From Diacronema lutheri (taxonomy: Eukaryota; Haptophyta; Pavlovophyceae; Pavlovales; Pavlovaceae), in NCBI GenBank assembly GCA_019448385.1, contig JAGTXO010000001.1:1054001-1118000 (forward strand): a stretch of DNA of 64,000 nucleotides. Direction: 5' to 3'. Positions 1 to 64,000 of this stretch are shown here, in pieces (the stretch's first letter is position 1; each line of letters opens with the position of its first letter). The position numbers and the translations under genes are program-made. The notes beneath the pieces are model-generated. The model was given only the letters and a program-made list of their open reading frames with translations, did not search any database and was not told where the DNA came from.

Positions 1-1191
1 ACCGCCCGGCATGTGGCCCATCGCCGGCCACCACTGCTCGGACGGCGCCGCACCCGTGACCGCCGCGAGGAGGGTCGACACGTAGGCGAGGTTGATCGAT
101 GTGTCGCAGAACGTCTTGAGCGCCGAGCTGGCAAGGGCCTGCGTCGGCGGGGTGGCGCAATGCCACGCAATGCTCGGCTCGTACCCAATTTCCTGCAGCA
201 CGAGCGGAAGCTCTGACGCCATCGAGTACTGCGGCTTGCCCGGCTGTGCCTCGACGTCGAGCAGCCGCGACACAACCTCGGGCGGCTCGAGGCCGCGGCC
301 GACGAGGAAGAGCACGCTGACCATGCAGCGCACCTGGTGCCACAAAAAGGCGCGGCCCTTGATCGTGAACGCGCACAGCTGCAACCGCGCGTCGTGCCCG
401 CACGCGTCGTCTGGCGCGTCGGCGGCGAACGGGCCGGCAACGGGCGTAACATCAAAGTTGGTGAGGGTCCGCACAAAGCTGTGCACCTTCTCCGTGTCGG
501 CTTTGCAAAAGTTGCGCATGTCGTGCATGCCGACAAACGCGCTTGCCGCCTGCCGCATCCGCGCAAGGTCGAGCGAGCCGCGCAGAAAATAATACCGGTA
601 GACGCGGTACTTTGCGCTGAACCGCGCGTCAAACGCATCGTCGACCGGCGCCCACGCGAGGACGCGGATCTCGGGCGGGAGCACGCAGTTGAGGCGCGCC
701 GCGTAATCCAACTCGGCAGAATCGTCCGCCCACGGCGCCTCGCCTACCCTACGGTTCGAGCGCACGTAGAGCGCGACGACCTGTCCAGACGAGGAGACGC
801 CCTTGTCGGTCCTGCCCGCCTTGGAGAAGCGGCACTCGCTGCGGCTGCGGATCAGGCAGGTCTTCTCGAGGGCCACGTACAGCTGGCCCTCAACCGTGTT
901 GTCCGACTCCTGCAGCGCCGCCAGCCCATCGTACGTGCGCCCGTCATACGCGACCTTGAGCGCGATGTGCCGCTCGTAGTACTTGGAGAAGTCGAACGCC
1001 CGCCGGCGCTTCTCCGCCTTTGCGCTGCCGAGGCCGGCGCGCGGCGCGGCGGGCGGTGCTGCGCAAACAGCCGACGCTGCAGTCATCGACGCTGCGCGCA
1101 GCTCCCTCCGCAGGCCGACCACGCGGTCGATGAGCTCCTCGCGCGAGAGGCCCGACAAGTCCTCACCCGCGTCCACGTGGGTGTCCGCCAT
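1..1191 (-). CDS. PUS3: tRNA pseudouridine(38/39) synthase, PUS3/DEG1 type (3' end off window)
   Basis: The frame is open from an ATG at 1191 to the left edge (397 codons), so the C-terminus is missing. The protein belongs to the TruA family, which isomerises uridine to pseudouridine at positions 38/39 of the tRNA anticodon arm. The TruA active-site motif GRTDKGVS is present, with the catalytic aspartate at residue 129. The block AFLWHQVRCMVSVLFLVG, typical of the eukaryotic PUS3/DEG1 branch, lies near residue 280. The first 60 residues are charged and look cytosolic or nuclear rather than like a plastid leader. No intron is needed to keep the family alignment. The ATG was chosen because nothing conserved lies upstream of it. 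The family is certain; the PUS3 branch is very likely. Confidence 0.93.
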   Translation of the reverse strand, partial: MADTHVDAGEDLSGLSREELIDRVVGLRRELRAASMTAASAVCAAPPAAPRAGLGSAKAEKRRRAFDFSKYYERHIALKVAYDGRTYDGLAALQESDNTVEGQLYVALEKTCLIRSRSECRFSKAGRTDKGVSSSGQVVALYVRSNRRVGEAPWADDSAELDYAARLNCVLPPEIRVLAWAPVDDAFDARFSAKYRVYRYYFLRGSLDLARMRQAASAFVGMHDMRNFCKADTEKVHSFVRTLTNFDVTPVAGPFAADAPDDACGHDARLQLCAFTIKGRAFLWHQVRCMVSVLFLVGRGLEPPEVVSRLLDVEAQPGKPQYSMASELPLVLQEIGYEPSIAWHCATPPTQALASSALKTFCDTSINLAYVSTLLAAVTGAAPSEQWWPAMGHMPGG

Positions 1192-1774
1192 CGCTCCAGA
1201 GTGTGCAACGATGTACGGTGACGCGTGACGCTCTGAGTCACTGACCGCCTGGCGGACCGCGGATGTCGCCCGTCGCTGTCGGCAGGAGGGCGTGTCGCGA
1301 CCTCTCGCGATGGAAACCAGGCTTTTCTTCCCTATAACCCCGACGTGGTCTACAATCTCGGCGCTCCTCGGCACCGTCTGTGTCGAGCAGCCGAGGATGA
1401 GCGCGCGTCCCGCCGTGCTGGCTTGGCCACGGCCAGCTGGCCACGGCGTTCGTGCGCACCCGAATGCAGAGCGCGCCGGCGCCGCATGGCGCGCCGCGCC
1501 AGAGCGCGGTGCAACACGCTCCGCGAGGACAGGCGATGTGCGCTCTCGCGGCTCGAATCCATCGCGCGCGCATCTCTAGGCAGTCCGCCTCGCCGACTCG
1601 CATCGCATGTTCCCTCCTTGGCAGCCAGCAGGCTTCGCGCGGCTTCGCGCGCGCGAGTTTGCCAAGCTGCCTCAGTCCGGGCGGAGCGCCGCGGTACCGC
1701 GGCGCGCGCCGTTGCGCGAGCTGACATGCCCTGCGCGGCGGCGGCGCGCGCGACGCGGCGCACGCGTGCGGCCC
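1192..1774. other. Intergenic region, about 580 bp
   Basis: This lies between the start of the pseudouridine synthase and the end of the PP2C gene, both on the minus strand. It probably holds the promoter and 5' UTR of the former and the 3' UTR of the latter. Open frames on both strands are GC-driven: they are rich in Arg, Ala and Ser and have no recognisable domain. I see no RNA gene or mobile element in it. Confidence 0.5.
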
Positions 1775-2935
1775 TCACGCCATCGGCGTGATGCTAGGCT
1801 CAAGCCACGGCAGCCTGAGCACGATGCACGAGATGTCGTCACGGTAGTCCCCCTCCTCCACCTTCCACATGTGCGCCGCCTGTTCGATGATACGATCCAC
1901 AATGTCCTCCGTCGGCTGCGAAAGGTTTTGCATCGCGATGTCGATGACCTGCTGCGATTCGAGCAGCTCCCACACGCCGTCCGAGCCGATGATGAGCACC
2001 GCGTCGTCCTTGTCGAAGCTGTACTGGTGCACGTCGGGCTCGGCGATCACGCCGACCGACGACGCGTTGTGATCGCCGATCGAGCGCGCCATCGCGAGGC
2101 CGCGGAAATTGTGCCACACGCGCGCAGGCGAGCCGTTCGCGCCCGCGGGCGTCACGTGTCCGCCGGCCGCGATGATACGCTTCATCTCGGCAGGCGTGTC
2201 GGGCTTCTGGTCGAAGCTCACGTCGAGCGCGACGAGCGCCTTCTTGCCGCCTTTGTACCGACCGATGACGGCGCGAGAGTCGCCGGCGTTTGCGACCCAG
2301 TAGGTCTGGTCCTTGACGAAGACGCTCACCGCCGTCGTGCCGCTCACGCTCGCCTCGATTTGACTGCTCGCGAGGAGCTCATCGCACTGCACGTACGCCT
2401 CCTTGAGCGCCGTCGCCGGCTTGGTCAGCAGCAGCGGGTGCTTCTCGATGAGGCCGGGCAGGTGCTGCTTGACAAAAGCGGAGACCTGCTCGCCCTGCTT
2501 GCCATGCCCGTCGTACACGCCAAGCAGCGCCATTTTGCCATCACCAGCGAACGGGTGCAGCGCGACGGCGCGGTCCTGGTTAATCTTCGCCACGGCCCCG
2601 CCCGGCACTGGCTCGAGGCCAGGGATCGACTTAGCCGCGATCGTCGTGATCTGCACGTCCTCGACGACGGGGCCGACGTCCTGATCGGAGCCGCCACCGT
2701 ACACGGACAAGCGCTTGTTCCGATCGGACGCCTTCGGGTCGCGCACTTGGCTCATCGTAAGGCGGCGGTCGCGGAAGTTCTTGCCCTTCTGCGGCGATGC
2801 GGGCACATCGCCGACAACGTCGCCCGCCTCCGAGTCGTCGTCGTTTTCCACGTCGTCTTTCATCGCGTCGACCGACGGCTTGCGGGTCACGTCCGGTGCC
2901 GGTTCGCTGCCCGCTTTGGTGCACGCGCCGCCCAT
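1775..2935 (-). CDS. PP2C-type protein phosphatase with N-terminal acylation motif
   Basis: A 386-residue metal-dependent Ser/Thr phosphatase (PPM/PP2C). Motifs appear in family order: VYDGHGK with metal-binding Asp142, SGTTAVSVFV, NAGDSRAVIGR, LAMARSIGD, IIGSDGVWE and RDDISCIVLRLP at the C-terminus. The frame is open to an upstream ATG at 3163. The ATG at 2935 is preferred because it gives MGGACTK, a textbook N-myristoylation signal (Gly2, Thr6) with a palmitoylatable Cys5. Many protist PP2Cs are membrane-anchored this way. Residues 10-100 are acidic and disordered. The usual DN in the last metal motif is DD here, a common variant. It is intronless, and its 5' end faces the giant plus-strand gene that starts at 3288. 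Confidence 0.93.
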   Translation of the reverse strand: MGGACTKAGSEPAPDVTRKPSVDAMKDDVENDDDSEAGDVVGDVPASPQKGKNFRDRRLTMSQVRDPKASDRNKRLSVYGGGSDQDVGPVVEDVQITTIAAKSIPGLEPVPGGAVAKINQDRAVALHPFAGDGKMALLGVYDGHGKQGEQVSAFVKQHLPGLIEKHPLLLTKPATALKEAYVQCDELLASSQIEASVSGTTAVSVFVKDQTYWVANAGDSRAVIGRYKGGKKALVALDVSFDQKPDTPAEMKRIIAAGGHVTPAGANGSPARVWHNFRGLAMARSIGDHNASSVGVIAEPDVHQYSFDKDDAVLIIGSDGVWELLESQQVIDIAMQNLSQPTEDIVDRIIEQAAHMWKVEEGDYRDDISCIVLRLPWLEPSITPMA

Positions 2936-3287
2936 GATGCCCGCGCGGACCAACCGCGGAATATGGCCGGCGAGCAGGCGCGGAGCACCCCTCCACCGTA
3001 GATTTCCCACAAAAGGACCGCGACGCGTAACGCATTTTGTACCGTTCGAGGAAAAAGCAATCGGGTTTAAGTCATCGGCGAGGCCCAGCGTGGAAGACAC
3101 GCGCAGCCTGCGCGCGGGAGAGGCGGCCGGCGAAGCATCAGGGCCCGTTGCGCTTCGCCCCAATGCACGCGCGCGGCGGTCACGGCCGGCTACGCGCGCC
3201 GCACATGCGCAACGAAGACCAGCACATGACGCGCTCGGTCTTTCCTTGGCGCGCTTTTCAGGTTTGAACGCCTTTTTGTACCAGGCG

Positions 3288-6200
3288 ATGGCCGCGCCGT
3301 GGCGCTTGCGGCTGCCGGCCGTTGGCGCGCCTGTGGCGCGGCCGCCTGTCTCGACGCTGGTCGCCGAGATCGTACAGAGTTATCGAGATGACGCGGTCGC
3401 GCTCGAGCAGGCCATCTGTGACGAGCTCGCCCTCGCCGGCGGCGCGCGCGCCGCGCGGCCGGCGGACGCCGCGCCGCCGGCCCAGCTTGTGCACACGCTG
3501 CGCGCGCTTGGCGGCGCGCATTCGGCGGCCACGTCGGCGGTGCTCGAGGCGGTCCTTGCGCGCCATGCGCTTGACGCCATCCCTCGCGCCGAGCGAGACG
3601 TCGCGCGCAACGTCGTGCTGTCCGTTTCGGCCGTGGCGCTGCTCGACTGCGCGGCAGCGTCAGCGGGCACGACGGCATTCGTGCGCGCGTCGTCAGGCGT
3701 CGCGCTGCAGGCGCTCGAGCAGCGCGCGCTCGGCCGGTTCGTGCAGCTTGTGCACGAGCCGTCCGACCTCGCCTTCCACCCACTCGGCGCGGCGGGCGGG
3801 CGAAGCGAGGCGGCGATGCTCGTGCTGCTCCTCACGACGCTTTCGCGCTTCGCGCTCCGCTCCGTCTCGCGGCAGCTGCTGCAACTCGTTGGTGCGTGCG
3901 CACGCGGGGAGCTCGCGCTCGCGAGACGCGAGCGTGAGCTCCTGTGCGAGGCCGTTGGCGCGCTTTGCCTCGAGCCCGCGAGCGAGGCGCAGCTGAGCGT
4001 GGGCCCCGCGGCCGACGCGCAGCTCGACGGCTCGGCGCGGAGCGCGCCGCGCTCGCCGCGCGCGGCGGAGCAGGGGCGCGCGCTCCCGAGCGCATCGGCG
4101 GCGACGGTGGGCGAGCTCGTCGAGCTGCTCCGGCGCAGGCGCCTCGGTGTGCTGAAGCATCCGCTCGCCCACGCCGCGTGCCGGCTGCTGCTGCCGCTTG
4201 CAGACCTCGCGCCCGCGTCCCGCGCGCTGGCGGTCGAGCCGCTCGCCGAGCTGCGTGACCAGCCGCGCACGGAGGGCCGCCCAACGGACTGGCGCGCATC
4301 GGCGGCATGGTCCAGTGCGCTCGGTGCGCTCGCCGACCTGTCAACCGCGTGGCTCAAGAAGCGCAAGCACCGGCACGTGGGCGCGCGGCTGCTCGCGTGT
4401 GCGCTGTGTGCCGCTGACGAATCGCTCTTCTGGAAGCATTTTGCGCTCGCGCAGGACAAGCTGGTCGAGACGGTGGTCGGAGTGGAGGACGGCGTGCTGC
4501 GCACAGAGCTGCACGTCGCGATGCGCGCGCTGCTCGGCCGCTACCTGCGGCTAGTCGGCGGCGCAGACGACGGCGGCGAGCGCGCGCACGTGTTTGCCCT
4601 GCTTGGCCAGCTTTGTGTACACGCCGCGCTGCGCAACCACGCGCAGACCGCGCTGCTCCTCGGCGTGCGCTTGCCAAGCAGGGAGCAGCCGCTCGCCGCG
4701 CCGCCCGCGCGCGCCGCCGCCGCCGGTGGCGGCGCGCTTGCGGCGTCGACGCCGCCGCGCGCGCGCGGTGGCGTCGGCGACTCGCGCGCGCCGCCGACGC
4801 CTCTCAGCGCGCTGCGCGAGCTGGGCGCGCCAGGCGGCGGCGCAAGCGTGTGGGAATGGGGCTGGGACGGCGCGGCGAGGAGCGTCGAGGGAGTCGAGGC
4901 CGAGCTGCGCGCGCGCGCCGCGCTCCTCGCCGCCGTCGGCGAGGCGCGCCCCGACTTTTTCGCCGCGTCGATCGCGCTGCCCTGCCTCACGTCGACCATT
5001 CCGCCACTCGACTGCGCCGCCGTGCTGCTCTGCGCGCTCGCCGCGTTGTTGGGCGGCGCGTCGCTCGAGGCGGAGGCGCGCCGCGCCGCGCGCGCGCGCG
5101 CGCTCTCCTTCGTGCCGCTGCTCAACAGCACGGGCGAGCGGTGGGAACACCCACGCGGCGCGCGTGACGAGAGCGCGGACTCGCCGGCGCGCACGCGCGC
5201 GGCGGACGCGCTGCGGCTGTGGCTGCCGGCGATTGGGCGCGCGCTGGGCAGCGCGTGGCGCCGGCTAGGTCTGCCCGCCGACCGCGCCGCGCGCGGCGCC
5301 GGCGCCACGCCCATCCTGCCCGCGTGGCTTGCGCTCACGGTCGTCGCGCCTGCGCGAAGCACGGCGGCGGCGGCCGCCGCCGCTGCCGCAGCGACCGCGG
5401 CCGCCGGTCCGCACGGCGCGACGGTGCGCCGCTTCTGCCTCGGCGCGCTGCTGCAGCTGGTCGCGCACTGCTGGCCGGCGGGCGTCGAGCGCGCCCTCGT
5501 CTGCCGCCTCCTCGCCGAGTCTGCCCTCTCCGACCAGCCCGCGCTCGCCGACGCCGCCTCACGCGCGGCGCGCGCGTGGCTCGAGCGCGGCGCGCGCGCG
5601 CGGAGCGCAGCGTCGGCGCTCGCGTGCGCGCTCGCGTCGGTGTGCGAGGATGCGGACGCGGATGGGTTGCTTGAGTCGGACGGCGCGGCGCGCCACGCGC
5701 GCGCGCTCGGCGCGCTGCGCGAGCTGCTCGAAGCGGTCGCGCGCCGGCCGGCCCTGCGGCTGAGCGCGCGCGCGCTCGCCGAGGCGTCCGTCGCGGCCGT
5801 CGACGGCCTCACGCCGCGCGGCGCGGCGCAGCACGAGCAGGCGGTAGGCGCGCTCCACGCGCTGCTCGCAATGTGCGCGCCACGCGGGCCGCACGGTGCG
5901 CGGAGCGCCAGCCACGGGCCGCCGCTCCCGGCGGCGCGCATGCCGGCCGTCGAGTCCGTCGTCGCGCCGGTTGGCGGCGCAGCGCGCAGCTCGCGCGTCA
6001 GCGTGGACGGGTATGCCTATTCCGCGACTTTTCACTTTGAGCCGGCGCTGCGCCAGTCCCTAAATTCGTCGGAGAACGACAGCGCGCGCGCCAACGGCGC
6101 GACGCCGCTACTCAACGGCCGCGCGTCCGTCCTGGGCCACGCGCGCGCGCTGCTCGGGTCGGCGCCGCCGCACGCGCGCGGCGCGGCCTGCAGCGAGGAC

Positions 6201-9200
6201 GTCAGCTGGGCGACGTGCACGCCACCATCATCGCCTCACCTGCCCCCGGCCAAACCGGCGCCAGCGACGGCCGGCGCACGCTCGCCGCCCGGCAGCGCGC
6301 GCGCGACTCTGCGAGGGCTCCGACGACTGCTGCGCGCAGCGCTCGGGCACGCGGAGCGCGCGCGCTCTGCCGACGGGCTGCACGATCACGGTGGTGGCAC
6401 GACGGACGCGCTGCAACCCAAAGCGTGCGCCACTGCTGCGCACATCGTCGGTTACGCGCTCGGCAGTTGCGCGGTCGGCAGTTGCGCGGTCGGCGGCGCG
6501 CGCGCAGGGGCGTGCGGCGGCGCGAGCGGCGCGGACGAGGGCGAAGACGAGGGCGAGGGCGAGGAGGAAGGCACGGACGACGGCAGCCATGCCGGGACGC
6601 GCGCGCTAGACGCGTCGCCGCCAGTGCGCGCGCACGCGCCATGCGCCGAGGGCGTGACCGACCTCGCCGTTCAGCGCGCGCTCGGCCATGCGGCGTGGCG
6701 CGTCGCTGTCGGACGGTACGCGCGGCTGGATGACGAGCGCGCGAGGGCTGTGCTGAGCCGCAGCGCGAGCTCCACATCGGCCCGCGCCGCGCCCGCGCCC
6801 GTTGCGGCCGCAGCTGCGGCCGAGCGGCGGCGTGCGCTGCGCGGCCTCTGGGCGCAGCGCGCGGCCGGCGTGTGCGCGCTTGCGCGGGTCGGGTGCGCGC
6901 TCGGCGGTGTGGAACGCGGCCAGTTGCGCGCGCACGTGCGCTCGCTGCTCATCGCCGGCGTCCTCGCGCGCGCCTCTTCGCACGCCCCGGGCGAGGCTGC
7001 CGACGGCGGGTGGTGGGTCGGTGACGATGACGGTGACGGTGACGGTGACCGCACGCAAGCGGAGGGCGCGCTTGCGCACATCGAACCAAGCGCGGAAACC
7101 CTCGAGCTGCTGCTCGCAGAAGGATGCGAGCTGCTCGCGGCGCAGACGCAGACGCACGGCGTGCGGCGCGGCGACGCAACGGCGTCGTCGCCGCCACCCT
7201 CGGCTGCTGCCCTCCTCGCGCCCGCCGCGTGCGCACTGCCCAACGGCGGTGCGGCGCTCCTCAGCCCGGCGTGGCACGTCGCCGCCGCGCCAACCGCCGG
7301 CCGAGCCGCGAGCGCGCGCGAGCTTGAGGCGGCCTCGCGCATGCGCGCGAGACTGCTCGCGCTCGCCCACCTGCTGGGCATTGCGCTTAGCGCCCTCCTA
7401 CGCGGGGCGCCGGCGGGCGAGCGCGCGCGCGCCGGCGCGAGCGCGCACGGCGCGTCGGTCGCGTGGAGCTCTGGCCACGCGCGCGGCCACGCGAGCGCCG
7501 ACGAGGAGGGTGAAGAGGCGTTTGAAGGAACGCAGCGCGCAGGCGCGGAAGGCGCGGCGCCGTGGCCGGCCGACGAGGACGGCTGGTGTGAGCCGCGCCC
7601 TACAACAAACGATGCCGCCGCGCGATCGAGCCTGCTCGGCTTGACGCGCGCAGATTGGCGAGTCAACCCGGGGCGAGCGGCCGGCGATGCGCTGCTTGCG
7701 GAACCGCGCGTGGCGCTGCTTGCGCTGCGCTACGCCGAGGCGGTAAGCAACCTCCTCGCGCAATACGGCGACGCAGCTGAAATTCGGGCGTGGGCGGCGG
7801 AGCGCGGCACGCCGGCCGCGTCCGCCGGATGGGCGCGACCGTGCGGCGGCGGCGGCGGCGTGGTCGGCCGGCCGGGCGCCACGTGCGCGGTGGATGCGAC
7901 GCGCCTCGGCCTGCCTGCCCTCAGCGCGTCGCTCAGCGCGCTCGTCGGCTCTGTGCTCGCGCCGCTCGCGAGAGCGCACGCCCTGCGGACCGCCATCGCC
8001 GCCGGCCATACTGACGATGGCGTCCACGCGCAGCTGCGGCGCGTGCTCGACGGCACATGGCCGCGCGCGTGGGCTGTCACTGTCGGCGAATGCGCCGCGC
8101 CAGCGCGCACGGCCGCGCCAGATGCGAGCGCACGCGCGGCGGCGTGGGCGACGCTCCCCTCGCGCGAGGAAGCCCTCGCGGACGCGGCGTGGGCGATGGC
8201 CGAGCTGCACGCCGCAGACCACGGCTATGCGCCGTGGGCGGCGGATGCACCCGTTGACTCGCCGGGCGTGCGGCTGAGCTGGCACCTGCTCGCCGAGCGT
8301 CAGTCGGCGCACGCGCCCGCCCTCGCACGCGCGGGCGCATCGCTGCTCGTGCAGCTCGCCCTGCACGCGCCGTCGGAGTTCGCCGCGGCTTTACCCGCCG
8401 TCGTCTTTGGCGCGCAGCCCACCGCGGCTGCGGCGGCCTTTGATGCGCTCGCGATCAGCGCGCTCGCGCAGCGCGCGCGTGAGCGCGCCGCTGAGGCGCT
8501 CGCCGACACGCCGAGGCCGAGCCGCAGCCCGCAGCAGGGCACGCCCGGCGGGCATGTGCCGCTGCGCGTCGGCGTGGTGCAGTGCGCGCTCTGGGCGATT
8601 GCACGGCCCTTCGCCGCAGGCACGCGCGCGCTCGCCGTGCGCATTTGTGCGGACGTGGCGGGCGCGCCCGCGCCGCTCGGTGCCGCGCCCACCCCCGCGC
8701 AGCTCGGCGCGCTGCGCCGCGCCGCGCGAGGCGGCGACGACGCGCCGAGTGGCGCATCGGGCGGTGCGAGCGCGCTCGCCGCCGCGCTGCTCGTGCGAGC
8801 GCACCCGCTCGGGCTCGCGGCCGAGCTCGCGACCGAGGCGCTCAGCCGCGTCGCGCTGTGGACCGGCTCGGTGGCGTTTGCGCGGAGGCGCGACGCCGCG
8901 CTCCAAGCGCACGGCAGCCTCCCCTCGCCACGGCTCGCGTGCGTCTTGCGGACGAGCCCGCGCGGCCGCGCGCGCGCCGACGGGTGCGGCGCGGCGCTCG
9001 CCGCAGAGGGCGCGGCGGTCGCGGCGGCGCTGCGCGGCGCGGGATACGTGCACGTCTGCGTGAGCGCGGCCGCCGCCGCTATGGCTGTGCGCGGCGAAGC
9101 GCCCGACAGCGCGCTCGTGCACGCCCTTTGCCACCTCGCGCCCGCGGCGCGCGGCGCGCGCAACGACGACGACGAGGCTGGCGCGATCGCAGAGCGCGCG

Positions 9201-12200
9201 GCAGAGCTGTGGAGCGCTCTTGCGCGCCCATTTCAAACGCAGCGGCTACCGCTCGCCATGCTGCTTTCAAGCAGCATGGCGCCAACATGCGCCGACGGCG
9301 TGGCGGATGGCGCGCGACACGGCGGCGTCTCCAGCCGTGCGCACGCGCGCACGCACGGCTCGGCTCGGGTCGCGCCGTCGCGCGCGCTCGGCAGCTGGGC
9401 GGTGTGTTCCAACACGCCCGCCGCGCCGCGCGATCCGATCGGCGGCTGTCTCGCCGTCGCGCGCGTCCACCGCGCTGCTGGTGCGGAAGCGTTATTTGCC
9501 CTCCTCGCCCTGCCCCTCCTCGAGCCGCCCGCGCCTGCCTATGCGGACGAGCGGGGCGTCCGTGCCCACGGGCTACCCGGCGCGAAAAGCTGCGCGCACG
9601 CCGCCGAGAACGAACCCGTGGCAGCGCGCTCGCGACGCGCTTGTTCGCCGCTCGAGCCGCCGCCAGGGCGCGCGAACGCCGGCGTTGAGGCAAAGGGCGC
9701 GCGCGACTTGAGTGGCGCGGCCGCCGGCGGTGCGCGCACGCCGGGGACAAGCCCGGCTCGGCCACACGAGCACGACAGGCACATGACGCTCGCGAGCGAC
9801 GCGCGGCGCACCGGAGCGCCCTTGAGCCAGCGCTCCTTTCCGCGCTCATCGTCCGTCGCGCTCTCGGCTGCGGCGGCCATGGCGCCCTCGCCTCGTGAAC
9901 GCGCGGACGAGTGCGCAGCCTCGTTGCTTGGCGCGATTCGGGCCGCTGGGGACAATGTGCGCGCCGCGCACCGCGAGGCGGCTGCAAGCGGAGCCGGCGT
10001 AGAGCGCGCGCGCGCCGCTGCGGCCGCCGCGCGCGCTCTGTGGTGTGTGCGCACACGCGACTGTGCGGACGAGGGCACCATGGCCCGCGGTGCGCTGCAG
10101 CGAGGCGATGCGCGCAGCATCGGCGCTGCGGAGTGCGGCGACGGCAGCTGGGAGGAGGACGAAGATGCCTTTGATGATGGCTCCGACTTTGAGCACTCCT
10201 CCTACGGAGATGCCTCGTCTGACGACGACGAGCTGCACGACGCATCGGCGCAAACTGAGGCGCTGCCCGTCGATCAGCCCGCCAAGAGCGCGCCCATTGG
10301 GGCAGTGCTCGCGCTCGACGACACGACGGTCGCCGCCCCGCCAAGCCTCGGCGCAGCAGCGCGCGACGAGCGCGCCGCGCATGCCATCATCCCGCCCGAG
10401 CCCGGCAGCGCACGCGGCGCGCTTTCGTCCGTCGAGCAGTCGATCGCACCGGCCGTCGAGGCGCGCGCGGAGGCGAGCGCAGCAGAGCGGGCCGAGGCGG
10501 TGGCGGCGGTGCACGCGCACGCGGCGGCGGCTGCGCGCGCGCAAGTCGACGCCGCGATCGCGCGAGCGGCGACGGCAGCGGCTGCGGCCGAGAGGGTGCG
10601 CGCGTCGCTCAATGATGTGGGCGTGACGGCGAGCAGCTCGATTGCGCTGCTGCGCGCAGCGATGAACGAGTCGCAGAAGAGCGACGCGCAGCTGCGCAGC
10701 GAGGCGGCGCGACGGCGTGACGAGCGCCTCTCAGCCCGGGCCCTCTACTACCTCCCGCCCATTGCGACCGATAATGCGATGCGCGCGGTGCTCGTGCGAG
10801 GGGCAAGCGGCGGCTTGGAGTGCGGCGGCGCGCACGCGAGCCGTGCGCTGCGCGCGTGCGCTGACCTGGCGATGGACGCGGGGCGCACGTGGCTCTTCAA
10901 GCGGCCCGCGCTCTACGCGCGGCTCCTGCTCGCCGCGATGCACGAGGCGCTCTGCGCGCCGACGCACGAGCAGAGCGCGAGCGCAGCCGCGGTGCTCACC
11001 GCCCTCGCCCACGTCGCGTCCACGCCGGATGCGGGCGATGCACCCACGCCGGTTGCAGCCGGCGACACGCAGCCGCCGCCTCCGCCAGCATCTCTCGGGC
11101 GTGCGGCGCTCGCAGCTGCGGCGGCAGCCGACGCGCGCGTGCGCGCCATGCCGGGTGCGCGCGCGCTCGAGCACACGGCGCTGGACACGCTCGCGCGCGC
11201 AGCGATGGACCTCACGCGCACTTCGCCGCCCAGGGCAGGCGCGGCGGTGCGCGCCGCGCTCGAGCACACGGCGCTGCAGATGGCTCTTCTCCCCGCGCTC
11301 GCGCACGTGCGCGCCACGCGCGAACTCGAGACGGCGGCCGTGGACGAGGCGCACGCGCGCGCTGCCGGGCAGGGCGGCGACGAGGCAGGCGACGATCAGG
11401 ACGTCGGCGCGTGGGATGCGCGCGCCGCGCTCGCGCATGAGCTCGTTCGCGCGCTCGCGCGCGCGCGCCCGGCGCTCGACGCCGAGGCCGCGATGCGGCG
11501 CGGCGCGCGCGCGCGCGCTCTGCTGCAAGCGGCGCGCACGATCGTCGCGATGCTGCGCGCCGCGGCGGGCGGCGCGCCGCCGCGCGGCGAAGTGGTACGC
11601 AGCGCGCTGCGCTGGTGCACGTGCGCGCTCGAGAGCGCTCGCGAGCTGCTCGCGCTCTCGCAGCCGGCCGACGAGTCGCCCGCTGCGCCACGCGGCGAGC
11701 CCCTCACGTTCGCTGCGCCCGACGCGCGCGCGCTCCGCACGGCGCGCAGCGTTGCTCGCGCGCACCGGTGCGCGGTGCGTGCGTGCGTCGAGGTCTTCGA
11801 GCTGCGCGTGGCAGCTGCCCATGCCACCGCATCGGCGGCAGCGGCGCCGCGCGATGGCGAGGCGCGCGCCAAGCGCTGGCCGCTGCCCATTTGGGCGGCT
11901 GCGGCGCGGCTGCTTGCAGCCGCGCTCGAAGCGACGGGAGCGACTGCGCGCGCCTTGGCCCGCGTGGAGCGTGCTGCGGCGACCGAGTCGCCGCGCTCGC
12001 TCGCGCTCAAGCAGCTCGCCACCGATCGGCAGGCGATGGCTGCATGGATTGGTGGGCGCGTTGAGGCGCTCCACGCCGAGCTGGTGTGCGGCCTCGCGGC
12101 CGACGAGACGCTGCGCCCGGCCGTGCTCGCGCTGCGCAGCCTCTGGGCGTGGACGCCGCCGCTGCGCATTGCGGAGCCGTGCGCGCCTTCGCTCGCCGCT

Positions 12201-12860
12201 GCACTCCTCCTCGCGCGAGCGTGCGACGCCGTGCTACCCACCGCCACACATGAACATGCCCCAGCGCTGCGCGCCGTCGGCTGCGCGCGTCCGTCGGCTG
12301 AGCTGGCCGCCTACGCCGCGCGGTGCGCGGCGAGTCTCACAGGTGGCGGTGCGGCAAGGCCGCTGCGCGACGCCGCGCTCGGACTCGCTTCCGCCGACGG
12401 CAGCGCGTGCGACCCCGCGCGATGCGCCGGCGCATTCGCCATCTGCACGCGCCAGTGGGCGCGCTGCCTACTGCTCGTGTGCGCGCAGCCCGCGGCGGAT
12501 GCGGCGTTCGCGACTGTCGGCGCGCTCGTGCGCGCGGCGGACGAGCGCGAACACGACGGCGAAGGTGGTCGCGCGGCCGTCGTTGATCAGCTGTGCCATG
12601 CGGCGCTCGAGCTCTGCTGCGCGCTCCTCGAGGACGCTCACGGCAGCTCGGCGCACGTCCACGGCCTTGCCCAGCATGTCGCGACGGCGCCCGGCGCGCT
12701 CGCGCTGTGGCGCGCGCTGCGCGCGGCGCCCCCGCACGCCCAACGGCTGCCGGGGCGCACGGCCGTAGCGAGCGAGGTGACACGCCTCGTTCTGCAGGCC
12801 GACCAGCCAGGCCTGGCGGCCTTTGGCCACCCAAGCAGCGCGCTGCAGCGCATCGCGTGA
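3288..12860 (+). CDS. Giant helical-repeat protein, 3,190 aa; possible Furry/MOR2/TAO3 (cell morphogenesis) family
   Basis: An uninterrupted frame of 3,190 codons, read from the ATG at 3288. The frame is open further upstream, but there it runs antisense through the PP2C gene, so that part is rejected. The protein is Ala/Arg/Leu-rich and mostly amphipathic helix, as in HEAT/ARM solenoids. Residues about 290-400 and 550-570 resemble the Furry N-terminal domain: a block like LACALCAADESLFWKHF followed by RPDFFAASIALPCL, set in repeated helical pairs. Acidic disordered linkers occur near residues 1080-1100 and 2285-2325. Furry proteins are 2,000-3,500 residues, scaffold NDR kinases and control polarity. 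The length fits, but the similarity I can see is weak. Other HEAT-repeat giants are possible. That the frame is coding is fairly sure; the family is tentative. Confidence 0.55.
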   Translation: MAAPWRLRLPAVGAPVARPPVSTLVAEIVQSYRDDAVALEQAICDELALAGGARAARPADAAPPAQLVHTLRALGGAHSAATSAVLEAVLARHALDAIPRAERDVARNVVLSVSAVALLDCAAASAGTTAFVRASSGVALQALEQRALGRFVQLVHEPSDLAFHPLGAAGGRSEAAMLVLLLTTLSRFALRSVSRQLLQLVGACARGELALARRERELLCEAVGALCLEPASEAQLSVGPAADAQLDGSARSAPRSPRAAEQGRALPSASAATVGELVELLRRRRLGVLKHPLAHAACRLLLPLADLAPASRALAVEPLAELRDQPRTEGRPTDWRASAAWSSALGALADLSTAWLKKRKHRHVGARLLACALCAADESLFWKHFALAQDKLVETVVGVEDGVLRTELHVAMRALLGRYLRLVGGADDGGERAHVFALLGQLCVHAALRNHAQTALLLGVRLPSREQPLAAPPARAAAAGGGALAASTPPRARGGVGDSRAPPTPLSALRELGAPGGGASVWEWGWDGAARSVEGVEAELRARAALLAAVGEARPDFFAASIALPCLTSTIPPLDCAAVLLCALAALLGGASLEAEARRAARARALSFVPLLNSTGERWEHPRGARDESADSPARTRAADALRLWLPAIGRALGSAWRRLGLPADRAARGAGATPILPAWLALTVVAPARSTAAAAAAAAAATAAAGPHGATVRRFCLGALLQLVAHCWPAGVERALVCRLLAESALSDQPALADAASRAARAWLERGARARSAASALACALASVCEDADADGLLESDGAARHARALGALRELLEAVARRPALRLSARALAEASVAAVDGLTPRGAAQHEQAVGALHALLAMCAPRGPHGARSASHGPPLPAARMPAVESVVAPVGGAARSSRVSVDGYAYSATFHFEPALRQSLNSSENDSARANGATPLLNGRASVLGHARALLGSAPPHARGAACSEDVSWATCTPPSSPHLPPAKPAPATAGARSPPGSARATLRGLRRLLRAALGHAERARSADGLHDHGGGTTDALQPKACATAAHIVGYALGSCAVGSCAVGGARAGACGGASGADEGEDEGEGEEEGTDDGSHAGTRALDASPPVRAHAPCAEGVTDLAVQRALGHAAWRVAVGRYARLDDERARAVLSRSASSTSARAAPAPVAAAAAAERRRALRGLWAQRAAGVCALARVGCALGGVERGQLRAHVRSLLIAGVLARASSHAPGEAADGGWWVGDDDGDGDGDRTQAEGALAHIEPSAETLELLLAEGCELLAAQTQTHGVRRGDATASSPPPSAAALLAPAACALPNGGAALLSPAWHVAAAPTAGRAASARELEAASRMRARLLALAHLLGIALSALLRGAPAGERARAGASAHGASVAWSSGHARGHASADEEGEEAFEGTQRAGAEGAAPWPADEDGWCEPRPTTNDAAARSSLLGLTRADWRVNPGRAAGDALLAEPRVALLALRYAEAVSNLLAQYGDAAEIRAWAAERGTPAASAGWARPCGGGGGVVGRPGATCAVDATRLGLPALSASLSALVGSVLAPLARAHALRTAIAAGHTDDGVHAQLRRVLDGTWPRAWAVTVGECAAPARTAAPDASARAAAWATLPSREEALADAAWAMAELHAADHGYAPWAADAPVDSPGVRLSWHLLAERQSAHAPALARAGASLLVQLALHAPSEFAAALPAVVFGAQPTAAAAAFDALAISALAQRARERAAEALADTPRPSRSPQQGTPGGHVPLRVGVVQCALWAIARPFAAGTRALAVRICADVAGAPAPLGAAPTPAQLGALRRAARGGDDAPSGASGGASALAAALLVRAHPLGLAAELATEALSRVALWTGSVAFARRRDAALQAHGSLPSPRLACVLRTSPRGRARADGCGAALAAEGAAVAAALRGAGYVHVCVSAAAAAMAVRGEAPDSALVHALCHLAPAARGARNDDDEAGAIAERAAELWSALARPFQTQRLPLAMLLSSSMAPTCADGVADGARHGGVSSRAHARTHGSARVAPSRALGSWAVCSNTPAAPRDPIGGCLAVARVHRAAGAEALFALLALPLLEPPAPAYADERGVRAHGLPGAKSCAHAAENEPVAARSRRACSPLEPPPGRANAGVEAKGARDLSGAAAGGARTPGTSPARPHEHDRHMTLASDARRTGAPLSQRSFPRSSSVALSAAAAMAPSPRERADECAASLLGAIRAAGDNVRAAHREAAASGAGVERARAAAAAARALWCVRTRDCADEGTMARGALQRGDARSIGAAECGDGSWEEDEDAFDDGSDFEHSSYGDASSDDDELHDASAQTEALPVDQPAKSAPIGAVLALDDTTVAAPPSLGAAARDERAAHAIIPPEPGSARGALSSVEQSIAPAVEARAEASAAERAEAVAAVHAHAAAAARAQVDAAIARAATAAAAAERVRASLNDVGVTASSSIALLRAAMNESQKSDAQLRSEAARRRDERLSARALYYLPPIATDNAMRAVLVRGASGGLECGGAHASRALRACADLAMDAGRTWLFKRPALYARLLLAAMHEALCAPTHEQSASAAAVLTALAHVASTPDAGDAPTPVAAGDTQPPPPPASLGRAALAAAAAADARVRAMPGARALEHTALDTLARAAMDLTRTSPPRAGAAVRAALEHTALQMALLPALAHVRATRELETAAVDEAHARAAGQGGDEAGDDQDVGAWDARAALAHELVRALARARPALDAEAAMRRGARARALLQAARTIVAMLRAAAGGAPPRGEVVRSALRWCTCALESARELLALSQPADESPAAPRGEPLTFAAPDARALRTARSVARAHRCAVRACVEVFELRVAAAHATASAAAAPRDGEARAKRWPLPIWAAAARLLAAALEATGATARALARVERAAATESPRSLALKQLATDRQAMAAWIGGRVEALHAELVCGLAADETLRPAVLALRSLWAWTPPLRIAEPCAPSLAAALLLARACDAVLPTATHEHAPALRAVGCARPSAELAAYAARCAASLTGGGAARPLRDAALGLASADGSACDPARCAGAFAICTRQWARCLLLVCAQPAADAAFATVGALVRAADEREHDGEGGRAAVVDQLCHAALELCCALLEDAHGSSAHVHGLAQHVATAPGALALWRALRAAPPHAQRLPGRTAVASEVTRLVLQADQPGLAAFGHPSSALQRIA
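9254..9281. repeat. Perfect 13-bp inverted repeat inside the giant gene
   Basis: Arms at 9254-9266 and 9269-9281 are exact reverse complements around a 2-base loop. They lie in coding sequence for a stretch containing LLSSSMA. Confidence 0.9.
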
Positions 12861-14139
12861 CAGCAACCTCTTCCTGATGTGAACAGTCCCTTTGAGGCAC
12901 GCATCAACCGGGCAGAGCCTATGGTACCGCCAGCCGGCGCGCTGTTGCGCGGTGAGCTGAAAGGCCAATCAACTTGCAGCGTGCACCCGAGCGCGACGCA
13001 CGTGATTGTTGGTCGCGCCTACTGAGGCAAAGCCGCGCGGGAGCGGGGGCAATGTGCCGCCGCGTCAAAGAGGGGGTGCGCGAGCCTCGCCCATGTCCCC
13101 TCCACGCTCGCGTTGGCGTGCCCAGCTGTTCGCCGGCGCGCGCGGCAGGGGCAGCGCGTGCTGGGCTGATCCCTCGGAAAAAACGCTCACAGCAGTGTAG
13201 GACTCAGATCAGGTCTGTGTTTTTGCAGATCGTCAGGGGGAGCCGCCGCGGGGTGCGCAGCCGCTCTCGCGCACCGGCCGCACGCTCACCTTACGCGGGT
13301 GCACGTCGGGCCAACGGAGCATGTGCTCGACCGCGTACGTGGATCGCCATCCTGAGGCGCGCGCACGCGTGCGGGGCGGGGCGCATGTGAGGGCGCGAGT
13401 GCGGCGCGGTGCTCGCTGCGTGCGCCCCTGGCGTGCTGCATCGCATCCTCGGACGACACTGCATGATGTTCTCATCTTTGGCTCAATTGCAAATTACCCT
13501 TGTGTTTGATCGCTCATCATGGGATGCGCATGCCGCGGGCACGACGCGCGGCGCGCGGCGCGCGCGCGCGTGGGTGCTGTTGGCCCCGAGGGCCGCGTGG
13601 TGCATCAGAGATAGAACAAAGATTGATCGATCACAGCATATGCGAAGGGGAATCCGTTTCCTCGTCATCGCACCCGCGCCGCCCCACACCGGTGCACGAC
13701 GTGCACCGCAATATCGCGCCTCGGCGACGCGGCGCGCGCCGCAAGAGTGGCTCGGACAAATGTGGTTGGCATCAGGATCGCCCGGTCAAGGGGATCTCAG
13801 CAAAGATTAAGCCTTTTGTATCCGCTCACAGCCACACACACGCGCGCGCGCGTGCGCGCGCGTGCGCGCGCGAGCAAAGCGAGCGGCGCGTGGGTGGCTC
13901 GCAAGACATGCTGTACCTTAGATCCGAGCGCGCGCCACCACCCTACGGGTGCGTTCCAACCAGCTTTTTGGCACCCCGCCGCCGACGTCGCGCTTGGAAC
14001 GAAAGACACGTCTTGGCCCGGGGGTGCAAAAACATCCGGATTAAATCCGGACTCAAGTGGTGGACGGCGAGTCCAGTCCGTCCACCAGACGGGACGGCCG
14101 CCCTCAGCTCGCGCTCACGCTCACGCTCGGCCGCCACGC
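12861..14139. other. Intergenic region, about 1.28 kb
   Basis: The longest gene-poor stretch in the window, between the giant gene and the TRAF-finger gene, both on the plus strand. Its middle (about 13,440-13,650) is visibly less GC-rich than the flanking genes. Its right part holds an alternating CG/TG tract (about 13,836-13,873) and two short hairpins just before the TRAF start. Overlapping open frames have biased composition and no domain I recognise. A short UTR exon of the TRAF gene could lie here, but I see no convincing splice pair. Confidence 0.5.
14035..14087. promoter_or_regulatory. Two adjacent hairpins 50-100 bp before the TRAF-finger start codon
   Basis: Hairpin 1 has 8-base arms, 14035-14042 and 14044-14051, around one base. 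Hairpin 2 has 10-base arms, 14058-14067 and 14078-14087, around a 10-base loop. Both are exact and lie in the probable 5' leader or core promoter of the gene starting at 14140. A regulatory role is inference. Confidence 0.4.
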
Positions 14140-15444
14140 ATGGAGGCGCATGATGCGGACCCTACGTGCGCCGTGTGCGCGGCCTGCCCCGCGCCCGAGC
14201 TTGCGCGTGCGCCCGCCGCGGCCGACGAGGCCGCGAGCCCAGCCGCCGCGGCGTGCGCCGTGCTCCCACGCGAGGCGGCGAGCGGCGCGCCGCTCGCTGA
14301 GCCCGTCATCGCCGCCGCGCACGCCGTGACCGTGGGCGACACGGAGGCGCGCTGCCGCAACGTGGATGCGCGCACGCGCAAGGAGCTCGGCGAGCGGCTG
14401 CTTCACTGCATCGCCGCGGAGATGGTTCACCGCTCGGTCGGCGAGGACGACGCGCTGGCGGAGCTGCAGAAGGCCGTCCTGCCGCCGGGCGAGATCGCGC
14501 CAGAGGCGAAGGGCGTCTTCGGCCTCGCGTTGCTCCAGCAGCGCATCGACAAGGTGGCCGCCAAAAAGAGCTTCAGCTCAGCGATGGCCGGCGTCTTCAC
14601 GCATGACCAGCTGGTCGCCAAGGTGGACAGCCAGGCGCGCGAGCTCGAGCGGTCGGGCGCGCTCGACGCGGACGTGCGCGACCGCCTCGCGTCGATCCTC
14701 ATCCGTCATTACGACTTGGCGCACCAGCACTGGTGCGGCTTTGACCTGTCCAGCCTCTCGCCCGCCGACATCGAGTGTCACGACGCGACCTGCCCCTTCC
14801 GCGAGGTGCAGTGCCCCAACCCGTGCTGCCCTGTGAGCAATTCTGCGCACGAGATGCGCGGCCACGACGCGACGTGCCCGTGCAAGCTCGTGCCGTGCCC
14901 GCGCGGCTGCGGTTCGGACGTCGCGCGCAAGGCCATCGACAAACACGTGGAGAGCTCGTGTGGCAGCCGCCCTGTCATCTGCCCATTCCAGCGCGTCGGC
15001 TGCCGGGTCGGGTGCACGCAGGCGGAGCTCGAGGAGCACCTCGCGTCGCACTCGACCGAGCACATGGTCGACGTGCTCGGCCGGCTCGACGCGCAGCAGC
15101 AGCAGCTCGAGTGCTTCGCGGCGCAGCTGCTCGACACGCGCACGCGCGCGCACGCCGCGGAGGCGGAGGTCGCGGCCGCCAAGCGCGACGTCGCCAAGCT
15201 CTCCAAGGAGGTTGTTGCGGTGGAGAAGGAGTTCGCGTCGGTGGAGAAGACGGTTGCGCAGCACGGCACACACATCTCCCGGGTCGACGAGGCGGTGTCC
15301 AAGCTTGCCCTCTCGCACGGCTCGGGCGAGAAGGAGCTGCGTGCGTCGCTCGACAAGCTCGCGAGCGAGCATGCGCGGGTCAAGGGCACGCTCGACACGC
15401 TCATGAACAAGGAGGCCGCGCACGCAGTGGGCATGAGCAAGTGA
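14140..15444 (+). CDS. TRAF-type zinc-finger coiled-coil protein
   Basis: A 434-residue protein. Residues about 205-305 contain three to four Cys/His clusters spaced as in zf-TRAF modules (CHDATCPFREVQCPN, then GHDATCPCKLVPCPRGC, then CPFQRVGCRVGC). Residues about 305-430 form a long heptad-type coiled coil rich in Glu, Lys and Ala. The N-terminal 65 residues are Ala/Pro/Cys-rich. A RING finger, common in TRAF E3 ligases, is not evident, and no C-terminal MATH domain follows. A scaffold or trimerising adaptor is therefore more likely than a classical ubiquitin ligase. The ATG at 14140 is chosen because upstream in-frame sequence is low-complexity. It converges on the ThrRS gene. Confidence 0.85.
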   Translation: MEAHDADPTCAVCAACPAPELARAPAAADEAASPAAAACAVLPREAASGAPLAEPVIAAAHAVTVGDTEARCRNVDARTRKELGERLLHCIAAEMVHRSVGEDDALAELQKAVLPPGEIAPEAKGVFGLALLQQRIDKVAAKKSFSSAMAGVFTHDQLVAKVDSQARELERSGALDADVRDRLASILIRHYDLAHQHWCGFDLSSLSPADIECHDATCPFREVQCPNPCCPVSNSAHEMRGHDATCPCKLVPCPRGCGSDVARKAIDKHVESSCGSRPVICPFQRVGCRVGCTQAELEEHLASHSTEHMVDVLGRLDAQQQQLECFAAQLLDTRTRAHAAEAEVAAAKRDVAKLSKEVVAVEKEFASVEKTVAQHGTHISRVDEAVSKLALSHGSGEKELRASLDKLASEHARVKGTLDTLMNKEAAHAVGMSK

Positions 15445-15773
15445 ATCTCCACGCCCACGCACACGCCCGCGCGCGGCGCGGCTCGTGCCATGCACTGGCA
15501 CACGAGCTCGCCGCAGTCGCGCAGAAGTGCGGCGAGCGCGGCTCTTGCACTTTTGCACGAGATCTACAGACGTGTGTCTCAGTGCGCGACATGTCTGTGT
15601 CAATCTGCCTTCTGAGTTCTGACACAATCGAGACGATGTCGACGAGATGCAGCCCCCCTTGTCAGGTGCATTGCCCGGCCCTCCCGACGGCGCCGCGATC
15701 CGGGCGCCGTCCGAAGCTCTCGTGCTGCGCCAAGCCGCGGCCGGCGCCGAAAATTGGGCCATCCTGCACGAGG
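15445..15773. other. Convergent intergenic region, about 330 bp
   Basis: It lies between the 3' ends of the TRAF-finger gene (+) and the ThrRS gene (-). It should contain both 3' UTRs. An imperfect stem lies at about 15,481-15,507. I see no gene. Confidence 0.5.
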
Positions 15774-16470
15774 CTAGTCGGCGTCGGGCGCGGCGACGGT
15801 CGTGTCGACCTCGATGCCGAGGATTTCGTGGGGCTCGACGCATTCCGCCGCGGCCTTGGCCATCACAGCGAGGGCCTCGGCGATGGGCAGCTCCCCCAGG
15901 CTGCCGCCGTAGCGCGTGCGCAGCGCGAGCTTGCCCGCCTCCATCTCCGTCTTGCCCACGACGGCCATCACGGGCACGCGCTGCATCTCGGCGTTGCGGA
16001 TGAGCTTGCCAAGGCGCTCGCCCGTCCTGTCGACCTCGGCGCGCAGCCCAAGCCGCTTGGCCTGCGCGACCACGTCGGCGCAAAAGGCCTCCGCCTCCGA
16101 GACGACGGGGAGGAGGCGCAGTTGGACAGGCGAGATCCAGTAGGGGAAGTCGCCGGCCGTGTTCTCAGTCAAGATGCCGAAGAAGCGCTCGATCGAGCCG
16201 AAGATGGCGCGGTGCACCATAATGGGCTGCTGCCGCTGTCCCTCCTTGTCGACGTACTCCATCTCGAACCGCTGCGGCAGGTTGAAGTCGCATTGGATCG
16301 TCGAGCACTGCCATGTGCGTCCGATGGCGTCGTTGATTTTAATATCAATCTTTGGGCCGTAGAAGGCGCCCCCACCCTCGTCCACCTCGTACGCCCACCC
16401 CTTGCGCTCAAGCGCGTCGACAAGCGCGCGCGTCGCCCTGTCCCAAATGTCGTCCGTGCCTGCGCGCGCG

Positions 16471-16506
<36 letters not shown>

Positions 16507-18479
16507 GGAGGAGGAGGGGGCGGCAGCGCACAGCGCGCCGCGCCGGTCAGCAGCCGTGCTTTCTTCCCGCGCGCGGGAAAAGAGCGCCCGCGCGCGCGCG
16601 CGCGCGCGTCGGCGCACAGCGCGCCGCGCGTCGGCCGCCGCGCCGGCGAGAATCGGCGCAGCGATGGCGGAAGCGTGACGCGGGCAGTTTGCGCACCGAC
16701 GCTCTTCTCCGGCCGCGTGGACAGGTTGACCACGTACTTGTCGAATCCAAACTTGGAAAGGATCGTCTGCGTGAGGTCGAGCACGCCCAGGATCTCGTCG
16801 GAGAGCTGCTCGGGCAGGCAGAAAATGTGCGCATCGTCCTGGGTAAAGCCACGCACGCGCATCAGCCCATGAAGCGTACCCGATCGCTCGTAGCGGTAGA
16901 CGGTGCCCAGCTCAGCCCAGCGCAGCGGCAGCTCGCGGTACGAGCGCAACCCGTCCTTGTACACCTGCGGAACGCCGCGACACAGGCGCGCGCGCGCGCA
17001 AGGGCAGGCGTAATGGCGCCCGGCAGACGGAGCACGCACAGCGGCGTGAGCGGCTACGTGGCGCGGCCCGGCGCAAGCGGCGTACGCGCCGGCTGGCGGC
17101 GGCGCGTGCGCACACGCGCGCGCGTGCGCGTGCGCCCTACGAGGACGTGGAAGGGGCAGTTCATCGGCTTGATCTGGTACTGCTCATCCTCAACGTCCAT
17201 CTGGTCAAACATGCCGTCCTTGTAGAACTCAAAGTGGCCCGAGGTCTTCCACAGATCAAGGTTGGCCACGTGCGGCGTGTAAAGCAGCTCATACCCAGCG
17301 GCGATGTGCTCATCCTTCCAAAAGTCCTCGATCTGCCGCCGGATGCGCGCGCCCTTTGGATGCCAAAAGACAAGGCCGCCGCCCGCGTCCGGCTGGATCG
17401 AGAAGAGGTTGAGCTTCTTGCCGAGCACGCGGTGGTCGCGCCGCTTCGCCTCCTCCATTCGCCGCTGGTACTCCTCGAGCTGCGCCTTGTTCTCCCACGC
17501 CGTGCCGTAGATGCGCTGCAGCATCGCGCGCTTCTCGTCGCCGCGCCAGTAGGCGCCCGCGACTGAGTCGAGGGAGATGGCCTGAGCGTCAATTTCGCCT
17601 GTGCTGCCGACGTGCGGCCCGGCGCACAGGTCCCACCACTCGTCGCCCACGTGGTAGATGGTGATGGGTTCGGTCTGGATCGCGTCGAGCAGCTCGAGCT
17701 TGTACGGCTCGTTCAGCCGCATGATCCGCTCGCGCGCCTCGTCGCGGCTCACCTCCTCGCGCCTGAGCGGCAAGTTCCGCCGCACAATTTTCTGCATCTC
17801 CTTTTGAATCTTCTTCAGGTCGGCGGGCGTGAACTGCTCGGGCGCGTCAAAGTCGTAGTAGAAGCCGTTCTCGATCCACGGGCCAATTGTCACCTGCGCG
17901 CTCGGGAAGAGCTTCTGCGTCGCCATCGCGAGCACGTGCGCGCTCGTGTGGCGCACGCGCAGCAGGTGCGGGCTATTCTCGTTGGTCGGCAGCTCGATCG
18001 GGCCGGCGGGCGGGAGCATCGCCTTCAGCTCGAGCAGGCGCGCGACGGCCGCATCGACCTCCGCCTTGGGCGCGCTCGCCTCCTTAAGCGCGCGCACCGC
18101 GGCGCCCTGCGCCTTGATGGCGCCATCGAGCGCCTCGCCCGTCAGCGCCTCAGCCTCGGTGGCCACGCAGAGCGGCCGCGAGCGCCTGCTGAGCGGCTGG
18201 CGGAAGGCGCGCTCGGCCGTGCCGTGCAACGCGCACGCGCGTACGGCCGGCACCACACGCACGCGTGGTGTCGCGTGCGCAAGTGCGCTGCCCGCGCCTG
18301 GCCGCGCCGGCGCGATGCGTTTGACGGCGAGGTGGGATGGAGCGCACGGGCGCCGCGTGAGCGCGGGGATCGCGGTGCGGCAGCGGGCGGGCGACAAACT
18401 TGCGTCAAGGCGCGCGCGCACACGCACCTCGCGCGAGCCCAAGCCTCGCCACATTCGCCGCGAGGAGGAGCATCAACAT
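15774..18479 (-). CDS. Threonyl-tRNA synthetase, organellar bacterial type, with N-terminal WHEP domain
   Basis: Charges tRNA-Thr. From C- to N-terminus the exons are 15774-16459, 16697-16964, 17141-18297 and a proposed first exon 18428-18479. The two 3' introns (16460-16696 and 16965-17140) are well supported by family continuity: CPFHVL joins YKDGLRSYRELPLRW, and RPEKSVG joins TDDIWDRA. The proposed first exon starts MLMLLLAANVARLGLARG, a signal-peptide-like leader, and splices in phase (donor GTGCGT, acceptor CAG). The alternative is an unspliced ATG at 18454. After a basic leader comes a WHEP-like helix pair (APKAEVDAAVARLLELKA), then the editing domain (RHTSAHVLAMA; DLCAGPHVG) and the class II catalytic core with the anticodon domain. 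The TGS domain usual in ThrRS is not seen. Targeting to plastid, possibly dual, is inferred. Confidence 0.88.
16472..16505. repeat. 34-base poly-G run inside a ThrRS intron
   Basis: An unbroken run of 34 G on the plus strand (poly-C in the ThrRS pre-mRNA) lies just upstream of the 3' splice site of the 237-bp intron, where a pyrimidine tract would normally sit. Read through, it would encode poly-proline. The exact length may be an assembly estimate. Confidence 0.85.
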
Positions 18480-18550
18480 GTAAGTCGCCCCTCCCACGCG
18501 CCCTTGGCCGCGTGAGCCCGTCCCCTTCTTCTGGAGGGTTGTGCCCGCAG
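18480..18550 (+). other. Candidate 5' UTR intron of the VTE6-like gene
   Basis: A consensus donor GTAAGT at 18480 and an acceptor GCCCGCAG ending at 18550 bracket 71 bases just before the ATG at 18568. If used, the transcript would begin within the opposite-strand ThrRS 5' region, so the two 5' ends would overlap. It may be coincidental. Confidence 0.35.
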
Positions 18551-18567
18551 ATTACAAGTCGCCCGCC

Positions 18568-19692
18568 ATGTCGGGTGTCCGGGCGTTCTCGCCGGCGATG
18601 AACGCGGTGCTGGTCCTTGCGAGCGTGCCCGGTACGCTGGCGCTCGGTCCTGCGAGCTTGTGGGCCAGCCGTGGCGTACTCCGTCCCGTGCTGTCACGAC
18701 CCGTCAGTGCAGTACGGATGGCGCACGCGCACGCGCTCGAGCCGGTCGAACGCCGTTTTCGTCTCCGCTCGTACGGGTCGCCTCGCGCTGCTCGCGCCAC
18801 GCGCGGGGCGCGCGCCGTGCGCGCTCTGGCAGGCGCGGCGGGTGCAAGCCCGCTTGGCGTCAATTTCATTGCCGCGTGGCTCCTCAAGGCCGTGGACGCG
18901 CTCAGCACGCCCTCGCTGCCGGCGGCTCTCGCCCTCAACACGCTGCTCGCGACGTGGGGGATGCTCAAGGGCCAGCAGATGCTGACGAACGCCGGCCTGC
19001 TCCACGCATGGATTCTCGGCGTCGTGCTCTGGTCGACGCTTGGCCCGCGCGGCTGGTGGCTCTGCGTGCTTTACCTCGCATGTGGCTCCGCCGTGACGAA
19101 GGTGGGCAAATCGCGCAAGGAGGCGCTCGGCATCGCGGAGGGGCGTGGCGGCAGGCGCGGCCCGGAGAACGTATGGGGCTCTGCGGCGGCGGCGACCATC
19201 TGCGCCCTCGGGTGCCGCTTCTACCCAGCGCTCAGCCTGGCGCTCATGGGCCAGCGCGGAGGCGCTGTCGCGTGGGGTCTCGAGGTCGCGTACGTTGCCT
19301 CGCTCGCCACCAAGCTGTCCGACACGTGTGCCTCCGAGATCGGCAAGGCGTACGGCCGCACCACCTATCTGATCACCACGTTCAAGAAAGTGCCCAAGGG
19401 CACTGAGGGCGCGGTCAGCCTCGAGGGTACGCTGGCCGGTGTCGTCGGCTCGATCGTGATCGCGGTGGCTGCATGGTGCGTCGGGATGGTGAGCGCATTC
19501 GACGGGCTGATCGCACTCTTCGCCGCCTTCGTCGCGACCAATTGCGAGAGCGTGATTGGCGCGACCGCGCAGGGCAAGGTGAAGTGGTTGACCAACGAGG
19601 TCGTCAACTTTTTTAACACGGCGATCGGGGCCGTGCTCGCCTTTGCGTTGTGGCGCGCGTCGCTCCAGTTGCGCGGAATCGTCGTCCTGTGA
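18568..19692 (+). CDS. DUF92/VTE6-like membrane protein, probable phytyl-phosphate kinase
   Basis: A 374-residue polytopic protein of the TMEM19/DUF92 family. The plant and cyanobacterial members (VTE6) phosphorylate phytyl phosphate to phytyl diphosphate for tocopherol synthesis. Family blocks seen are AWILGVVLWSTLGPRGWW, GSAVTKVGKSRKEALGIAEG, RGPENVWGSAAAATICA, LATKLSDTCASEIGKAYG and FKKVPKGTEGAVSLEGTLAG. The C-terminal half has several hydrophobic spans. The N-terminus has a hydrophobic segment after a second ATG at 18598 (MNAVLVLASVPGTLALG) followed by an Arg-rich stretch, a plausible bipartite plastid leader. Either ATG could be used; the frame is also open to a GTG at 18541. The gene is head-to-head with the ThrRS gene. 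Confidence 0.85.
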   Translation: MSGVRAFSPAMNAVLVLASVPGTLALGPASLWASRGVLRPVLSRPVSAVRMAHAHALEPVERRFRLRSYGSPRAARATRGARAVRALAGAAGASPLGVNFIAAWLLKAVDALSTPSLPAALALNTLLATWGMLKGQQMLTNAGLLHAWILGVVLWSTLGPRGWWLCVLYLACGSAVTKVGKSRKEALGIAEGRGGRRGPENVWGSAAAATICALGCRFYPALSLALMGQRGGAVAWGLEVAYVASLATKLSDTCASEIGKAYGRTTYLITTFKKVPKGTEGAVSLEGTLAGVVGSIVIAVAAWCVGMVSAFDGLIALFAAFVATNCESVIGATAQGKVKWLTNEVVNFFNTAIGAVLAFALWRASLQLRGIVVL

Positions 19693-19770
19693 ACATCAGT
19701 GCCTGACTGGAGAGTCTCATCTTTTGTTTGCCAATCATGGGCACCACGCGTGCCGCCCGTGTGCGCCTTG

Positions 19771-22700
19771 TCACGGCCTGCGCAGCAAGGCCGGCGCGAG
19801 CTTGAGCACAGCCGACGTCGGGCCGCGCTCGAACTCCGGCGCAGCGGCTGCACGCGCCAAACTCGACGGGGTGCGTTGCCTGCCGAGCAGCTCCGAGCGC
19901 CGGTGGCCGCCCATGTGCAGCGCATCGAGCGGCGGGCGCTTGGCCGGCGACGCCTTGAGCGCAGCCAGCCCTGCGCTGAGAGCTCGTCGGTGTGCATCCA
20001 AGGACTGGGCGTGCCCGGCGGATGCGGGCGTGCGCTGATCGGCGATGGGCACGCGGCTCTCGCGCCGCGGCGTCGCAACGTTCGATGGCGTCAGCACGGT
20101 CGGGGCAGGAGCTGCCACAGCCGGCGGCTCGTCGAAGCCTGTCGCGCTGGCCACATCGACCGTCTGCACGGGCAGCGCAAACTGGCACGCGCGTAGCCGC
20201 GTGTTCGCCACCTCGAGCTCCGTTTCGAGGCGGCTGACCTCCGCTGCGAGGAGCCGCACGTGGCCCTCCGCCTCGTCAAGCAGCGGCTCGACAAGGCGGA
20301 GCGCGTCTGCCTCTGTGGAAAGCTCGCGTAGCTGTGCCTCGAGCTCCCCGCACTTCGCATGCGCAGCGGCCAGGTTCGCGCCGAGCGCAACGGCCGACGC
20401 GTGCCGCGCGGCCGCAGCCTCCTGCATGGCGCCACCGCGCGCAACGTCGGGACGAAGGGCGCGCGGCGCAGCGGCCAAAATGAGAGTGGGCGCGCGGTGA
20501 GAGGGCAGAGGACCCGCGGCACGTGGCACAAGTGCGTGCAGCAAGCCAACTCACCTCCGCCCTTGTGCGCGCGCTTTGCGCCTCGGCACGCACGGCCTCA
20601 GCCTCGACGCGCGCCGCGTGCGCGTCAGCGGTTGCTCGGCCGAGCTCGGCTTTGAGCGCGGCCGACTCCTCAAAAGCAGCGTCGAGCTGTGAGCGGAGCT
20701 CCTGCAGCGCCTCCGCAGACGCAGCGCTCGGGCGCACAGCGGGCGGGCTCAGCGACGGCGAGGTGGCCGACCAACCGAGCGCGCAGAGCACGCGCTCATA
20801 ATCGCCCGCCAGTCCGGTGGGCGGCTCAGCTGCGTGCGTGACGTCCGCTTGCTTGCTGCGCTCGAGCGCGATCGCGACGGCCGTCCTACCGCGCGAGTCG
20901 GTTGGCAGCTTAGACGCACCCGCCACGAGCAGCACGCGCACACACTGCTCCCAGCCCGCGCCGGCCGCAAGCATGAGAGGCGTGCAGCCCTCCTGAGCGG
21001 ACGAGGTGGCGCGCGCGCGCGCGCGCGCGCAAGCCATTGGTGAGAACGGTGCAAGCGGCTGCGAAACGTGCGGCGATCGTGGCGCGCGGTGAGCGCGCGT
21101 GCGCGCGCGCACCGCGTTGGTCACATCCACGTCCGTTACGATCTCAGCCACGCGCTGCAAGACGGTTGCGAGGCCCAGGTGCGCACTCCAGTGGAGCGCT
21201 GTGTTACCGCGATCATCCGCGAGCGTCGCCCGCGCGCCCTTGCCGAGAGCGGCGGCCACCGCGACATCGTCGCCGCACTCGGCGGCGAGGAGGAGCTCAG
21301 CCTCCAAATCGCGCACCGTCGCCGGCGCAGAAGCATGCGCGGCGGCTGCTGCAGGAGCGCAATGTGGCACAGGCGCAGAGCAGCGGCTTGGCGCAGCTGC
21401 TTGCGCCGGAGGCGGGGCAGCCGCACCAAACAGGCCGCTGCCACCCGCCGCGTCAGGAATCCCGCCGAGGCGTGTCGCACCAGCCGGCCCGCCACCAAAC
21501 AGAGGCGCCGTCGGCTTGAGCACGGCATTCGCAGCGCCGAAGAGCGGCGCGGTGGGCGCGCCGAACAGCGAGCTAGGGACTGCGCCGCCCGCTTGGCCGA
21601 AGCTGAAAGCGGACGCGGTCGGCCCGGGAGACGGGCGATGCGCGCTGCTCGCCCCCAAGCCAGCAGCCAAGCTTTGCGCTGGTGATGCAAGGTTCGGCCC
21701 GCTGCCCGAAGCGGTCGCGGCCTGCGGCGCACCGAAGGACGCGGCGATCGAGAATGGCGACGCGCCGGAGACCGCAGCCAAGCCGAACGAGAAGACGGAA
21801 GTCGAATCACCCGTAGCCATTGAGCCCTTGCCCGCCGTCTGTGAGAAGAGCGGCTGGCCGAAGCTCGGCGGCGCCGCAGCCGACACAGCAGGTGCGCAAG
21901 ATGTGGCGGCTGCAGGCGCACGCAGTTGTGATGTGCCCTTCAAAGGTTGCGCTGCCGACGCGAATAGCTCGATGCACTTTCGCAGACGGCTGGCCTCGTC
22001 CTTGTCGTCGACCTTGTCGAGCTTCTCCTGTGCCACTTGCAGCGCGCTCTTCCCCTTGTTGGTCGTGACACCCAAGCTCGCGCCCGCTCGCAGCAGAGCG
22101 CCAACGCAGTCATCCCATCCGCTCGACGCGGCGAGCACGAGAGCCGTCGCGCCAATCTTGTTCTGCTCGTCAAGCGGCGCACCGGCCTCGACGAGCGACT
22201 GCACGTCGTCGCACCGCCCCTCTTTCGCCGCCCAGTGCAGCGCGGTGTACTGCTTGTCGTCGGTGGCGCGCACGTCCGCGCCAGCTTTGATCGCCTTGAC
22301 GAGCGCCTCGTGGTCGCCCAGCTCTGCTGCGGAGAGCAAGTCCTCCTCCGCCTTGCCTTTGATCACCGGACCGGATCGCGCCGCCACGAGCGCCACAGCG
22401 GGGGGCGCCGCAACAGGCGCCGCCGCGACGGGCGCACAGGGTGAGGGCAGGACAGCCTTTGCGCCGCCCGGCGGCGTCGCTGTGCCCACGCCCGCTTGCG
22501 TCGGCTTGGCTCCCTGTGTGAGCGCACCGGTGGAGACAGGCGCGGCGCCAAAGCCGCACCCCGCAAAAGGCAAGGCTGCCGCGCTTAGAGGCGAAGAAGC
22601 CATGCCAAAGCTGGAGCCGCCAAGCACGGGCGCTGCTGGCTTGGGAGCCACGCCTGCACCGAGCGAGGCTGTGCCGCCAAACGTGCCGCCGGCGCCGAAG

Positions 22701-25700
22701 GGCGAGGCTGTGGAAGGCGAAGAAGCCATGCCAAAGCCGGAGCTGCCAAACACGGGCGCTGCTGGCTTGGGAGCCACGCCTGCACCGAGCGAGGCTGTGC
22801 CGCCAAACGTGCCGCCAGCGCCGAAGGGCGAGGCTGTGGAAGGCGAAGAAGCCATGCCAAAGCCGGAGCCGCTAAACACGGGCGCTGCTGGCTTGGGAGC
22901 CACGCCTGCACCGAGCGAGGCTGTGCCGCCAAACGTGCCGCCAGCGCCGAAGGGCGAGGCTGTGGAAGGAGAAGAAGCCATGCCAAAGCCGGAGCCGCTA
23001 AACACGGGCGCTGCTGGCTTGGGAGTCACGCCTGCACCGAGCGAGGCTGTGCCGCCAAACGTGCCGCCAGCGCCGAAGGGCGAGGCTGTGGAAGGCGAAG
23101 AAGCCATGCCAAAGCCGGAGCCGCCAAACACGGGCGCTGCTGGCTTGGGAGCCACGCCTGCACCGAGCGAGGCTGTGCCGCCAAACGTGCCGCCAGCGCC
23201 GAAGGGCGAGGCTGTGGTTGCAGCCCCAAAAAGGGGCGCGGCTGGCAGCGACGCTAGCCCGCCACCGCGCAGCGAGGCAGAGCCAAGAGCAGGAGCTGCG
23301 GTCGAGGTCAGCGTTTGCGGCGTCGCGCCGCTTTTCGGAGACTGCGGCACAGCCGGCTTGGCTGCAGCCGCACTGCTGCCGGTGAAAGCGCCGGTGCCGC
23401 GTCCTCCAAAGCTCGGCAGCACAGGTGTGCTCGCTGGCGAGCTCGAAGGGGGCGGCGCGCCGAAAAGAGCGGGAGTCTTGTTGCCGCCAAAGTTGAAGGT
23501 GAACTTGCCACCGGACGGCGCAAACGGCGCCGACACAGGCGGGACGTAGGTACCCTGCTGCTCGCGCGAGCCCACCTTGGCTTTTGCCGCGTCGAGGCCG
23601 AAGGTGAACGGCTGAGCGGGCTTGACCGCGCTGCTGCCGGTGCCAGTCAAAGTCCCAGCAGCCCCTTGCCCTAGCGCGAGGCTGCTGGAGGCTGTGCTGC
23701 CCACGGTCGACGATTTGGCCACCGCGGATGACGATGCCACAGCCTGTGGACTGCCCACCGGCTTGTGCGAAGAGAAGAGCTCGATGCACTTTCGCAGACG
23801 GCTGACCTCGTCCTTGTCATCGACCTTGTCGAGCTTCTCCTGTGCCACTTGCAGCGCGCTCTTCCCCTTGTTGGTCGTGACACCCAAGCTCGCGCCCGCT
23901 CGCAGCAGAGCGCCAACGCAGTCGTCCCATCCGCTCGACGCGGCGAGCACGAGAGCCGTCGCGCCAATCTTGTTCTGCTCGTCAAGCGGCGCACCGGCCT
24001 CGACGAGCGATTGCACGTCGTCGCACCGCCCCTCTTTCGCCGCCCAGTGCAGCGCGGTGTACTGCTTGTCGTCGGTGGCGCGCACGTCCGCGCCAGCTTT
24101 GATCGCCTTGACGAGCGCCTCGTGGTCGCCCAGCTCTGCTGCGGAGAGCAAGTCCTCCTCCGCCTTGCCTTTGATCACCGGACCGGATCGCGCCGCCACG
24201 AGCGCCACAGCGGGGGGCGCCGCGACAGGCGCCGCCGCGACGGGCGCACAGGGTGAGGGCAGGACGGCCTTTGCGCCGCCCGGCGGCGTCGCTGTGCCCA
24301 CGCCCGCTTGCGTCGGCTTGGCTCCCTGTGTGAGCGCACCGGTGGAGACAGGCGCGGCGCCAAAGCCGCACCCCGCAAAAGGCAAGGCTGCCGCGCTTAG
24401 AGGCGAAGAAGCCATGCCACAGCTGGAGCCGCCAAACACGGGCGCTGCTGGCTTGGAAGCCACGCCTGCACCGAGTGAGGCTGTGCCGCCAAACGTGCCG
24501 CCAGCGCCGAAGGGCGAGGCTGTGGAAGGCGAAGAAGCCATGCCAAAGCCGGAGCTGCCAAACACGGGCGCTGCTGGCTTGGGAGCCACGCCTGCACCGA
24601 GCGAGGCTGTGCCGCCAGCGCCGAAGGGCGAGGCTGTGGTTGCAGCCCCAAAAAGGGGCGCGGCTGGCAGCGACGCTAGCCCGCCACCGCGCAGCGAGGC
24701 AGAGCCAAGAGTAGGTGCTGCGGTCGAAGTCAGCGTTTGCGGCGTCGCGCCGCTGTTCGGAGACTGCGGCACAGCCGGCTTGGCTGCAGCCGCACTGCTG
24801 CTGGTGAAAGCGCCGGTGCCGCGTCCTCCAAAGCTCGGCAGCACAGGTGTGCTCGCTGGCGAGCTCGAAGGGGGCGGCGCGCCGAAAAGAGCGGGAGTCT
24901 TGTTGCCGCCAAAGTTGAAGGTGAACTTGCCACCGGACGGCACAAACGGCGCCGACACAGGCGGGACGTAGGTGCCCTGCTGCTCGCGCGAGCCCACCTT
25001 GGCTTTTGCCGCGTCGAGGCCGAAGGTGAACGGCTGAGCGGGCTTGACCGCGCTGCTGCCGGTGCCAGTCAAAGTCCCAGCAGCCCCTTGCCCTAGCGCG
25101 AGGCTGCTGGACGCTGTGCTGCCCACGGTTGACGATTTGGCCACCGCGGATGACGATGCCACAGCCTGTGGACTGCCCACCGGCTTGTGCGAAGAGAAGA
25201 GCTCGATGCACTTTCGCAGACGGCTGACCTCGTCCTTGTCATCGACCTTGTCGAGCTTCTCCTGTGCCACTTGCAGCGCGCTCTTCCCCTTGTTGGTCGT
25301 GACACCCAAGCTCGCGCCCGCTCGCAGCAGAGCGCCAACGCAGTCATCCCATCCGCTCGACGCGGCGAGCACGAGAGCCGTCGCGCCAATCTTGTTCTGC
25401 TCGTCAAGCGGCGCACCGGCCTCGACGAGCGACTGCACGTCGTCGCACCGCCCCTCTTTCGCCGCCCAGTGCAGCGCGGTGTACTGCTTGTCGTCGGTGG
25501 CGCGCACGTCCGCGCCAGCTTTGATCGCCTTGACGAGCGCCTCGTGGTCGCCCAGCTCTGCTGCGGAGAGCAAGTCCTCCTCCGCCTTGCCTTTGATCAC
25601 CGGACCGGATCGCGCCGCCACGAGCGCCACAGCGGGGGGCGCTGCGACAGGCGCCGCCGCGACGGGCGCACAGGGTGAGGGCAGGACGGCCTTTGCGCCG

Positions 25701-28700
25701 CCCGGCGGCGTCGCTGTGCCCACGCCCGCTTGCGTCGGCTTGGCTCCCTGTGTGAGCGCACCGGTGGAGACAGGCGCGGCGCCAAAGCCGCACCCCGCAA
25801 AAGGCAAGGCTGCCGCGCTTAGAGGCGAAGAAGCCATGCCACAGCTGGAGCCGCCAAACACGGGCGCTGCTGGCTTGGGAGCCACGCCTGCACCGAGCGA
25901 GGCTGTGCCGCCAAATGTGCCGCCAGCGCCAAAGGGCAAGGCTGTGGCTGCAGCCCCCAAAAGGGGCGCGGCTGGCAGCGACGCTAGCTCGCCACCGAGC
26001 AGCGAGGCAGAGCCAGTAGCAGGAGCTGCGGTCGAGGTCGGCGTCCGCTTGAAGGCGACGGCCGTGCCGAAGCCGGCGAACGTGGCAGTAGGCACGCCTG
26101 CGGCCAGGCTGCCAAAGCTCACCTGCTGGGCGGCTGGTGCCACAAATGCCGGTTGAGCAGCGCATGCCGGCTTCAAAGCCGAGCCGTCAGCCTTGGTTGC
26201 GCCGAGACCGCCTGCGCACGAGCCCGGAGCACCAGACGGAGTCGCCGTCCGGGCGGAGAACACGCCCGCGCACGAGGACCCAAAACCAGGATGTGACGTG
26301 AATATCGGAGCGCTGCGAACGGCAGCAAGAGCTGGTGGCGCTGCGCCCGAGAATGTGGGTTCGAAACGCCCGCCCATCGTGGGCTTCTCAGCATCCGAGT
26401 CGTCGCCTGAGCTTGTCGCCGAGTTTGCTGACGCAGCGCTGTACTCGTCGTCGGTACGAGGCGGTCGCAAGCCCGCTTGCGCATGCAGCGCGGGCACGCC
26501 GTGATCACGCACAGCTGTGCAAAGCTCACCTTCACCGTCGCCGTCGCCGTCGCCCTCATCATCATCGTCAAAGTCCTCCTCAAGCGCCTTGAGCGCGCCC
26601 TGCGTGCCCACGCTGCCCAGCGCGGCGCGCAGCCGCGCTGCCGCCTCCTCCTCCACCTCGCACCCCTCCACGTTGAGCGAGCGCAGCGACGGCCAGCCCT
26701 TCACCGCGGCGCACAGCGCGTCGAGCGCCTTGCCGCCCATCTCGTTGTACGACAGGTCGACCTCCTGCAGACCCTTGGCACGGCCAAGCGCCACGATCAC
26801 GCGCACAAGCGCGCCGCCGAGCGACGTGTCGCCCAGAAGCACGACGCGCAGGCTCTCGCCGCATCCTCCCGAAGACTCGAGCGCAGACGCGAGCGCAGCG
26901 CCGCCGTCCGTGCCGAGCGTCGTCTCCGTCAGCTCGAGGCGCTCGAGCGCGGAGAGACTGCGCACGCTCGCCACGAGCGCCGCCGCCTCGCCCGGCGCGA
27001 TGCGCTGCTGCGTCAGCACGAGCTCGCGCAGAGAGTCGCCGCATTCGGCAATCGCCGCGCCGAGCGCGAGCGCCGCGCCATCGCCTAGCGTGTCGCGCTC
27101 GTCCTCGTCCATCGGCGCGCCGCGCAGCTCGAGCGCGCCCGCCGCCGGCGGGCCACACAGCGCGGCCGCAATCTCGCCGACCGCACCTTTGCCGAGCAGC
27201 TGCACGTCCACGCGCTTCACGCGCGCGGCCGGTGCGGCGGCGCTGGACGCAGTTGCGACGGCCGCAAACGCAGGCGCAGCGGCCTCCTTCTCCACCGACG
27301 CTGCACCCGCCCCGACCGACAAACCGCCCAATGGACCGGTCGCCGCAGCCGAGCTGACCGCTGGCGTGGCGACAGACGCCAGTTGACCGCCAAATGAGAA
27401 GCCGCCGCTCGACGGCGCAGCAGTAGACGAGCCGAAGGAGAAGCCACCTGCCTGTGTTGCCGCCGTGCCAGCCGCCGTTGGCTGGGGGCTCGCGCCAAAT
27501 GAGAAGCCGCCCAACGCTGCGCCCGCTGCGGGCGGTGCATCCGCAGCTGTGCTCGCCATTGCGCCAAATGAGAAGCCGCCCAACGCTGCGCCCGCTGCGG
27601 GCGGTGCATCCGCAGCTGTGCTCGCCATTGCGCCAAATGAGAAGCCGCTCCCGCCACCACCGCCACCTCCGCCGCCAAATTTGGCGGCCAGCTCGCTCTT
27701 GGACGGCGTGCGTGTCGTGTCCACCCACCCGCACGCCACGCACGCAACGGCCTCCTTGGCGTTGCGCACGCTGCACGTCGGGCATTCCCACTTGCCAGCC
27801 GCATCGGACGCTCCACCGAGCGCTGTGCCAGCCCAGCTCGACGACGGAGCCGCGCCCTTCTCGCTCGCCGCCGCCTTGCCCGTCAAGCTGCCCGTCAAGA
27901 CTGCGCCTCCCGCCTTGGCGCTCGTTCCTCCACTCGGCGCGCTCATGCTGGCGCTGGCGTTTCCGCCGTCTTCTTCGCCGTCGCCGTCGCCCTCATCATC
28001 ATCGTCAAAGTCCTCCTCAAGCGCCTTGAGCGCGCCCTGCGTGCCCACGCTGCCCAGCGCGGCGCGCAGCCGCGCTGCCGCCTCCTCCTCCACCTCGCAC
28101 CCCTCCACGTTGAGCGAGCGCAGCGACGGCCAGCCCTTCACCGCGGCGCACAGCGCGTCGAGCGCCTTGCCGCCCATCTCGTTGTACGACAGGTCGACCT
28201 CCTGCAGACCCTCGGCACGGCCAAGCGCCACGATCACGCGCACAAGCGCGACGCCGAGCGACGTGTCGCCCAGAAGCACGACGCGCAGGCTCTCGCCGCA
28301 TCCTCCCGAAGACTCGAGCGCAGACGCGAGCGCACCGCCGCCGTCCGTGCCGAGCGTTGTCTCCGTCAGCTCGAGGCGCTCGAGCGCGGAGAGACTGCGC
28401 ACGCTCGCCACGAGCGCCGCCACCTCGCCCGGCGCGATGCGCTGCTGCGTCAGCACGAGCTCGCGCAGAGAGTCGCCACATTCGGCAATCGCCGCGCCGA
28501 GCGCGAGCGCCGCGCCATCGCCTAGTGTGTCGCGCTCGTCCTCGTCCATCGGCGCGCCGCGCAGCTCGAGCGCGCCCGCCGCCGGCGGGCCACACAGCGC
28601 GGCCGCAATCTCGCCGACCGCACCTTTGCCGAGCAGCTGCACGTCCACGCGCTTCACGCGCGCGGCCGGTGCGGCGGCGCTGGACGCAGTTGCGACGGCC

Positions 28701-30133
28701 GCAAACGCAGGCGCAGCGGCCTCCTTCTCCACCGACGCTGCACCCGCCCCGACCGACAAACCGCCCAATGGACCGGTCGCCGCAGCCGAGCTGACCGCTG
28801 GCGTGGCGACAGACGCCAGTTGACCGCCAAATGAGAAGCCGCCGCTCGACGGCGCAGCAGTAGACGAGCCGAAGGAGAAGCCACCTGCCTGTGTTGCCGC
28901 CGTGCCAGCCGCCGTTGGCTGGGGGCTCGCGCCAAATGAGAAGCCGCCCAACGCTGCGCCCGCTGCGGGCGGTGCATCCGCAGCTGTGCTCGCCATTGCG
29001 CCAAATGAGAAGCCGCCCAACGCTGCGCCCGCTGCGGGCGGTGCATCCGCAGCTGTGCTCGCCATTGCGCCAAATGAGAAGCCGCTCCCGCCACCACCGC
29101 CACCTCCGCCGCCAAATTTGGCGGCCAGCTCGCTCTTGGACGGCGTGCGTGTCGTGTCCACCCACCCGCACGCCACGCACGCAACGGCCTCCTTGGCGTT
29201 GCGCACGCTGCACGTCGGGCATTCCCACTTGCCAGCCGCATCGGACGCTCCACCGAGCGCTGTGCCAGCCCAGCTCGACGACGGAGCCGCGCCCTTCTCG
29301 CTCGCCGCCGCCTTGCCCGCCAAGCTGCCCGTCACGACTGCGCCTCCCGCCTTGGCGCTCGTTCCTCCACTCGGCGCGCTCATGCTGGCGCTGGCGTTTC
29401 CGCCGTCTTCTTCGCCGTCGCCGTCGCCCTCATCATCATCGTCAAAGTCCTCCTCAAGCGCCTTGAGCGCGCCCTGCGTGCCCACGCTGCCCAGAGCGGC
29501 GCGCAGCCGATCGGCCGCCTCCTCCTCCACCTCGCACCCCTCCACGTTGAGCGAGCGCAGCGACGGCCAGCCCTTCACAGCGGCGCACAGCGCGTCGAGC
29601 GCCTTGCCGCCCATCTCGTTGTACGACAGGTCGACCTCCTGCAGACCCTCGGCACGGCCAAGCGCCACGATCACGCGCACAAGCGCGACGCCGAGCGACG
29701 TGTCGCCCAGAAGCACGACGCGCAGGCTCTCGCCGCATCCGCCCGAAGACTCGAGCGCAGACGCGAGCGCAGCGCCGCCGTCCGTGCCGAGCGTCGTCTC
29801 CGTCAGCTCGAGGCGCTCGAGCGCGGAGAGACTGCGCACGCTCGCCACGAGCGCCGCCACCTCGCCCGGCGCGATGCGCTGCTGCGTCAGCACGAGCTCG
29901 CGCAGAGAGTCGCCACATTCGGCAATCGCCGCGCCGAGCGCGAGCGCCGCGCCATCGCCTAGCGTGTCGCGCTCGTCCTCGTCCATCGGCGCGCCGCGCA
30001 GCTCGAGCGCGCCCGCCGCCGGCGGGCCACACAGCGCGGCCGCAATCTCGCCGACCGCACCTTTGCCGAGCAGCTGCACGTCCGCGCGCCTCACGCGCTG
30101 GCCGGCGGACGCCGCGCCCTCACACGCGCTCAT
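19771..30133 (-). CDS. Giant composite nucleoporin-like protein: RanGAP-like LRRs, RanBP2 zinc fingers, FG repeats, ankyrin repeats, coiled coil
   Basis: About 3,370 residues from the ATG at 30133. Inferred exons are 21113-30133, 20555-20992 and 19771-20421; a further in-frame intron at 26407-26529 is possible. Residues about 15-225 are leucine-rich repeats ending in an acidic tail (LRSLNVEGCEVEEEAADRL, then EEDFDDDDEGDGDGEE), very like the RanGAP C-terminal repeats. This block recurs near 494 and 973. RanBP2-type fingers (WECPTCSVRNAKEAVACVACGW) lie near 300-325 and 779-804, each followed by five GFSFG motifs. The middle has PVFGG/SPFGAG/ALFGAP repeats and three near-identical ankyrin blocks (TALHWAAKEGRCDDV). 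A fourth, divergent ankyrin block (TALHWSAHLGLATV) and a coiled coil end the protein. FxFG repeats and these fingers typify nuclear pore proteins that bind transport receptors and Ran. A pore or Ran-cycle role is inferred. RanGAP catalysis is unproven, since the repeat block is shorter than a full RanGAP. Confidence 0.75.
20422..20554 (-). other. Intron near the 3' end of the nucleoporin-like gene
   Basis: The donor GTGAGT at 20554 and acceptor ATGCAG at 20422 give a 133-bp phase-0 intron. Splicing joins two coiled-coil halves (…SARTRAE to EAAAARHASAV…). Reading through shifts into a low-quality frame. Confidence 0.75.
20993..21112 (-). other. Stop-free 120-bp intron inside the fourth ankyrin block
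   Basis: The donor GTGCGC at 21112 and acceptor GCTCAG at 20993 remove 40 codons of Arg/Ala-rich sequence that interrupt an ankyrin repeat. Splicing joins DVDVTNA to EGCTPLMLAAGAGW, restoring the ankyrin spacing. The length is a multiple of three, so the intron does not break the frame. Confidence 0.75.
21960..26035 (-). repeat. Ankyrin/FG module duplicated three times (spacing 1,422 and 1,812 bp)
   Basis: Three almost identical ankyrin blocks and their FG flanks recur with offsets of 1,422 and 1,812 bp. The extra 390 bp in one copy is three more 126-bp FG units plus 12 bp missing from the other. Scattered substitutions separate the copies. Confidence 0.9.
22599..23228 (-). repeat. Five tandem 126-bp units encoding 42-residue FG repeats
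   Basis: Unit starts at 22599, 22725, 22851, 22977 and 23103 give an exact 126-bp period. Each unit encodes one SPFGAG, one GTFGG and one PVFGG/PVFSG-type motif. The neighbouring copy of the module has two such units, one lacking 12 bp, and the next copy has one. Confidence 0.92.
26530..30083 (-). repeat. LRR/zinc-finger/FxFG module in tandem, 1,437-bp period
   Basis: Two full copies (about 28647-30083 and 27210-28646) and a third limited to the LRR part (about 26530-27209). The period of 1,437 bp equals 479 codons. Copies differ by a few substitutions, such as D or A before the last LRR helix. Within each full copy the GFSFGAMAST segment is itself doubled. Confidence 0.93.
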
Positions 30134-30217
30134 CGCGGACCGCGATCTTTTTTTGAAAAACGAACGTGTGCGCTCCTTTGAGGAAATGAGGAAAGGCCCT
30201 TGGGTAAAAAACACGCC
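30134..30217. promoter_or_regulatory. 84-bp bidirectional promoter region
   Basis: It lies between the start codons of the nucleoporin-like gene (-) and the F1-alpha-like gene (+). It is markedly more AT-rich than its surroundings, with a T7 run. It must hold both core promoters and leaders unless transcription starts inside the opposite gene. No specific motif was recognised. Confidence 0.5.
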
Positions 30218-31966
30218 ATGACCTGCGTCTCGGTGCTGCTCGCCGCCATGCACGCGGGCGCGAGTCACTCGGCGCTGGGTTGGCGAGCCACACGCGTTTC
30301 TACGCCCTCGCTGCGCGCTTCGATCATCTGCTGTGGGGAGAAGGTATGCTTGTATAACCAGCAGGCGGACTTCGGCGCTGCCCGCGTGAGCGGCTCGCTG
30401 TCCGTCGCCGCGGGCAGCACCCTCGCGCTCGACGGCGCGAACGGCTTGGTGCTCTATCAGCGCAACGAGTTCAGCTACGTCTTTGTGACGCCCGATCCCA
30501 TTCCGTCGGCGCCGGGCGCGTCCATCTTTGCCGTCCCGCCCACCGATCTTGTCGCCGGGCTGGTGCTCAACTGGAAGGGTGAGCGTGTGGGCGGCGCGGC
30601 CGCGCACGCTACCTCCGCGCCAAACCGCGCCGCGTACGGGAGCCTGCTCCAGCAGAAGGAGCGCGTGTCTCCGCGTGCGAGCCTGCTTACGGGCATCACC
30701 GCCATCGACGTGCTCGCGCCGCTTGGTCGCGGGCAGAGCATGCTGGTGATCGGGCCGGAGGACCCGTCCACGTCTGACCTCTGCATCGACCTGCTCGTCG
30801 CGCAGAAGGGGACGGACGTGGCTACGGTGTACGTGGCGATGCGGCCAGAAGACGAGATGGTGCGCATAGCCGAGCGCGCCGGCTGCGTCGCCGTCAGCTC
30901 GTCCACCGAGGGCTCGTTCATCGCGTCGGTCGGCGCGGCGATGGCGCTTGCTGAGAAAGCGCGCGACGATGGCCGGCATTGTTGCGTCGTCGTCGATGAC
31001 TTGCAGCCGCTGCGCTCGCTGTGGAAGTTTATGCAGCATACGGAGCGCAAGATGTACACCGAGAAGGGCATCGACGACTTCCCCGCCATCGCGGAGAGCG
31101 CCGTGCGCGACGACGCATCCGGCTCGGAGCTGCGCACTTTCTACGCCGCCATCCTTGAGAGGGCGGGCGTACGCGCGGCCGCGGCGGGCGGCGGCTCGAT
31201 CACGCTGCTCGTGGTCGCGCGCAAGCCGAGCATGTACGTCGACGCGCCGGACTCGGCCGCGTTCCCGCTCGAGGCCTTCGACTCCGCCGTCTACCCGAAG
31301 GCGACGCTCGAGCGGCTGCGGCTGCTTAGCCAGGGCGGCGTCAAGCTGACAGCCGCTGTGCTCGCAAAGCTCGCTATCTCAAGCCCCGGCAGCCACGCGA
31401 GCGGCGGCATGCTCGACGCGCGCAAGCACATCGACGAGTGCATCTCGCTCGCCGACGGTCATCTTGTCCTCGACGAGCGGCTCGTGCGCGCCTCGGCGAA
31501 GCCGCCCATCGATGTACGCGAGTCGCTCAGCCGCATCGGCCTGGGGAAGGCAGTCAACTTGCGCTCCACGCCGATGGCCGCGGCGATCCGGCAGCTCGCG
31601 CCGCGCCTGCGGCTCGAGCTCGCCGTTGCGTCCGACGTGCCCACGGGCGCGACGATGACAGACGCCGATCGACGCACCTTCGCGTGGCGCGCCGTCCTCC
31701 AACAGCAGTCGGGCGAGCCGCGCTCGCTTGCGCAGACAGTTTTCGCGCTCTTCTGCGCGCGAAACGGCTTTTTTGACGCGCTGCACAGCGTGCGGAGCCT
31801 CGACGAGGCGAGCGCCCAAGCGTACGCGATCGTTGGCGCCCTCGTCCAAGCTCAGCCGGACGTGGCCGCGCGCATCCGCGGCGACTACGAGCTGAGTGCG
31901 GAGGACGAGCGCGGGCTGCGCGCGAGTTTGGCGACCCTTGCAACCGTGCCAGCAGCGCAGAGGTAG
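30218..31966 (+). CDS. F1-ATPase alpha-subunit-like protein with degenerate P-loop and signal-type leader
   Basis: A 582-residue protein following the F1 alpha fold. Recognisable blocks are SLLTGITAIDVLAPLGRGQ (normally LQTGIKAIDSMIPIGRGQ), a Walker-B-like CCVVVDDLQPL (normally YDDLSK), and SELRTFYAAILERAG followed by GGGSITLL. The Walker A segment after GRGQ reads VIGPEDPSTSD where active subunits have GDRQTGKT, so the phosphate-binding Lys and Thr are lost. The N-terminus from the ATG at 30218 (MTCVSVLLAAMHAGASHS) is signal-peptide-like, suggesting plastid import. A chloroplast-encoded catalytic-site alpha subunit would normally exist separately. This is probably a non-nucleotide-binding paralog, perhaps an assembly or regulatory factor. 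The frame is open to a TTG at 30200. Confidence 0.78.
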   Translation: MTCVSVLLAAMHAGASHSALGWRATRVSTPSLRASIICCGEKVCLYNQQADFGAARVSGSLSVAAGSTLALDGANGLVLYQRNEFSYVFVTPDPIPSAPGASIFAVPPTDLVAGLVLNWKGERVGGAAAHATSAPNRAAYGSLLQQKERVSPRASLLTGITAIDVLAPLGRGQSMLVIGPEDPSTSDLCIDLLVAQKGTDVATVYVAMRPEDEMVRIAERAGCVAVSSSTEGSFIASVGAAMALAEKARDDGRHCCVVVDDLQPLRSLWKFMQHTERKMYTEKGIDDFPAIAESAVRDDASGSELRTFYAAILERAGVRAAAAGGGSITLLVVARKPSMYVDAPDSAAFPLEAFDSAVYPKATLERLRLLSQGGVKLTAAVLAKLAISSPGSHASGGMLDARKHIDECISLADGHLVLDERLVRASAKPPIDVRESLSRIGLGKAVNLRSTPMAAAIRQLAPRLRLELAVASDVPTGATMTDADRRTFAWRAVLQQQSGEPRSLAQTVFALFCARNGFFDALHSVRSLDEASAQAYAIVGALVQAQPDVAARIRGDYELSAEDERGLRASLATLATVPAAQR

Positions 31967-31979
31967 GGCGGGTCTCACA

Positions 31980-31992
31980 CCCCCCCCCCCCC
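31980..31992. repeat. 13-base poly-C run in a 33-bp convergent spacer
   Basis: It lies between the stop of the F1-alpha-like gene and the stop of the SDR-like gene at 32000. Confidence 0.9.
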
Positions 31993-31999
31993 TCCTCAT

Positions 32000-32872
32000 C
32001 TACGTGCTAGCCATGAACGTGCGGAAGTCGGGGTGCATGGGGGTCCAGTCGAGCAGCGCTCGCGTCCGCGCCGTGCTGTACACTTTGCCCCTCGCGTTCG
32101 GGCTGGGCGGCTCGGTGAACGCGGGCGGCGTGGCCCGCGCGTAGAGCGAGGATGTCAGCGCAGCGGCCACAATCTCGGCACGGGTGAGGGGCGCGTCGTC
32201 GCTCAGCAAGAGGACCTTGGGCCCGACCTTGCCCCTTATTGCCGCCAGTGTACCGGATGCTGCATCCTCGTAGTGCAGCAGGTTGATGATCCCGCCTTCC
32301 CACTGCTCCACCGTGTCGCGCGACAGCCAGAAGCTGTGCGCTCCGCGCGTGGCGGTGTACAGCCCTGCGAGGCGCACGACTGTCGCGCCGGCGTCCAAGA
32401 CGTGGCGCTCGGCTGCGAGCAGCCGGACAGATCGTGGCGTCGAGTCCGTTGCCGAGTCCTCGTCGACGACCCCGCCGTCGCTCTCGGCAAAAACGCCACC
32501 AGAAGACGTGAAGGCGCAGCCGCCGCTCCTGTCCCACGCGGCCAGCGCGCTCTTCACTTCGGAGGGGAAATCATCGTTTCCGCCCGGCGCAAAGCAGATG
32601 AGCACGTTCGGGAAGGCCTCCATCGCGCCCGTGCCCCTCAGCCTGGGCTCGATGCCCGCGGCGCGCAGACTGTCGTGACGCGTGTCGCTGCGAGTCTCGC
32701 CCACGATGCGCGCCTCGGGGAAGCTCTCTCGCCACTGCTTGGCGGCGAGCGAGCCAAGCGTCCCAGTGCCAACGATGAGCAGATCGTGCATGCCGCGCGC
32801 GCCCATGCGCGCAGCCGAACGCGGCGCAGGCGCGAGGGCACACGTCAACGCGCACACGACGAGCGCGTTCAT
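32000..32872 (-). CDS. NAD(P)-binding epimerase/dehydratase-like protein (extended SDR), probably plastid-targeted
   Basis: A 290-residue Rossmann-fold protein. After a signal-like segment (MNALVVCALTCALAPAP) and a short basic stretch comes LLIVGTGTLGS, the GxGxxG dinucleotide-binding loop at residues 35-40. Later blocks fit the NAD-dependent epimerase/dehydratase family: FTSSGGVFAESDGG, VRLAGLYTATRGAHSFW, IINLLHYEDAASGTLAAI, and a C-terminal region ending in LDWTPMHPDFRTFM. The classical YxxxK pair is not clear, so catalysis is uncertain. The substrate is unknown. The ATG at 32872 gives the best leader; an upstream ATG at 32902 is in frame. It is head-to-head with the DUF1995 gene, which also has a plastid-type leader. 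Confidence 0.75.
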   Translation of the reverse strand: MNALVVCALTCALAPAPRSAARMGARGMHDLLIVGTGTLGSLAAKQWRESFPEARIVGETRSDTRHDSLRAAGIEPRLRGTGAMEAFPNVLICFAPGGNDDFPSEVKSALAAWDRSGGCAFTSSGGVFAESDGGVVDEDSATDSTPRSVRLLAAERHVLDAGATVVRLAGLYTATRGAHSFWLSRDTVEQWEGGIINLLHYEDAASGTLAAIRGKVGPKVLLLSDDAPLTRAEIVAAALTSSLYARATPPAFTEPPSPNARGKVYSTARTRALLDWTPMHPDFRTFMAST

Positions 32873-33033
32873 GCGCACGGCCCTCGCGCCAAGGGTCGGC
32901 AAATCAATAATATACTAACGGCGCTTACGTCAGGACAGCGGGGTCAGCACCAGCTGCGGGGGAATCGAGTAGCCACCAATGTCGTCGACGTCAGGAATAT
33001 TGACGGCGTGGACAAAGCGAAAATTGAAGAAAA

Positions 33034-33945
33034 ATGCTCATCACCGCTCTGTTCGGCGCCGGGCTGTACGCGTACGCCGGGCCCGCGCCCGCCGCGCCGC
33101 TCGGCGCCGCGCATGCCGCAGCCGCACGACGGCAGCTCGCCGCGCGGCCAGCGAGGTTGGTTGCGATGAGCAGCCCGGACGGCGCGTACACGCTGCCCGA
33201 CTCCTTTGAAGACGCAGCTGAGAAATGCTCGCGCACCGTCGCGTCCGTGCTCGAGTCGGGCATCTCGAAGATGCGCGTGGACTTTGACACGTCAGCGGGC
33301 GACATCACCTACACGACGCTGCGCAACAGCCTGCCTATCGCGCGCGTGCTCACGTTGCAGCTTGCCCAGAAGCTGTGCGTTGGCGAGGACGGCCAGCCAA
33401 GGGGAAGGCTGCAGGTGCTGATGCCGGACGAGGGCACGGCGGCGCTGATTGCGCGAGAGTGGGCGCCACCGCCGACCGTCCGACCCGCCTGCATTGCGCG
33501 CTTCCGCGTGCCCGATGACGCCACGGCGTGCCTCGTCGTCGCGCCAACTGCGCTGGACGCGGCAGCGCTCGGGGCGCTCCTCAACGCCGACGCGATTGCA
33601 AGTGGCGCCGTGCCGCTCATCGTGCTCAACCCGCAGCTCGTCGACATGTCTACGGGCGCGCTCGGCCTCGAAGGGCGCGCCTTGATCAAGCGCATGGCCT
33701 CTGAGCTGCAGGATGTCTTTGTGCTGCAGACCCTGCCGGGCGCCGCGATCACGCGCACCTACCCGGGCAACTTTGCAATCTGGCAGGAGGACAGGGCCGC
33801 GCCGGGCGGATTCAAGTTTGTGCGCGACGACAGCAAGAGGCCGAGCGCCTTTTCTGTTTCGGAGGAGCTCATGCAGGCCGACTCGGCGGCGCCCGGCTTC
33901 ATCCGCGAGATTGGCCAGTTCATCAAAGGCCTGCAGCGGCTGTGA
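33034..33945 (+). CDS. DUF1995 family protein, putative plastid protein
   Basis: A 303-residue protein. The N-terminus (MLITALFGAGLYAYAGPAPA, then an Arg/Ala-rich stretch to about residue 45) resembles a signal plus transit peptide. The mature part matches the DUF1995 pattern of photosynthetic eukaryotes: a SRTVASVLESGISKMRVDFD opening, VPLIVLNPQLVD in the centre, and TYPGNFAIWQEDRAAPGGFK near the C-terminus. Some plant members, such as LPA3, help assemble photosystem II; others are uncharacterised. It is intronless. It converges on the delta-tubulin gene with only 34 bp between stop codons. Confidence 0.8.
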   Translation: MLITALFGAGLYAYAGPAPAAPLGAAHAAAARRQLAARPARLVAMSSPDGAYTLPDSFEDAAEKCSRTVASVLESGISKMRVDFDTSAGDITYTTLRNSLPIARVLTLQLAQKLCVGEDGQPRGRLQVLMPDEGTAALIAREWAPPPTVRPACIARFRVPDDATACLVVAPTALDAAALGALLNADAIASGAVPLIVLNPQLVDMSTGALGLEGRALIKRMASELQDVFVLQTLPGAAITRTYPGNFAIWQEDRAAPGGFKFVRDDSKRPSAFSVSEELMQADSAAPGFIREIGQFIKGLQRL

Positions 33946-33979
33946 GATGTCGCACAGTCTGCTGCCTGTTTTTTTCCTT

Positions 33980-35323
33980 CTAGTAGTTTGAGGCGGATGC
34001 CGAGGCGGCGTCCTTGTAGTCCGCGACAATGTCCCAGCACTCGTCGACGTAACCCCGCATTGCCTCCTCGGAGCAACCATACCGCGCGTAGTGGTGCACG
34101 TACGCACCGGCGTCGAGCTGCGCACCGGCGCGGCGCAGCGTCCGGCTGAGCCACGCCCCGATCGACGTCCGGTTCGACACGAGCGAGAAGGACTGCTCGA
34201 CGCCGCGCGCGCCCTTTTGCGACGGCGCGAAACGCCAGTCGACGCTGAAGGGCGAGAGAGGCGACGCGCCGAGGGTGCGCTCGAGCCGGGTGCACGCCGA
34301 GCGCAGCTCGACGCTCGCGCCGCCCCGCACCAACGCACTCGCGCTGAGCGTGACCGCACGCTCGGTGCCTGAGTGAAAGCGTGGCAGCCGGCTGCACAGC
34401 TGTGCGCTCAACGCGTCCCAGCTTCCCGCCGGCAGTTTTCGGCTCAACGCTCGCGCGGTGGCCGCGCTTGCGCTGTCCGCGCGGCGCAGCTGCGCGCTTG
34501 GCGCTCGCGCGCCCGTGTGCGCGCGCACAGTCTGCGCGCCCGCAAGCTTCAAGCGCGGCAGCGGCGTAACCGTGCTCACCAGCTCGCCCAGGTCGGCTGC
34601 GCGCGGGTGGCCAGAGTCGCCGTCGAGCGGGAAGAGGGCACCGCCGAGCGCGCACGCGATCTGCTCGTTGAGGTCGCGCATCGAGGCATATGGGCGCGGG
34701 CGCGCGGGCGAGAGCTGCGAGCCCGCGCTCCGCTCCGCGTGCGCGTGCTGCTTCTCGTGGGCGCAGAGCAGCTGCGCGTTCTCAAAGAGCAGCGCCAGGT
34801 CCGCGTACTGCTGCACGTGCGCGAGCGCGAGTGCGGCGTTGTAATTCTGCAGCGCGCTGTCCCCCGTGTCAAAGGGGAGCACCGCCGCCGAGACAAGCCA
34901 CTGCCGCGGGTACGTGTCGCGCAGCTCGAGGAGCAGCCGCGAACCCACACCCGAGCCCGTGCCGCCCGCGAGGGAGTGCGCGACGACCGTGCCCGCCCAC
35001 CAATCCATCCGCTCAACCATCCGCCTGAAAGAGTCGGCGAGCGCGTCGAGCGAATCGGGCGCAAGCGCGGTGAAGCCCATCGCCCAATTGTTGGCCGAGC
35101 CGTGCGCGCTGAGCACGTGCGCTGCGTCGTCGCGCGCGACGCCGCGCAGGCTTCGCGAGACCGAGCGCACAACGCGCGGCTCGCAGTCGGCAAGCAGACA
35201 GTGCGCGCGACCATGCTCGTCGAACAGCCATGAGCGCGCGCTCGGGTGCTCCCGCGCGAGACTCCACAGCGGCTCTGCGATCTGGAGCCCGGCCTGTCCG
35301 ATATGCACAAAGGCCGTCGCCAT
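33980..35323 (-). CDS. TUBD1: Delta-tubulin
   Basis: A 447-residue tubulin, near the usual delta-tubulin length. Seen are HIGQAGLQIAEPLW (degenerate form of the tubulin GQCGNQ loop), SANNWAMGF, the nucleotide loop AGGTGSGVGS (GGTGSG at residues 120-125), LPFDTGDSALQNYNAALAL, DLNEQIACALGGALFPL, and a C-terminal AYVHHYARYGCSEEAMRGYVDE. The order and spacing match delta rather than alpha, beta, gamma or epsilon tubulins. Delta-tubulin is needed for triplet microtubules of basal bodies, so this organism should build flagella. An Ala/Arg/Ser-rich insert lies near residues 250-270. The ATG at 35323 is in the inner of two tandem copies of the 5' end. Confidence 0.9.
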   Translation of the reverse strand: MATAFVHIGQAGLQIAEPLWSLAREHPSARSWLFDEHGRAHCLLADCEPRVVRSVSRSLRGVARDDAAHVLSAHGSANNWAMGFTALAPDSLDALADSFRRMVERMDWWAGTVVAHSLAGGTGSGVGSRLLLELRDTYPRQWLVSAAVLPFDTGDSALQNYNAALALAHVQQYADLALLFENAQLLCAHEKQHAHAERSAGSQLSPARPRPYASMRDLNEQIACALGGALFPLDGDSGHPRAADLGELVSTVTPLPRLKLAGAQTVRAHTGARAPSAQLRRADSASAATARALSRKLPAGSWDALSAQLCSRLPRFHSGTERAVTLSASALVRGGASVELRSACTRLERTLGASPLSPFSVDWRFAPSQKGARGVEQSFSLVSNRTSIGAWLSRTLRRAGAQLDAGAYVHHYARYGCSEEAMRGYVDECWDIVADYKDAASASASNY

Positions 35324-35552
35324 ACATGCACGCTCCCGCGCAAAAATTTGCGCGGGTCGGGTCCCCGTCGATGAGGCGCGAGAGGCCCGTCCCGTGGCCG
35401 AACAGCCATGAGCGCGCGCTCGGGTGCTCCCGCGCGAGACTCCACAGCGGCTCTGCGATCTGGAGCCCGGCCTGTCCGATATGCACAAAGGCCGTCGCCA
35501 TACGTGCACGCTCCCGCGCAAAAATTTGCGCGGGTCGGGTCCCCGTCGATGA
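35222..35552. repeat. Tandem duplication of the delta-tubulin 5' end (153 bp at 178-bp spacing)
   Basis: 35222-35374 and 35400-35552 are identical except for one base (A/G, in the base block following the start codon complement). Each copy carries the start codon, the first 34 codons or so and about 50 bp of upstream sequence. The inner copy continues into the full gene. The outer copy has its own ATG at 35501 but leads into a wrong frame. Confidence 0.93.
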
Positions 35553-35684
35553 CAGAGAGGCCGCGAACTTGCGTGCGTGTCGACTGTCGAGGGTTTTTTT
35601 TTTTTTTTTTTTTTTTTTTTTCCCGGGCCGATGGTGTCTGAGCCCAGGTTGAGCACCGTGAGCGACGAGTTTGAGCGTAGCGCG
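35324..35684. other. Upstream region of delta-tubulin, no intact gene
   Basis: It holds the outer, broken copy of the tubulin 5' end, a 28-base T run (35594-35621) and the 3' flank of the next minus-strand gene, which ends at 35685. Confidence 0.6.
35594..35621. repeat. 28-base poly-T run
   Basis: A run of 28 T on the plus strand (poly-A on the minus strand), flanked by GGG and CCCGGG. It is unusual in such GC-rich DNA, and a poly-A insertion scar from retrotransposition is conceivable. No coding remnant of an element was seen. Confidence 0.9.
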
Positions 35685-36519
35685 TCAGCGAGCGCGCACG
35701 CGCTTACGACGCCAATCTGGTTGGAGCCAATTCGCAGGACGCGCAGGCAGACGGCTCGCGGCGAGGAAGGCGGCGTTGGCGCGCGTGTCTTCGTCTGTCA
35801 GCCCCGAGCCAGGCAGCAGCAGCTCGACGACCGAGCAGGGCAACGCTTGGATGAGTGGCTCAGCATGCACGGCCGGCAGCTGCGAGCGCGACAGCTTAGT
35901 GAGCATCGAGCGGTGCAGCGCCTCGAAGCCGGCTTGCACGTCGACCACCTTGAGCTTGTCGCCCTTGAGCAACGGCAGCACGGCGATATGGAAACGCGCG
36001 CGGAACGTGGCGTTGACGACCGTCTCGCCGCCCGAATGCGCGCGCACGTACATGAAGATGGCGTGCAGGTCCTTGGGCTCTGACGCCTTCGACTCGCCGA
36101 TCGCGAAGAGCAGCGCGCATACGATGAGCTCGAGCGGGAACCGCTGGTCGCGCTCGCGCTTGATGTGCGGCCGCCTCCACACAGCTGGCTTCCGGCTCGC
36201 GTCGTTGCCGAGCACGTCGTCGTGGATGAAGCCGTCGGTAAGCGGATCGACCGCGCCCGCCGCCCAAATGTACATATCGGTCGCGGATGGTGATGCATTG
36301 CATGTACACGTCCGCGATGGTGACGCCACCCATCTCGCGCTCGAGCTCCGTGTTCGCGCGGCGCGGCGCGTCCGCGCCGGCAAAAGGCGAGCCACCGCCC
36401 GTGTGGTGCGCGCCCGCACCCGACCACTGTCTTGCAAGCGCTTCAACGCTTTGCTGATCAAAGCTTGACCCCCCGCCGTCGTCCAAGTTGCGGTGAGAGG
36501 ACGCGGGGCTGGAGTCCAT
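35685..36519 (-). pseudogene. Unrecognised gene with an apparent one-base frameshift
   Basis: Two frames appear to form one protein of about 277 residues. Frame 1 runs from the ATG at 36519 (MDSSPASSHRNLDDGGGSS) to about 36280 and ends in IADVYMQCITIRD. Frame 2 continues with MYIWAAGAVDPLTDGFIHDD through FPLELIVCALLFAIGESKAS, FMYVRAHSGGETVV and VEALHRSML-like helices to the stop at 35685. The join falls at two C residues (plus-strand GG, 36279-36280). Removing one base would fuse the frames, and no splice pair is available. It may be a real disabling mutation, a sequencing error or a strain variant. An intact single frame from 36545 exists, but its first 90 residues look like off-frame sequence. 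I do not recognise the family. It is head-to-head with the tweety-like gene. Confidence 0.5.
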
Positions 36520-36618
36520 GAGCTTGTTCTTGGAAACTTGTGCAACCGCCTTTACCTATGACTTGTGTGGCAGCCAAGCGCTTCTTATTATTACGACATA
36601 CTACACTACTCATTCTTC
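36520..36618. promoter_or_regulatory. 99-bp bidirectional promoter region
   Basis: Between divergent start codons at 36519 (-) and 36619 (+). It contains an AT-rich stretch (about 36,585-36,618). No specific element was recognised. Confidence 0.45.
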
Positions 36619-38385
36619 ATGTCGGCCGGCGGTTGGAGGAGCGCGACGCTCGTTTTCGCGCTCCCCGCGTGGTGCGGGGCGCAGCTGATGACCCCTGTGG
36701 GGCAATTCGAAGTGGAGGCGCAGCGCGTGCGCGTAGTGCAGCGGGAGGTCCCACGCTGGAACCTTCGCGCCGAAGTGACGTCGGCGCGCTGGTGTATGGC
36801 GGATGCGGACGGCACCTGCCAGTGGGGTGACTACGTCGCCTCGCTCCTCGCGGCCAGCCTCTCCAGCCTCGTGCTGTGCGTGATCTTTACTATGGTTGCG
36901 TGCTGCTGCTGCTGCAACCCCCACCAGCTGTGCTTCCGGTGGCGCGCATCGCCGGGCCTGCCGTGCTGCCCGGGCGACGAGCTCACGTTCCGCGGCTACC
37001 GGCAATCGCAGGTGACGACCGCGCGGCTCGCGCTGCTCATCGCATTGGTGCTGCTCTGCCTCTTCTCGATCTCCGGGTGGGAGGGCCGCACGCACGTCGA
37101 CGCGGGCATCCGCCAGCTCGCACTTGCGCTCCAGGCCACCTCGGCCGACGTCGACGAGCGTGTGAGCGCCGTCGTTGCGCGCACAGGTGACGCGCTCCGC
37201 GAGCAGGCGGCGCGCTCGCCCGTCCCCGCCCCGCTCGCGATCGACGGGCGCGCGCTGCTGCGCGATGCGGCGAGCCTTTCGACGGGCCTCTCGCGCGTCG
37301 GCAACGTGATCTCGCTGATGAACAGCTTCCGCTCGGCCATGCTGACGACGAGTCTAGTGCTGCCGCTCGTCACGTGCTTTGCCGGGCTCGTCGCCGCGCT
37401 CTTCAACCTCGGGCCGGCCGTGGGCGGGTGGGGGATTGCGACGTGCATCTCGATGATGCTGCTCTGGCTTGTTCTCATTTTGCACTTCCCACTCATCCCC
37501 ATCTTCTGCGACCTTTGCGACCACATCGATATGGTCGTCGCGGCCGGCGCACCGAGTGTGACCGACAGTTTCACTGGCTGCGCCAACGGCTCGACGTTCG
37601 CGCTCATCGACGGAACGATTGCGCGCGCGATTCAGCGCTCAGAGACGCTTGCGTGTGCCGGCCTCGCCGCCATCTCGCTCGCCGGCGACGCTGACGTGAG
37701 CGCGCTGTCTTGCAGGCCGGCTGCACTCACGGCCGCCGCCCTTGAGCCCATCTTGCTTCTGGCGTGCGGCTCTGCGCGGAACACGTCGCTGTCCGAGTGC
37801 GCGCAGAGCTGCGCGCTTGCAATCCTCACGGCCACGTGCAGCCCGCTTGAGCCGCCCGGCGAGCCGCTCATGGTGACATCCGCATGCCCGGCCGATTGCC
37901 GCGCGGCCGTCATTGCTGACGCCATCGACTTCCGCGCGCGCTACGTCGCGCTGCGCGACGAGCTCGAGCCGCTGCTCGCCTGTGCTTTCGTGAAGGACGC
38001 GTACGAGGTCCTCTACGACGGGATGTGCGTCTCGCTCATCGTAGGCCTCAACTCGGTGAGCACGGCCGCAACGACGATGGGCGTCACGGTCATCGTCGCC
38101 CTGCTCGTGATGACACCGTTGTGCAAGCTCTTCCGCAAGGAGAACCAGTTCGTGTACCGGCGGTACGGCCTCAGCCTGCCCTCCTACATTCGAGCCCGGA
38201 GAGACGAGGTGCACGCCGAGTCGGCCGAGCGCGCCCAGCTCGTCACGACCAACCTGTGGAACAGCTGTTCCGGGTCGGCCGCCGCACGGCCTGCTGCGGG
38301 CAAGCCCTCGATGGCGACCGACGCGGGCAGGCACGGCTCCTCCGGTCACGGCAATGCGGCCGGGGCAGAAGGGGCTGCCGCGTGA
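36619..38385 (+). CDS. Five-span membrane protein, tweety/prominin-like topology
   Basis: A 588-residue protein. A cleavable signal peptide is likely (MSAGGWRSATLVFALPAWCGA). Five transmembrane spans follow: SLLAASLSSLVLCVIFTMVA, RLALLIALVLLCLFSISGW, LTTSLVLPLVTCFAGLVAAL, ISMMLLWLVLILHFPLIPIF and MGVTVIVALLVMTPLCKLF. A CCCCC cluster after span 1 may be palmitoylated. The loop after span 4 has about ten cysteines and is probably extracellular and disulphide-linked. This layout resembles tweety (TTYH) and prominin proteins, which shape membrane protrusions and cilia. Similarity is by topology, not by a clear motif. The ATG at 36619 is chosen to begin at the signal peptide; the frame is open upstream to 36565. 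Confidence 0.7.
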   Translation: MSAGGWRSATLVFALPAWCGAQLMTPVGQFEVEAQRVRVVQREVPRWNLRAEVTSARWCMADADGTCQWGDYVASLLAASLSSLVLCVIFTMVACCCCCNPHQLCFRWRASPGLPCCPGDELTFRGYRQSQVTTARLALLIALVLLCLFSISGWEGRTHVDAGIRQLALALQATSADVDERVSAVVARTGDALREQAARSPVPAPLAIDGRALLRDAASLSTGLSRVGNVISLMNSFRSAMLTTSLVLPLVTCFAGLVAALFNLGPAVGGWGIATCISMMLLWLVLILHFPLIPIFCDLCDHIDMVVAAGAPSVTDSFTGCANGSTFALIDGTIARAIQRSETLACAGLAAISLAGDADVSALSCRPAALTAAALEPILLLACGSARNTSLSECAQSCALAILTATCSPLEPPGEPLMVTSACPADCRAAVIADAIDFRARYVALRDELEPLLACAFVKDAYEVLYDGMCVSLIVGLNSVSTAATTMGVTVIVALLVMTPLCKLFRKENQFVYRRYGLSLPSYIRARRDEVHAESAERAQLVTTNLWNSCSGSAAARPAAGKPSMATDAGRHGSSGHGNAAGAEGAAA

Positions 38386-38471
38386 ACGGGCTGCCGAGGG
38401 TTCCGTCTGAACGATTCCTCCGGCACCGCATGTCCGACACGCTGAAAACGTGGACTTCTCGGCTCTGCGCG

Positions 38472-39626
38472 TCACAAGATGAGGTTGCTGCCCCAGGAGA
38501 CGGCGCGCTGCTCGAGCTGGTGGCGTTTGATCTCTGCGAGCACTAGCTGCGCTCGGCGGGCGCTCTCGCCGGGCCCAGCTTGCGAGTTGAGCGCGCGGCC
38601 GACGATGACGCCGTCGTACCCGGCCTCCAGCAGCGCCTCGAGCTCGCGGCAGTCGATCGTTTGCCCGTCCGCGTGCGTGCAGTAGCCGCCGGTCGCAAGC
38701 GAGAGCACGTGGCCGGGGATAAGCGCGCCGAGCTGGATCGGCCGTGCTGCGTCGAAGGCGCCGGTCGCGCGGCAGCGCCGGTTGACAAGGATGGCCGTCG
38801 CGCCGCATTCAACCGCGAAGAGCACCTCGTCCGGCGTGTGCACCTCGACGAGAGCCTCGACACCCATCAGCGTGCACGAGTTGAGGAGTTGCTCGAGGTC
38901 AGGCCCGACCAGGCCACACACGAGCAGTACGGCACTCGCCCCCGCCTCGAGCATTTGCGCGATTTGGATTGGGTGCACGACAAAGTCTTTTGCGAGCAGG
39001 GGCGGCGCGATTGGCCGAGCGCCCGGCGTCGGCTGGCCGCGCAGCACCTGCGCGAGCATGTCGAGGTCGGAGAGGCTGCTCCCGTACCGCGTCGCGCCGC
39101 ACGAGACGATGAGGGCGTCGACACCAATGGACAGCAGGTAGCTCGCCTCGGCGTTAAGATCGGAGCTCGGATCGCGCAGCTCCATGACGACGCCGCTCGC
39201 GTCCACGGTGGAACGCTTGAGGTCGACGGCCACACCCAGCCGGCCCTGCGAAGAGCTCGCACGGATGGCGTCCGAGAAGCTGCAGATGGTTTCGGGCGCC
39301 ATGTAGCCGAGGCGCATGCTCAACGGGCCGTCGTCGCGCGCCTCGGGAAGTCGCATGATGGCCCCCACCTCGTCGAGTTTCTCCGCCTGGATCTGAGCGA
39401 GTGCGCCCTCTGGCTGGTGTTGCTCAGCGCTCGGAGCGTCGTCTTCGACAGGCAGCAGACGACCTCCGAGCGGCTCGTCCACCGCGCTACTCGCAGGCGG
39501 CAAGAGCGCGAGGATACGAACCCGCGAGCCAACACGCATGCGCACGCGCGCGGCAAAACTTCCCCTCACCAGCGGCCCGAACGCCGCCGAAAGCACGATC
39601 CACGGTGCGATACGACGGACGGCCAT
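38472..39626 (-). CDS. Indole-3-glycerol-phosphate-synthase-like (TrpC-type) barrel protein, plastid-type leader
   Basis: A 384-residue protein with an N-terminal leader (MAVRRIAPWIVLSAAFGPLV) and an 80-residue linker before a TIM barrel. IGPS closes the indole ring in tryptophan synthesis. Matching positions are VDLKRS (D135, K137; normally E and K), LLAKDFVVHP (K213), ALVEVHTPDE (E261) and LVNRRC (N282). Near the strand-7 site, where IGPS has SESGI with a catalytic Glu, this protein has ATGGYC (311-316). The C-terminal phosphate region GYDGVIVGRALN is kept. It may be a divergent active enzyme or a paralog with another role. An upstream ATG at 39656 is in frame. It converges on the tweety-like gene. 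Confidence 0.72.
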   Translation of the reverse strand: MAVRRIAPWIVLSAAFGPLVRGSFAARVRMRVGSRVRILALLPPASSAVDEPLGGRLLPVEDDAPSAEQHQPEGALAQIQAEKLDEVGAIMRLPEARDDGPLSMRLGYMAPETICSFSDAIRASSSQGRLGVAVDLKRSTVDASGVVMELRDPSSDLNAEASYLLSIGVDALIVSCGATRYGSSLSDLDMLAQVLRGQPTPGARPIAPPLLAKDFVVHPIQIAQMLEAGASAVLLVCGLVGPDLEQLLNSCTLMGVEALVEVHTPDEVLFAVECGATAILVNRRCRATGAFDAARPIQLGALIPGHVLSLATGGYCTHADGQTIDCRELEALLEAGYDGVIVGRALNSQAGPGESARRAQLVLAEIKRHQLEQRAVSWGSNLIL

Positions 39627-39733
39627 CGTGTCGTGGCGTTGAAGTACCCATATCACCAGAGGGCTATTCCCGTACGAACTCTAGTTTAAAAGTCCACGTA
39701 CCCATACTCATGGAGGGCGGCGTGCGGCTGTGA

Positions 39734-40909
39734 ATGCGGTGGCGGCTGCTCACTGTGGGCGCCATGGCGCTGCTGGGCGCAGCGCTGATGACGCTCCGCC
39801 CGGTGGTCGAAGTCGACCTCCGATCGCTCGTCGACCGGTCCAACCTTACGTCGAGCGCCACCGACGCCGAGGACATCGCGTCGGACGAAGCGTCGGACGA
39901 GGTGTTCACCGCGCACATGCAGCTCACGCGCGCAGAGTTCGACGCGACGTTGCCGCAGTCCAACGGGAGTGTGCCGTCTGAGCATTTGGCTGCAAACCGC
40001 AGCGCTCGCAAGGGACACGTGCGGAGAGCGGCGGCGAAGGGCTGGCCAAGTGGCCGCCACGCGCCGCAGCCGCGCAGCGCGCCTGACGCGCTGCGGCCTT
40101 CACACATCCAGTTCGTCGTGATGGCGAGCAAGCAGCTGCGGCACAAGGCGCACCTGGCGTACCACACGTGGTGCGCGATCCGCGGCGTGCGCTGTCTCTT
40201 CATCGTCGACACTTACTTTGGCGACGGGCGTGGGCGGCACATGATGCCCATGTTTCGCGTGCCAGCAGCGCGCACGATCGATCCGAGCCGCTGCTGCAGG
40301 GGAGGCCACGGCTTCTTCTGCAGAAAGCACCGGCAGGACACGCTGGCCGCGCAGTACCGCTTCCTCCCCGCGCTGCAGCACGTCAAAAGCCTCGCGCACG
40401 TGCAGGCCGGTGACGTGCGATGGGTGATCATCGTCGACGACGATTCGTTTGTCTTTGTGGGCAATCTGCTCCGACTGCTGCGCACGCTCGACCCGCGCAG
40501 GCCGCTCTACTTTGGCGACGTGCACCCGGGACGGCCGATCGTGTGCGGCGGCGGCGGCTCGGTCTTCTCGATCGGCGCCATCCAGAAGATGGACGTGGAC
40601 AGATGCATCTGGGCGATGCACCGCGTGTGCATGCAGTCCGATTGGATGCTCGGCGAGTGCGCGCACCGCGCTGGCGTCCAAATGCTCACCGACTACGGCT
40701 GCCACACGTGCGCCGCCGGCGCGCGCAGGTGGTACCGCACGGTGGAGGCGGCGCTGCCGCGCTGCTTCTTCATGCAGGAGGTCGACCCGTTCCTCGAGCG
40801 GCTGCCCCTCGATACGCCGACACCCGCGATCATTCACGGCATCGCGCCCGATCAGCTCGACAACACCTTCCGCCGGCTGATGAATGCGTCCGTGGCCGGT
40901 GTGTTCTGA
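39734..40909 (+). CDS. Fringe-like / GT31-family glycosyltransferase, type II Golgi membrane protein
   Basis: A 391-residue protein with one N-terminal membrane anchor (residues about 4-21), a stem to about residue 120, and a catalytic domain. WVIIVDDDSFVF carries the DDD metal/UDP-sugar motif at 235-237. CGGGGSVFSIGAIQ follows about 35 residues later, as the glycine-rich acceptor loop does in Fringe and C1GALT relatives. Many cysteines (HRACCRGGHGFFC-like cluster, CMQSDW, CHTC) suggest disulphides. The family transfers galactose or GlcNAc to O-glycans in the Golgi. The exact sugar cannot be told from sequence. It ends 31 bp from the stop of the convergent RIO2 gene. Confidence 0.82.
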   Translation: MRWRLLTVGAMALLGAALMTLRPVVEVDLRSLVDRSNLTSSATDAEDIASDEASDEVFTAHMQLTRAEFDATLPQSNGSVPSEHLAANRSARKGHVRRAAAKGWPSGRHAPQPRSAPDALRPSHIQFVVMASKQLRHKAHLAYHTWCAIRGVRCLFIVDTYFGDGRGRHMMPMFRVPAARTIDPSRCCRGGHGFFCRKHRQDTLAAQYRFLPALQHVKSLAHVQAGDVRWVIIVDDDSFVFVGNLLRLLRTLDPRRPLYFGDVHPGRPIVCGGGGSVFSIGAIQKMDVDRCIWAMHRVCMQSDWMLGECAHRAGVQMLTDYGCHTCAAGARRWYRTVEAALPRCFFMQEVDPFLERLPLDTPTPAIIHGIAPDQLDNTFRRLMNASVAGVF

Positions 40910-40940
40910 TGCATCGCATAAGGCTCAGAAATGTGTGCAG

Positions 40941-42673
<1,733 letters not shown>

Positions 42674-43570
42674 ATGGCGCGCGAAGCGTCGTCGTGGGCC
42701 ACGAAGCTCTCGCGCTTCGCGCTGGTCAACGGGCTCGTGTCGGCGGTCGCTGCGTGCGCATGGGCGTCCGGCCAGACGGTGCGGCACCGGCTGCTCGGTC
42801 TGTGGCTGGGCTCGTGCGTGCGCTGCGCGCTCAGCATCGCCACGATTTGCGCGCTCACGCGCGGCGGCCGGCCTCTCGGCAACCGGAAGGACACGCTCGG
42901 CGCGCGCGATCAGCTGCTCATCTGCGCAAAGGTCGCGCTTTATTTTGCACCAGTCGACGCACTCGTCCTATCGTACGCGGCCTGGACCGCGCCCGCCACG
43001 GACGCGCTCGCCCCGCCGAGTAGCGCTCGGTCCGTGGCGACGCGGTGCGGCGTGTTTGTGCTTGTCTCCTTCCTGTGGGAGCTGGCGTTCGACTTTTGCC
43101 ACTACTGGGTGCACCGCGCATGCCACGCATCGACGCTTCTCTACCAGCTCGTGCACAAGACGCACCACCAGCACCGCAGCCCCTCGCCGCTCACGACGTA
43201 TGATCACTCGCCGCTCGACGTGCTCGCGAGCAACGCGTTGCCAGCGATGCTTGCGTTCGCGCTGCTCTCGGCGCTTCGGCTGCCGCTCGTCGGTGAAGCT
43301 GAGCGCCAGCTCTTGTTCGCCTACAAGTCGTACGTTGAGGTGGGCGGCCACTCGGGCGTGGACGCGCGCCCGCGCTCGTTCCCGCAATTTGTGTGGCTGC
43401 CCGCAATGATCCCGTGCCTGCACACCGCCGACGGGTACGCGGGGATCGCAGGACACACGCGCGAGCACCACTGGCATCACGCCGTGCTGCGCTGCAACTA
43501 CTCCAAGCGCTTCCGCGTGTGGGACGTTGTCTTCGGTACCTACGAGTTCCCGGCGCCCAGCGTCAGCTGA
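42674..43570 (+). CDS. Fatty acid hydroxylase/sterol desaturase superfamily membrane enzyme
   Basis: A 298-residue membrane di-iron oxidase. The histidine boxes appear in order: HYWVH at 143-147 with another His at 151, HKTHHQH at 161-167, and HTREHHWHH near residue 260. Hydrophobic segments lie before the first box and between the second and third. These are the signature of the ERG3 (C5 sterol desaturase), ERG25 (C4 methyl oxidase), cholesterol-25-hydroxylase and fatty-acid hydroxylase group. The substrate cannot be decided here. No plastid leader is evident, so the ER is the likely site. It is intronless and converges on the armadillo/EF-hand gene. Confidence 0.88.
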   Translation: MAREASSWATKLSRFALVNGLVSAVAACAWASGQTVRHRLLGLWLGSCVRCALSIATICALTRGGRPLGNRKDTLGARDQLLICAKVALYFAPVDALVLSYAAWTAPATDALAPPSSARSVATRCGVFVLVSFLWELAFDFCHYWVHRACHASTLLYQLVHKTHHQHRSPSPLTTYDHSPLDVLASNALPAMLAFALLSALRLPLVGEAERQLLFAYKSYVEVGGHSGVDARPRSFPQFVWLPAMIPCLHTADGYAGIAGHTREHHWHHAVLRCNYSKRFRVWDVVFGTYEFPAPSVS

Positions 43571-43714
43571 CAGCTCAAGGAGGCGCGTCTCATGCAGCCC
43601 TCCACCGCGAAAAGGTTGGCGGGCAGAAAGGAATGCGTCGCCCCGTGAGGCTTGCGCCGCGGCGCGAATGAGCCTCGCTTCCGGACTGCCCATCCTCCCC
43701 GACTTCTGTGCGCG

Positions 43715-46700
43715 CTACACCTTCGCGGCAAGTGTAAAATCGTTGAGCGTGACGACGCCGTTCTTGTCCGTATCGAGTCGGTGGATGACGGCGTTGAGCA
43801 ATTTGTCGAGCACGTCTTCGATGTTGCGCCCTCCCCCTTCCTCCTCCTGCCAGCGGACCGAGTTGTTCTGCCTCCACGCTTTGATTGCACCGTCGGCGGT
43901 GAGCTTGTCGAGGTATTCGCCGCAGCCCTTGCAGCCCGCTGACTCGATCTCCTCCATGGTCGGGTACGCCTGCACAGCGCGAAAGGCCAAAGGGGGTATG
44001 CATTGCGCGGTGCAAAGCTTATGGCGCGGGCTTCGTGCGCTGCGCGCCTGCGTGCGCGCGCGCACCTTGAAGAGCGTCACTCGGCAAAGCGCCTCCAGAA
44101 AATCCGGGAAGCGTGCGCCGAGCATCTTCTCGCGCCTGCGGATCTCATCAGTCACCTGCGCAGCGCGTTTGCACGGGCTCGTCAGCAGGGCGCTCGCGCG
44201 CTCGGATCGGCAGCTCTGGCGCTCGCTCTTGCCCGCGCGCAAGCGCGCACAAACATCTGGGACCAAGCCCAGCAGAGGTGCGCCTCCCTGATCTTGAAGC
44301 TTTCATCGATTAGACTCGCCCTCTGGCAGAACTTGATCCACTCCTGCGCAGACAGCACCTCGTTGCGCATGCCCACGTCGTCCATGACAGCAGAGAAGAA
44401 CTTGTAAATGTTCTTGAGCGAGGGCAAGTACCTGCGCAGCGTGTCGTCGCACGGCTTCGTGTAGAGCTTTGCGTTGCGAAACGTGTCCGTGTCGATCTTC
44501 GCGCCAGCCGGCACGTTTGGCTCGATGAACTCGAGGATGAGCTTCTCCGTCGCCTCGGACACGTCCGTCACGATCGCCGGCCGCACAAACTTTTCGATCG
44601 CGATGCGCACGAGCAGCTGGAAGAGCTCAAAGCGAAGGAGCGCGCGGTTTGGGTTCACCTCGTTGGCCGCGCGCTTGTGCTCCGCGCCCTCCTCCACGTT
44701 CTGCACAATGAAGAGCTTGTCGAGGTCCTCCTTCTTGCAGTAGGGCGACTCGCGGTCGGCCAACTTGCAGTCGGCGACCATGCGCGTGAAAGCAATCTTG
44801 TTCATCACGTGCCCGTCGATCGCCTGCTCGGTCGTCGCGTACCACATGAAGGTTGAGTAGACGAGCTCGCGGTGCTCCAAGAGCACCGACCTGACTTCGC
44901 GCATCTCGTCGTCACCGCCAATGTCATCCTCGCGATCGATGAGCACGCGGAAGCGCTCCTGGTTGAGGCGGGTCCAGTCAATGTCGAAGGCGCGCTGCGT
45001 CGTCTTGGACGAGTTCCAGTACGAGTGCGCGTCCGTGTACTTTTTGCGCGGTGCGAAGAGCGAATCGTCGACGGTCCATGACTTGATCGTCGACTGCCGC
45101 TTTGGCTCGGCCATCGACAGATTGAGGAGGGCGCGGGGCTCGACGTCGAGAAGTGGCAGCTGGTTGGGTGCGGTGCCGAACCAAACGCTCGGGTCTTCGA
45201 CCGGCAGCAGGTGCTCGTCGGGCAGCGGGCACGAGAGCGAGAGGAAGACCTTGGCTATCGGCGGGTCGCGCGCTGACGGCGGGTGCGAGTGTGGTTTCGG
45301 CGGCAGGGCCTCGATGCCAAAGTCGGAGAGCGCGCTCGGCACGGGAGGGCCGGGCGCGGGACCCGGGTTGACGGCGTTCTTTTTATGCCCGAGGTAGTAG
45401 ACGTGCGCCAGCTCGCCGTTGGGCAGCGGGATCTGTGCGAAGAGGCCCTGCGAGTAGCGGCAGCCCTTGCGACCGCGCCACGCAATCATCGAGGCCTTGG
45501 ACGAGTCGGCCTCGTGTGCGGGCAACGGGTCGTCGGGTCCGGGCACGCTCAAGCCGAGCGCGCCGATGCCGATCGGATCGAATCGCCACTTGCTCGCGTA
45601 CTCGCGCGACGGGTCGAGCCGAATCGTGAAGGGGCGCTCCGCCTTGCCCTTCACGCGCAAGAAGCGAGCGCGCGTTTCGACGTCGCTGCCCATCGATGCG
45701 GCGGCCGCCTGCTTGGGCATGTCGACGTCGACGACTGGAGGGAACCAGCGCTCGTGCGCGTACGCCAATTCGGCCTCGTCGACGCCGAGCAACATCGAGT
45801 TGGACGTGAGTGAGTGCGGCAACTGCGCGTGCGCGCTGCTCTTGGCGCGCGAATGGCCAGTCGCAGCGCTTGTGCACGCGGCCGGCGGCAGCGGCGTAAG
45901 GCCGCCAGTCCGCTGCGAACCAAAGCCATGCTCGTTGCCCGGCACGTTTCGCGCAGGCAGCGCCACCCCGCTGCCAGCGGTCGCCGCCTCGCCCTCGAGC
46001 GCGAGCACATCGGCGCTGGCAGAGTCGCCGATGCCAACGTGCTCGGCGGCGGCGGCGTCTGCGCCCTCGTCCTCGTTCGCAGCGGGCGCGCCGTCGTCCT
46101 CGCCGGCGTCGCCGTACGCGTCGAGGGGCGCGGTCGGCTGCGCGGCGGTCGAGGGCCGTGTGCTCCCGGCACGGGACACGCCGACGCCCGTGCCGAGCGC
46201 GGCGGTCTGCGGGCGCGCGCCCAACGGCGGCAGGATTGGCAGGGAGGCGGACGCGAGCGCGGTGCCCTTGCTTGGCGGCGAATTGTGCGCGTGCGCGGCG
46301 CGCTGCTCACCGGCGAGGCGCCACGACTCGTGAAACGGCTTGCACATGAGCTGCGGCAAGGACTTTTCGCCCGCGAGCCGCCGGCCGCCCGCCGTCGGCA
46401 AGCGCTCGGGGCCGGTGGGCGTGGAGCGTTCTTCCGCGTTGCCGCCGCCGTCGTCGGGTGCGAGATGGGAGCCTTGCTTGGGCGGATAAGCGCCAACGTT
46501 GGCGGGTGCATCCGAGCCAAGCACCGCGTCAATCCAGTGCAGGTAGCGACGCTTGGCCTGGGTGCCGAGCGGCGCGGCGCGCGGCTTTGCGCGTGCGCGC
46601 GGCAGCTCGTCGTATTCGGCCCACTCGCCGTCGGCGTCGGCGCTGCCATGCGCGCCGCGCGTGCGTCCGTCCATCGCCGCATCCGGGTCGATCTCGTCGA

Positions 46701-49422
46701 GCCCCACCCAGAGGGCATGTTTGAGGATGAGCTCTGCGCGGTACATGAGCGACCGGTTTGCCTGGTTGAGCGCAAGGTTTGACAGCGCACTCGAGACGTG
46801 CGCGCCGCACGCGTCGGACGGCGGCCTGTACAGGAGCGCGGCAAGGTGGAAGATCAGCTGGCGCGCAATGAGCAGCTGGTTCTTCTCCTCGCCGCTCAGG
46901 TTGAGCAGCGCGTTGAGCGCAAGCTCGAGAAGCTGCACCGACGTGCCGCCCGCCTTCACGAGCTTGATCAGCTCGCGGGTCGCGCCCAACTCGAGCAGGC
47001 GACGCTTCCGGTTGCCAAACGAGACGCGCGCGAGTGAGCGGCACGCGATCAGCTGCATGTCCTCGCGCGCCGACCCCTCGTCCGCGCGTGCGTTCACAAG
47101 GGAGACCATGACTGCGTCCGTCGCGTCCGCCAGCTCGCCGCGGAACTCGTCGCGCTGCGAGACCTCGTTGAGGGCGGAGGCGGCAAGCAGCCGCTGCGTG
47201 CCCGCTTTGCCCGCGTCCTCGCCGATGCGCGCGAGCACACCGCCCGCGCCGCCGTCGAGCAGCGCGCGCGTGAGGTAGTGCACGCACATCAGCCGCGTGA
47301 GCACGCCGACGCACATGGTCTGCACCTGCGCAGATGTGCCGAGTTGCGAGCTGGCGATCTGGACGAGCAGCTCGGTCGAGGTGCGCGTCAACCGCGTCGC
47401 GTTTGCTTCGTCGTGCGTCAGGAGCCAGAGCGTGGCCGAGGCGAAGTGCGCGATCGTGTGCTCCCAGTTGGACGGGGACGCTGCCCGACCGCTCTCGACA
47501 GCGCGGCGGAACGCGGCGGCGAGCTCTTCAACGACACCCACGTCGCCGGCCATGTCGAGCACTGCCTGCGCGTTCGGCCCAGCCGAGGCGGTGCGCACGA
47601 GGCCGAAGAAGCAGGCGGTGCCGTAGAGCGCGCCAAAGCGCGAGCTGGCGAGCAGCTGCAAGGCGAGGCCGAAGATGCGCGGCGTCGGCGTCGCGCCGTC
47701 GCGCTGCTCGGAGAGCGCGTCGCCGGCGCACAGCTGCATCGCGCCGTGCCCGAGCGAGATGTGCAGCGCGAGCGCAACGCCCTTGAGCGCCGGCCGGCCC
47801 GCGGCGATCGAGTTGTCGTGGAGCGCCGCGCAGAGCGCGAGGAGCTGCTCGAGGTGGCCGCCCGCCTGCAACCGGTTGTGCTCGACGGGCAGCGCGCACC
47901 AGGTGGCGAACGCGGCGCCGAGCAGCTCGTGCCGCCGGCCGAGCCGCGTACGTTGCACGAGGTGCTGCAGCAGCGCGAGCAGCCGCACGCACACGCCGTC
48001 GTCGCTTGCCGCGAGTGCGAGCGCGTCGGACGGTTTGACGAGCGCAAGGATCCCTGCCGAGATGAGGCCAATCGTCGCGTGCGCCGGGCTGAGCGCGAGG
48101 CGGAGCAGGAGCGGCATCGCGCGCTCGTCGAGCTCGAGCGGCGAGCGCAGCTGCGCAAGGCACGCGCTCATCGACCAGAGCACGCCGCACGTGCCCTCGA
48201 GCAGGGCCTCGCACAGCGCCTCTGCGGATGTGCTCGCCTTTGCCGCTTCGTTCGCCTCGTCGAGCGCCGCGCTCGCGTCTTCGATCCCGCGTATGACGGC
48301 GGCCGCCTGTCCGACGAACAGCTCGCGCAGCGACTGCGGCAGCGACGCGGGCGGCGCTAGAGAGACGCGCCGGATCGCATGTGCCAGAAGGAGCGACGCC
48401 GATGCGCGCACCGGCAGCGCGTCGTCATGGCCAGTGCTCAGCGCGACAAGCCCGGCGGCGTGCTGGCACAGCTCGAGCAGCGCGCCAAGCGGCAGTGTCG
48501 GCATGTCGAGGCACGTGCCGAGCAGCACGATGGCCGCACGGCGCACCTCGGCCTGTGGCATCTGCGTGAGCGGCAGGCACGCGCGCATGCCGCCGGCGCG
48601 AATGAACGCCGCGCCGCCCTCGTCCGTGCCCACAAAGCGATTGAGCGCGCCGATCATGCACACGACGTGCGCGCCGTCCGCAATCTGGTTCGCCTTGTGC
48701 GTGGCCGCGTGCAGCAGCTCGACCGTCACGTCGGCGGTCGGGATGCGCTCGAGCGTCGACGGCACCTCGGCGAGCGCAAAGAGGGCCGCCGCGGCGGTGG
48801 CACGCAGTGCAACGTCCGTCTCGCGGAGCAGGCGATAGAGCGACGCGAACAACTCGCCGAACTCGTGAAGCACGCTGTGGTTCTCCGCGCGGCATGCGAG
48901 CTCCCACACCTCGTGCGCGCCGCGCTGCCGCTGCGCCGCGTGGTGCGCATCGAGGAGGCGGCCGAGCGCACGCTCGGTCCAGACGGTGATGACGTCGAGC
49001 TTCCGCGCAAGCTCGCCCGACGCAAAGTCGAGCAAAAGGATTTTCACCGCCGAGTCGGACATGAGCATCCCGTCCGTGTCGGGGTCACGCAGCGCGCAGT
49101 GCTCGAGCCCAAACTCGCGCGCCGCCCGCTCGACCCACTGGTCGAGGTTGACGGGCTTGGTCATGCGCACGATGCGCTCGGCGGCGCCGCCCTTGTAGGC
49201 GCGCAGCCGTACGTCGATCGACGTCTTCTCTGCCGCCCACACCGAGAAGGTGAACTGGCTGAGCACCTGCACTTTTGCAAACGTCTTGGCCGAGTGCGCG
49301 ACCATCCGGCGTCGGCCGTCATAGGACTCGGTGTCGCCGTCGTCCGCGGCGCGCGCCTCCTCGGCGGCGCGCGCCCGGATCGCGGTGAGTGCGGGCCGTC
49401 GCGCCGCGAGCGGAAAACTCAT
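43715..49422 (-). CDS. Large armadillo-repeat protein with C-terminal EF-hand
   Basis: About 1,838 residues in three exons: 44251-49422, 44066-44155 and 43715-43969. The introns (44156-44250 and 43970-44065) have GTGCGC donors and CAG acceptors and join WAWSQMF to VTDEIRRREK, and FLEALCRVTLFK to AYPTMEEIES. The second is 96 bp and stop-free. Residues 50-150 may be a ubiquitin-like or RA-like domain (VRMTKPVNLDQWVERAARE). Residues about 200-930 are armadillo/HEAT helices (LLELALNALLNLSGEEKNQ). A disordered Pro/Ala-rich linker follows. The last 450 residues contain helical EF-hand-like segments and a canonical loop, DTDKNGVVTLND, near the end. The architecture resembles uncharacterised ciliary proteins of protists; a flagellar role is a guess. 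It is divergent from kinesin-14. Confidence 0.8.
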
Positions 49423-49657
49423 GTGCCAGCTGCTATGTCCCCCGCCGCCTCACGTGCGCCCGGCGCGCGCGCCTCGCGTGTGAGTGCCGCGGGCTGCCGT
49501 GAAACGACTTCTGCAACTGTGAACTCCTGACGACAAAGTGAAGCCCCCCCCCCCCCCGGGGAGAGGGGGGGGAACAGTTCTGATCATGCGAGTCTTGAAA
49601 CGGTAGCCTTTTTGAATTTCGCGGGCGTTTCGCGCTCACGCCCGTCGTGGCCCCCAG
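49423..49657. promoter_or_regulatory. Divergent promoter region with a C14/G-rich palindrome
   Basis: 235 bp between the armadillo/EF-hand gene (-) and kinesin-14 (+). A C14 run (49544-49557) is followed at once by G4, AGA and a G8 run (49565-49572), so an intrastrand stem or a G-tract structure is possible. Run lengths may be imprecise. Confidence 0.6.
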
Positions 49658-52600
49658 ATGACGCCCGCTGTCGAGACGCAGGACGCGCTACACGGAGGCA
49701 AACCCAACGCGCGCGCATCAGCACGCCGCGCGCTTGCCAAAGAGAACGCCGGCGCGCCCGACACGGCGCCGCTGCCGACGCTTGGCGTCGCCAACCGGTT
49801 TGGTTTTCGCGACGCGAGCGGCGTGCCGACCAAGCGCGCGGCGCGCGCGCCGGCGCGCGCGCCAGCGGCAGCGGCGGCGAAAGGTGCAAATGACCAAGCA
49901 AACGCGGCCATCGACGCGCCGCTCGACGAGCCGGCCGCTTTGCTTGCGCCGATAGCGGCTGCGCCGCAGGGCGGCGCTGGCGCACCAGACGACGGCGCGA
50001 TAGCCGGCTCGTCCGAGCGGCGCAGGTCGGGCGTGGGTCTCGTCATCCGCCGGCGACGCTCGAGCGTGCGCACGCCACTGCGGCCGGGTGATCTCATCAC
50101 TGTCGACGAGAATGGCCAGCTGCCCGCCGGCATCGATTCGCCCCCACCCACGCCGATCGACATTGCGTCCTCGGTCGCAAACGCCTTCCGCTCGGAGGTG
50201 GATGAGGCCAACGTGCTCGTCGGGCACAAGGTGCGCGCCAAGAAGTTCGACTACAAGGGAATCATTCAGCAGCAATCGGAGTTGATTGTCCAGCTCAAGC
50301 GCTGCCTGTCCACGATGGTCGAGAAGTCGTCCGAGGCGCGCGAAAAGTCGCTCGCCGCGCAGGAGCTCGCGAACTCAAAGGTGCAGTCGCTCGCGCTCGC
50401 GAAGAAGCCGATGCGAGAGCAGATCGCCGGGCTGAGCGCGCAGCTCGAATCGCTCAAGGGCGTGCACACCGAGACGGCCTCCGCGCGCGCCGAGCTCCAG
50501 GCGCGCTATGACGCGCTCGTCGTCATCAGCGACTCGGACAAGGCGGCGCTGCACGCGGCGGCCGCACGCGTCGAGCTCACCGAGGACGAGCTCGCGGCGG
50601 AGAAGGAGCGGGCAGGCGGGGCGGAAAAGGCGCTGGCGGCGGTGCGGCGGCAGCTTGACACGACCGAGAAGCAAGTCTCCGAGCTCGCCGAGAAGCTGCG
50701 CGTCTCGGGCGTCGAGCACGAGAAGCAGCTCGACACGTTACGCGAGTCGATCGAACGCCGCACCGACCGCCAGCGCACCGAGCACGACGCGATCGCGAGC
50801 GAGCTGCGCGCGCGCGGCGAGAGTGCGGCGAGCGAGGCGCAGCGGCTGGCCGCAGACCTCAGCGAGTGCGCCGCCGAGCGCGACGAGCTGCGCACGCGCG
50901 CCGGCGCGCTCGCGGACGCGCGCACGCGGCTCGAGGCGGAGACGGCCGATGCGACCAGCGCGCTCCGGACGACACGCGCCGAGCTGGCCAAGAAGGAGGC
51001 GGACCTCTCCGAATCGCTGCGCAACATCTCACGGATGCAGACGGAGGCGATTGAACGGCAGGCCGAGCTGCGCGACGAGAAAAAGGAGCTCGCCGAGCGC
51101 CTCGAGCGCGCGAGCGAGCGAGCTGAGCGTCTTGACGATGCGTCGGCGCGCGGCGCCAAGGAGTGCGCGCTGCTCGAGGCGGAGCTCAGGGCGGTGGACG
51201 CGTCGGACGCGCGCGCGACGCGAGCGCTGGCCGAGGCGGAGGCAGCGCGGCTCGAGGCGATGGAGCTCCTCCTTTCTGCGCAGTCCGAGTTGACCACGCT
51301 GCGCCAGGGGCACGCGCAGCTCGACGCGCGCGCACGCGACGCCGTCGCCGAGCGCGACGGCGCGCGCGCGCAGCTCGCGAGCTCAAGCGAGCGCGAGGCG
51401 GCCTTGCGCGCCGAGCTGAGCACGCGGTTGAGTGAGGCGCGCGACCTCGAAGTTGAGTTTCGCACGTACAAGGCGCACTGCGGCTCGAGCAACATGGAGC
51501 AGATGGGCGCGCTCGTCAGGCTGCAGCGCGAGTGCGAGGCGCTCAACGCGCGCTTTGAGGAGACGCGCGGACAGCTCGGCGTGCGTGAGGGCGAGACCCA
51601 GAGCCTGCAGGCCGAGGTGGCGAACCGCGCGCGCTACGTTGCCGAGCTCGAGAGCAAGCTCCTCGACGCGGAGGAGACGCGGCGCAAGCTGCACAACACG
51701 GTACAGGAGCTCAAGGGGAACATTCGCGTCTTCTGCCGCGTGCGGCCGCCAAATGGGGCAACGGCGACCGACGATTGCCTCGCGCTGCGCCCCGACGGCG
51801 AGAGCGTGCACCTGACGACGGTCAGCGCTGGTGAGAAATCGGCGCGCGAGTCATCGCACCACTTCTCCTTCGACAAGGTCTTCGCGCCGGGCGCCCCGCA
51901 GTCGGACGTGTTTGGCGAAGTCTCGGCGCTCGTCCAGTCGGCGCTCGATGGCTACAAGGTGTGCATCTTCGCCTACGGCCAGACGGGCTCGGGCAAGACG
52001 TTCACGATGCAGGGCACGGCCGACGAGCGCAATTGCGGCATCGTCCCGCGCTCGCTCAAGCAGATCTTCCAGGCGACGGCCGCGGCGCGCCACAAGGGTT
52101 GGACGTACGACCTGCGCGCGTCATTCGTTGAAGTGTACAACGAGAACGTGCGCGACCTGCTCGCGCCGCCCGGCGCGCCGCCCGGGACGCACTCGATCGT
52201 GCACGACGAGGCCTTTGGCACCGTCGTCACCGACGCGACGCGCCTGCCCGTCACGAGCGAGGCGCAGGTTGACGAGCTCGCGCACATGGCCGCACGCCAG
52301 CGCTCGGTCGGCAAGACGGACATGAACTCGGTCTCGTCGCGCAGCCACGCCGTCTTCATGCTCTACCTTACCGGTGCGCGCACGCTGCGACGCGCGCGCA
52401 CGCGCGCGCGTGGCTCCTCGCCGTGCGCGGCTCACGCACGATGTGCATCGATCGCGCGGCGCACGCGCGCAGGCACCAACCCGTCCGTGGGCCACGCGCT
52501 GCACGGCGCCCTGCACCTGGTCGACCTGGCTGGCTCCGAGCGCCTCTCGCGCTCCAACGCGACGGGCGCGACGCTCAAGGAGACGCAGGCGATCAACAAA

Positions 52601-53186
52601 TCGCTCTCCGCGCTCGGCGACGTGTTCGCGTCGCTCACAGCCAAGGCGAGCCACGTCCCGTTCCGCAACTCAAAGCTGACCTACCTGATGGCGCCGTGCC
52701 TTTCCGGCGACGGCAAGACGCTCATGGTCGTCAACGTTGCCCCCGAGGTGCGCGCTGCGCGGCCATCCGCAGCACTGCCCTCTGGCGCGCGCCGCGCTCC
52801 GGCCAATTCGACGCTGCCCTGTGCTGAACTCAGCTCGTTGCGGCACGCGTCGCGACGCGCTCGCTCCGCCGCGCGACGCGCAGGCGGACAATGGGGTCGA
52901 GTCGCTCAGCTCGCTTCGCTTCGCGAGCCAGGTGAACGCGTGCGAGATCGGCCGACCAAAGCGCTCGGTGGTGCGTGCCGCCGTCACCAACCCGCTCGCC
53001 GAGCAGTCGCAGCCTGAGTCGCGCCGCACGTCCATCTCCTCGGTGCAGTCGGCATTGCCCGCACGCCCGGCCACCGCCCGCCCGGCGATAAGCGGCGCCC
53101 GCCAGCCACCGACGGCGGCGGCGGCGGTCGCTGCCGTGCGCAAGGCGGCGGCTTCCGGCGCGCGCCGGCCGGCAACCGCGAGGTGA
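49658..53186 (+). CDS. C-terminal motor kinesin (kinesin-14 family)
   Basis: A minus-end-directed microtubule motor of about 1,097 residues. Exons are 49658-52373, 52473-52747 and 52884-53186. The 99-bp first intron is stop-free and splits MLYLTG from TNPSVGHALHGAL. The 136-bp second intron joins VNVAPE to ADNGVESLSSLRFASQVN. Residues 1-180 are a disordered basic tail with ALAKENAGAP-type and RRRRSS segments, possibly microtubule-binding or nuclear localising. Residues about 190-685 are coiled coil. The kinesin-14 neck motif GNIRVFCRVRPP leads into the motor: AYGQTGSGKTFTMQG (P-loop, near 773), NSVSSRSHAVF (switch I) and HLVDLAGSERLSRS (switch II). The short C-terminal extension is Pro/Ala/Arg-rich. 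It probably acts in spindle organisation. Confidence 0.94.
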
Positions 53187-53736
53187 GGAGATGTGCGTGG
53201 CCACGCGCATTGCCGTCGGCTGCCACCCTCGTGAGCCATTCAAGCGTTCGCAGCCGCGCAGCGCGCGCCCGCTTGCTGAGCGTAAAACGGCTGCTGACGG
53301 TCGCAGCGGTGCGGCGAGCGTGTTCCGCAATGGTCGTGGCGCTCTGAGCCGCGACCGCTGCCCGCGGGGAAGCAGTGCACGAATTGAGCCGAGCGATCAA
53401 GCGGCGCAAACGACGTGGATGTGAAGCGCCGCCAAGGTTCGCCAGCTCGCGGCTGCAGCAATATTCTTGTGCGCGGTAGCCTCCTGCCATCTCTTGGCCG
53501 TTTCATGAAGGAGGCGTTGGCGCCATTTTCACCTTTCAAATCAGGAAGGCAGACATCGTTCCATAGGTGCGCGGGGATGGGGACGCACACTTGGCCGCAC
53601 GCCGCGCAGCGCGGGAAGCGGAGCGCCCTGCGCCTGGCGCCCGCCTGCTGCAAGCGCTTATGCGTGACGCGCGCCTCTGCCCATCCATGCCCGTCGCGCG
53701 GCTCAGCCTTGCGCGCGTGCCTCGAGCACGGCCGTG
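53187..53736. other. Intergenic region, about 550 bp
   Basis: Between the kinesin-14 stop and the NUF2 start, both plus strand. Open frames on both strands have no recognisable domain. The stretch contains short GC-rich dyads (around 53,290-53,365) but no RNA gene I can support. Confidence 0.5.
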
Positions 53737-55417
53737 ATGAAGAAGCACTACTCGTTCCCGATCCTCGACGACGGCGACATCCTGCTTTGTTTGCGCGAGC
53801 TGCAGGTGAACGTGTCGGAGGCGGACCTTGTGAACCCGACGCCGCAGATCGTGCACTCGATCTACTCCCACTTCCTCGACATCCTGATGAACGTGACGCG
53901 CGAGGATCTCAATCAACCGCAGTTCACCTCGACGCTCGAGCACCCCGAGCTGCACGAGGACTCCATCCCAATGACCACCTTCTTGCGCTCGTGGTGCGCA
54001 CCCGCGCCGCGTGCGCTCGTTGCCCTGCGCTAGGCCGCGCTCGCGCGCGCGTGAGCGCCCATGCGGGCGTGCGAGTGATCGCAGGCGCACGACGCGCCGT
54101 GCGCGCGCGTGCGACGCGCAGCCACAAGCTGATGCGCACGGTGGGCATCTCTGACTTCACGGTGAAGGACGTGCTCTACCCGGAGCGCACGCGCCTGCGC
54201 CGCAACTTCTCGGCGGTGATCAACTTTGCCAAATTCCGCGAGGATCGGATGGAGCGCTACCAGGAGTTCTCGACGGAAGCGGACGGTTTCGTGCAGCACA
54301 AGGCGCAGCTCGAGGCGGAGAACAACAAGCTGATCGCCGAGATTCGCGCGATTAACGCGCAGCGCGCGTCTGAGGAGCCGCGCGTCGCCGAGCTCGAGGC
54401 GGAGAACGGCGCGCTCGCTGCGCAGATCGCCGAGCTCAACGCGCAGCAGGCGGCGATGAAGGAGGTGGCACAGGGTCTGAAGCAAAAGTGGCAAGAGATC
54501 GGAGACCAGATCTCCGAGACCAAGTACACGCTGCTCTCCGCCAAGCAGGAGAACGATTCGCTGCGCGCACAGATCGTTCCGTCGCCCGAGAAGCTGAAGC
54601 AGGTGAGCATCGCGTATCACGCGCGCCGCGCGCGCCGCGCGCGCCGGCGTGCTGCGCGCGCCCTCACGCGCAAGGTGCGCGCTGTGTGCGCAGGCGCTGA
54701 CGAGCCTCGCCGAGTCGATCGAGCACGAGAAGGAGAACATCGGCAAGTGCCACGACAAGCTGCGCCGCCACGCGCTCACCTCCGAGACGCTGGCGCACGC
54801 CGAGCGCGACGTGCGGCGCGTGCTCGAGCTCGTCGGGGACGTCGAGGCCGAGGCGGCGCGCGTCGAGGGCCTGGGCAAAGAACACGACAGCTGCCGGAAC
54901 CACCTCAAGGCGAACGATGCGGCGCTGCACGACGCGACCTTCAAGGAGCACCAGTACAAGCGGCAGATCAATTCGGTGCAGGAGCGCACGCAGCGGATGC
55001 ACAAGCAGCACGCCGTGCGCAAGGAGGCGGCGCAGGAGGGGATGGAGACGGCGGCACACGAGTGGCGGGAGGTTGACGCCGAGCGCGCTGCGACCGAGGA
55101 ACAGCTCCACGCGACCGAGCTGCAGATGCGCGCGCAGACCGAGAAGGCGCGCGCCGCGCTGCCCTCGCGCAGCGCCGCCCCGCAGCATGGCTGCCGCGCG
55201 CGGCCAGCCTGCCCTGGTGTTGCCCGCACGCGCGCGCACGCGCGCGCCCCCCGCACGCCCCCGCTCACGCGCGCGCGCGCCCGCTCGTGAGCAGGTGCAA
55301 CGCGTGCGCGCGCAACACGAGACGGAGCTGGCGCACATCCAGCTGAAGCGCGACAGGTTGGTGCAGCAGGTGAGCGCCTACCACACGCAGCTGCTCGCCT
55401 CAATCCGAGCCAGCTAG
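53737..55417 (+). CDS. NUF2: Kinetochore protein NUF2 (NDC80 complex)
   Basis: About 437 residues in four exons: 53737-53993, 54122-54602, 54694-55146 and 55295-55417. The N-terminal calponin-homology-type head begins MKKHYSFPILDDGDILLCL and contains NPTPQIVHSIYSHFLDIL and ELHEDSIPMTTFLRS. Exon 2 resumes with HKLMRTVGISDFTVKDVLYPE and RLRRNFSAVINFAKFRED, the strongest NUF2 block. The rest is a long coiled coil that pairs with NDC80. Introns 1 and 2 have GTGCGC and GTGAGC donors. The last join works in phase only with a GC donor at 55147 and the CAG acceptor ending at 55294, so a GC-AG intron is proposed. The GTG at 53734 just before the ATG is not the start. Confidence 0.9.
55147..55294 (+). 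other. Proposed GC-AG intron of NUF2
   Basis: It follows AAG at 55146 with donor GCGCGC and ends in GAGCAG at 55294 (148 bp). Reading through adds an Arg/Pro-rich tail and a stop at 55290. A GTGTTG donor at about 55,217 would break the frame. Confidence 0.55.
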
Positions 55418-55568
55418 CAGGCCCGCGCTCGGCCCCGCGCGGCCATCGCTACGCCCACTGGCAACCACCAGAGCTTTGGCCCGACTGAGCCACCCTGATG
55501 ACAGTCAAGACTGGGCAGTTGGCTCAACACTCACTTCACGGCTTCCGCCCGACGTCGAACAAGCGCCC

Positions 55569-57134
55569 ATGTTCCCCAGAGCCGCCCTGCTGCTCGGGCT
55601 CGCCGGGCTCGCATCGGCGCAGACGCTGTGCGAGAAGCACACCAACTGCACGTCAGCGCAGTACTGCTCCAACTACACTTCGAGCGCGGGCGCGACTACG
55701 GTCGCGTGCTACCCGTGCGTCGACGCGTACCGGTACACGTGCACCGACTATGGCGACTCGGTGGATGGCTCGTGCGCGCAGTGCGCGGAGGAGGAGACTC
55801 TGAACGGCGAGGACGCGTACGACTACATCAACTGCGAGTCGCACGCCACATGCGCCGACAACATGTACTGCTATTCGAACGACTATGGCGGCTTTGTCGT
55901 GCAGGACTGTTGGCCGTGCTCGGACTCGTCGGGCTTCTCTTGCGACGACTACGGCGACGCAGTCGACGGTGACTGCTCCAAGTGCGCGGGCTCGCTGCCT
56001 ACCGCCGAAGGATGCAGCGCGCACGTTGATTGCAACGCCGGTTCGTACTGCTCTTCGTACCAGAACGCGGCCGGCACGGGCGTCATCGTGGCGTGCAACC
56101 CGTGCCTCGACACGTATGGCTACACGTGCGAGGATTACGCCGATCCCGTGGACGGGAGCTGCGCAGTCTGCACGGGATACGAGGCGGCGCCGGACGCTAC
56201 CCGCGAGGGCCCCTCGTCGCCCGTTGCGGAAGCGCAATGCAAGGCGCCTCTCGCGCCGGGCACGCCGATCGCTTTCCAGAGCTGCTCCGCGCATGCCGAC
56301 TGCCGCACGGCCGAGTACTGCTCGTCTTACATGGGCGACGCGGGCTGCGTGATCGACTGCTGGCCATGCGAGGACATGTACGGCCTGCAGTGCTCGGATT
56401 ACAACGACGCCATCGACGCGTCGTGCAGCACGTGCGCTGCAGGGGCGAGCAAGGCCAGGGGCAGCAGCACAGAGCCCGCCACGCCGGGTGGCTCGTGCAA
56501 AATCCACGCCGACTGCGCGCTCCTCGAGTACTGCGCGCTCATCGACGAGACCCAGCGATGCACGCCGTGCACGGGTCAGGGGAACGCGACGTGCGAGGTG
56601 CGCCGCGCGGCGTCTGGCCGTTGGATGTGCGCTTGTGGGCGGACGAGGGAAGGACGTGCGGCACGTGCGGCACGAGCACATTGCCGCTTCCTTCACAGCG
56701 CGGGGCGCGTCGCGCCGCGCGCGCGCATCCTCCGCTTGCCTGCCTCGTGCACAGGCGAACGCCGACTCGTTCAACGACAGCTGCAACAAGTGTGCAAGCG
56801 ACGCTGCCCGTGCGGCCTCGCCGTCGGATGCGGCAGGTGTAAGTGGGGACACGGGCGACAACTGGCGAATCTTTGGCATCGTCGTTGTCGTGACGTTTGC
56901 GCTCGCCGCGTGCGGCGGGATGTTCTTCATGATCTATAGGGTGCGCGCCGCGGAGTGCGCCGTGCGTGCCAGCCCTCCCACTTACGTGCCCACTGCTCGC
57001 CTCTCCCTCTCACCTTGTGGGCGCAGGTTTGGAAGGCCAAGTACGGCAAGGACGACGCGCTTGCTCTGCGGGGCGTCGTCACGGTGCGACAGCCAGAGGG
57101 CATGCCTCCGGCAAGGGATGGCCTGGTGCGCTAG
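55569..57134 (+). CDS. Type I membrane protein with repeated cysteine-rich modules
   Basis: A 440-residue protein in three exons: 55569-56597, 56755-56940 and 57027-57134. A clear signal peptide (MFPRAALLLGLAGLASAQ) is followed by five or six repeats of about 60 residues. Each has the pattern C-x-x-H-x-x-C, then YC, a PC-x-D turn, YTCxDYxDxVDGSC and a closing C-x-x-C. One transmembrane span lies near residues 382-405 (IFGIVVVVTFALAACGGMFF). A tail of about 35 residues, starting YRVWKAKYGKDDALAL, is cytoplasmic. Introns have GTGCGC donors and join TCE to ANADSFNDS, and FFMIYR to VWKAKYG. The spacing is not EGF, TNFR or granulin that I can name. It could be a surface receptor or cell-covering protein. 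Function is unknown. Confidence 0.8.
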
Positions 57135-57210
57135 AATTTGCGTGCTGTTTCGCGTGCGACTGGCCGTGCGGCCACGACGTGTGCGATTGCGCTTGGCAGA
57201 CAGCGCGGCG

Positions 57211-58075
57211 CTAGTGCCCGCGCTTGAAGTGATTGCGCTGGTGGTTGACGATCCGCCGCCGCTTTTGGTGCCGCTTCTGGTTGGCCTCGACCATGAGCTC
57301 GTAGCCGCGCGTGCTGGGCGCCACGCGCATCAACTCGAAGAGCTCCTTCGTGTCATTTGGCATCGGCTTGTTCCACCTCTTCCGCGCGTGCACAAAGTCG
57401 TGGATCGCGCGTGCCTGCGCAAAATGCCGGATGAGCTTGCTCACCGCCCCCGATATCGTCCCCGCCGCGAGCGCGATGGTCCGCTTGCGCGCGGCGTTGA
57501 TCTTGAGCGGGAAGAGCAAGTCAAGTGGGCTCATGTTATCGATGATCCGCTTCTGGTTCTCGAGCTCGAGCTTGTTGGGGTCCTGCTTCGACCAGGGCAT
57601 CATCTCGCGCAGCTTCTGCAGCGTCGTCATCTGCAGCGATTGCTCAATGCTGCTCTTGAAGCCGTTGACGAGGTCGTACTTGGGCGTCGCGAGCGCGTGA
57701 TCGAGGAACTGCTTGAACGCGTCGTCCATCTTGCCCTGCGGCACGGAGCGCACAAGGTGCGAGCGCAGTGATCAGCCACACGGCAGCGTGCTGCACGGCG
57801 CTCGCGCGCAACGCGCGAACCTGACGGTAGCTGATCACGGCCTCCTGCGTCGCCTGCCCCCACGTCGCGCCGCGCGCACGGCTCTTGCTGAGCGAATCCG
57901 CGGCCGCCGCGATGAGGCTGCGGTAAGTCTGCTTTCGGCGCGCGGCCGGCTCTGCGGCGGGGGCAGGCTGGTCTGTGCTCGTAGAGAGCACGCGCTGGAC
58001 CGGCCGCACGCGGACCAGGCCCTGCCATAACACCCGCGTGGCTGCGGCCCCGCGCCCCACGGACGCGTTAGCCAT
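57211..58075 (-). CDS. Stand-alone SRP54 M-domain-like protein, mitochondrial-type leader
   Basis: 259 residues in two exons, 57821-58075 and 57211-57735. The 85-bp intron (donor GTTCGC, acceptor CCGCAG) joins AVISYRQ to GKMDDAFKQFLDH. The N-terminus MANASVGRGAAATRVLWQGL, then VRPVQRVLSTST, is basic, amphipathic and free of acidic residues, as expected for mitochondrial import. The second half follows the helical pattern of the SRP54/Ffh M domain: a Met-rich hydrophobic stretch (TTLQKLREMMPW), NMSPLDLLFPLKINAARKR, then TIALAAGTISGAVSKLIRHFAQARAI. The Arg-rich helix and AxGT turn match the RNA-binding part. There is no NG GTPase domain. The C-terminus is strongly basic (NQKRHQKRRRIVNHQRN). A role in organellar RNA binding or membrane insertion is inference. 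Confidence 0.6.
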
Positions 58076-58295
58076 CGTCAGTCGACGGGTCTGCCCAGCG
58101 ACTCAGTCACGGTCTTCCCAGTCCTCGAGTCAAACGGACTGTTAGAAAATCTGTGCTCCTCACAGCTTCACAGGCCCGCCCCGCATTGTGCACACTCCCA
58201 CTTGTCCCCTTTGCGTGCGCCGGCCGCGCCGTGCTCCGGAGTGGTGCTCGAACCGCGCGCGCAAGGGCCGAGCCCCCCATGAGAGCTCGCGCGCG

Positions 58296-59992
58296 CTAGG
58301 CCGCGTGGATCGCCTGCGGCGTCGACTGGCGCTCGAGGCCAGGCATCGCCGAGCCGGGCGGCTCGTGCATCGGCTCGCCGCTTGGGATCGACGCAAGCAC
58401 GGGCGGGCCGGCATTGCTGCGCGCGAACCGGCGCGGCGAGAAGGCGAGGCTCTTGAGAGGCGAGTTGGCGGTCAGCTCGGAGATGTCGAGCGGGAGCGCG
58501 CCAAAGATCAGGTCCTCTGCGTGGCGTGGAAGCGCGTGGCGGCGCGATGCACGCGCACGTGAGCTGAGCGCAACGCTGACCGGGCGCACGGCGCGGCACG
58601 GCGCGGCACGGCGCGCGCAGGCGGCGCGAGCGCGCGAGCACGGCACACACCGAGGTCTCCCACGTTGACCATCTCGCCATCTACGCCGCTCTCAAGCGCG
58701 CGCAGGTGCGCTGAGAGCGGCATGCTGCCGAGATGCTCAAGCAGGTAGCGCTGCGGCGACGGCGTGGGCAGCTGTGCGGCCAGCATCGCCGCACGGAAGT
58801 CGAGCGTCGACGAGGGCGGCACGACCGAGATGTGCTTTGCTGACGCTGGACGCTGCAGCGCCGGTGGTTGGCGATACGCGCGCGGCTCGGACGCGGCGCG
58901 CGCCGCGTGCAGCGGCACGTGGTAACCGTGCGGCGCGGTGTGCTCGGCGAGCGCACGCGGCTCGGCGCCGCGCTCTAACGCGTGCTGCTCGTCCGCGGAG
59001 CGACCCGCCTTGCTCGAGCGCGCGGCCGTCGGCAACGCGAGCGGGCGCGGCGCGGGCAGCTGCGTCGTGTCCTCGTAAGGGCAAACGTGCCCCCGCTTAG
59101 GCTGGCCGCACCGGCGGCACTTGTAGCCCGGGAAGGCGCTGCCGGGCATGGCGAGCGGGTTGGCCGGCGCGTCGCCATCAGCACTCACCGCGTGGTACTG
59201 CGCCTGCACCTCCTCGCGCCAGCGACGCGCCTGCTCAAGGCGATGCCAGCGGTTGCGCACCGCGTTGTCCGTGCGTCCGGGCAGCGAGAGCGAGATGAGC
59301 GACCACTTGAAGCCGTGCATCTCAACGCCCTCGCAGATGACCTTGTCCTCGGTCGAGGTCCACGGCACCGTCTTCGTGTCGCGTTTGCTCGCCTGCCCCG
59401 CTGTCTCGCCGCTGCCGTTGTCCGCCGGCGCGCACGCGTGGTTGCGCCTTCCGTGGGCGGCGCCGCCGCGCCGCGCCTTGCTCGCGCCGCCGCCCTTCGC
59501 CACGTCGGCAAACTGCTCGAGCTCGTACACGGCGGTGTCGAACGAGTGAGCGCGCGCGCGGTGGCCTGCCAAGCCCCCCTCCGCGCGCCGCACCGTCGGC
59601 GCCTCGCGCGAGACGAACGATGAGTTCTCCGAGCCGGCGAGCAGCTCGTCCGCGGGCAAGTGCTTCTTGTACACGGGCGACCGAATGTCGTGGAACGGGT
59701 CGAGGTGGTCGGGCGCGCCCCCCACCGAGCTGAATACGCCGGCGCGCGGACTGCGCTCAGGCCGCTTGCCCGCCAGCCCCGGGTGCACGGCGTGCAGGCT
59801 CTTGAGCGTCGGTGGTGCCGAGAACGTGCGCCGGTGCTCGCCCGCGCCGCGCGCGCCGCCGTGCGCGTCGCCGAGAAAGGGCGTCCAGTCGAGGGGCTCG
59901 TCGTGCTCGGTGAAGCTCGACATGCCACCGAGCGCGGCGGGCACCGTGCCCTCGTCGCGGCGCAGCGCGGCTGACGGTGCGTCGCCGATCAT
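58296..59992 (-). CDS. Single-repeat MYB/SANT protein with C-terminal zinc knuckle
   Basis: 520 residues in two exons, 58651-59992 and 58296-58516. The 134-bp intron (donor GTGTGT, acceptor ACGCAG) joins VNVGDL through Glu to DLIFGALPLDISE. One SANT repeat lies near residues 206-260: VPWTSTEDKVICEGVEMHG, KWSLISLSLPGRTDNAVRNRW, then HRLEQ. The tryptophan spacing is that of a DNA-binding R3-type repeat. About 35 residues later YKCRRCGQPKRGHVC forms a small Cys/His knuckle, a pairing seen in algal and heterokont MYBs. The rest is disordered. It is probably a nuclear transcription regulator. It is head-to-head with the HemD-like gene. A second in-frame ATG at residue 24 is possible. Confidence 0.85.
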
Positions 59993-60119
59993 CTGCGGAA
60001 TGCTGCCTGCCGTTTGGACGTGTGGATCCCCGACTTCCCGGCGCCTCTCCTGGCTCGTTCGCGCGCCTGGTTTCGCGTCTTCCTCTGATCGCTTTTAAAA
60101 ACAGAGTGTTTCGTCAGGA

Positions 60120-61157
60120 ATGCTGCTCGTGGGCCTCTGCGCGCTCGCGGCGCTCGGCGTCGTGGGCCCGATGCTCGAGCAGGTGCCCACGCAGCTGCTC
60201 CCGCTGGCCGACCGCCGTGTTGTACTTACCGGTCACCGCACGTCGCTCGCGCCGCGCCTCGCCGCGAAGCTTGCCGAGCGCGGCGCGCGGCCGCTCGTCA
60301 TGCCGACGGTCACGTTCGAGCCGTGCGCCGAGGCGGCGTTCGGCCCGCTAGACGGCGCGCTCCTCCGGCTGACGGACTACGACGCGGTCTGCTTGCCCTT
60401 TCCTGACGCGGTGCGTGCGCTGCGCGACCGCACCGCCGCAATGCTGGGCTTTGACAGCCGCGCGTGCGCGGCGGTCCTCGGGCGCGTGCGGCTCGCGGCG
60501 ATTGGGAGCACGGCCAGCCTCGTCAAGGAGCTGCTCGGCGTCCCGGCGAGCGTCGTGCCGCCGGACCCATCGCTCTCGGGGCTTGCCAACGCGCTCGAAG
60601 GGCTGAACCTCGCGCGCCGCGGCGCGCGTGTGCTGTGCGTGCTACCCGTGTACGTCGGGATGGCTGAGCCGCCCGCAGTCTCGCGCTTTGTCGCGCAGCT
60701 CGAGGCGACGGGAGCGGAGGTGACGCGCGTCGCCGCATGCATTGCGAAGCCGACCTCTTTTGCAAGCGCCGCCCCCGAGCTCGGGCTGCTCCGCGCCGGT
60801 GACGTCGACGCGCTCGTGCTGACGAGCGGCTCGGAGGTCGAGGGGCTGTGGCGGCTGCTGCGCGCGGACGCACAAGCGCTCGACCAGCGCGCGCGCAACG
60901 GGGCGGGTGAGGCCGCGGCTGCGATGGCCGAGATCTCCACGCCCGACCGCCCGGCGGCGGTCGACTGGCCCGCCCTGCTGCCGAGTTCTGGGCTGGTCAT
61001 CGCAGTCTGCGGCGCCGACGCCGCCGCGTCCGCTGAAGCATGGGGCCTGCCGACGGCGGTCGTCTCGCCGCTCGGCCTTCTCGACGAGGTAGTCGACCGG
61101 CTCGAGGGCGCCGTCCTCAGCAAACAGCTGCTCTCGTCGGGCGGGCTGCTCCTCTGA
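60120..61157 (+). CDS. Uroporphyrinogen-III synthase-like protein (HemD fold), plastid-type leader
   Basis: A 345-residue protein starting with a signal-peptide-like leader (MLLVGLCALAALGVVGPML). The rest follows the two-domain HemD pattern: RRVVLTGHRTSLAPRLAAKL, ARPLVMPTVTFEPC, LTDYDAVCLPFPDAVRAL, VRLAAIGSTASLVKELLG, RVLCVLPVYVG, then VDALVLTSGSEVEGL and a final helix pair. HemD cyclises hydroxymethylbilane on the way to haem and chlorophyll, which in algae happens in the plastid. HemD sequences are poorly conserved and have no invariant catalytic residue, so the call rests on the order of motifs. The insert around residue 255-275 is unusual. It is intronless. Confidence 0.68.
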   Translation: MLLVGLCALAALGVVGPMLEQVPTQLLPLADRRVVLTGHRTSLAPRLAAKLAERGARPLVMPTVTFEPCAEAAFGPLDGALLRLTDYDAVCLPFPDAVRALRDRTAAMLGFDSRACAAVLGRVRLAAIGSTASLVKELLGVPASVVPPDPSLSGLANALEGLNLARRGARVLCVLPVYVGMAEPPAVSRFVAQLEATGAEVTRVAACIAKPTSFASAAPELGLLRAGDVDALVLTSGSEVEGLWRLLRADAQALDQRARNGAGEAAAAMAEISTPDRPAAVDWPALLPSSGLVIAVCGADAAASAEAWGLPTAVVSPLGLLDEVVDRLEGAVLSKQLLSSGGLLL

Positions 61158-61295
61158 TGTCAGTGGTGTGGCCATGATTTTGGGGTGCTTTCAAATGTCG
61201 AGTCAAGTCACGGCTGGATGTGACGCACCGTCACTGTTAAGCACGCGCCACGAAGCCCATGGACGTCGTGCAGCAGTAGCGCGGCCAGGGTAGAG

Positions 61296-62048
61296 ATGGA
61301 GACGCTGACGAGCCTTGGCCCGGCCTCCGAATTGTGGCTAATCCAGGTGCCGGCAAGCGTGGACGTGCAGGCGCTCAACGGCCTTCGCGTGCGCGCCGGG
61401 CCGCAGACCGATGGCCAGCTGCGCATGCAGAGCTCGGCCGGCAACTTTGCGTGGGTCGACCTCGAGCAGCAAGTTACGAGTGTTTGCCTCGTGCCCGAGG
61501 GTGCGCGTCGCCCCGCCGGCTCAGGCGCGCAGTCAGCCGGTCGCTTTCGCGCTGGGCCGGCATTCGCTCGCCGCGTCGTGCTCTACCGCACCGACGACGT
61601 CCCTGGCGTGGCGTCGAGCAGCGCGGCTGGGGTGGAGAGGCTTTCCGTCCCGCAGCTCGAGGGTATGCGCGTGCGCTTTCGGCCGATTGGCGACACTGCG
61701 CGCGCTGGCGCGGGTGTGGCTGCGAGCGCCGGCGAGCGGCCCCGGGATGGCAAAAAGAAGCGCAAGGAGCGGCAAGTGCTGCCCGCGGGCGCGCCTGCGG
61801 CGCGGCCGGCGCCGAGCGTCGAGCCGCGCCACGGCGAAAAGAAGGACAAGAAGGAGAAGAAGAAGGAGAAAGAAAGGAGGCGCGCCGAAAAGGGGACGTC
61901 GAACGGCGCGACGCCTGCTTCGGAGATCCCCGCCGCTGCCGCAGCGCACGACGGCGCGGCAGAGACGGATCTGTGTGAGCAGCGTCGGCGCGACAAGCGC
62001 GACGCGAAGAAACGCCGGAAGCGTGGCGACGAGGGTGTTGCGCAGTGA
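61296..62048 (+). CDS. RNA polymerase I subunit RPA34-like protein
   Basis: A 250-residue protein. The start SELWLIQVPASVDVQALNGL matches the opening strand-turn-strand of the RPA34.5/CD3EAP family, which pairs with RPA49 on RNA polymerase I in the nucleolus. A small beta-rich domain continues to about residue 130 and ends LEGMRVRFRPIGD. The C-terminal half has Lys/Arg-rich blocks (KKKRKERQ; KKDKKEKKKEKERRRAEK; KRDAKKRRKRG), as in other RPA34 proteins, and serves as a nucleolar signal. Similarity is limited to the first 60 residues plus composition. The ATG at 61296 leaves nothing conserved outside. No intron is seen. Confidence 0.55.
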   Translation: METLTSLGPASELWLIQVPASVDVQALNGLRVRAGPQTDGQLRMQSSAGNFAWVDLEQQVTSVCLVPEGARRPAGSGAQSAGRFRAGPAFARRVVLYRTDDVPGVASSSAAGVERLSVPQLEGMRVRFRPIGDTARAGAGVAASAGERPRDGKKKRKERQVLPAGAPAARPAPSVEPRHGEKKDKKEKKKEKERRRAEKGTSNGATPASEIPAAAAAHDGAAETDLCEQRRRDKRDAKKRRKRGDEGVAQ

Positions 62049-62205
62049 CCATGCGCTCGGGAGAAGGCGTCCCGTCGTCCGGAGAGTGAGAGCGGATCAC
62101 AACCATGACTTTGCTGGCCTGCTGCTGTCGTCCCCCACCACCAGCAGCGGGCAGCGGGCCAGCAATCCCTTCCCCACCAACATACCATGGTTTGATCCGG
62201 CCGCG

Positions 62206-64000
62206 ATGGCGCAGAACCAGCCGGAAAACCGGCCGCCGGTTCTCTCGCGCCGACAATCGACGGCGTCGGCGCTCGCGCTGGGCTCGTCACGCTCCAAGCA
62301 CTGGCTGCCCGAGCGCTCGGCAGGTTACGTGGAGCTCAACGACGTCGCGGGTGATTCGCTCGACGCGTTCGAACGACGCCGGCAGTACCTGCCAGAGCTC
62401 GCCGCGCGCCGGCGCGACGCGGCCGCGCAGCGCCACAAGCTGGAGAAGGCGATCGGGATGATCACCTCCGCGCAGCGTATCTGGTGCAGCTGGCGCGCGC
62501 TGCGCGTGCGGCGCGTCAACGCGTGCCGCCCTGAGCACTTCGCGCTGCGCGACGGCCGACCTGCTGACTGGGGCACGATCTGCTTCCACCGAGACGGCGT
62601 ACGCGAGCCGGCCCCCTACATCCGGCTGTCCGACACGTGCGACGTTGACAAGGTGGTTGGGCTCGTTGCGAGCGTGTGGCGCGTGCGCCGTGCGCGCGTC
62701 GTCATCTCACTCACCGGTGGCGCGCAGGAGCTCAACCTCAAGCCGCACGTGCAGGACATGATCAACCGTGGCCTCGTGCGCGCCGCGCAGCAGTCGAGCG
62801 CGTGGATCGTGACGGGCGGCACGGACACGGGCGTGATGAAGCTGGTGGGCGAGGCCGTGCGCGACTATCAGGCGGACGTGCCGTGCATCGGCGTCGCGAC
62901 GTGGGGCGTCGTGCACGGGCGCGAGCAGCTCGCTTCAAACCGCGGTGCTGAGCGCTTCTACCGCAAGCACCAGCGCTCTGACGAGACGGGCTCTGCGCTG
63001 CAGCCCAATCACACGCACTTCCTGCTCGTCGACACGGGCAAGGAGGGCGCAGGCGCATGGGGCGGCGAGATCCGCGCGCGCATGGGCTTTGAGCGTAGCT
63101 ACTGCGCGCGCTTTGATAACGTCCCAATGGTCCTCGTTGTGATCGGTGGAGGCGCAGGCACGCTCACGACGATCCAGGAGGCCGTCAGCGCGCGCGTACC
63201 CGTTGTGCTCATCTCTGATTCGGGCGGCGCGCCCGCGACGGTCGCACACTACATGCGAACGCGCGAGCTGATCACCGACCCGCGCGGCGAACGCGGGCTC
63301 AAGCCGCCCGAGCTGAGGGGCGGCGCGGACGTCCGTGGCTGGCGCGAGCGCATGAGGATGATCGTGGCGCACATCGTGCGGGCGGACGAGGAAGCGCGCG
63401 TGCTCACGTCTTTCTCGATGCGCGCGTCCAACCTCAACGGCGACCTCGATCTTGTCCTGCTGCAGGCCATGCTGTTTGCAACGGACGGCAGCCTGCGCAC
63501 GCGCGAGGCTTCGGAGAGTCGGCGCATGTTGCAGCTCGCCATTCAGTGGGGGCGGCGCGAGATTGCGCAGCAGTGGATGGAGAAGAGCGGCACGCTGCTT
63601 GCGGCGGGCGCTGCGCCGCGCACGCCCGCCAGCCCGCGCGCCGCGCCGCCCGCGCCGCCCGACGGCGCGGCCGGCGCGCCCGCACGCCGCCGCCATTCGA
63701 TCTCCATGGATGTGCGCGCGCCATCTGTGATCGTCGAGGAGGCGCTGCGCGACGCGCTGCTTCTCGCGCTACGCGTGCGCAAGGCGGACATTGTCGACCT
63801 GCTGCTGCAGCAGGACGTCAAGCCCGAGGAGCTCGCGCTGCTCGAGCTGTGGAAGAGCCTCGTGCCGCATCTGCGCTCCTACAACCTGGACGCCGAGCCG
63901 CTCCACCGCTGCCTGCACAAGTGGGACGCGATCATCATCGGAGCGGGTGTCAAGCAGGCGTGCGCGGCGACGCATCTGGCAGCGCGCGCGGCGCGGCCTG
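62206..64000 (+). CDS. TRPM-type ion channel, N-terminal SLOG/LSDAT region (3' part off window)
   Basis: The frame is open from the ATG at 62206 to the right edge (598 codons), so the ankyrin-like region, membrane spans and any C-terminal enzyme domain lie outside. An IQ-like helix (ITSAQRIWCSWRALRVRRV) lies near residues 86-105. The TRPM N-terminal nucleotide-binding domain then runs to about residue 400: YIRLSDTCDVDKVVGLV, SAWIVTGGTDTGVMKLVGEA, PCIGVATWGVVHGREQL, LQPNHTHFLLVDTG and VPMVLVVIGGGAGTLTTIQE. In animals this region binds ADP-ribose or nucleotides and gates cation channels. A helical region follows (IQWGRREIAQQWMEKSG), resembling the TRPM MHR domains. The start is uncertain because the frame is open a little upstream without an ATG. 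Confidence 0.82.
   Translation, partial: MAQNQPENRPPVLSRRQSTASALALGSSRSKHWLPERSAGYVELNDVAGDSLDAFERRRQYLPELAARRRDAAAQRHKLEKAIGMITSAQRIWCSWRALRVRRVNACRPEHFALRDGRPADWGTICFHRDGVREPAPYIRLSDTCDVDKVVGLVASVWRVRRARVVISLTGGAQELNLKPHVQDMINRGLVRAAQQSSAWIVTGGTDTGVMKLVGEAVRDYQADVPCIGVATWGVVHGREQLASNRGAERFYRKHQRSDETGSALQPNHTHFLLVDTGKEGAGAWGGEIRARMGFERSYCARFDNVPMVLVVIGGGAGTLTTIQEAVSARVPVVLISDSGGAPATVAHYMRTRELITDPRGERGLKPPELRGGADVRGWRERMRMIVAHIVRADEEARVLTSFSMRASNLNGDLDLVLLQAMLFATDGSLRTREASESRRMLQLAIQWGRREIAQQWMEKSGTLLAAGAAPRTPASPRAAPPAPPDGAAGAPARRRHSISMDVRAPSVIVEEALRDALLLALRVRKADIVDLLLQQDVKPEELALLELWKSLVPHLRSYNLDAEPLHRCLHKWDAIIIGAGVKQACAATHLAARAARP

Follow-up and report, generated by a model that had tools for sequence, protein, structure and literature searches.

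The window, a 64,000-nucleotide stretch of Diacronema lutheri DNA, carries on its minus strand a predicted gene (30133..19771) with 3 exons and a composite product of 3369 aa. From the N- to the C-terminus, this protein runs twice through an LRR block, an acidic tail, a zinc finger and an FSFG stretch, followed by a third LRR block with its acidic tail. The remainder consists of an FG stretch and an ankyrin module repeated three times, a further FG stretch, a diverged fourth ankyrin module and a coil-like C-terminus. The features, numbered from the first letter of the window, are as follows.

19771..30133, minus strand: whole gene; predicted exons 30133-21113, 20992-20555 and 20421-19771
29456..30094, minus strand: LRR block 1 (residues 14-226); Pfam LRR_6, PDB matches, AF2 models
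29399..29455, minus strand: acidic tail 1; D/E at 12 of 16 residues
29165..29236, minus strand: RanBP2/Nup153-class zinc finger 1; over the PF00641 cut-off, best PDB match RanBP2 (1.9e-21)
28697..29143, minus strand: FSFG-rich stretch 1; 6 FG, 5 FSFG
28019..28657, minus strand: LRR block 2, then acidic tail
27728..27799, minus strand: RanBP2/Nup153-class zinc finger 2; over the PF00641 cut-off
27260..27706, minus strand: FSFG-rich stretch 2; 6 FG and 5 FSFG, counted over zinc finger 2 and FG2 together
26582..27220, minus strand: LRR block 3, then acidic tail, with no zinc finger after it; the repeat ends at 26538
25583..26524, minus strand: FG stretch 3, joining the LRR and ankyrin halves; 7 FG
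25184..25582, minus strand: ankyrin module 1
24161..25183, minus strand: FG stretch 4; 12 FG
23762..24160, minus strand: ankyrin module 2
22349..23761, minus strand: FG stretch 5; 23 FG, with five 126-bp tandem repeats at 22589-23217
21950..22348, minus strand: ankyrin module 3
21311..21949, minus strand: FG stretch 6; 8 FG, 2 FSFG
20759..21310, minus strand: the fourth, diverged ankyrin module, interrupted by predicted intron 21112-20993, for which its end was adjusted by hand
19771..20758, minus strand: Ala/Glu/Leu-rich, coil-like stretch (by composition only) and C-terminal tail, with predicted intron 20554-20422 inside

One open frame of repeated modules

The coding frame is uninterrupted from 31039 to 20276, with more than 3000 codons free of stops, and the remaining two minus-strand frames each contain dozens of stops (31600-19500). 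A preliminary description of this DNA had proposed a single polypeptide, with the start ATG at 30133 and the stop at 19771, and both the long frame and these coordinates agree with it. Reaching the stop requires two short introns, for which 8 combinations of nearby splice sites are workable; the gene model adopts introns 21112-20993 and 20554-20422, and P0003, a metagenomic relative, fits an intron lying at the corresponding point of ankyrin module 4. DNA identity is 98-99% among the LRR/zinc-finger units, which are spaced 1437 bp apart, and 97-98% among the ankyrin units. Given the published subread N50 of 23 kb (PMC8379373), long reads could span this repeat array.

Across the whole protein, Pfam lists Ank_2 (3e-47), the RanBP zinc finger (3e-13, two stretches) and LRR_6 (5e-12). 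Four ankyrin modules are present, one of them diverged, and ankyrin models alone are listed at E < 0.08 for 21400-20560. The zinc fingers, described earlier as Ran-binding, belong to the RanBP2/Nup153 class, since in addition to PF00641 the first 12 of 40 rows of the PDB search are all RanBP2/Nup358/Nup153. FG and FxFG repeats likewise hold up, at counts far above those of shuffled sequence: FG occurs 62 times, where shuffled sequences average 14.9 (never more than 26 in 500 shuffles), and FSFG 12 times, where they average 0.0 (never more than 1), with 10 of the 12 FSFG inside the two zinc-finger units. Pfam Nucleoporin_FG is not listed for the window protein (E up to 0.01). Searched against the organism's own genome, this model matched contig C73 only, so it missed the D. 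lutheri Nup214-like gene too. FG-like motifs are also present in non-pore proteins.

LRR blocks and RanGAP

The three LRR blocks measure about 213 residues each, close to the 200 first estimated, and an acidic tail follows every one. PDB matches, profile ranking and predicted structures place them in the RanGAP/ribonuclease-inhibitor class. They had been called RanGAP-like; the acidic tails fit this description, but generic LRR proteins score equally well or higher, and the SD-GR motif is missing. By the LRR family profile, designed LRRs and ribonuclease inhibitors outrank RanGAP (RanGAP1 stands in row 13 of 69), and a closer relation to RanGAP than to other LRR families is not borne out. Against the RanGAP profile, the best window unit is beaten by 4 of 20 generic LRR controls over the best stretch and by 17 of 20 over the whole protein, these controls being a non-random sample of LRR proteins already retrieved (19 from the D. 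lutheri genome plus P0002). An acidic run after the LRR occurs in 5/5 family members (3/3 window units and 2/2 relatives), in 3/3 RanGAPs and in 0/20 controls, some of whose frames are truncated by the ends of the retrieved loci. The best stretch extends to the end of the RanGAP profile in 5/5 family members versus 0/20 controls. Even without the acidic tail, the window LRRs aligned to positions 165-322 of 342 of the RanGAP profile; scanning the last 62 residues gave ambiguous results. Structure prediction, advised at the outset for comparison with RanGAP, yields the LRR fold of the RanGAP/ribonuclease-inhibitor class, but the models put RanGAP and other LRRs in a tie, with a register that varies with the model used.

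The SD-x(1-3)-GR motif of the RanGAP N-terminal conserved block, which includes R74 of Rna1p, is present in 3/3 RanGAPs and 0/5 family LRRs, and the block itself is a gap in the family LRR alignment. R86 (TQQRIAPGE), which P0021/P0022 also keep (NHRFESAE), is aligned by MAFFT with the later GRNRLE of RanGAP rather than with R74. The preliminary description had looked for a catalytic arginine, which is not quite the right criterion because RanGAP is described as lacking an arginine finger in its mechanism (PMC12246119). On sequences and models, RanGAP identity of the LRR blocks appears only half supported.

A separate full RanGAP elsewhere in the genome was also sought. Rna1p gave 4 matches and an Arabidopsis RanGAP stretch gave 57. 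Six loci were examined and read in part: the 5 of 57 with a match beginning upstream of query position 80, a limit set by the conserved GR near 73, and the best-scoring locus. No RanGAP N-terminal block was recognised in the parts read at these six loci or at the best Rna1p match (C29), and the strict SD-x(1-3)-GR motif occurs in 0/20 LRR controls, these loci among them. At the C13 locus VVGRKDGPP occurs close to the first repeats, but this locus was rejected as a RanGAP: its top PDB matches are to LRRC34 (2.9e-32), with RanGAP1 reaching just 4.7e-7. Because searching proceeded exon by exon and the genome may be incomplete, with a published BUSCO completeness of 80.8% (PMC8379373), absence of a canonical RanGAP is weakly supported. 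In PMC3032688, whose data set includes Emiliania huxleyi, the stronger RanGAP candidates are confined to opisthokonts. With RanGAP identity half supported and no canonical RanGAP recognised elsewhere, GAP activity of the predicted LRR-acidic blocks is possible but unlikely.

An ARTD15_N match on the LRR (Pfam 3e-6) was taken as spurious, a single unit giving 0.065. A homolog search with the LRR query (length window about 264-840 aa) returned one protein, a generic LRR, and viral contigs scanned with the LRR/zinc-finger unit or with the ankyrin module yielded zero relatives of either.

Metagenomic relatives and the Nup214 connection

The metagenomic relatives considered are P0003, P0004 and P0021-P0023. 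P0021 and P0022 are ordered ankyrin, FG, LRR, acidic tail, FSFG, ankyrin, FKBP, ankyrin, cyclophilin and FG. As they combine LRR, FG and ankyrin in one polypeptide, the combination in the window protein is no artefact of the locus, and their sequences suggest that composite pore proteins of this type form a family. P0004 carries the same ankyrin module as the window protein (47% identity, E 4e-36; the next-best ankyrin for it elsewhere in the D. lutheri genome reaches 2e-13). Its propeller, in a profile with the D. lutheri gene on contig C69, matches the Nup214 N-terminal domain at 9e-26, and its FG repeats match Pfam Nucleoporin_FG at 3e-24. Judged by sequence, P0004 is a predicted Nup214 with the window protein's ankyrin module. 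The D. lutheri Nup214-like gene on C69 is separate, and no ankyrin match is listed there. The relatives with FKBP and cyclophilin, together with the Nup214 link, are new.

Probable place among pore proteins and rival readings

Like animal RanBP2/Nup358, the window protein is giant and FG-bearing with RanBP-class zinc fingers, and P0021/P0022 share the cyclophilin domain. Unlike RanBP2/Nup358, the window protein has no Pfam-listed RanBP1-type domain or cyclophilin, and carries LRR and ankyrin modules instead. The one RanBP1 domain in the D. lutheri genome is on a different contig (C14), so its domain content tells the window protein apart from RanBP2. RanBP2 was reportedly described by Wu et al. 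in 1995 as having zinc fingers, FG repeats and a cyclophilin domain. The zinc-finger class and FxFG repeats also recall Nup153, which, unlike the window protein, is not known to carry LRR or ankyrin domains. The link to Nup214/Nup159 is the ankyrin module placed beside FG repeats in P0004, whereas the window protein has no propeller in Pfam and starts with LRR block 1. RanGAPs (Rna1p, RanGAP1) have 11 LRR repeats; the window LRR resembles them in the acidic tail immediately following it but has about 7 repeats by eye, lacks SD-GR and is no nearer in sequence than other LRRs. Trypanosome TbNup149 is likewise an FG nucleoporin with three near-identical repeats and putative zinc fingers, but LRR or ankyrin modules are unmentioned, and the zinc-finger type unstated, in the available text of PMC4758718, where Nup358/RanBP2 is described as metazoan-specific. 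The best-ranked literature titles and abstract openings contain no ankyrin-bearing FG nucleoporin and no fusion of RanGAP LRRs with zinc fingers, and, as first noted, no protein with such an order of parts.

We propose, with a probability of about 0.6, that the window protein is a lineage-specific giant FG nucleoporin acting like RanBP2/Nup358; its pore location, partners and function we infer from its modules and these analogies. The FG and FSFG stretches would bind transport receptors, the zinc fingers would dock RanGDP at the pore, and the LRR-acidic and ankyrin modules would serve as folded binding platforms between FG stretches. Binding of the LRR modules to Ran or a Ran-bound receptor seems likelier than GAP action. 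Since this ankyrin module forms part of Nup214 in another organism, it probably locates the window protein close to Nup214, at the cytoplasmic face. Each molecule may have gained binding sites through tandem duplication in the recent past, or through conversion between the copies.

The placement could instead be on the nuclear face, as a basket-side, Nup153-like FG nucleoporin. Nup153 zinc fingers among the best PDB matches, the crowding of FSFG into the zinc-finger units and the coil-like C-terminus all favour this, but the ankyrin module is common to Nup214 and the PPIase-bearing relatives recall RanBP2, both cytoplasmic in animals, and we regard it as unlikely. The acidic tails discussed above would also suit a shortened, diverged RanGAP, making the protein, as first suggested, the cell's own pore-tethered RanGAP, which the SD-GR and ranking results leave improbable. 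Equally improbable is the fuller version, in which the alga has no free RanGAP and Ran regulation is covalently part of the giant nucleoporin, three shortened RanGAPs sit beside RanGDP-binding zinc fingers in an independently evolved RanBP2 analogue, and relatives in another lineage add two prolyl isomerases. The third LRR unit stops short at 26538, directly before a splice-donor-like GGTGAG, which hints at two adjacent genes (LRR-zinc finger-FG and FG-ankyrin) sharing an open frame by chance; the stop-free frame and the LRR-acidic-FSFG-ankyrin run within single polypeptides in P0021/P0022 speak against this, and we consider it very improbable. Least probable is a non-nuclear scaffold with low-complexity FG stretches. 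The LRR and ankyrin modules, both of a general binding type, and the unlisted Nucleoporin_FG model would suit it, but it sits poorly with the RanBP2-class zinc fingers, the FSFG count and an ankyrin module shared with a Nup214.

If the RanBP2-like nucleoporin reading is true, the protein would represent an independent way of concentrating Ran and receptors at the pore, in a family outside metazoan Nup358/RanBP2. It also offers a concrete test case for where RanGAP function sits in D. lutheri, and its ankyrin module may serve as a marker of FG nucleoporins in environmental data.

Side observations concern other ankyrin genes. One scan of genome contigs picked up 2 bacterial ankyrin loci, and a D. 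lutheri gene on contig C4, excluded from the family, combines ankyrin and cyclophilin in 414 aa with 3 FG.

Gene model and module order

The gene on the minus strand at 30133..19771 is predicted to have three exons encoding 3369 aa, with modules in this order:

Residues 14-226: LRR block 1, then an acidic tail
Residues 300-323: zinc finger 1, then five FSFG
479 residues downstream of the first: second copy of the LRR-acidic tail-zinc finger-FSFG set
After the second set: third LRR with acidic tail
After this tail: three ankyrin modules interleaved with FG stretches
After the three ankyrin/FG units: fourth, diverged ankyrin module
C-terminal part: Ala/Glu/Leu-rich, termed coil-like on composition only

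From the ATG at 30133 the frame is open beyond 20280, both other minus-strand frames being stop-rich, and the stop at 19771 is reached through two small introns. Eight splice-site combinations work, so the exact intron ends are predictions. Intron 1 appears to be supported from outside by the metagenomic protein P0003, the closest relative found (an ankyrin module, FG and a diverged fourth ankyrin; 70% identity over the matched stretch). At the equivalent ankyrin position, P0003 runs into a stretch opening with a GT codon, and ~129 bases further EGCTPLML is readable in another frame, immediately 3' of an AG, as in D. lutheri with its 120-base intron. D. lutheri is a pavlovophyte haptophyte. 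Its published assembly is PacBio-based, with 43,502,671 bases in 103 contigs (73% GC, subread N50 23 kb) (PMC8379373).

The 1437-bp DNA units running from LRR through FSFG are 98-99% alike, the ankyrin DNA units 97-98%; a 126-bp FG unit, present five times, is 97% alike between its copies. LRR units 1 and 2 differ in 10/228 codons (six silent), the zinc finger/FG parts in 2/251 and ankyrin modules 1 and 2 in 2/132; either the amplification is recent or conversion keeps the copies similar. The trypanosome nucleoporin TbNup149 is likewise built of three near-identical zinc-finger/FG repeats (PMC4758718).

Two elements of the preliminary description, FG repeats and RanBP2-type zinc fingers, hold up well. 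The protein has 62 FG against a mean of 14.9 and a maximum of 26 in 500 shuffles, with 16 FxFG (shuffled 0.5) and 12 FSFG (0.0); counting against this, it is not among the matches of the Pfam Nucleoporin_FG model in the Pfam scan and own-genome search. Against PDB, RanBP2/Nup358 and Nup153 fill the top 12 of 40 rows for the zinc finger (best 1.9e-21). RanGDP binding is possible for the zinc-finger class of Nup153 (PMC13242641). We infer that the fingers studied here would bind RanGDP. Elsewhere in the genome, C43:185216-185866 is a frame whose four zinc fingers are RanBP-type but differ in flavour (NVFASKNSCFRC) and lie in a Gly-rich context, presumably resembling the RNA-binding type.

LRR blocks and RanGAP

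The LRRs had been described as RanGAP-like, and here the picture is mixed. By sequence, RanGAP is outranked either by ribonuclease inhibitors or by other LRR proteins (it stands at row 5/46, row 8/41 and row 13/69). A RanGAP profile was compared across five family LRRs (the three window units and those of metagenomic P0021 and P0022) and 20 control LRR proteins (P0002 and 19 from the D. lutheri genome, with some of the frames truncated where a locus ends). Best stretches score 63.5-68.9 bits in window units, 48.9 and 42.7 in P0021/P0022 and 15.9-83.4 in controls, of which 4/20 exceed the best window unit by best stretch and 17/20 by whole protein. The best stretch extends to at least position 344 of 356 in 5/5 family LRRs and beyond 331 in 0/20 controls, and hhalign (98.8%) places LRR positions 55-215 on RanGAP 185-342. 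An acidic run marks 5/5 family LRRs (9-12 of 16 residues) and 3/3 RanGAPs (13-15), whereas none of the 20 controls exceeds 7 of 16. The motifs SD-x(1-3)-GR and [LI]SDNA-x-G each occur in 3/3 RanGAPs, yet in 0/5 family LRRs and 0/20 controls. The acidic tail of the earlier claim stands; because the motif is missing and the LRRs are no closer to RanGAP than other LRR proteins are, the protein is not filed as a RanGAP.

In a genome search with the window LRR, which gave 11 matches, the score drops from 446-485 bits for the three units to 25.5 for the match that follows; the block has no close paralogue in D. lutheri. Queries for another RanGAP yielded LRR proteins, 4 matches coming from Rna1p and 57 from part of an Arabidopsis RanGAP; the loci examined from them contain no recognisable RanGAP N-terminal block. 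The absence of a canonical RanGAP is suggestive only, because published BUSCO is 80.8% complete (PMC8379373). A locus with a GRKD stretch was rejected as RanGAP, its nearest match being LRRC34. One RanBP1 domain was found in the genome. That an LRR query has 57 matches suggests that this genome, though small, encodes many LRR proteins of the ribonuclease-inhibitor type.

Ankyrin-bearing relatives

Relatives came from three protein searches, each restricted to a length window and scoring ~8,000 candidates. P0004-P0011 are eight proteins similar in length and Pfam list (four sequences examined, P0004 scanned). A propeller profile built from P0004 and a D. lutheri gene gives 9e-26 for the Nup214 NTD and 0.0095 for its first row other than Nup214; P0004 is a Nup214 that combines GLFG repeats and other FG with the ankyrin module of the window protein. 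P0021/P0022 contain ANK, FxF repeats, LRR with acidic tail, FSFG, ANK, FKBP, ANK, cyclophilin and FG, and the P0021 LRR is 36% identical to the window's, co-linear up to and including the acidic tail. P0023 has FG-bearing stretches with ankyrin modules between and a coil-like end. Across six modules (window, P0003, P0004, P0021, P0022, P0023; diverged modules excluded), 47/132 alignment columns are invariant; these proteins carry 0.95-2.07 FG per 100 residues, and the corresponding values for P0024 and P0002 are 0.12 and 0.46. To call the group a haptophyte family would be a guess. P0012-P0020 and P0024-P0027 resemble generic ankyrin proteins in their Pfam lists (P0012 and P0024 sequences examined).

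In the D. lutheri genome, the P0004 ankyrin query scores 129 bits on the window modules, compared with 54 on the next ankyrin away from this gene. The Nup214-like gene used in the profile (C69 ~1316851-1320831, minus; locus L033, 1670-5650 of its reverse strand) has a propeller and an FG-rich stretch, with no ankyrin there among the genome matches listed for that query. A separate 414-aa ankyrin and cyclophilin frame with 3 FG, at C4:707090-708331 (locus L057, 4591-5832), echoes the ankyrin-cyclophilin pairing of P0021/P0022.

Proposed role and neighbouring frames

The protein is most economically read as a giant FG nucleoporin acting like RanBP2, in which FG stretches would offer many sites for receptor binding, zinc fingers would dock RanGDP and the repeated folded modules would serve as platforms. 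Because the same ankyrin module is fused into the Nup214 P0004, a location near Nup214, on the cytoplasmic face, is suggested. Unlike RanBP2, the protein lacks RanBP1-type domains and cyclophilin, and unlike Nup214 it lacks a propeller; for these reasons it is filed as neither. In the literature listings searched, which exclude subscription papers, no FG nucleoporin is described as bearing ankyrin modules or LRR modules of the RanGAP-like kind.

Other features of the window are:

2715-12860, plus: 3381-aa open frame, mostly within 76-79% GC sequence, no Pfam match, perhaps a by-product of GC content
18541-19692, plus: DUF92 membrane protein frame (1e-58), adjoining the gene
35221-35552: 178-bp unit repeated in tandem, about two copies that are 99% alike, followed closely by a 28-T run
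40941-42512, minus: RIO kinase-like frame (2e-50), ~10 kb from the gene
49658-53017, plus: open frame with a kinesin motor at its C-terminal end (Pfam 6e-91)
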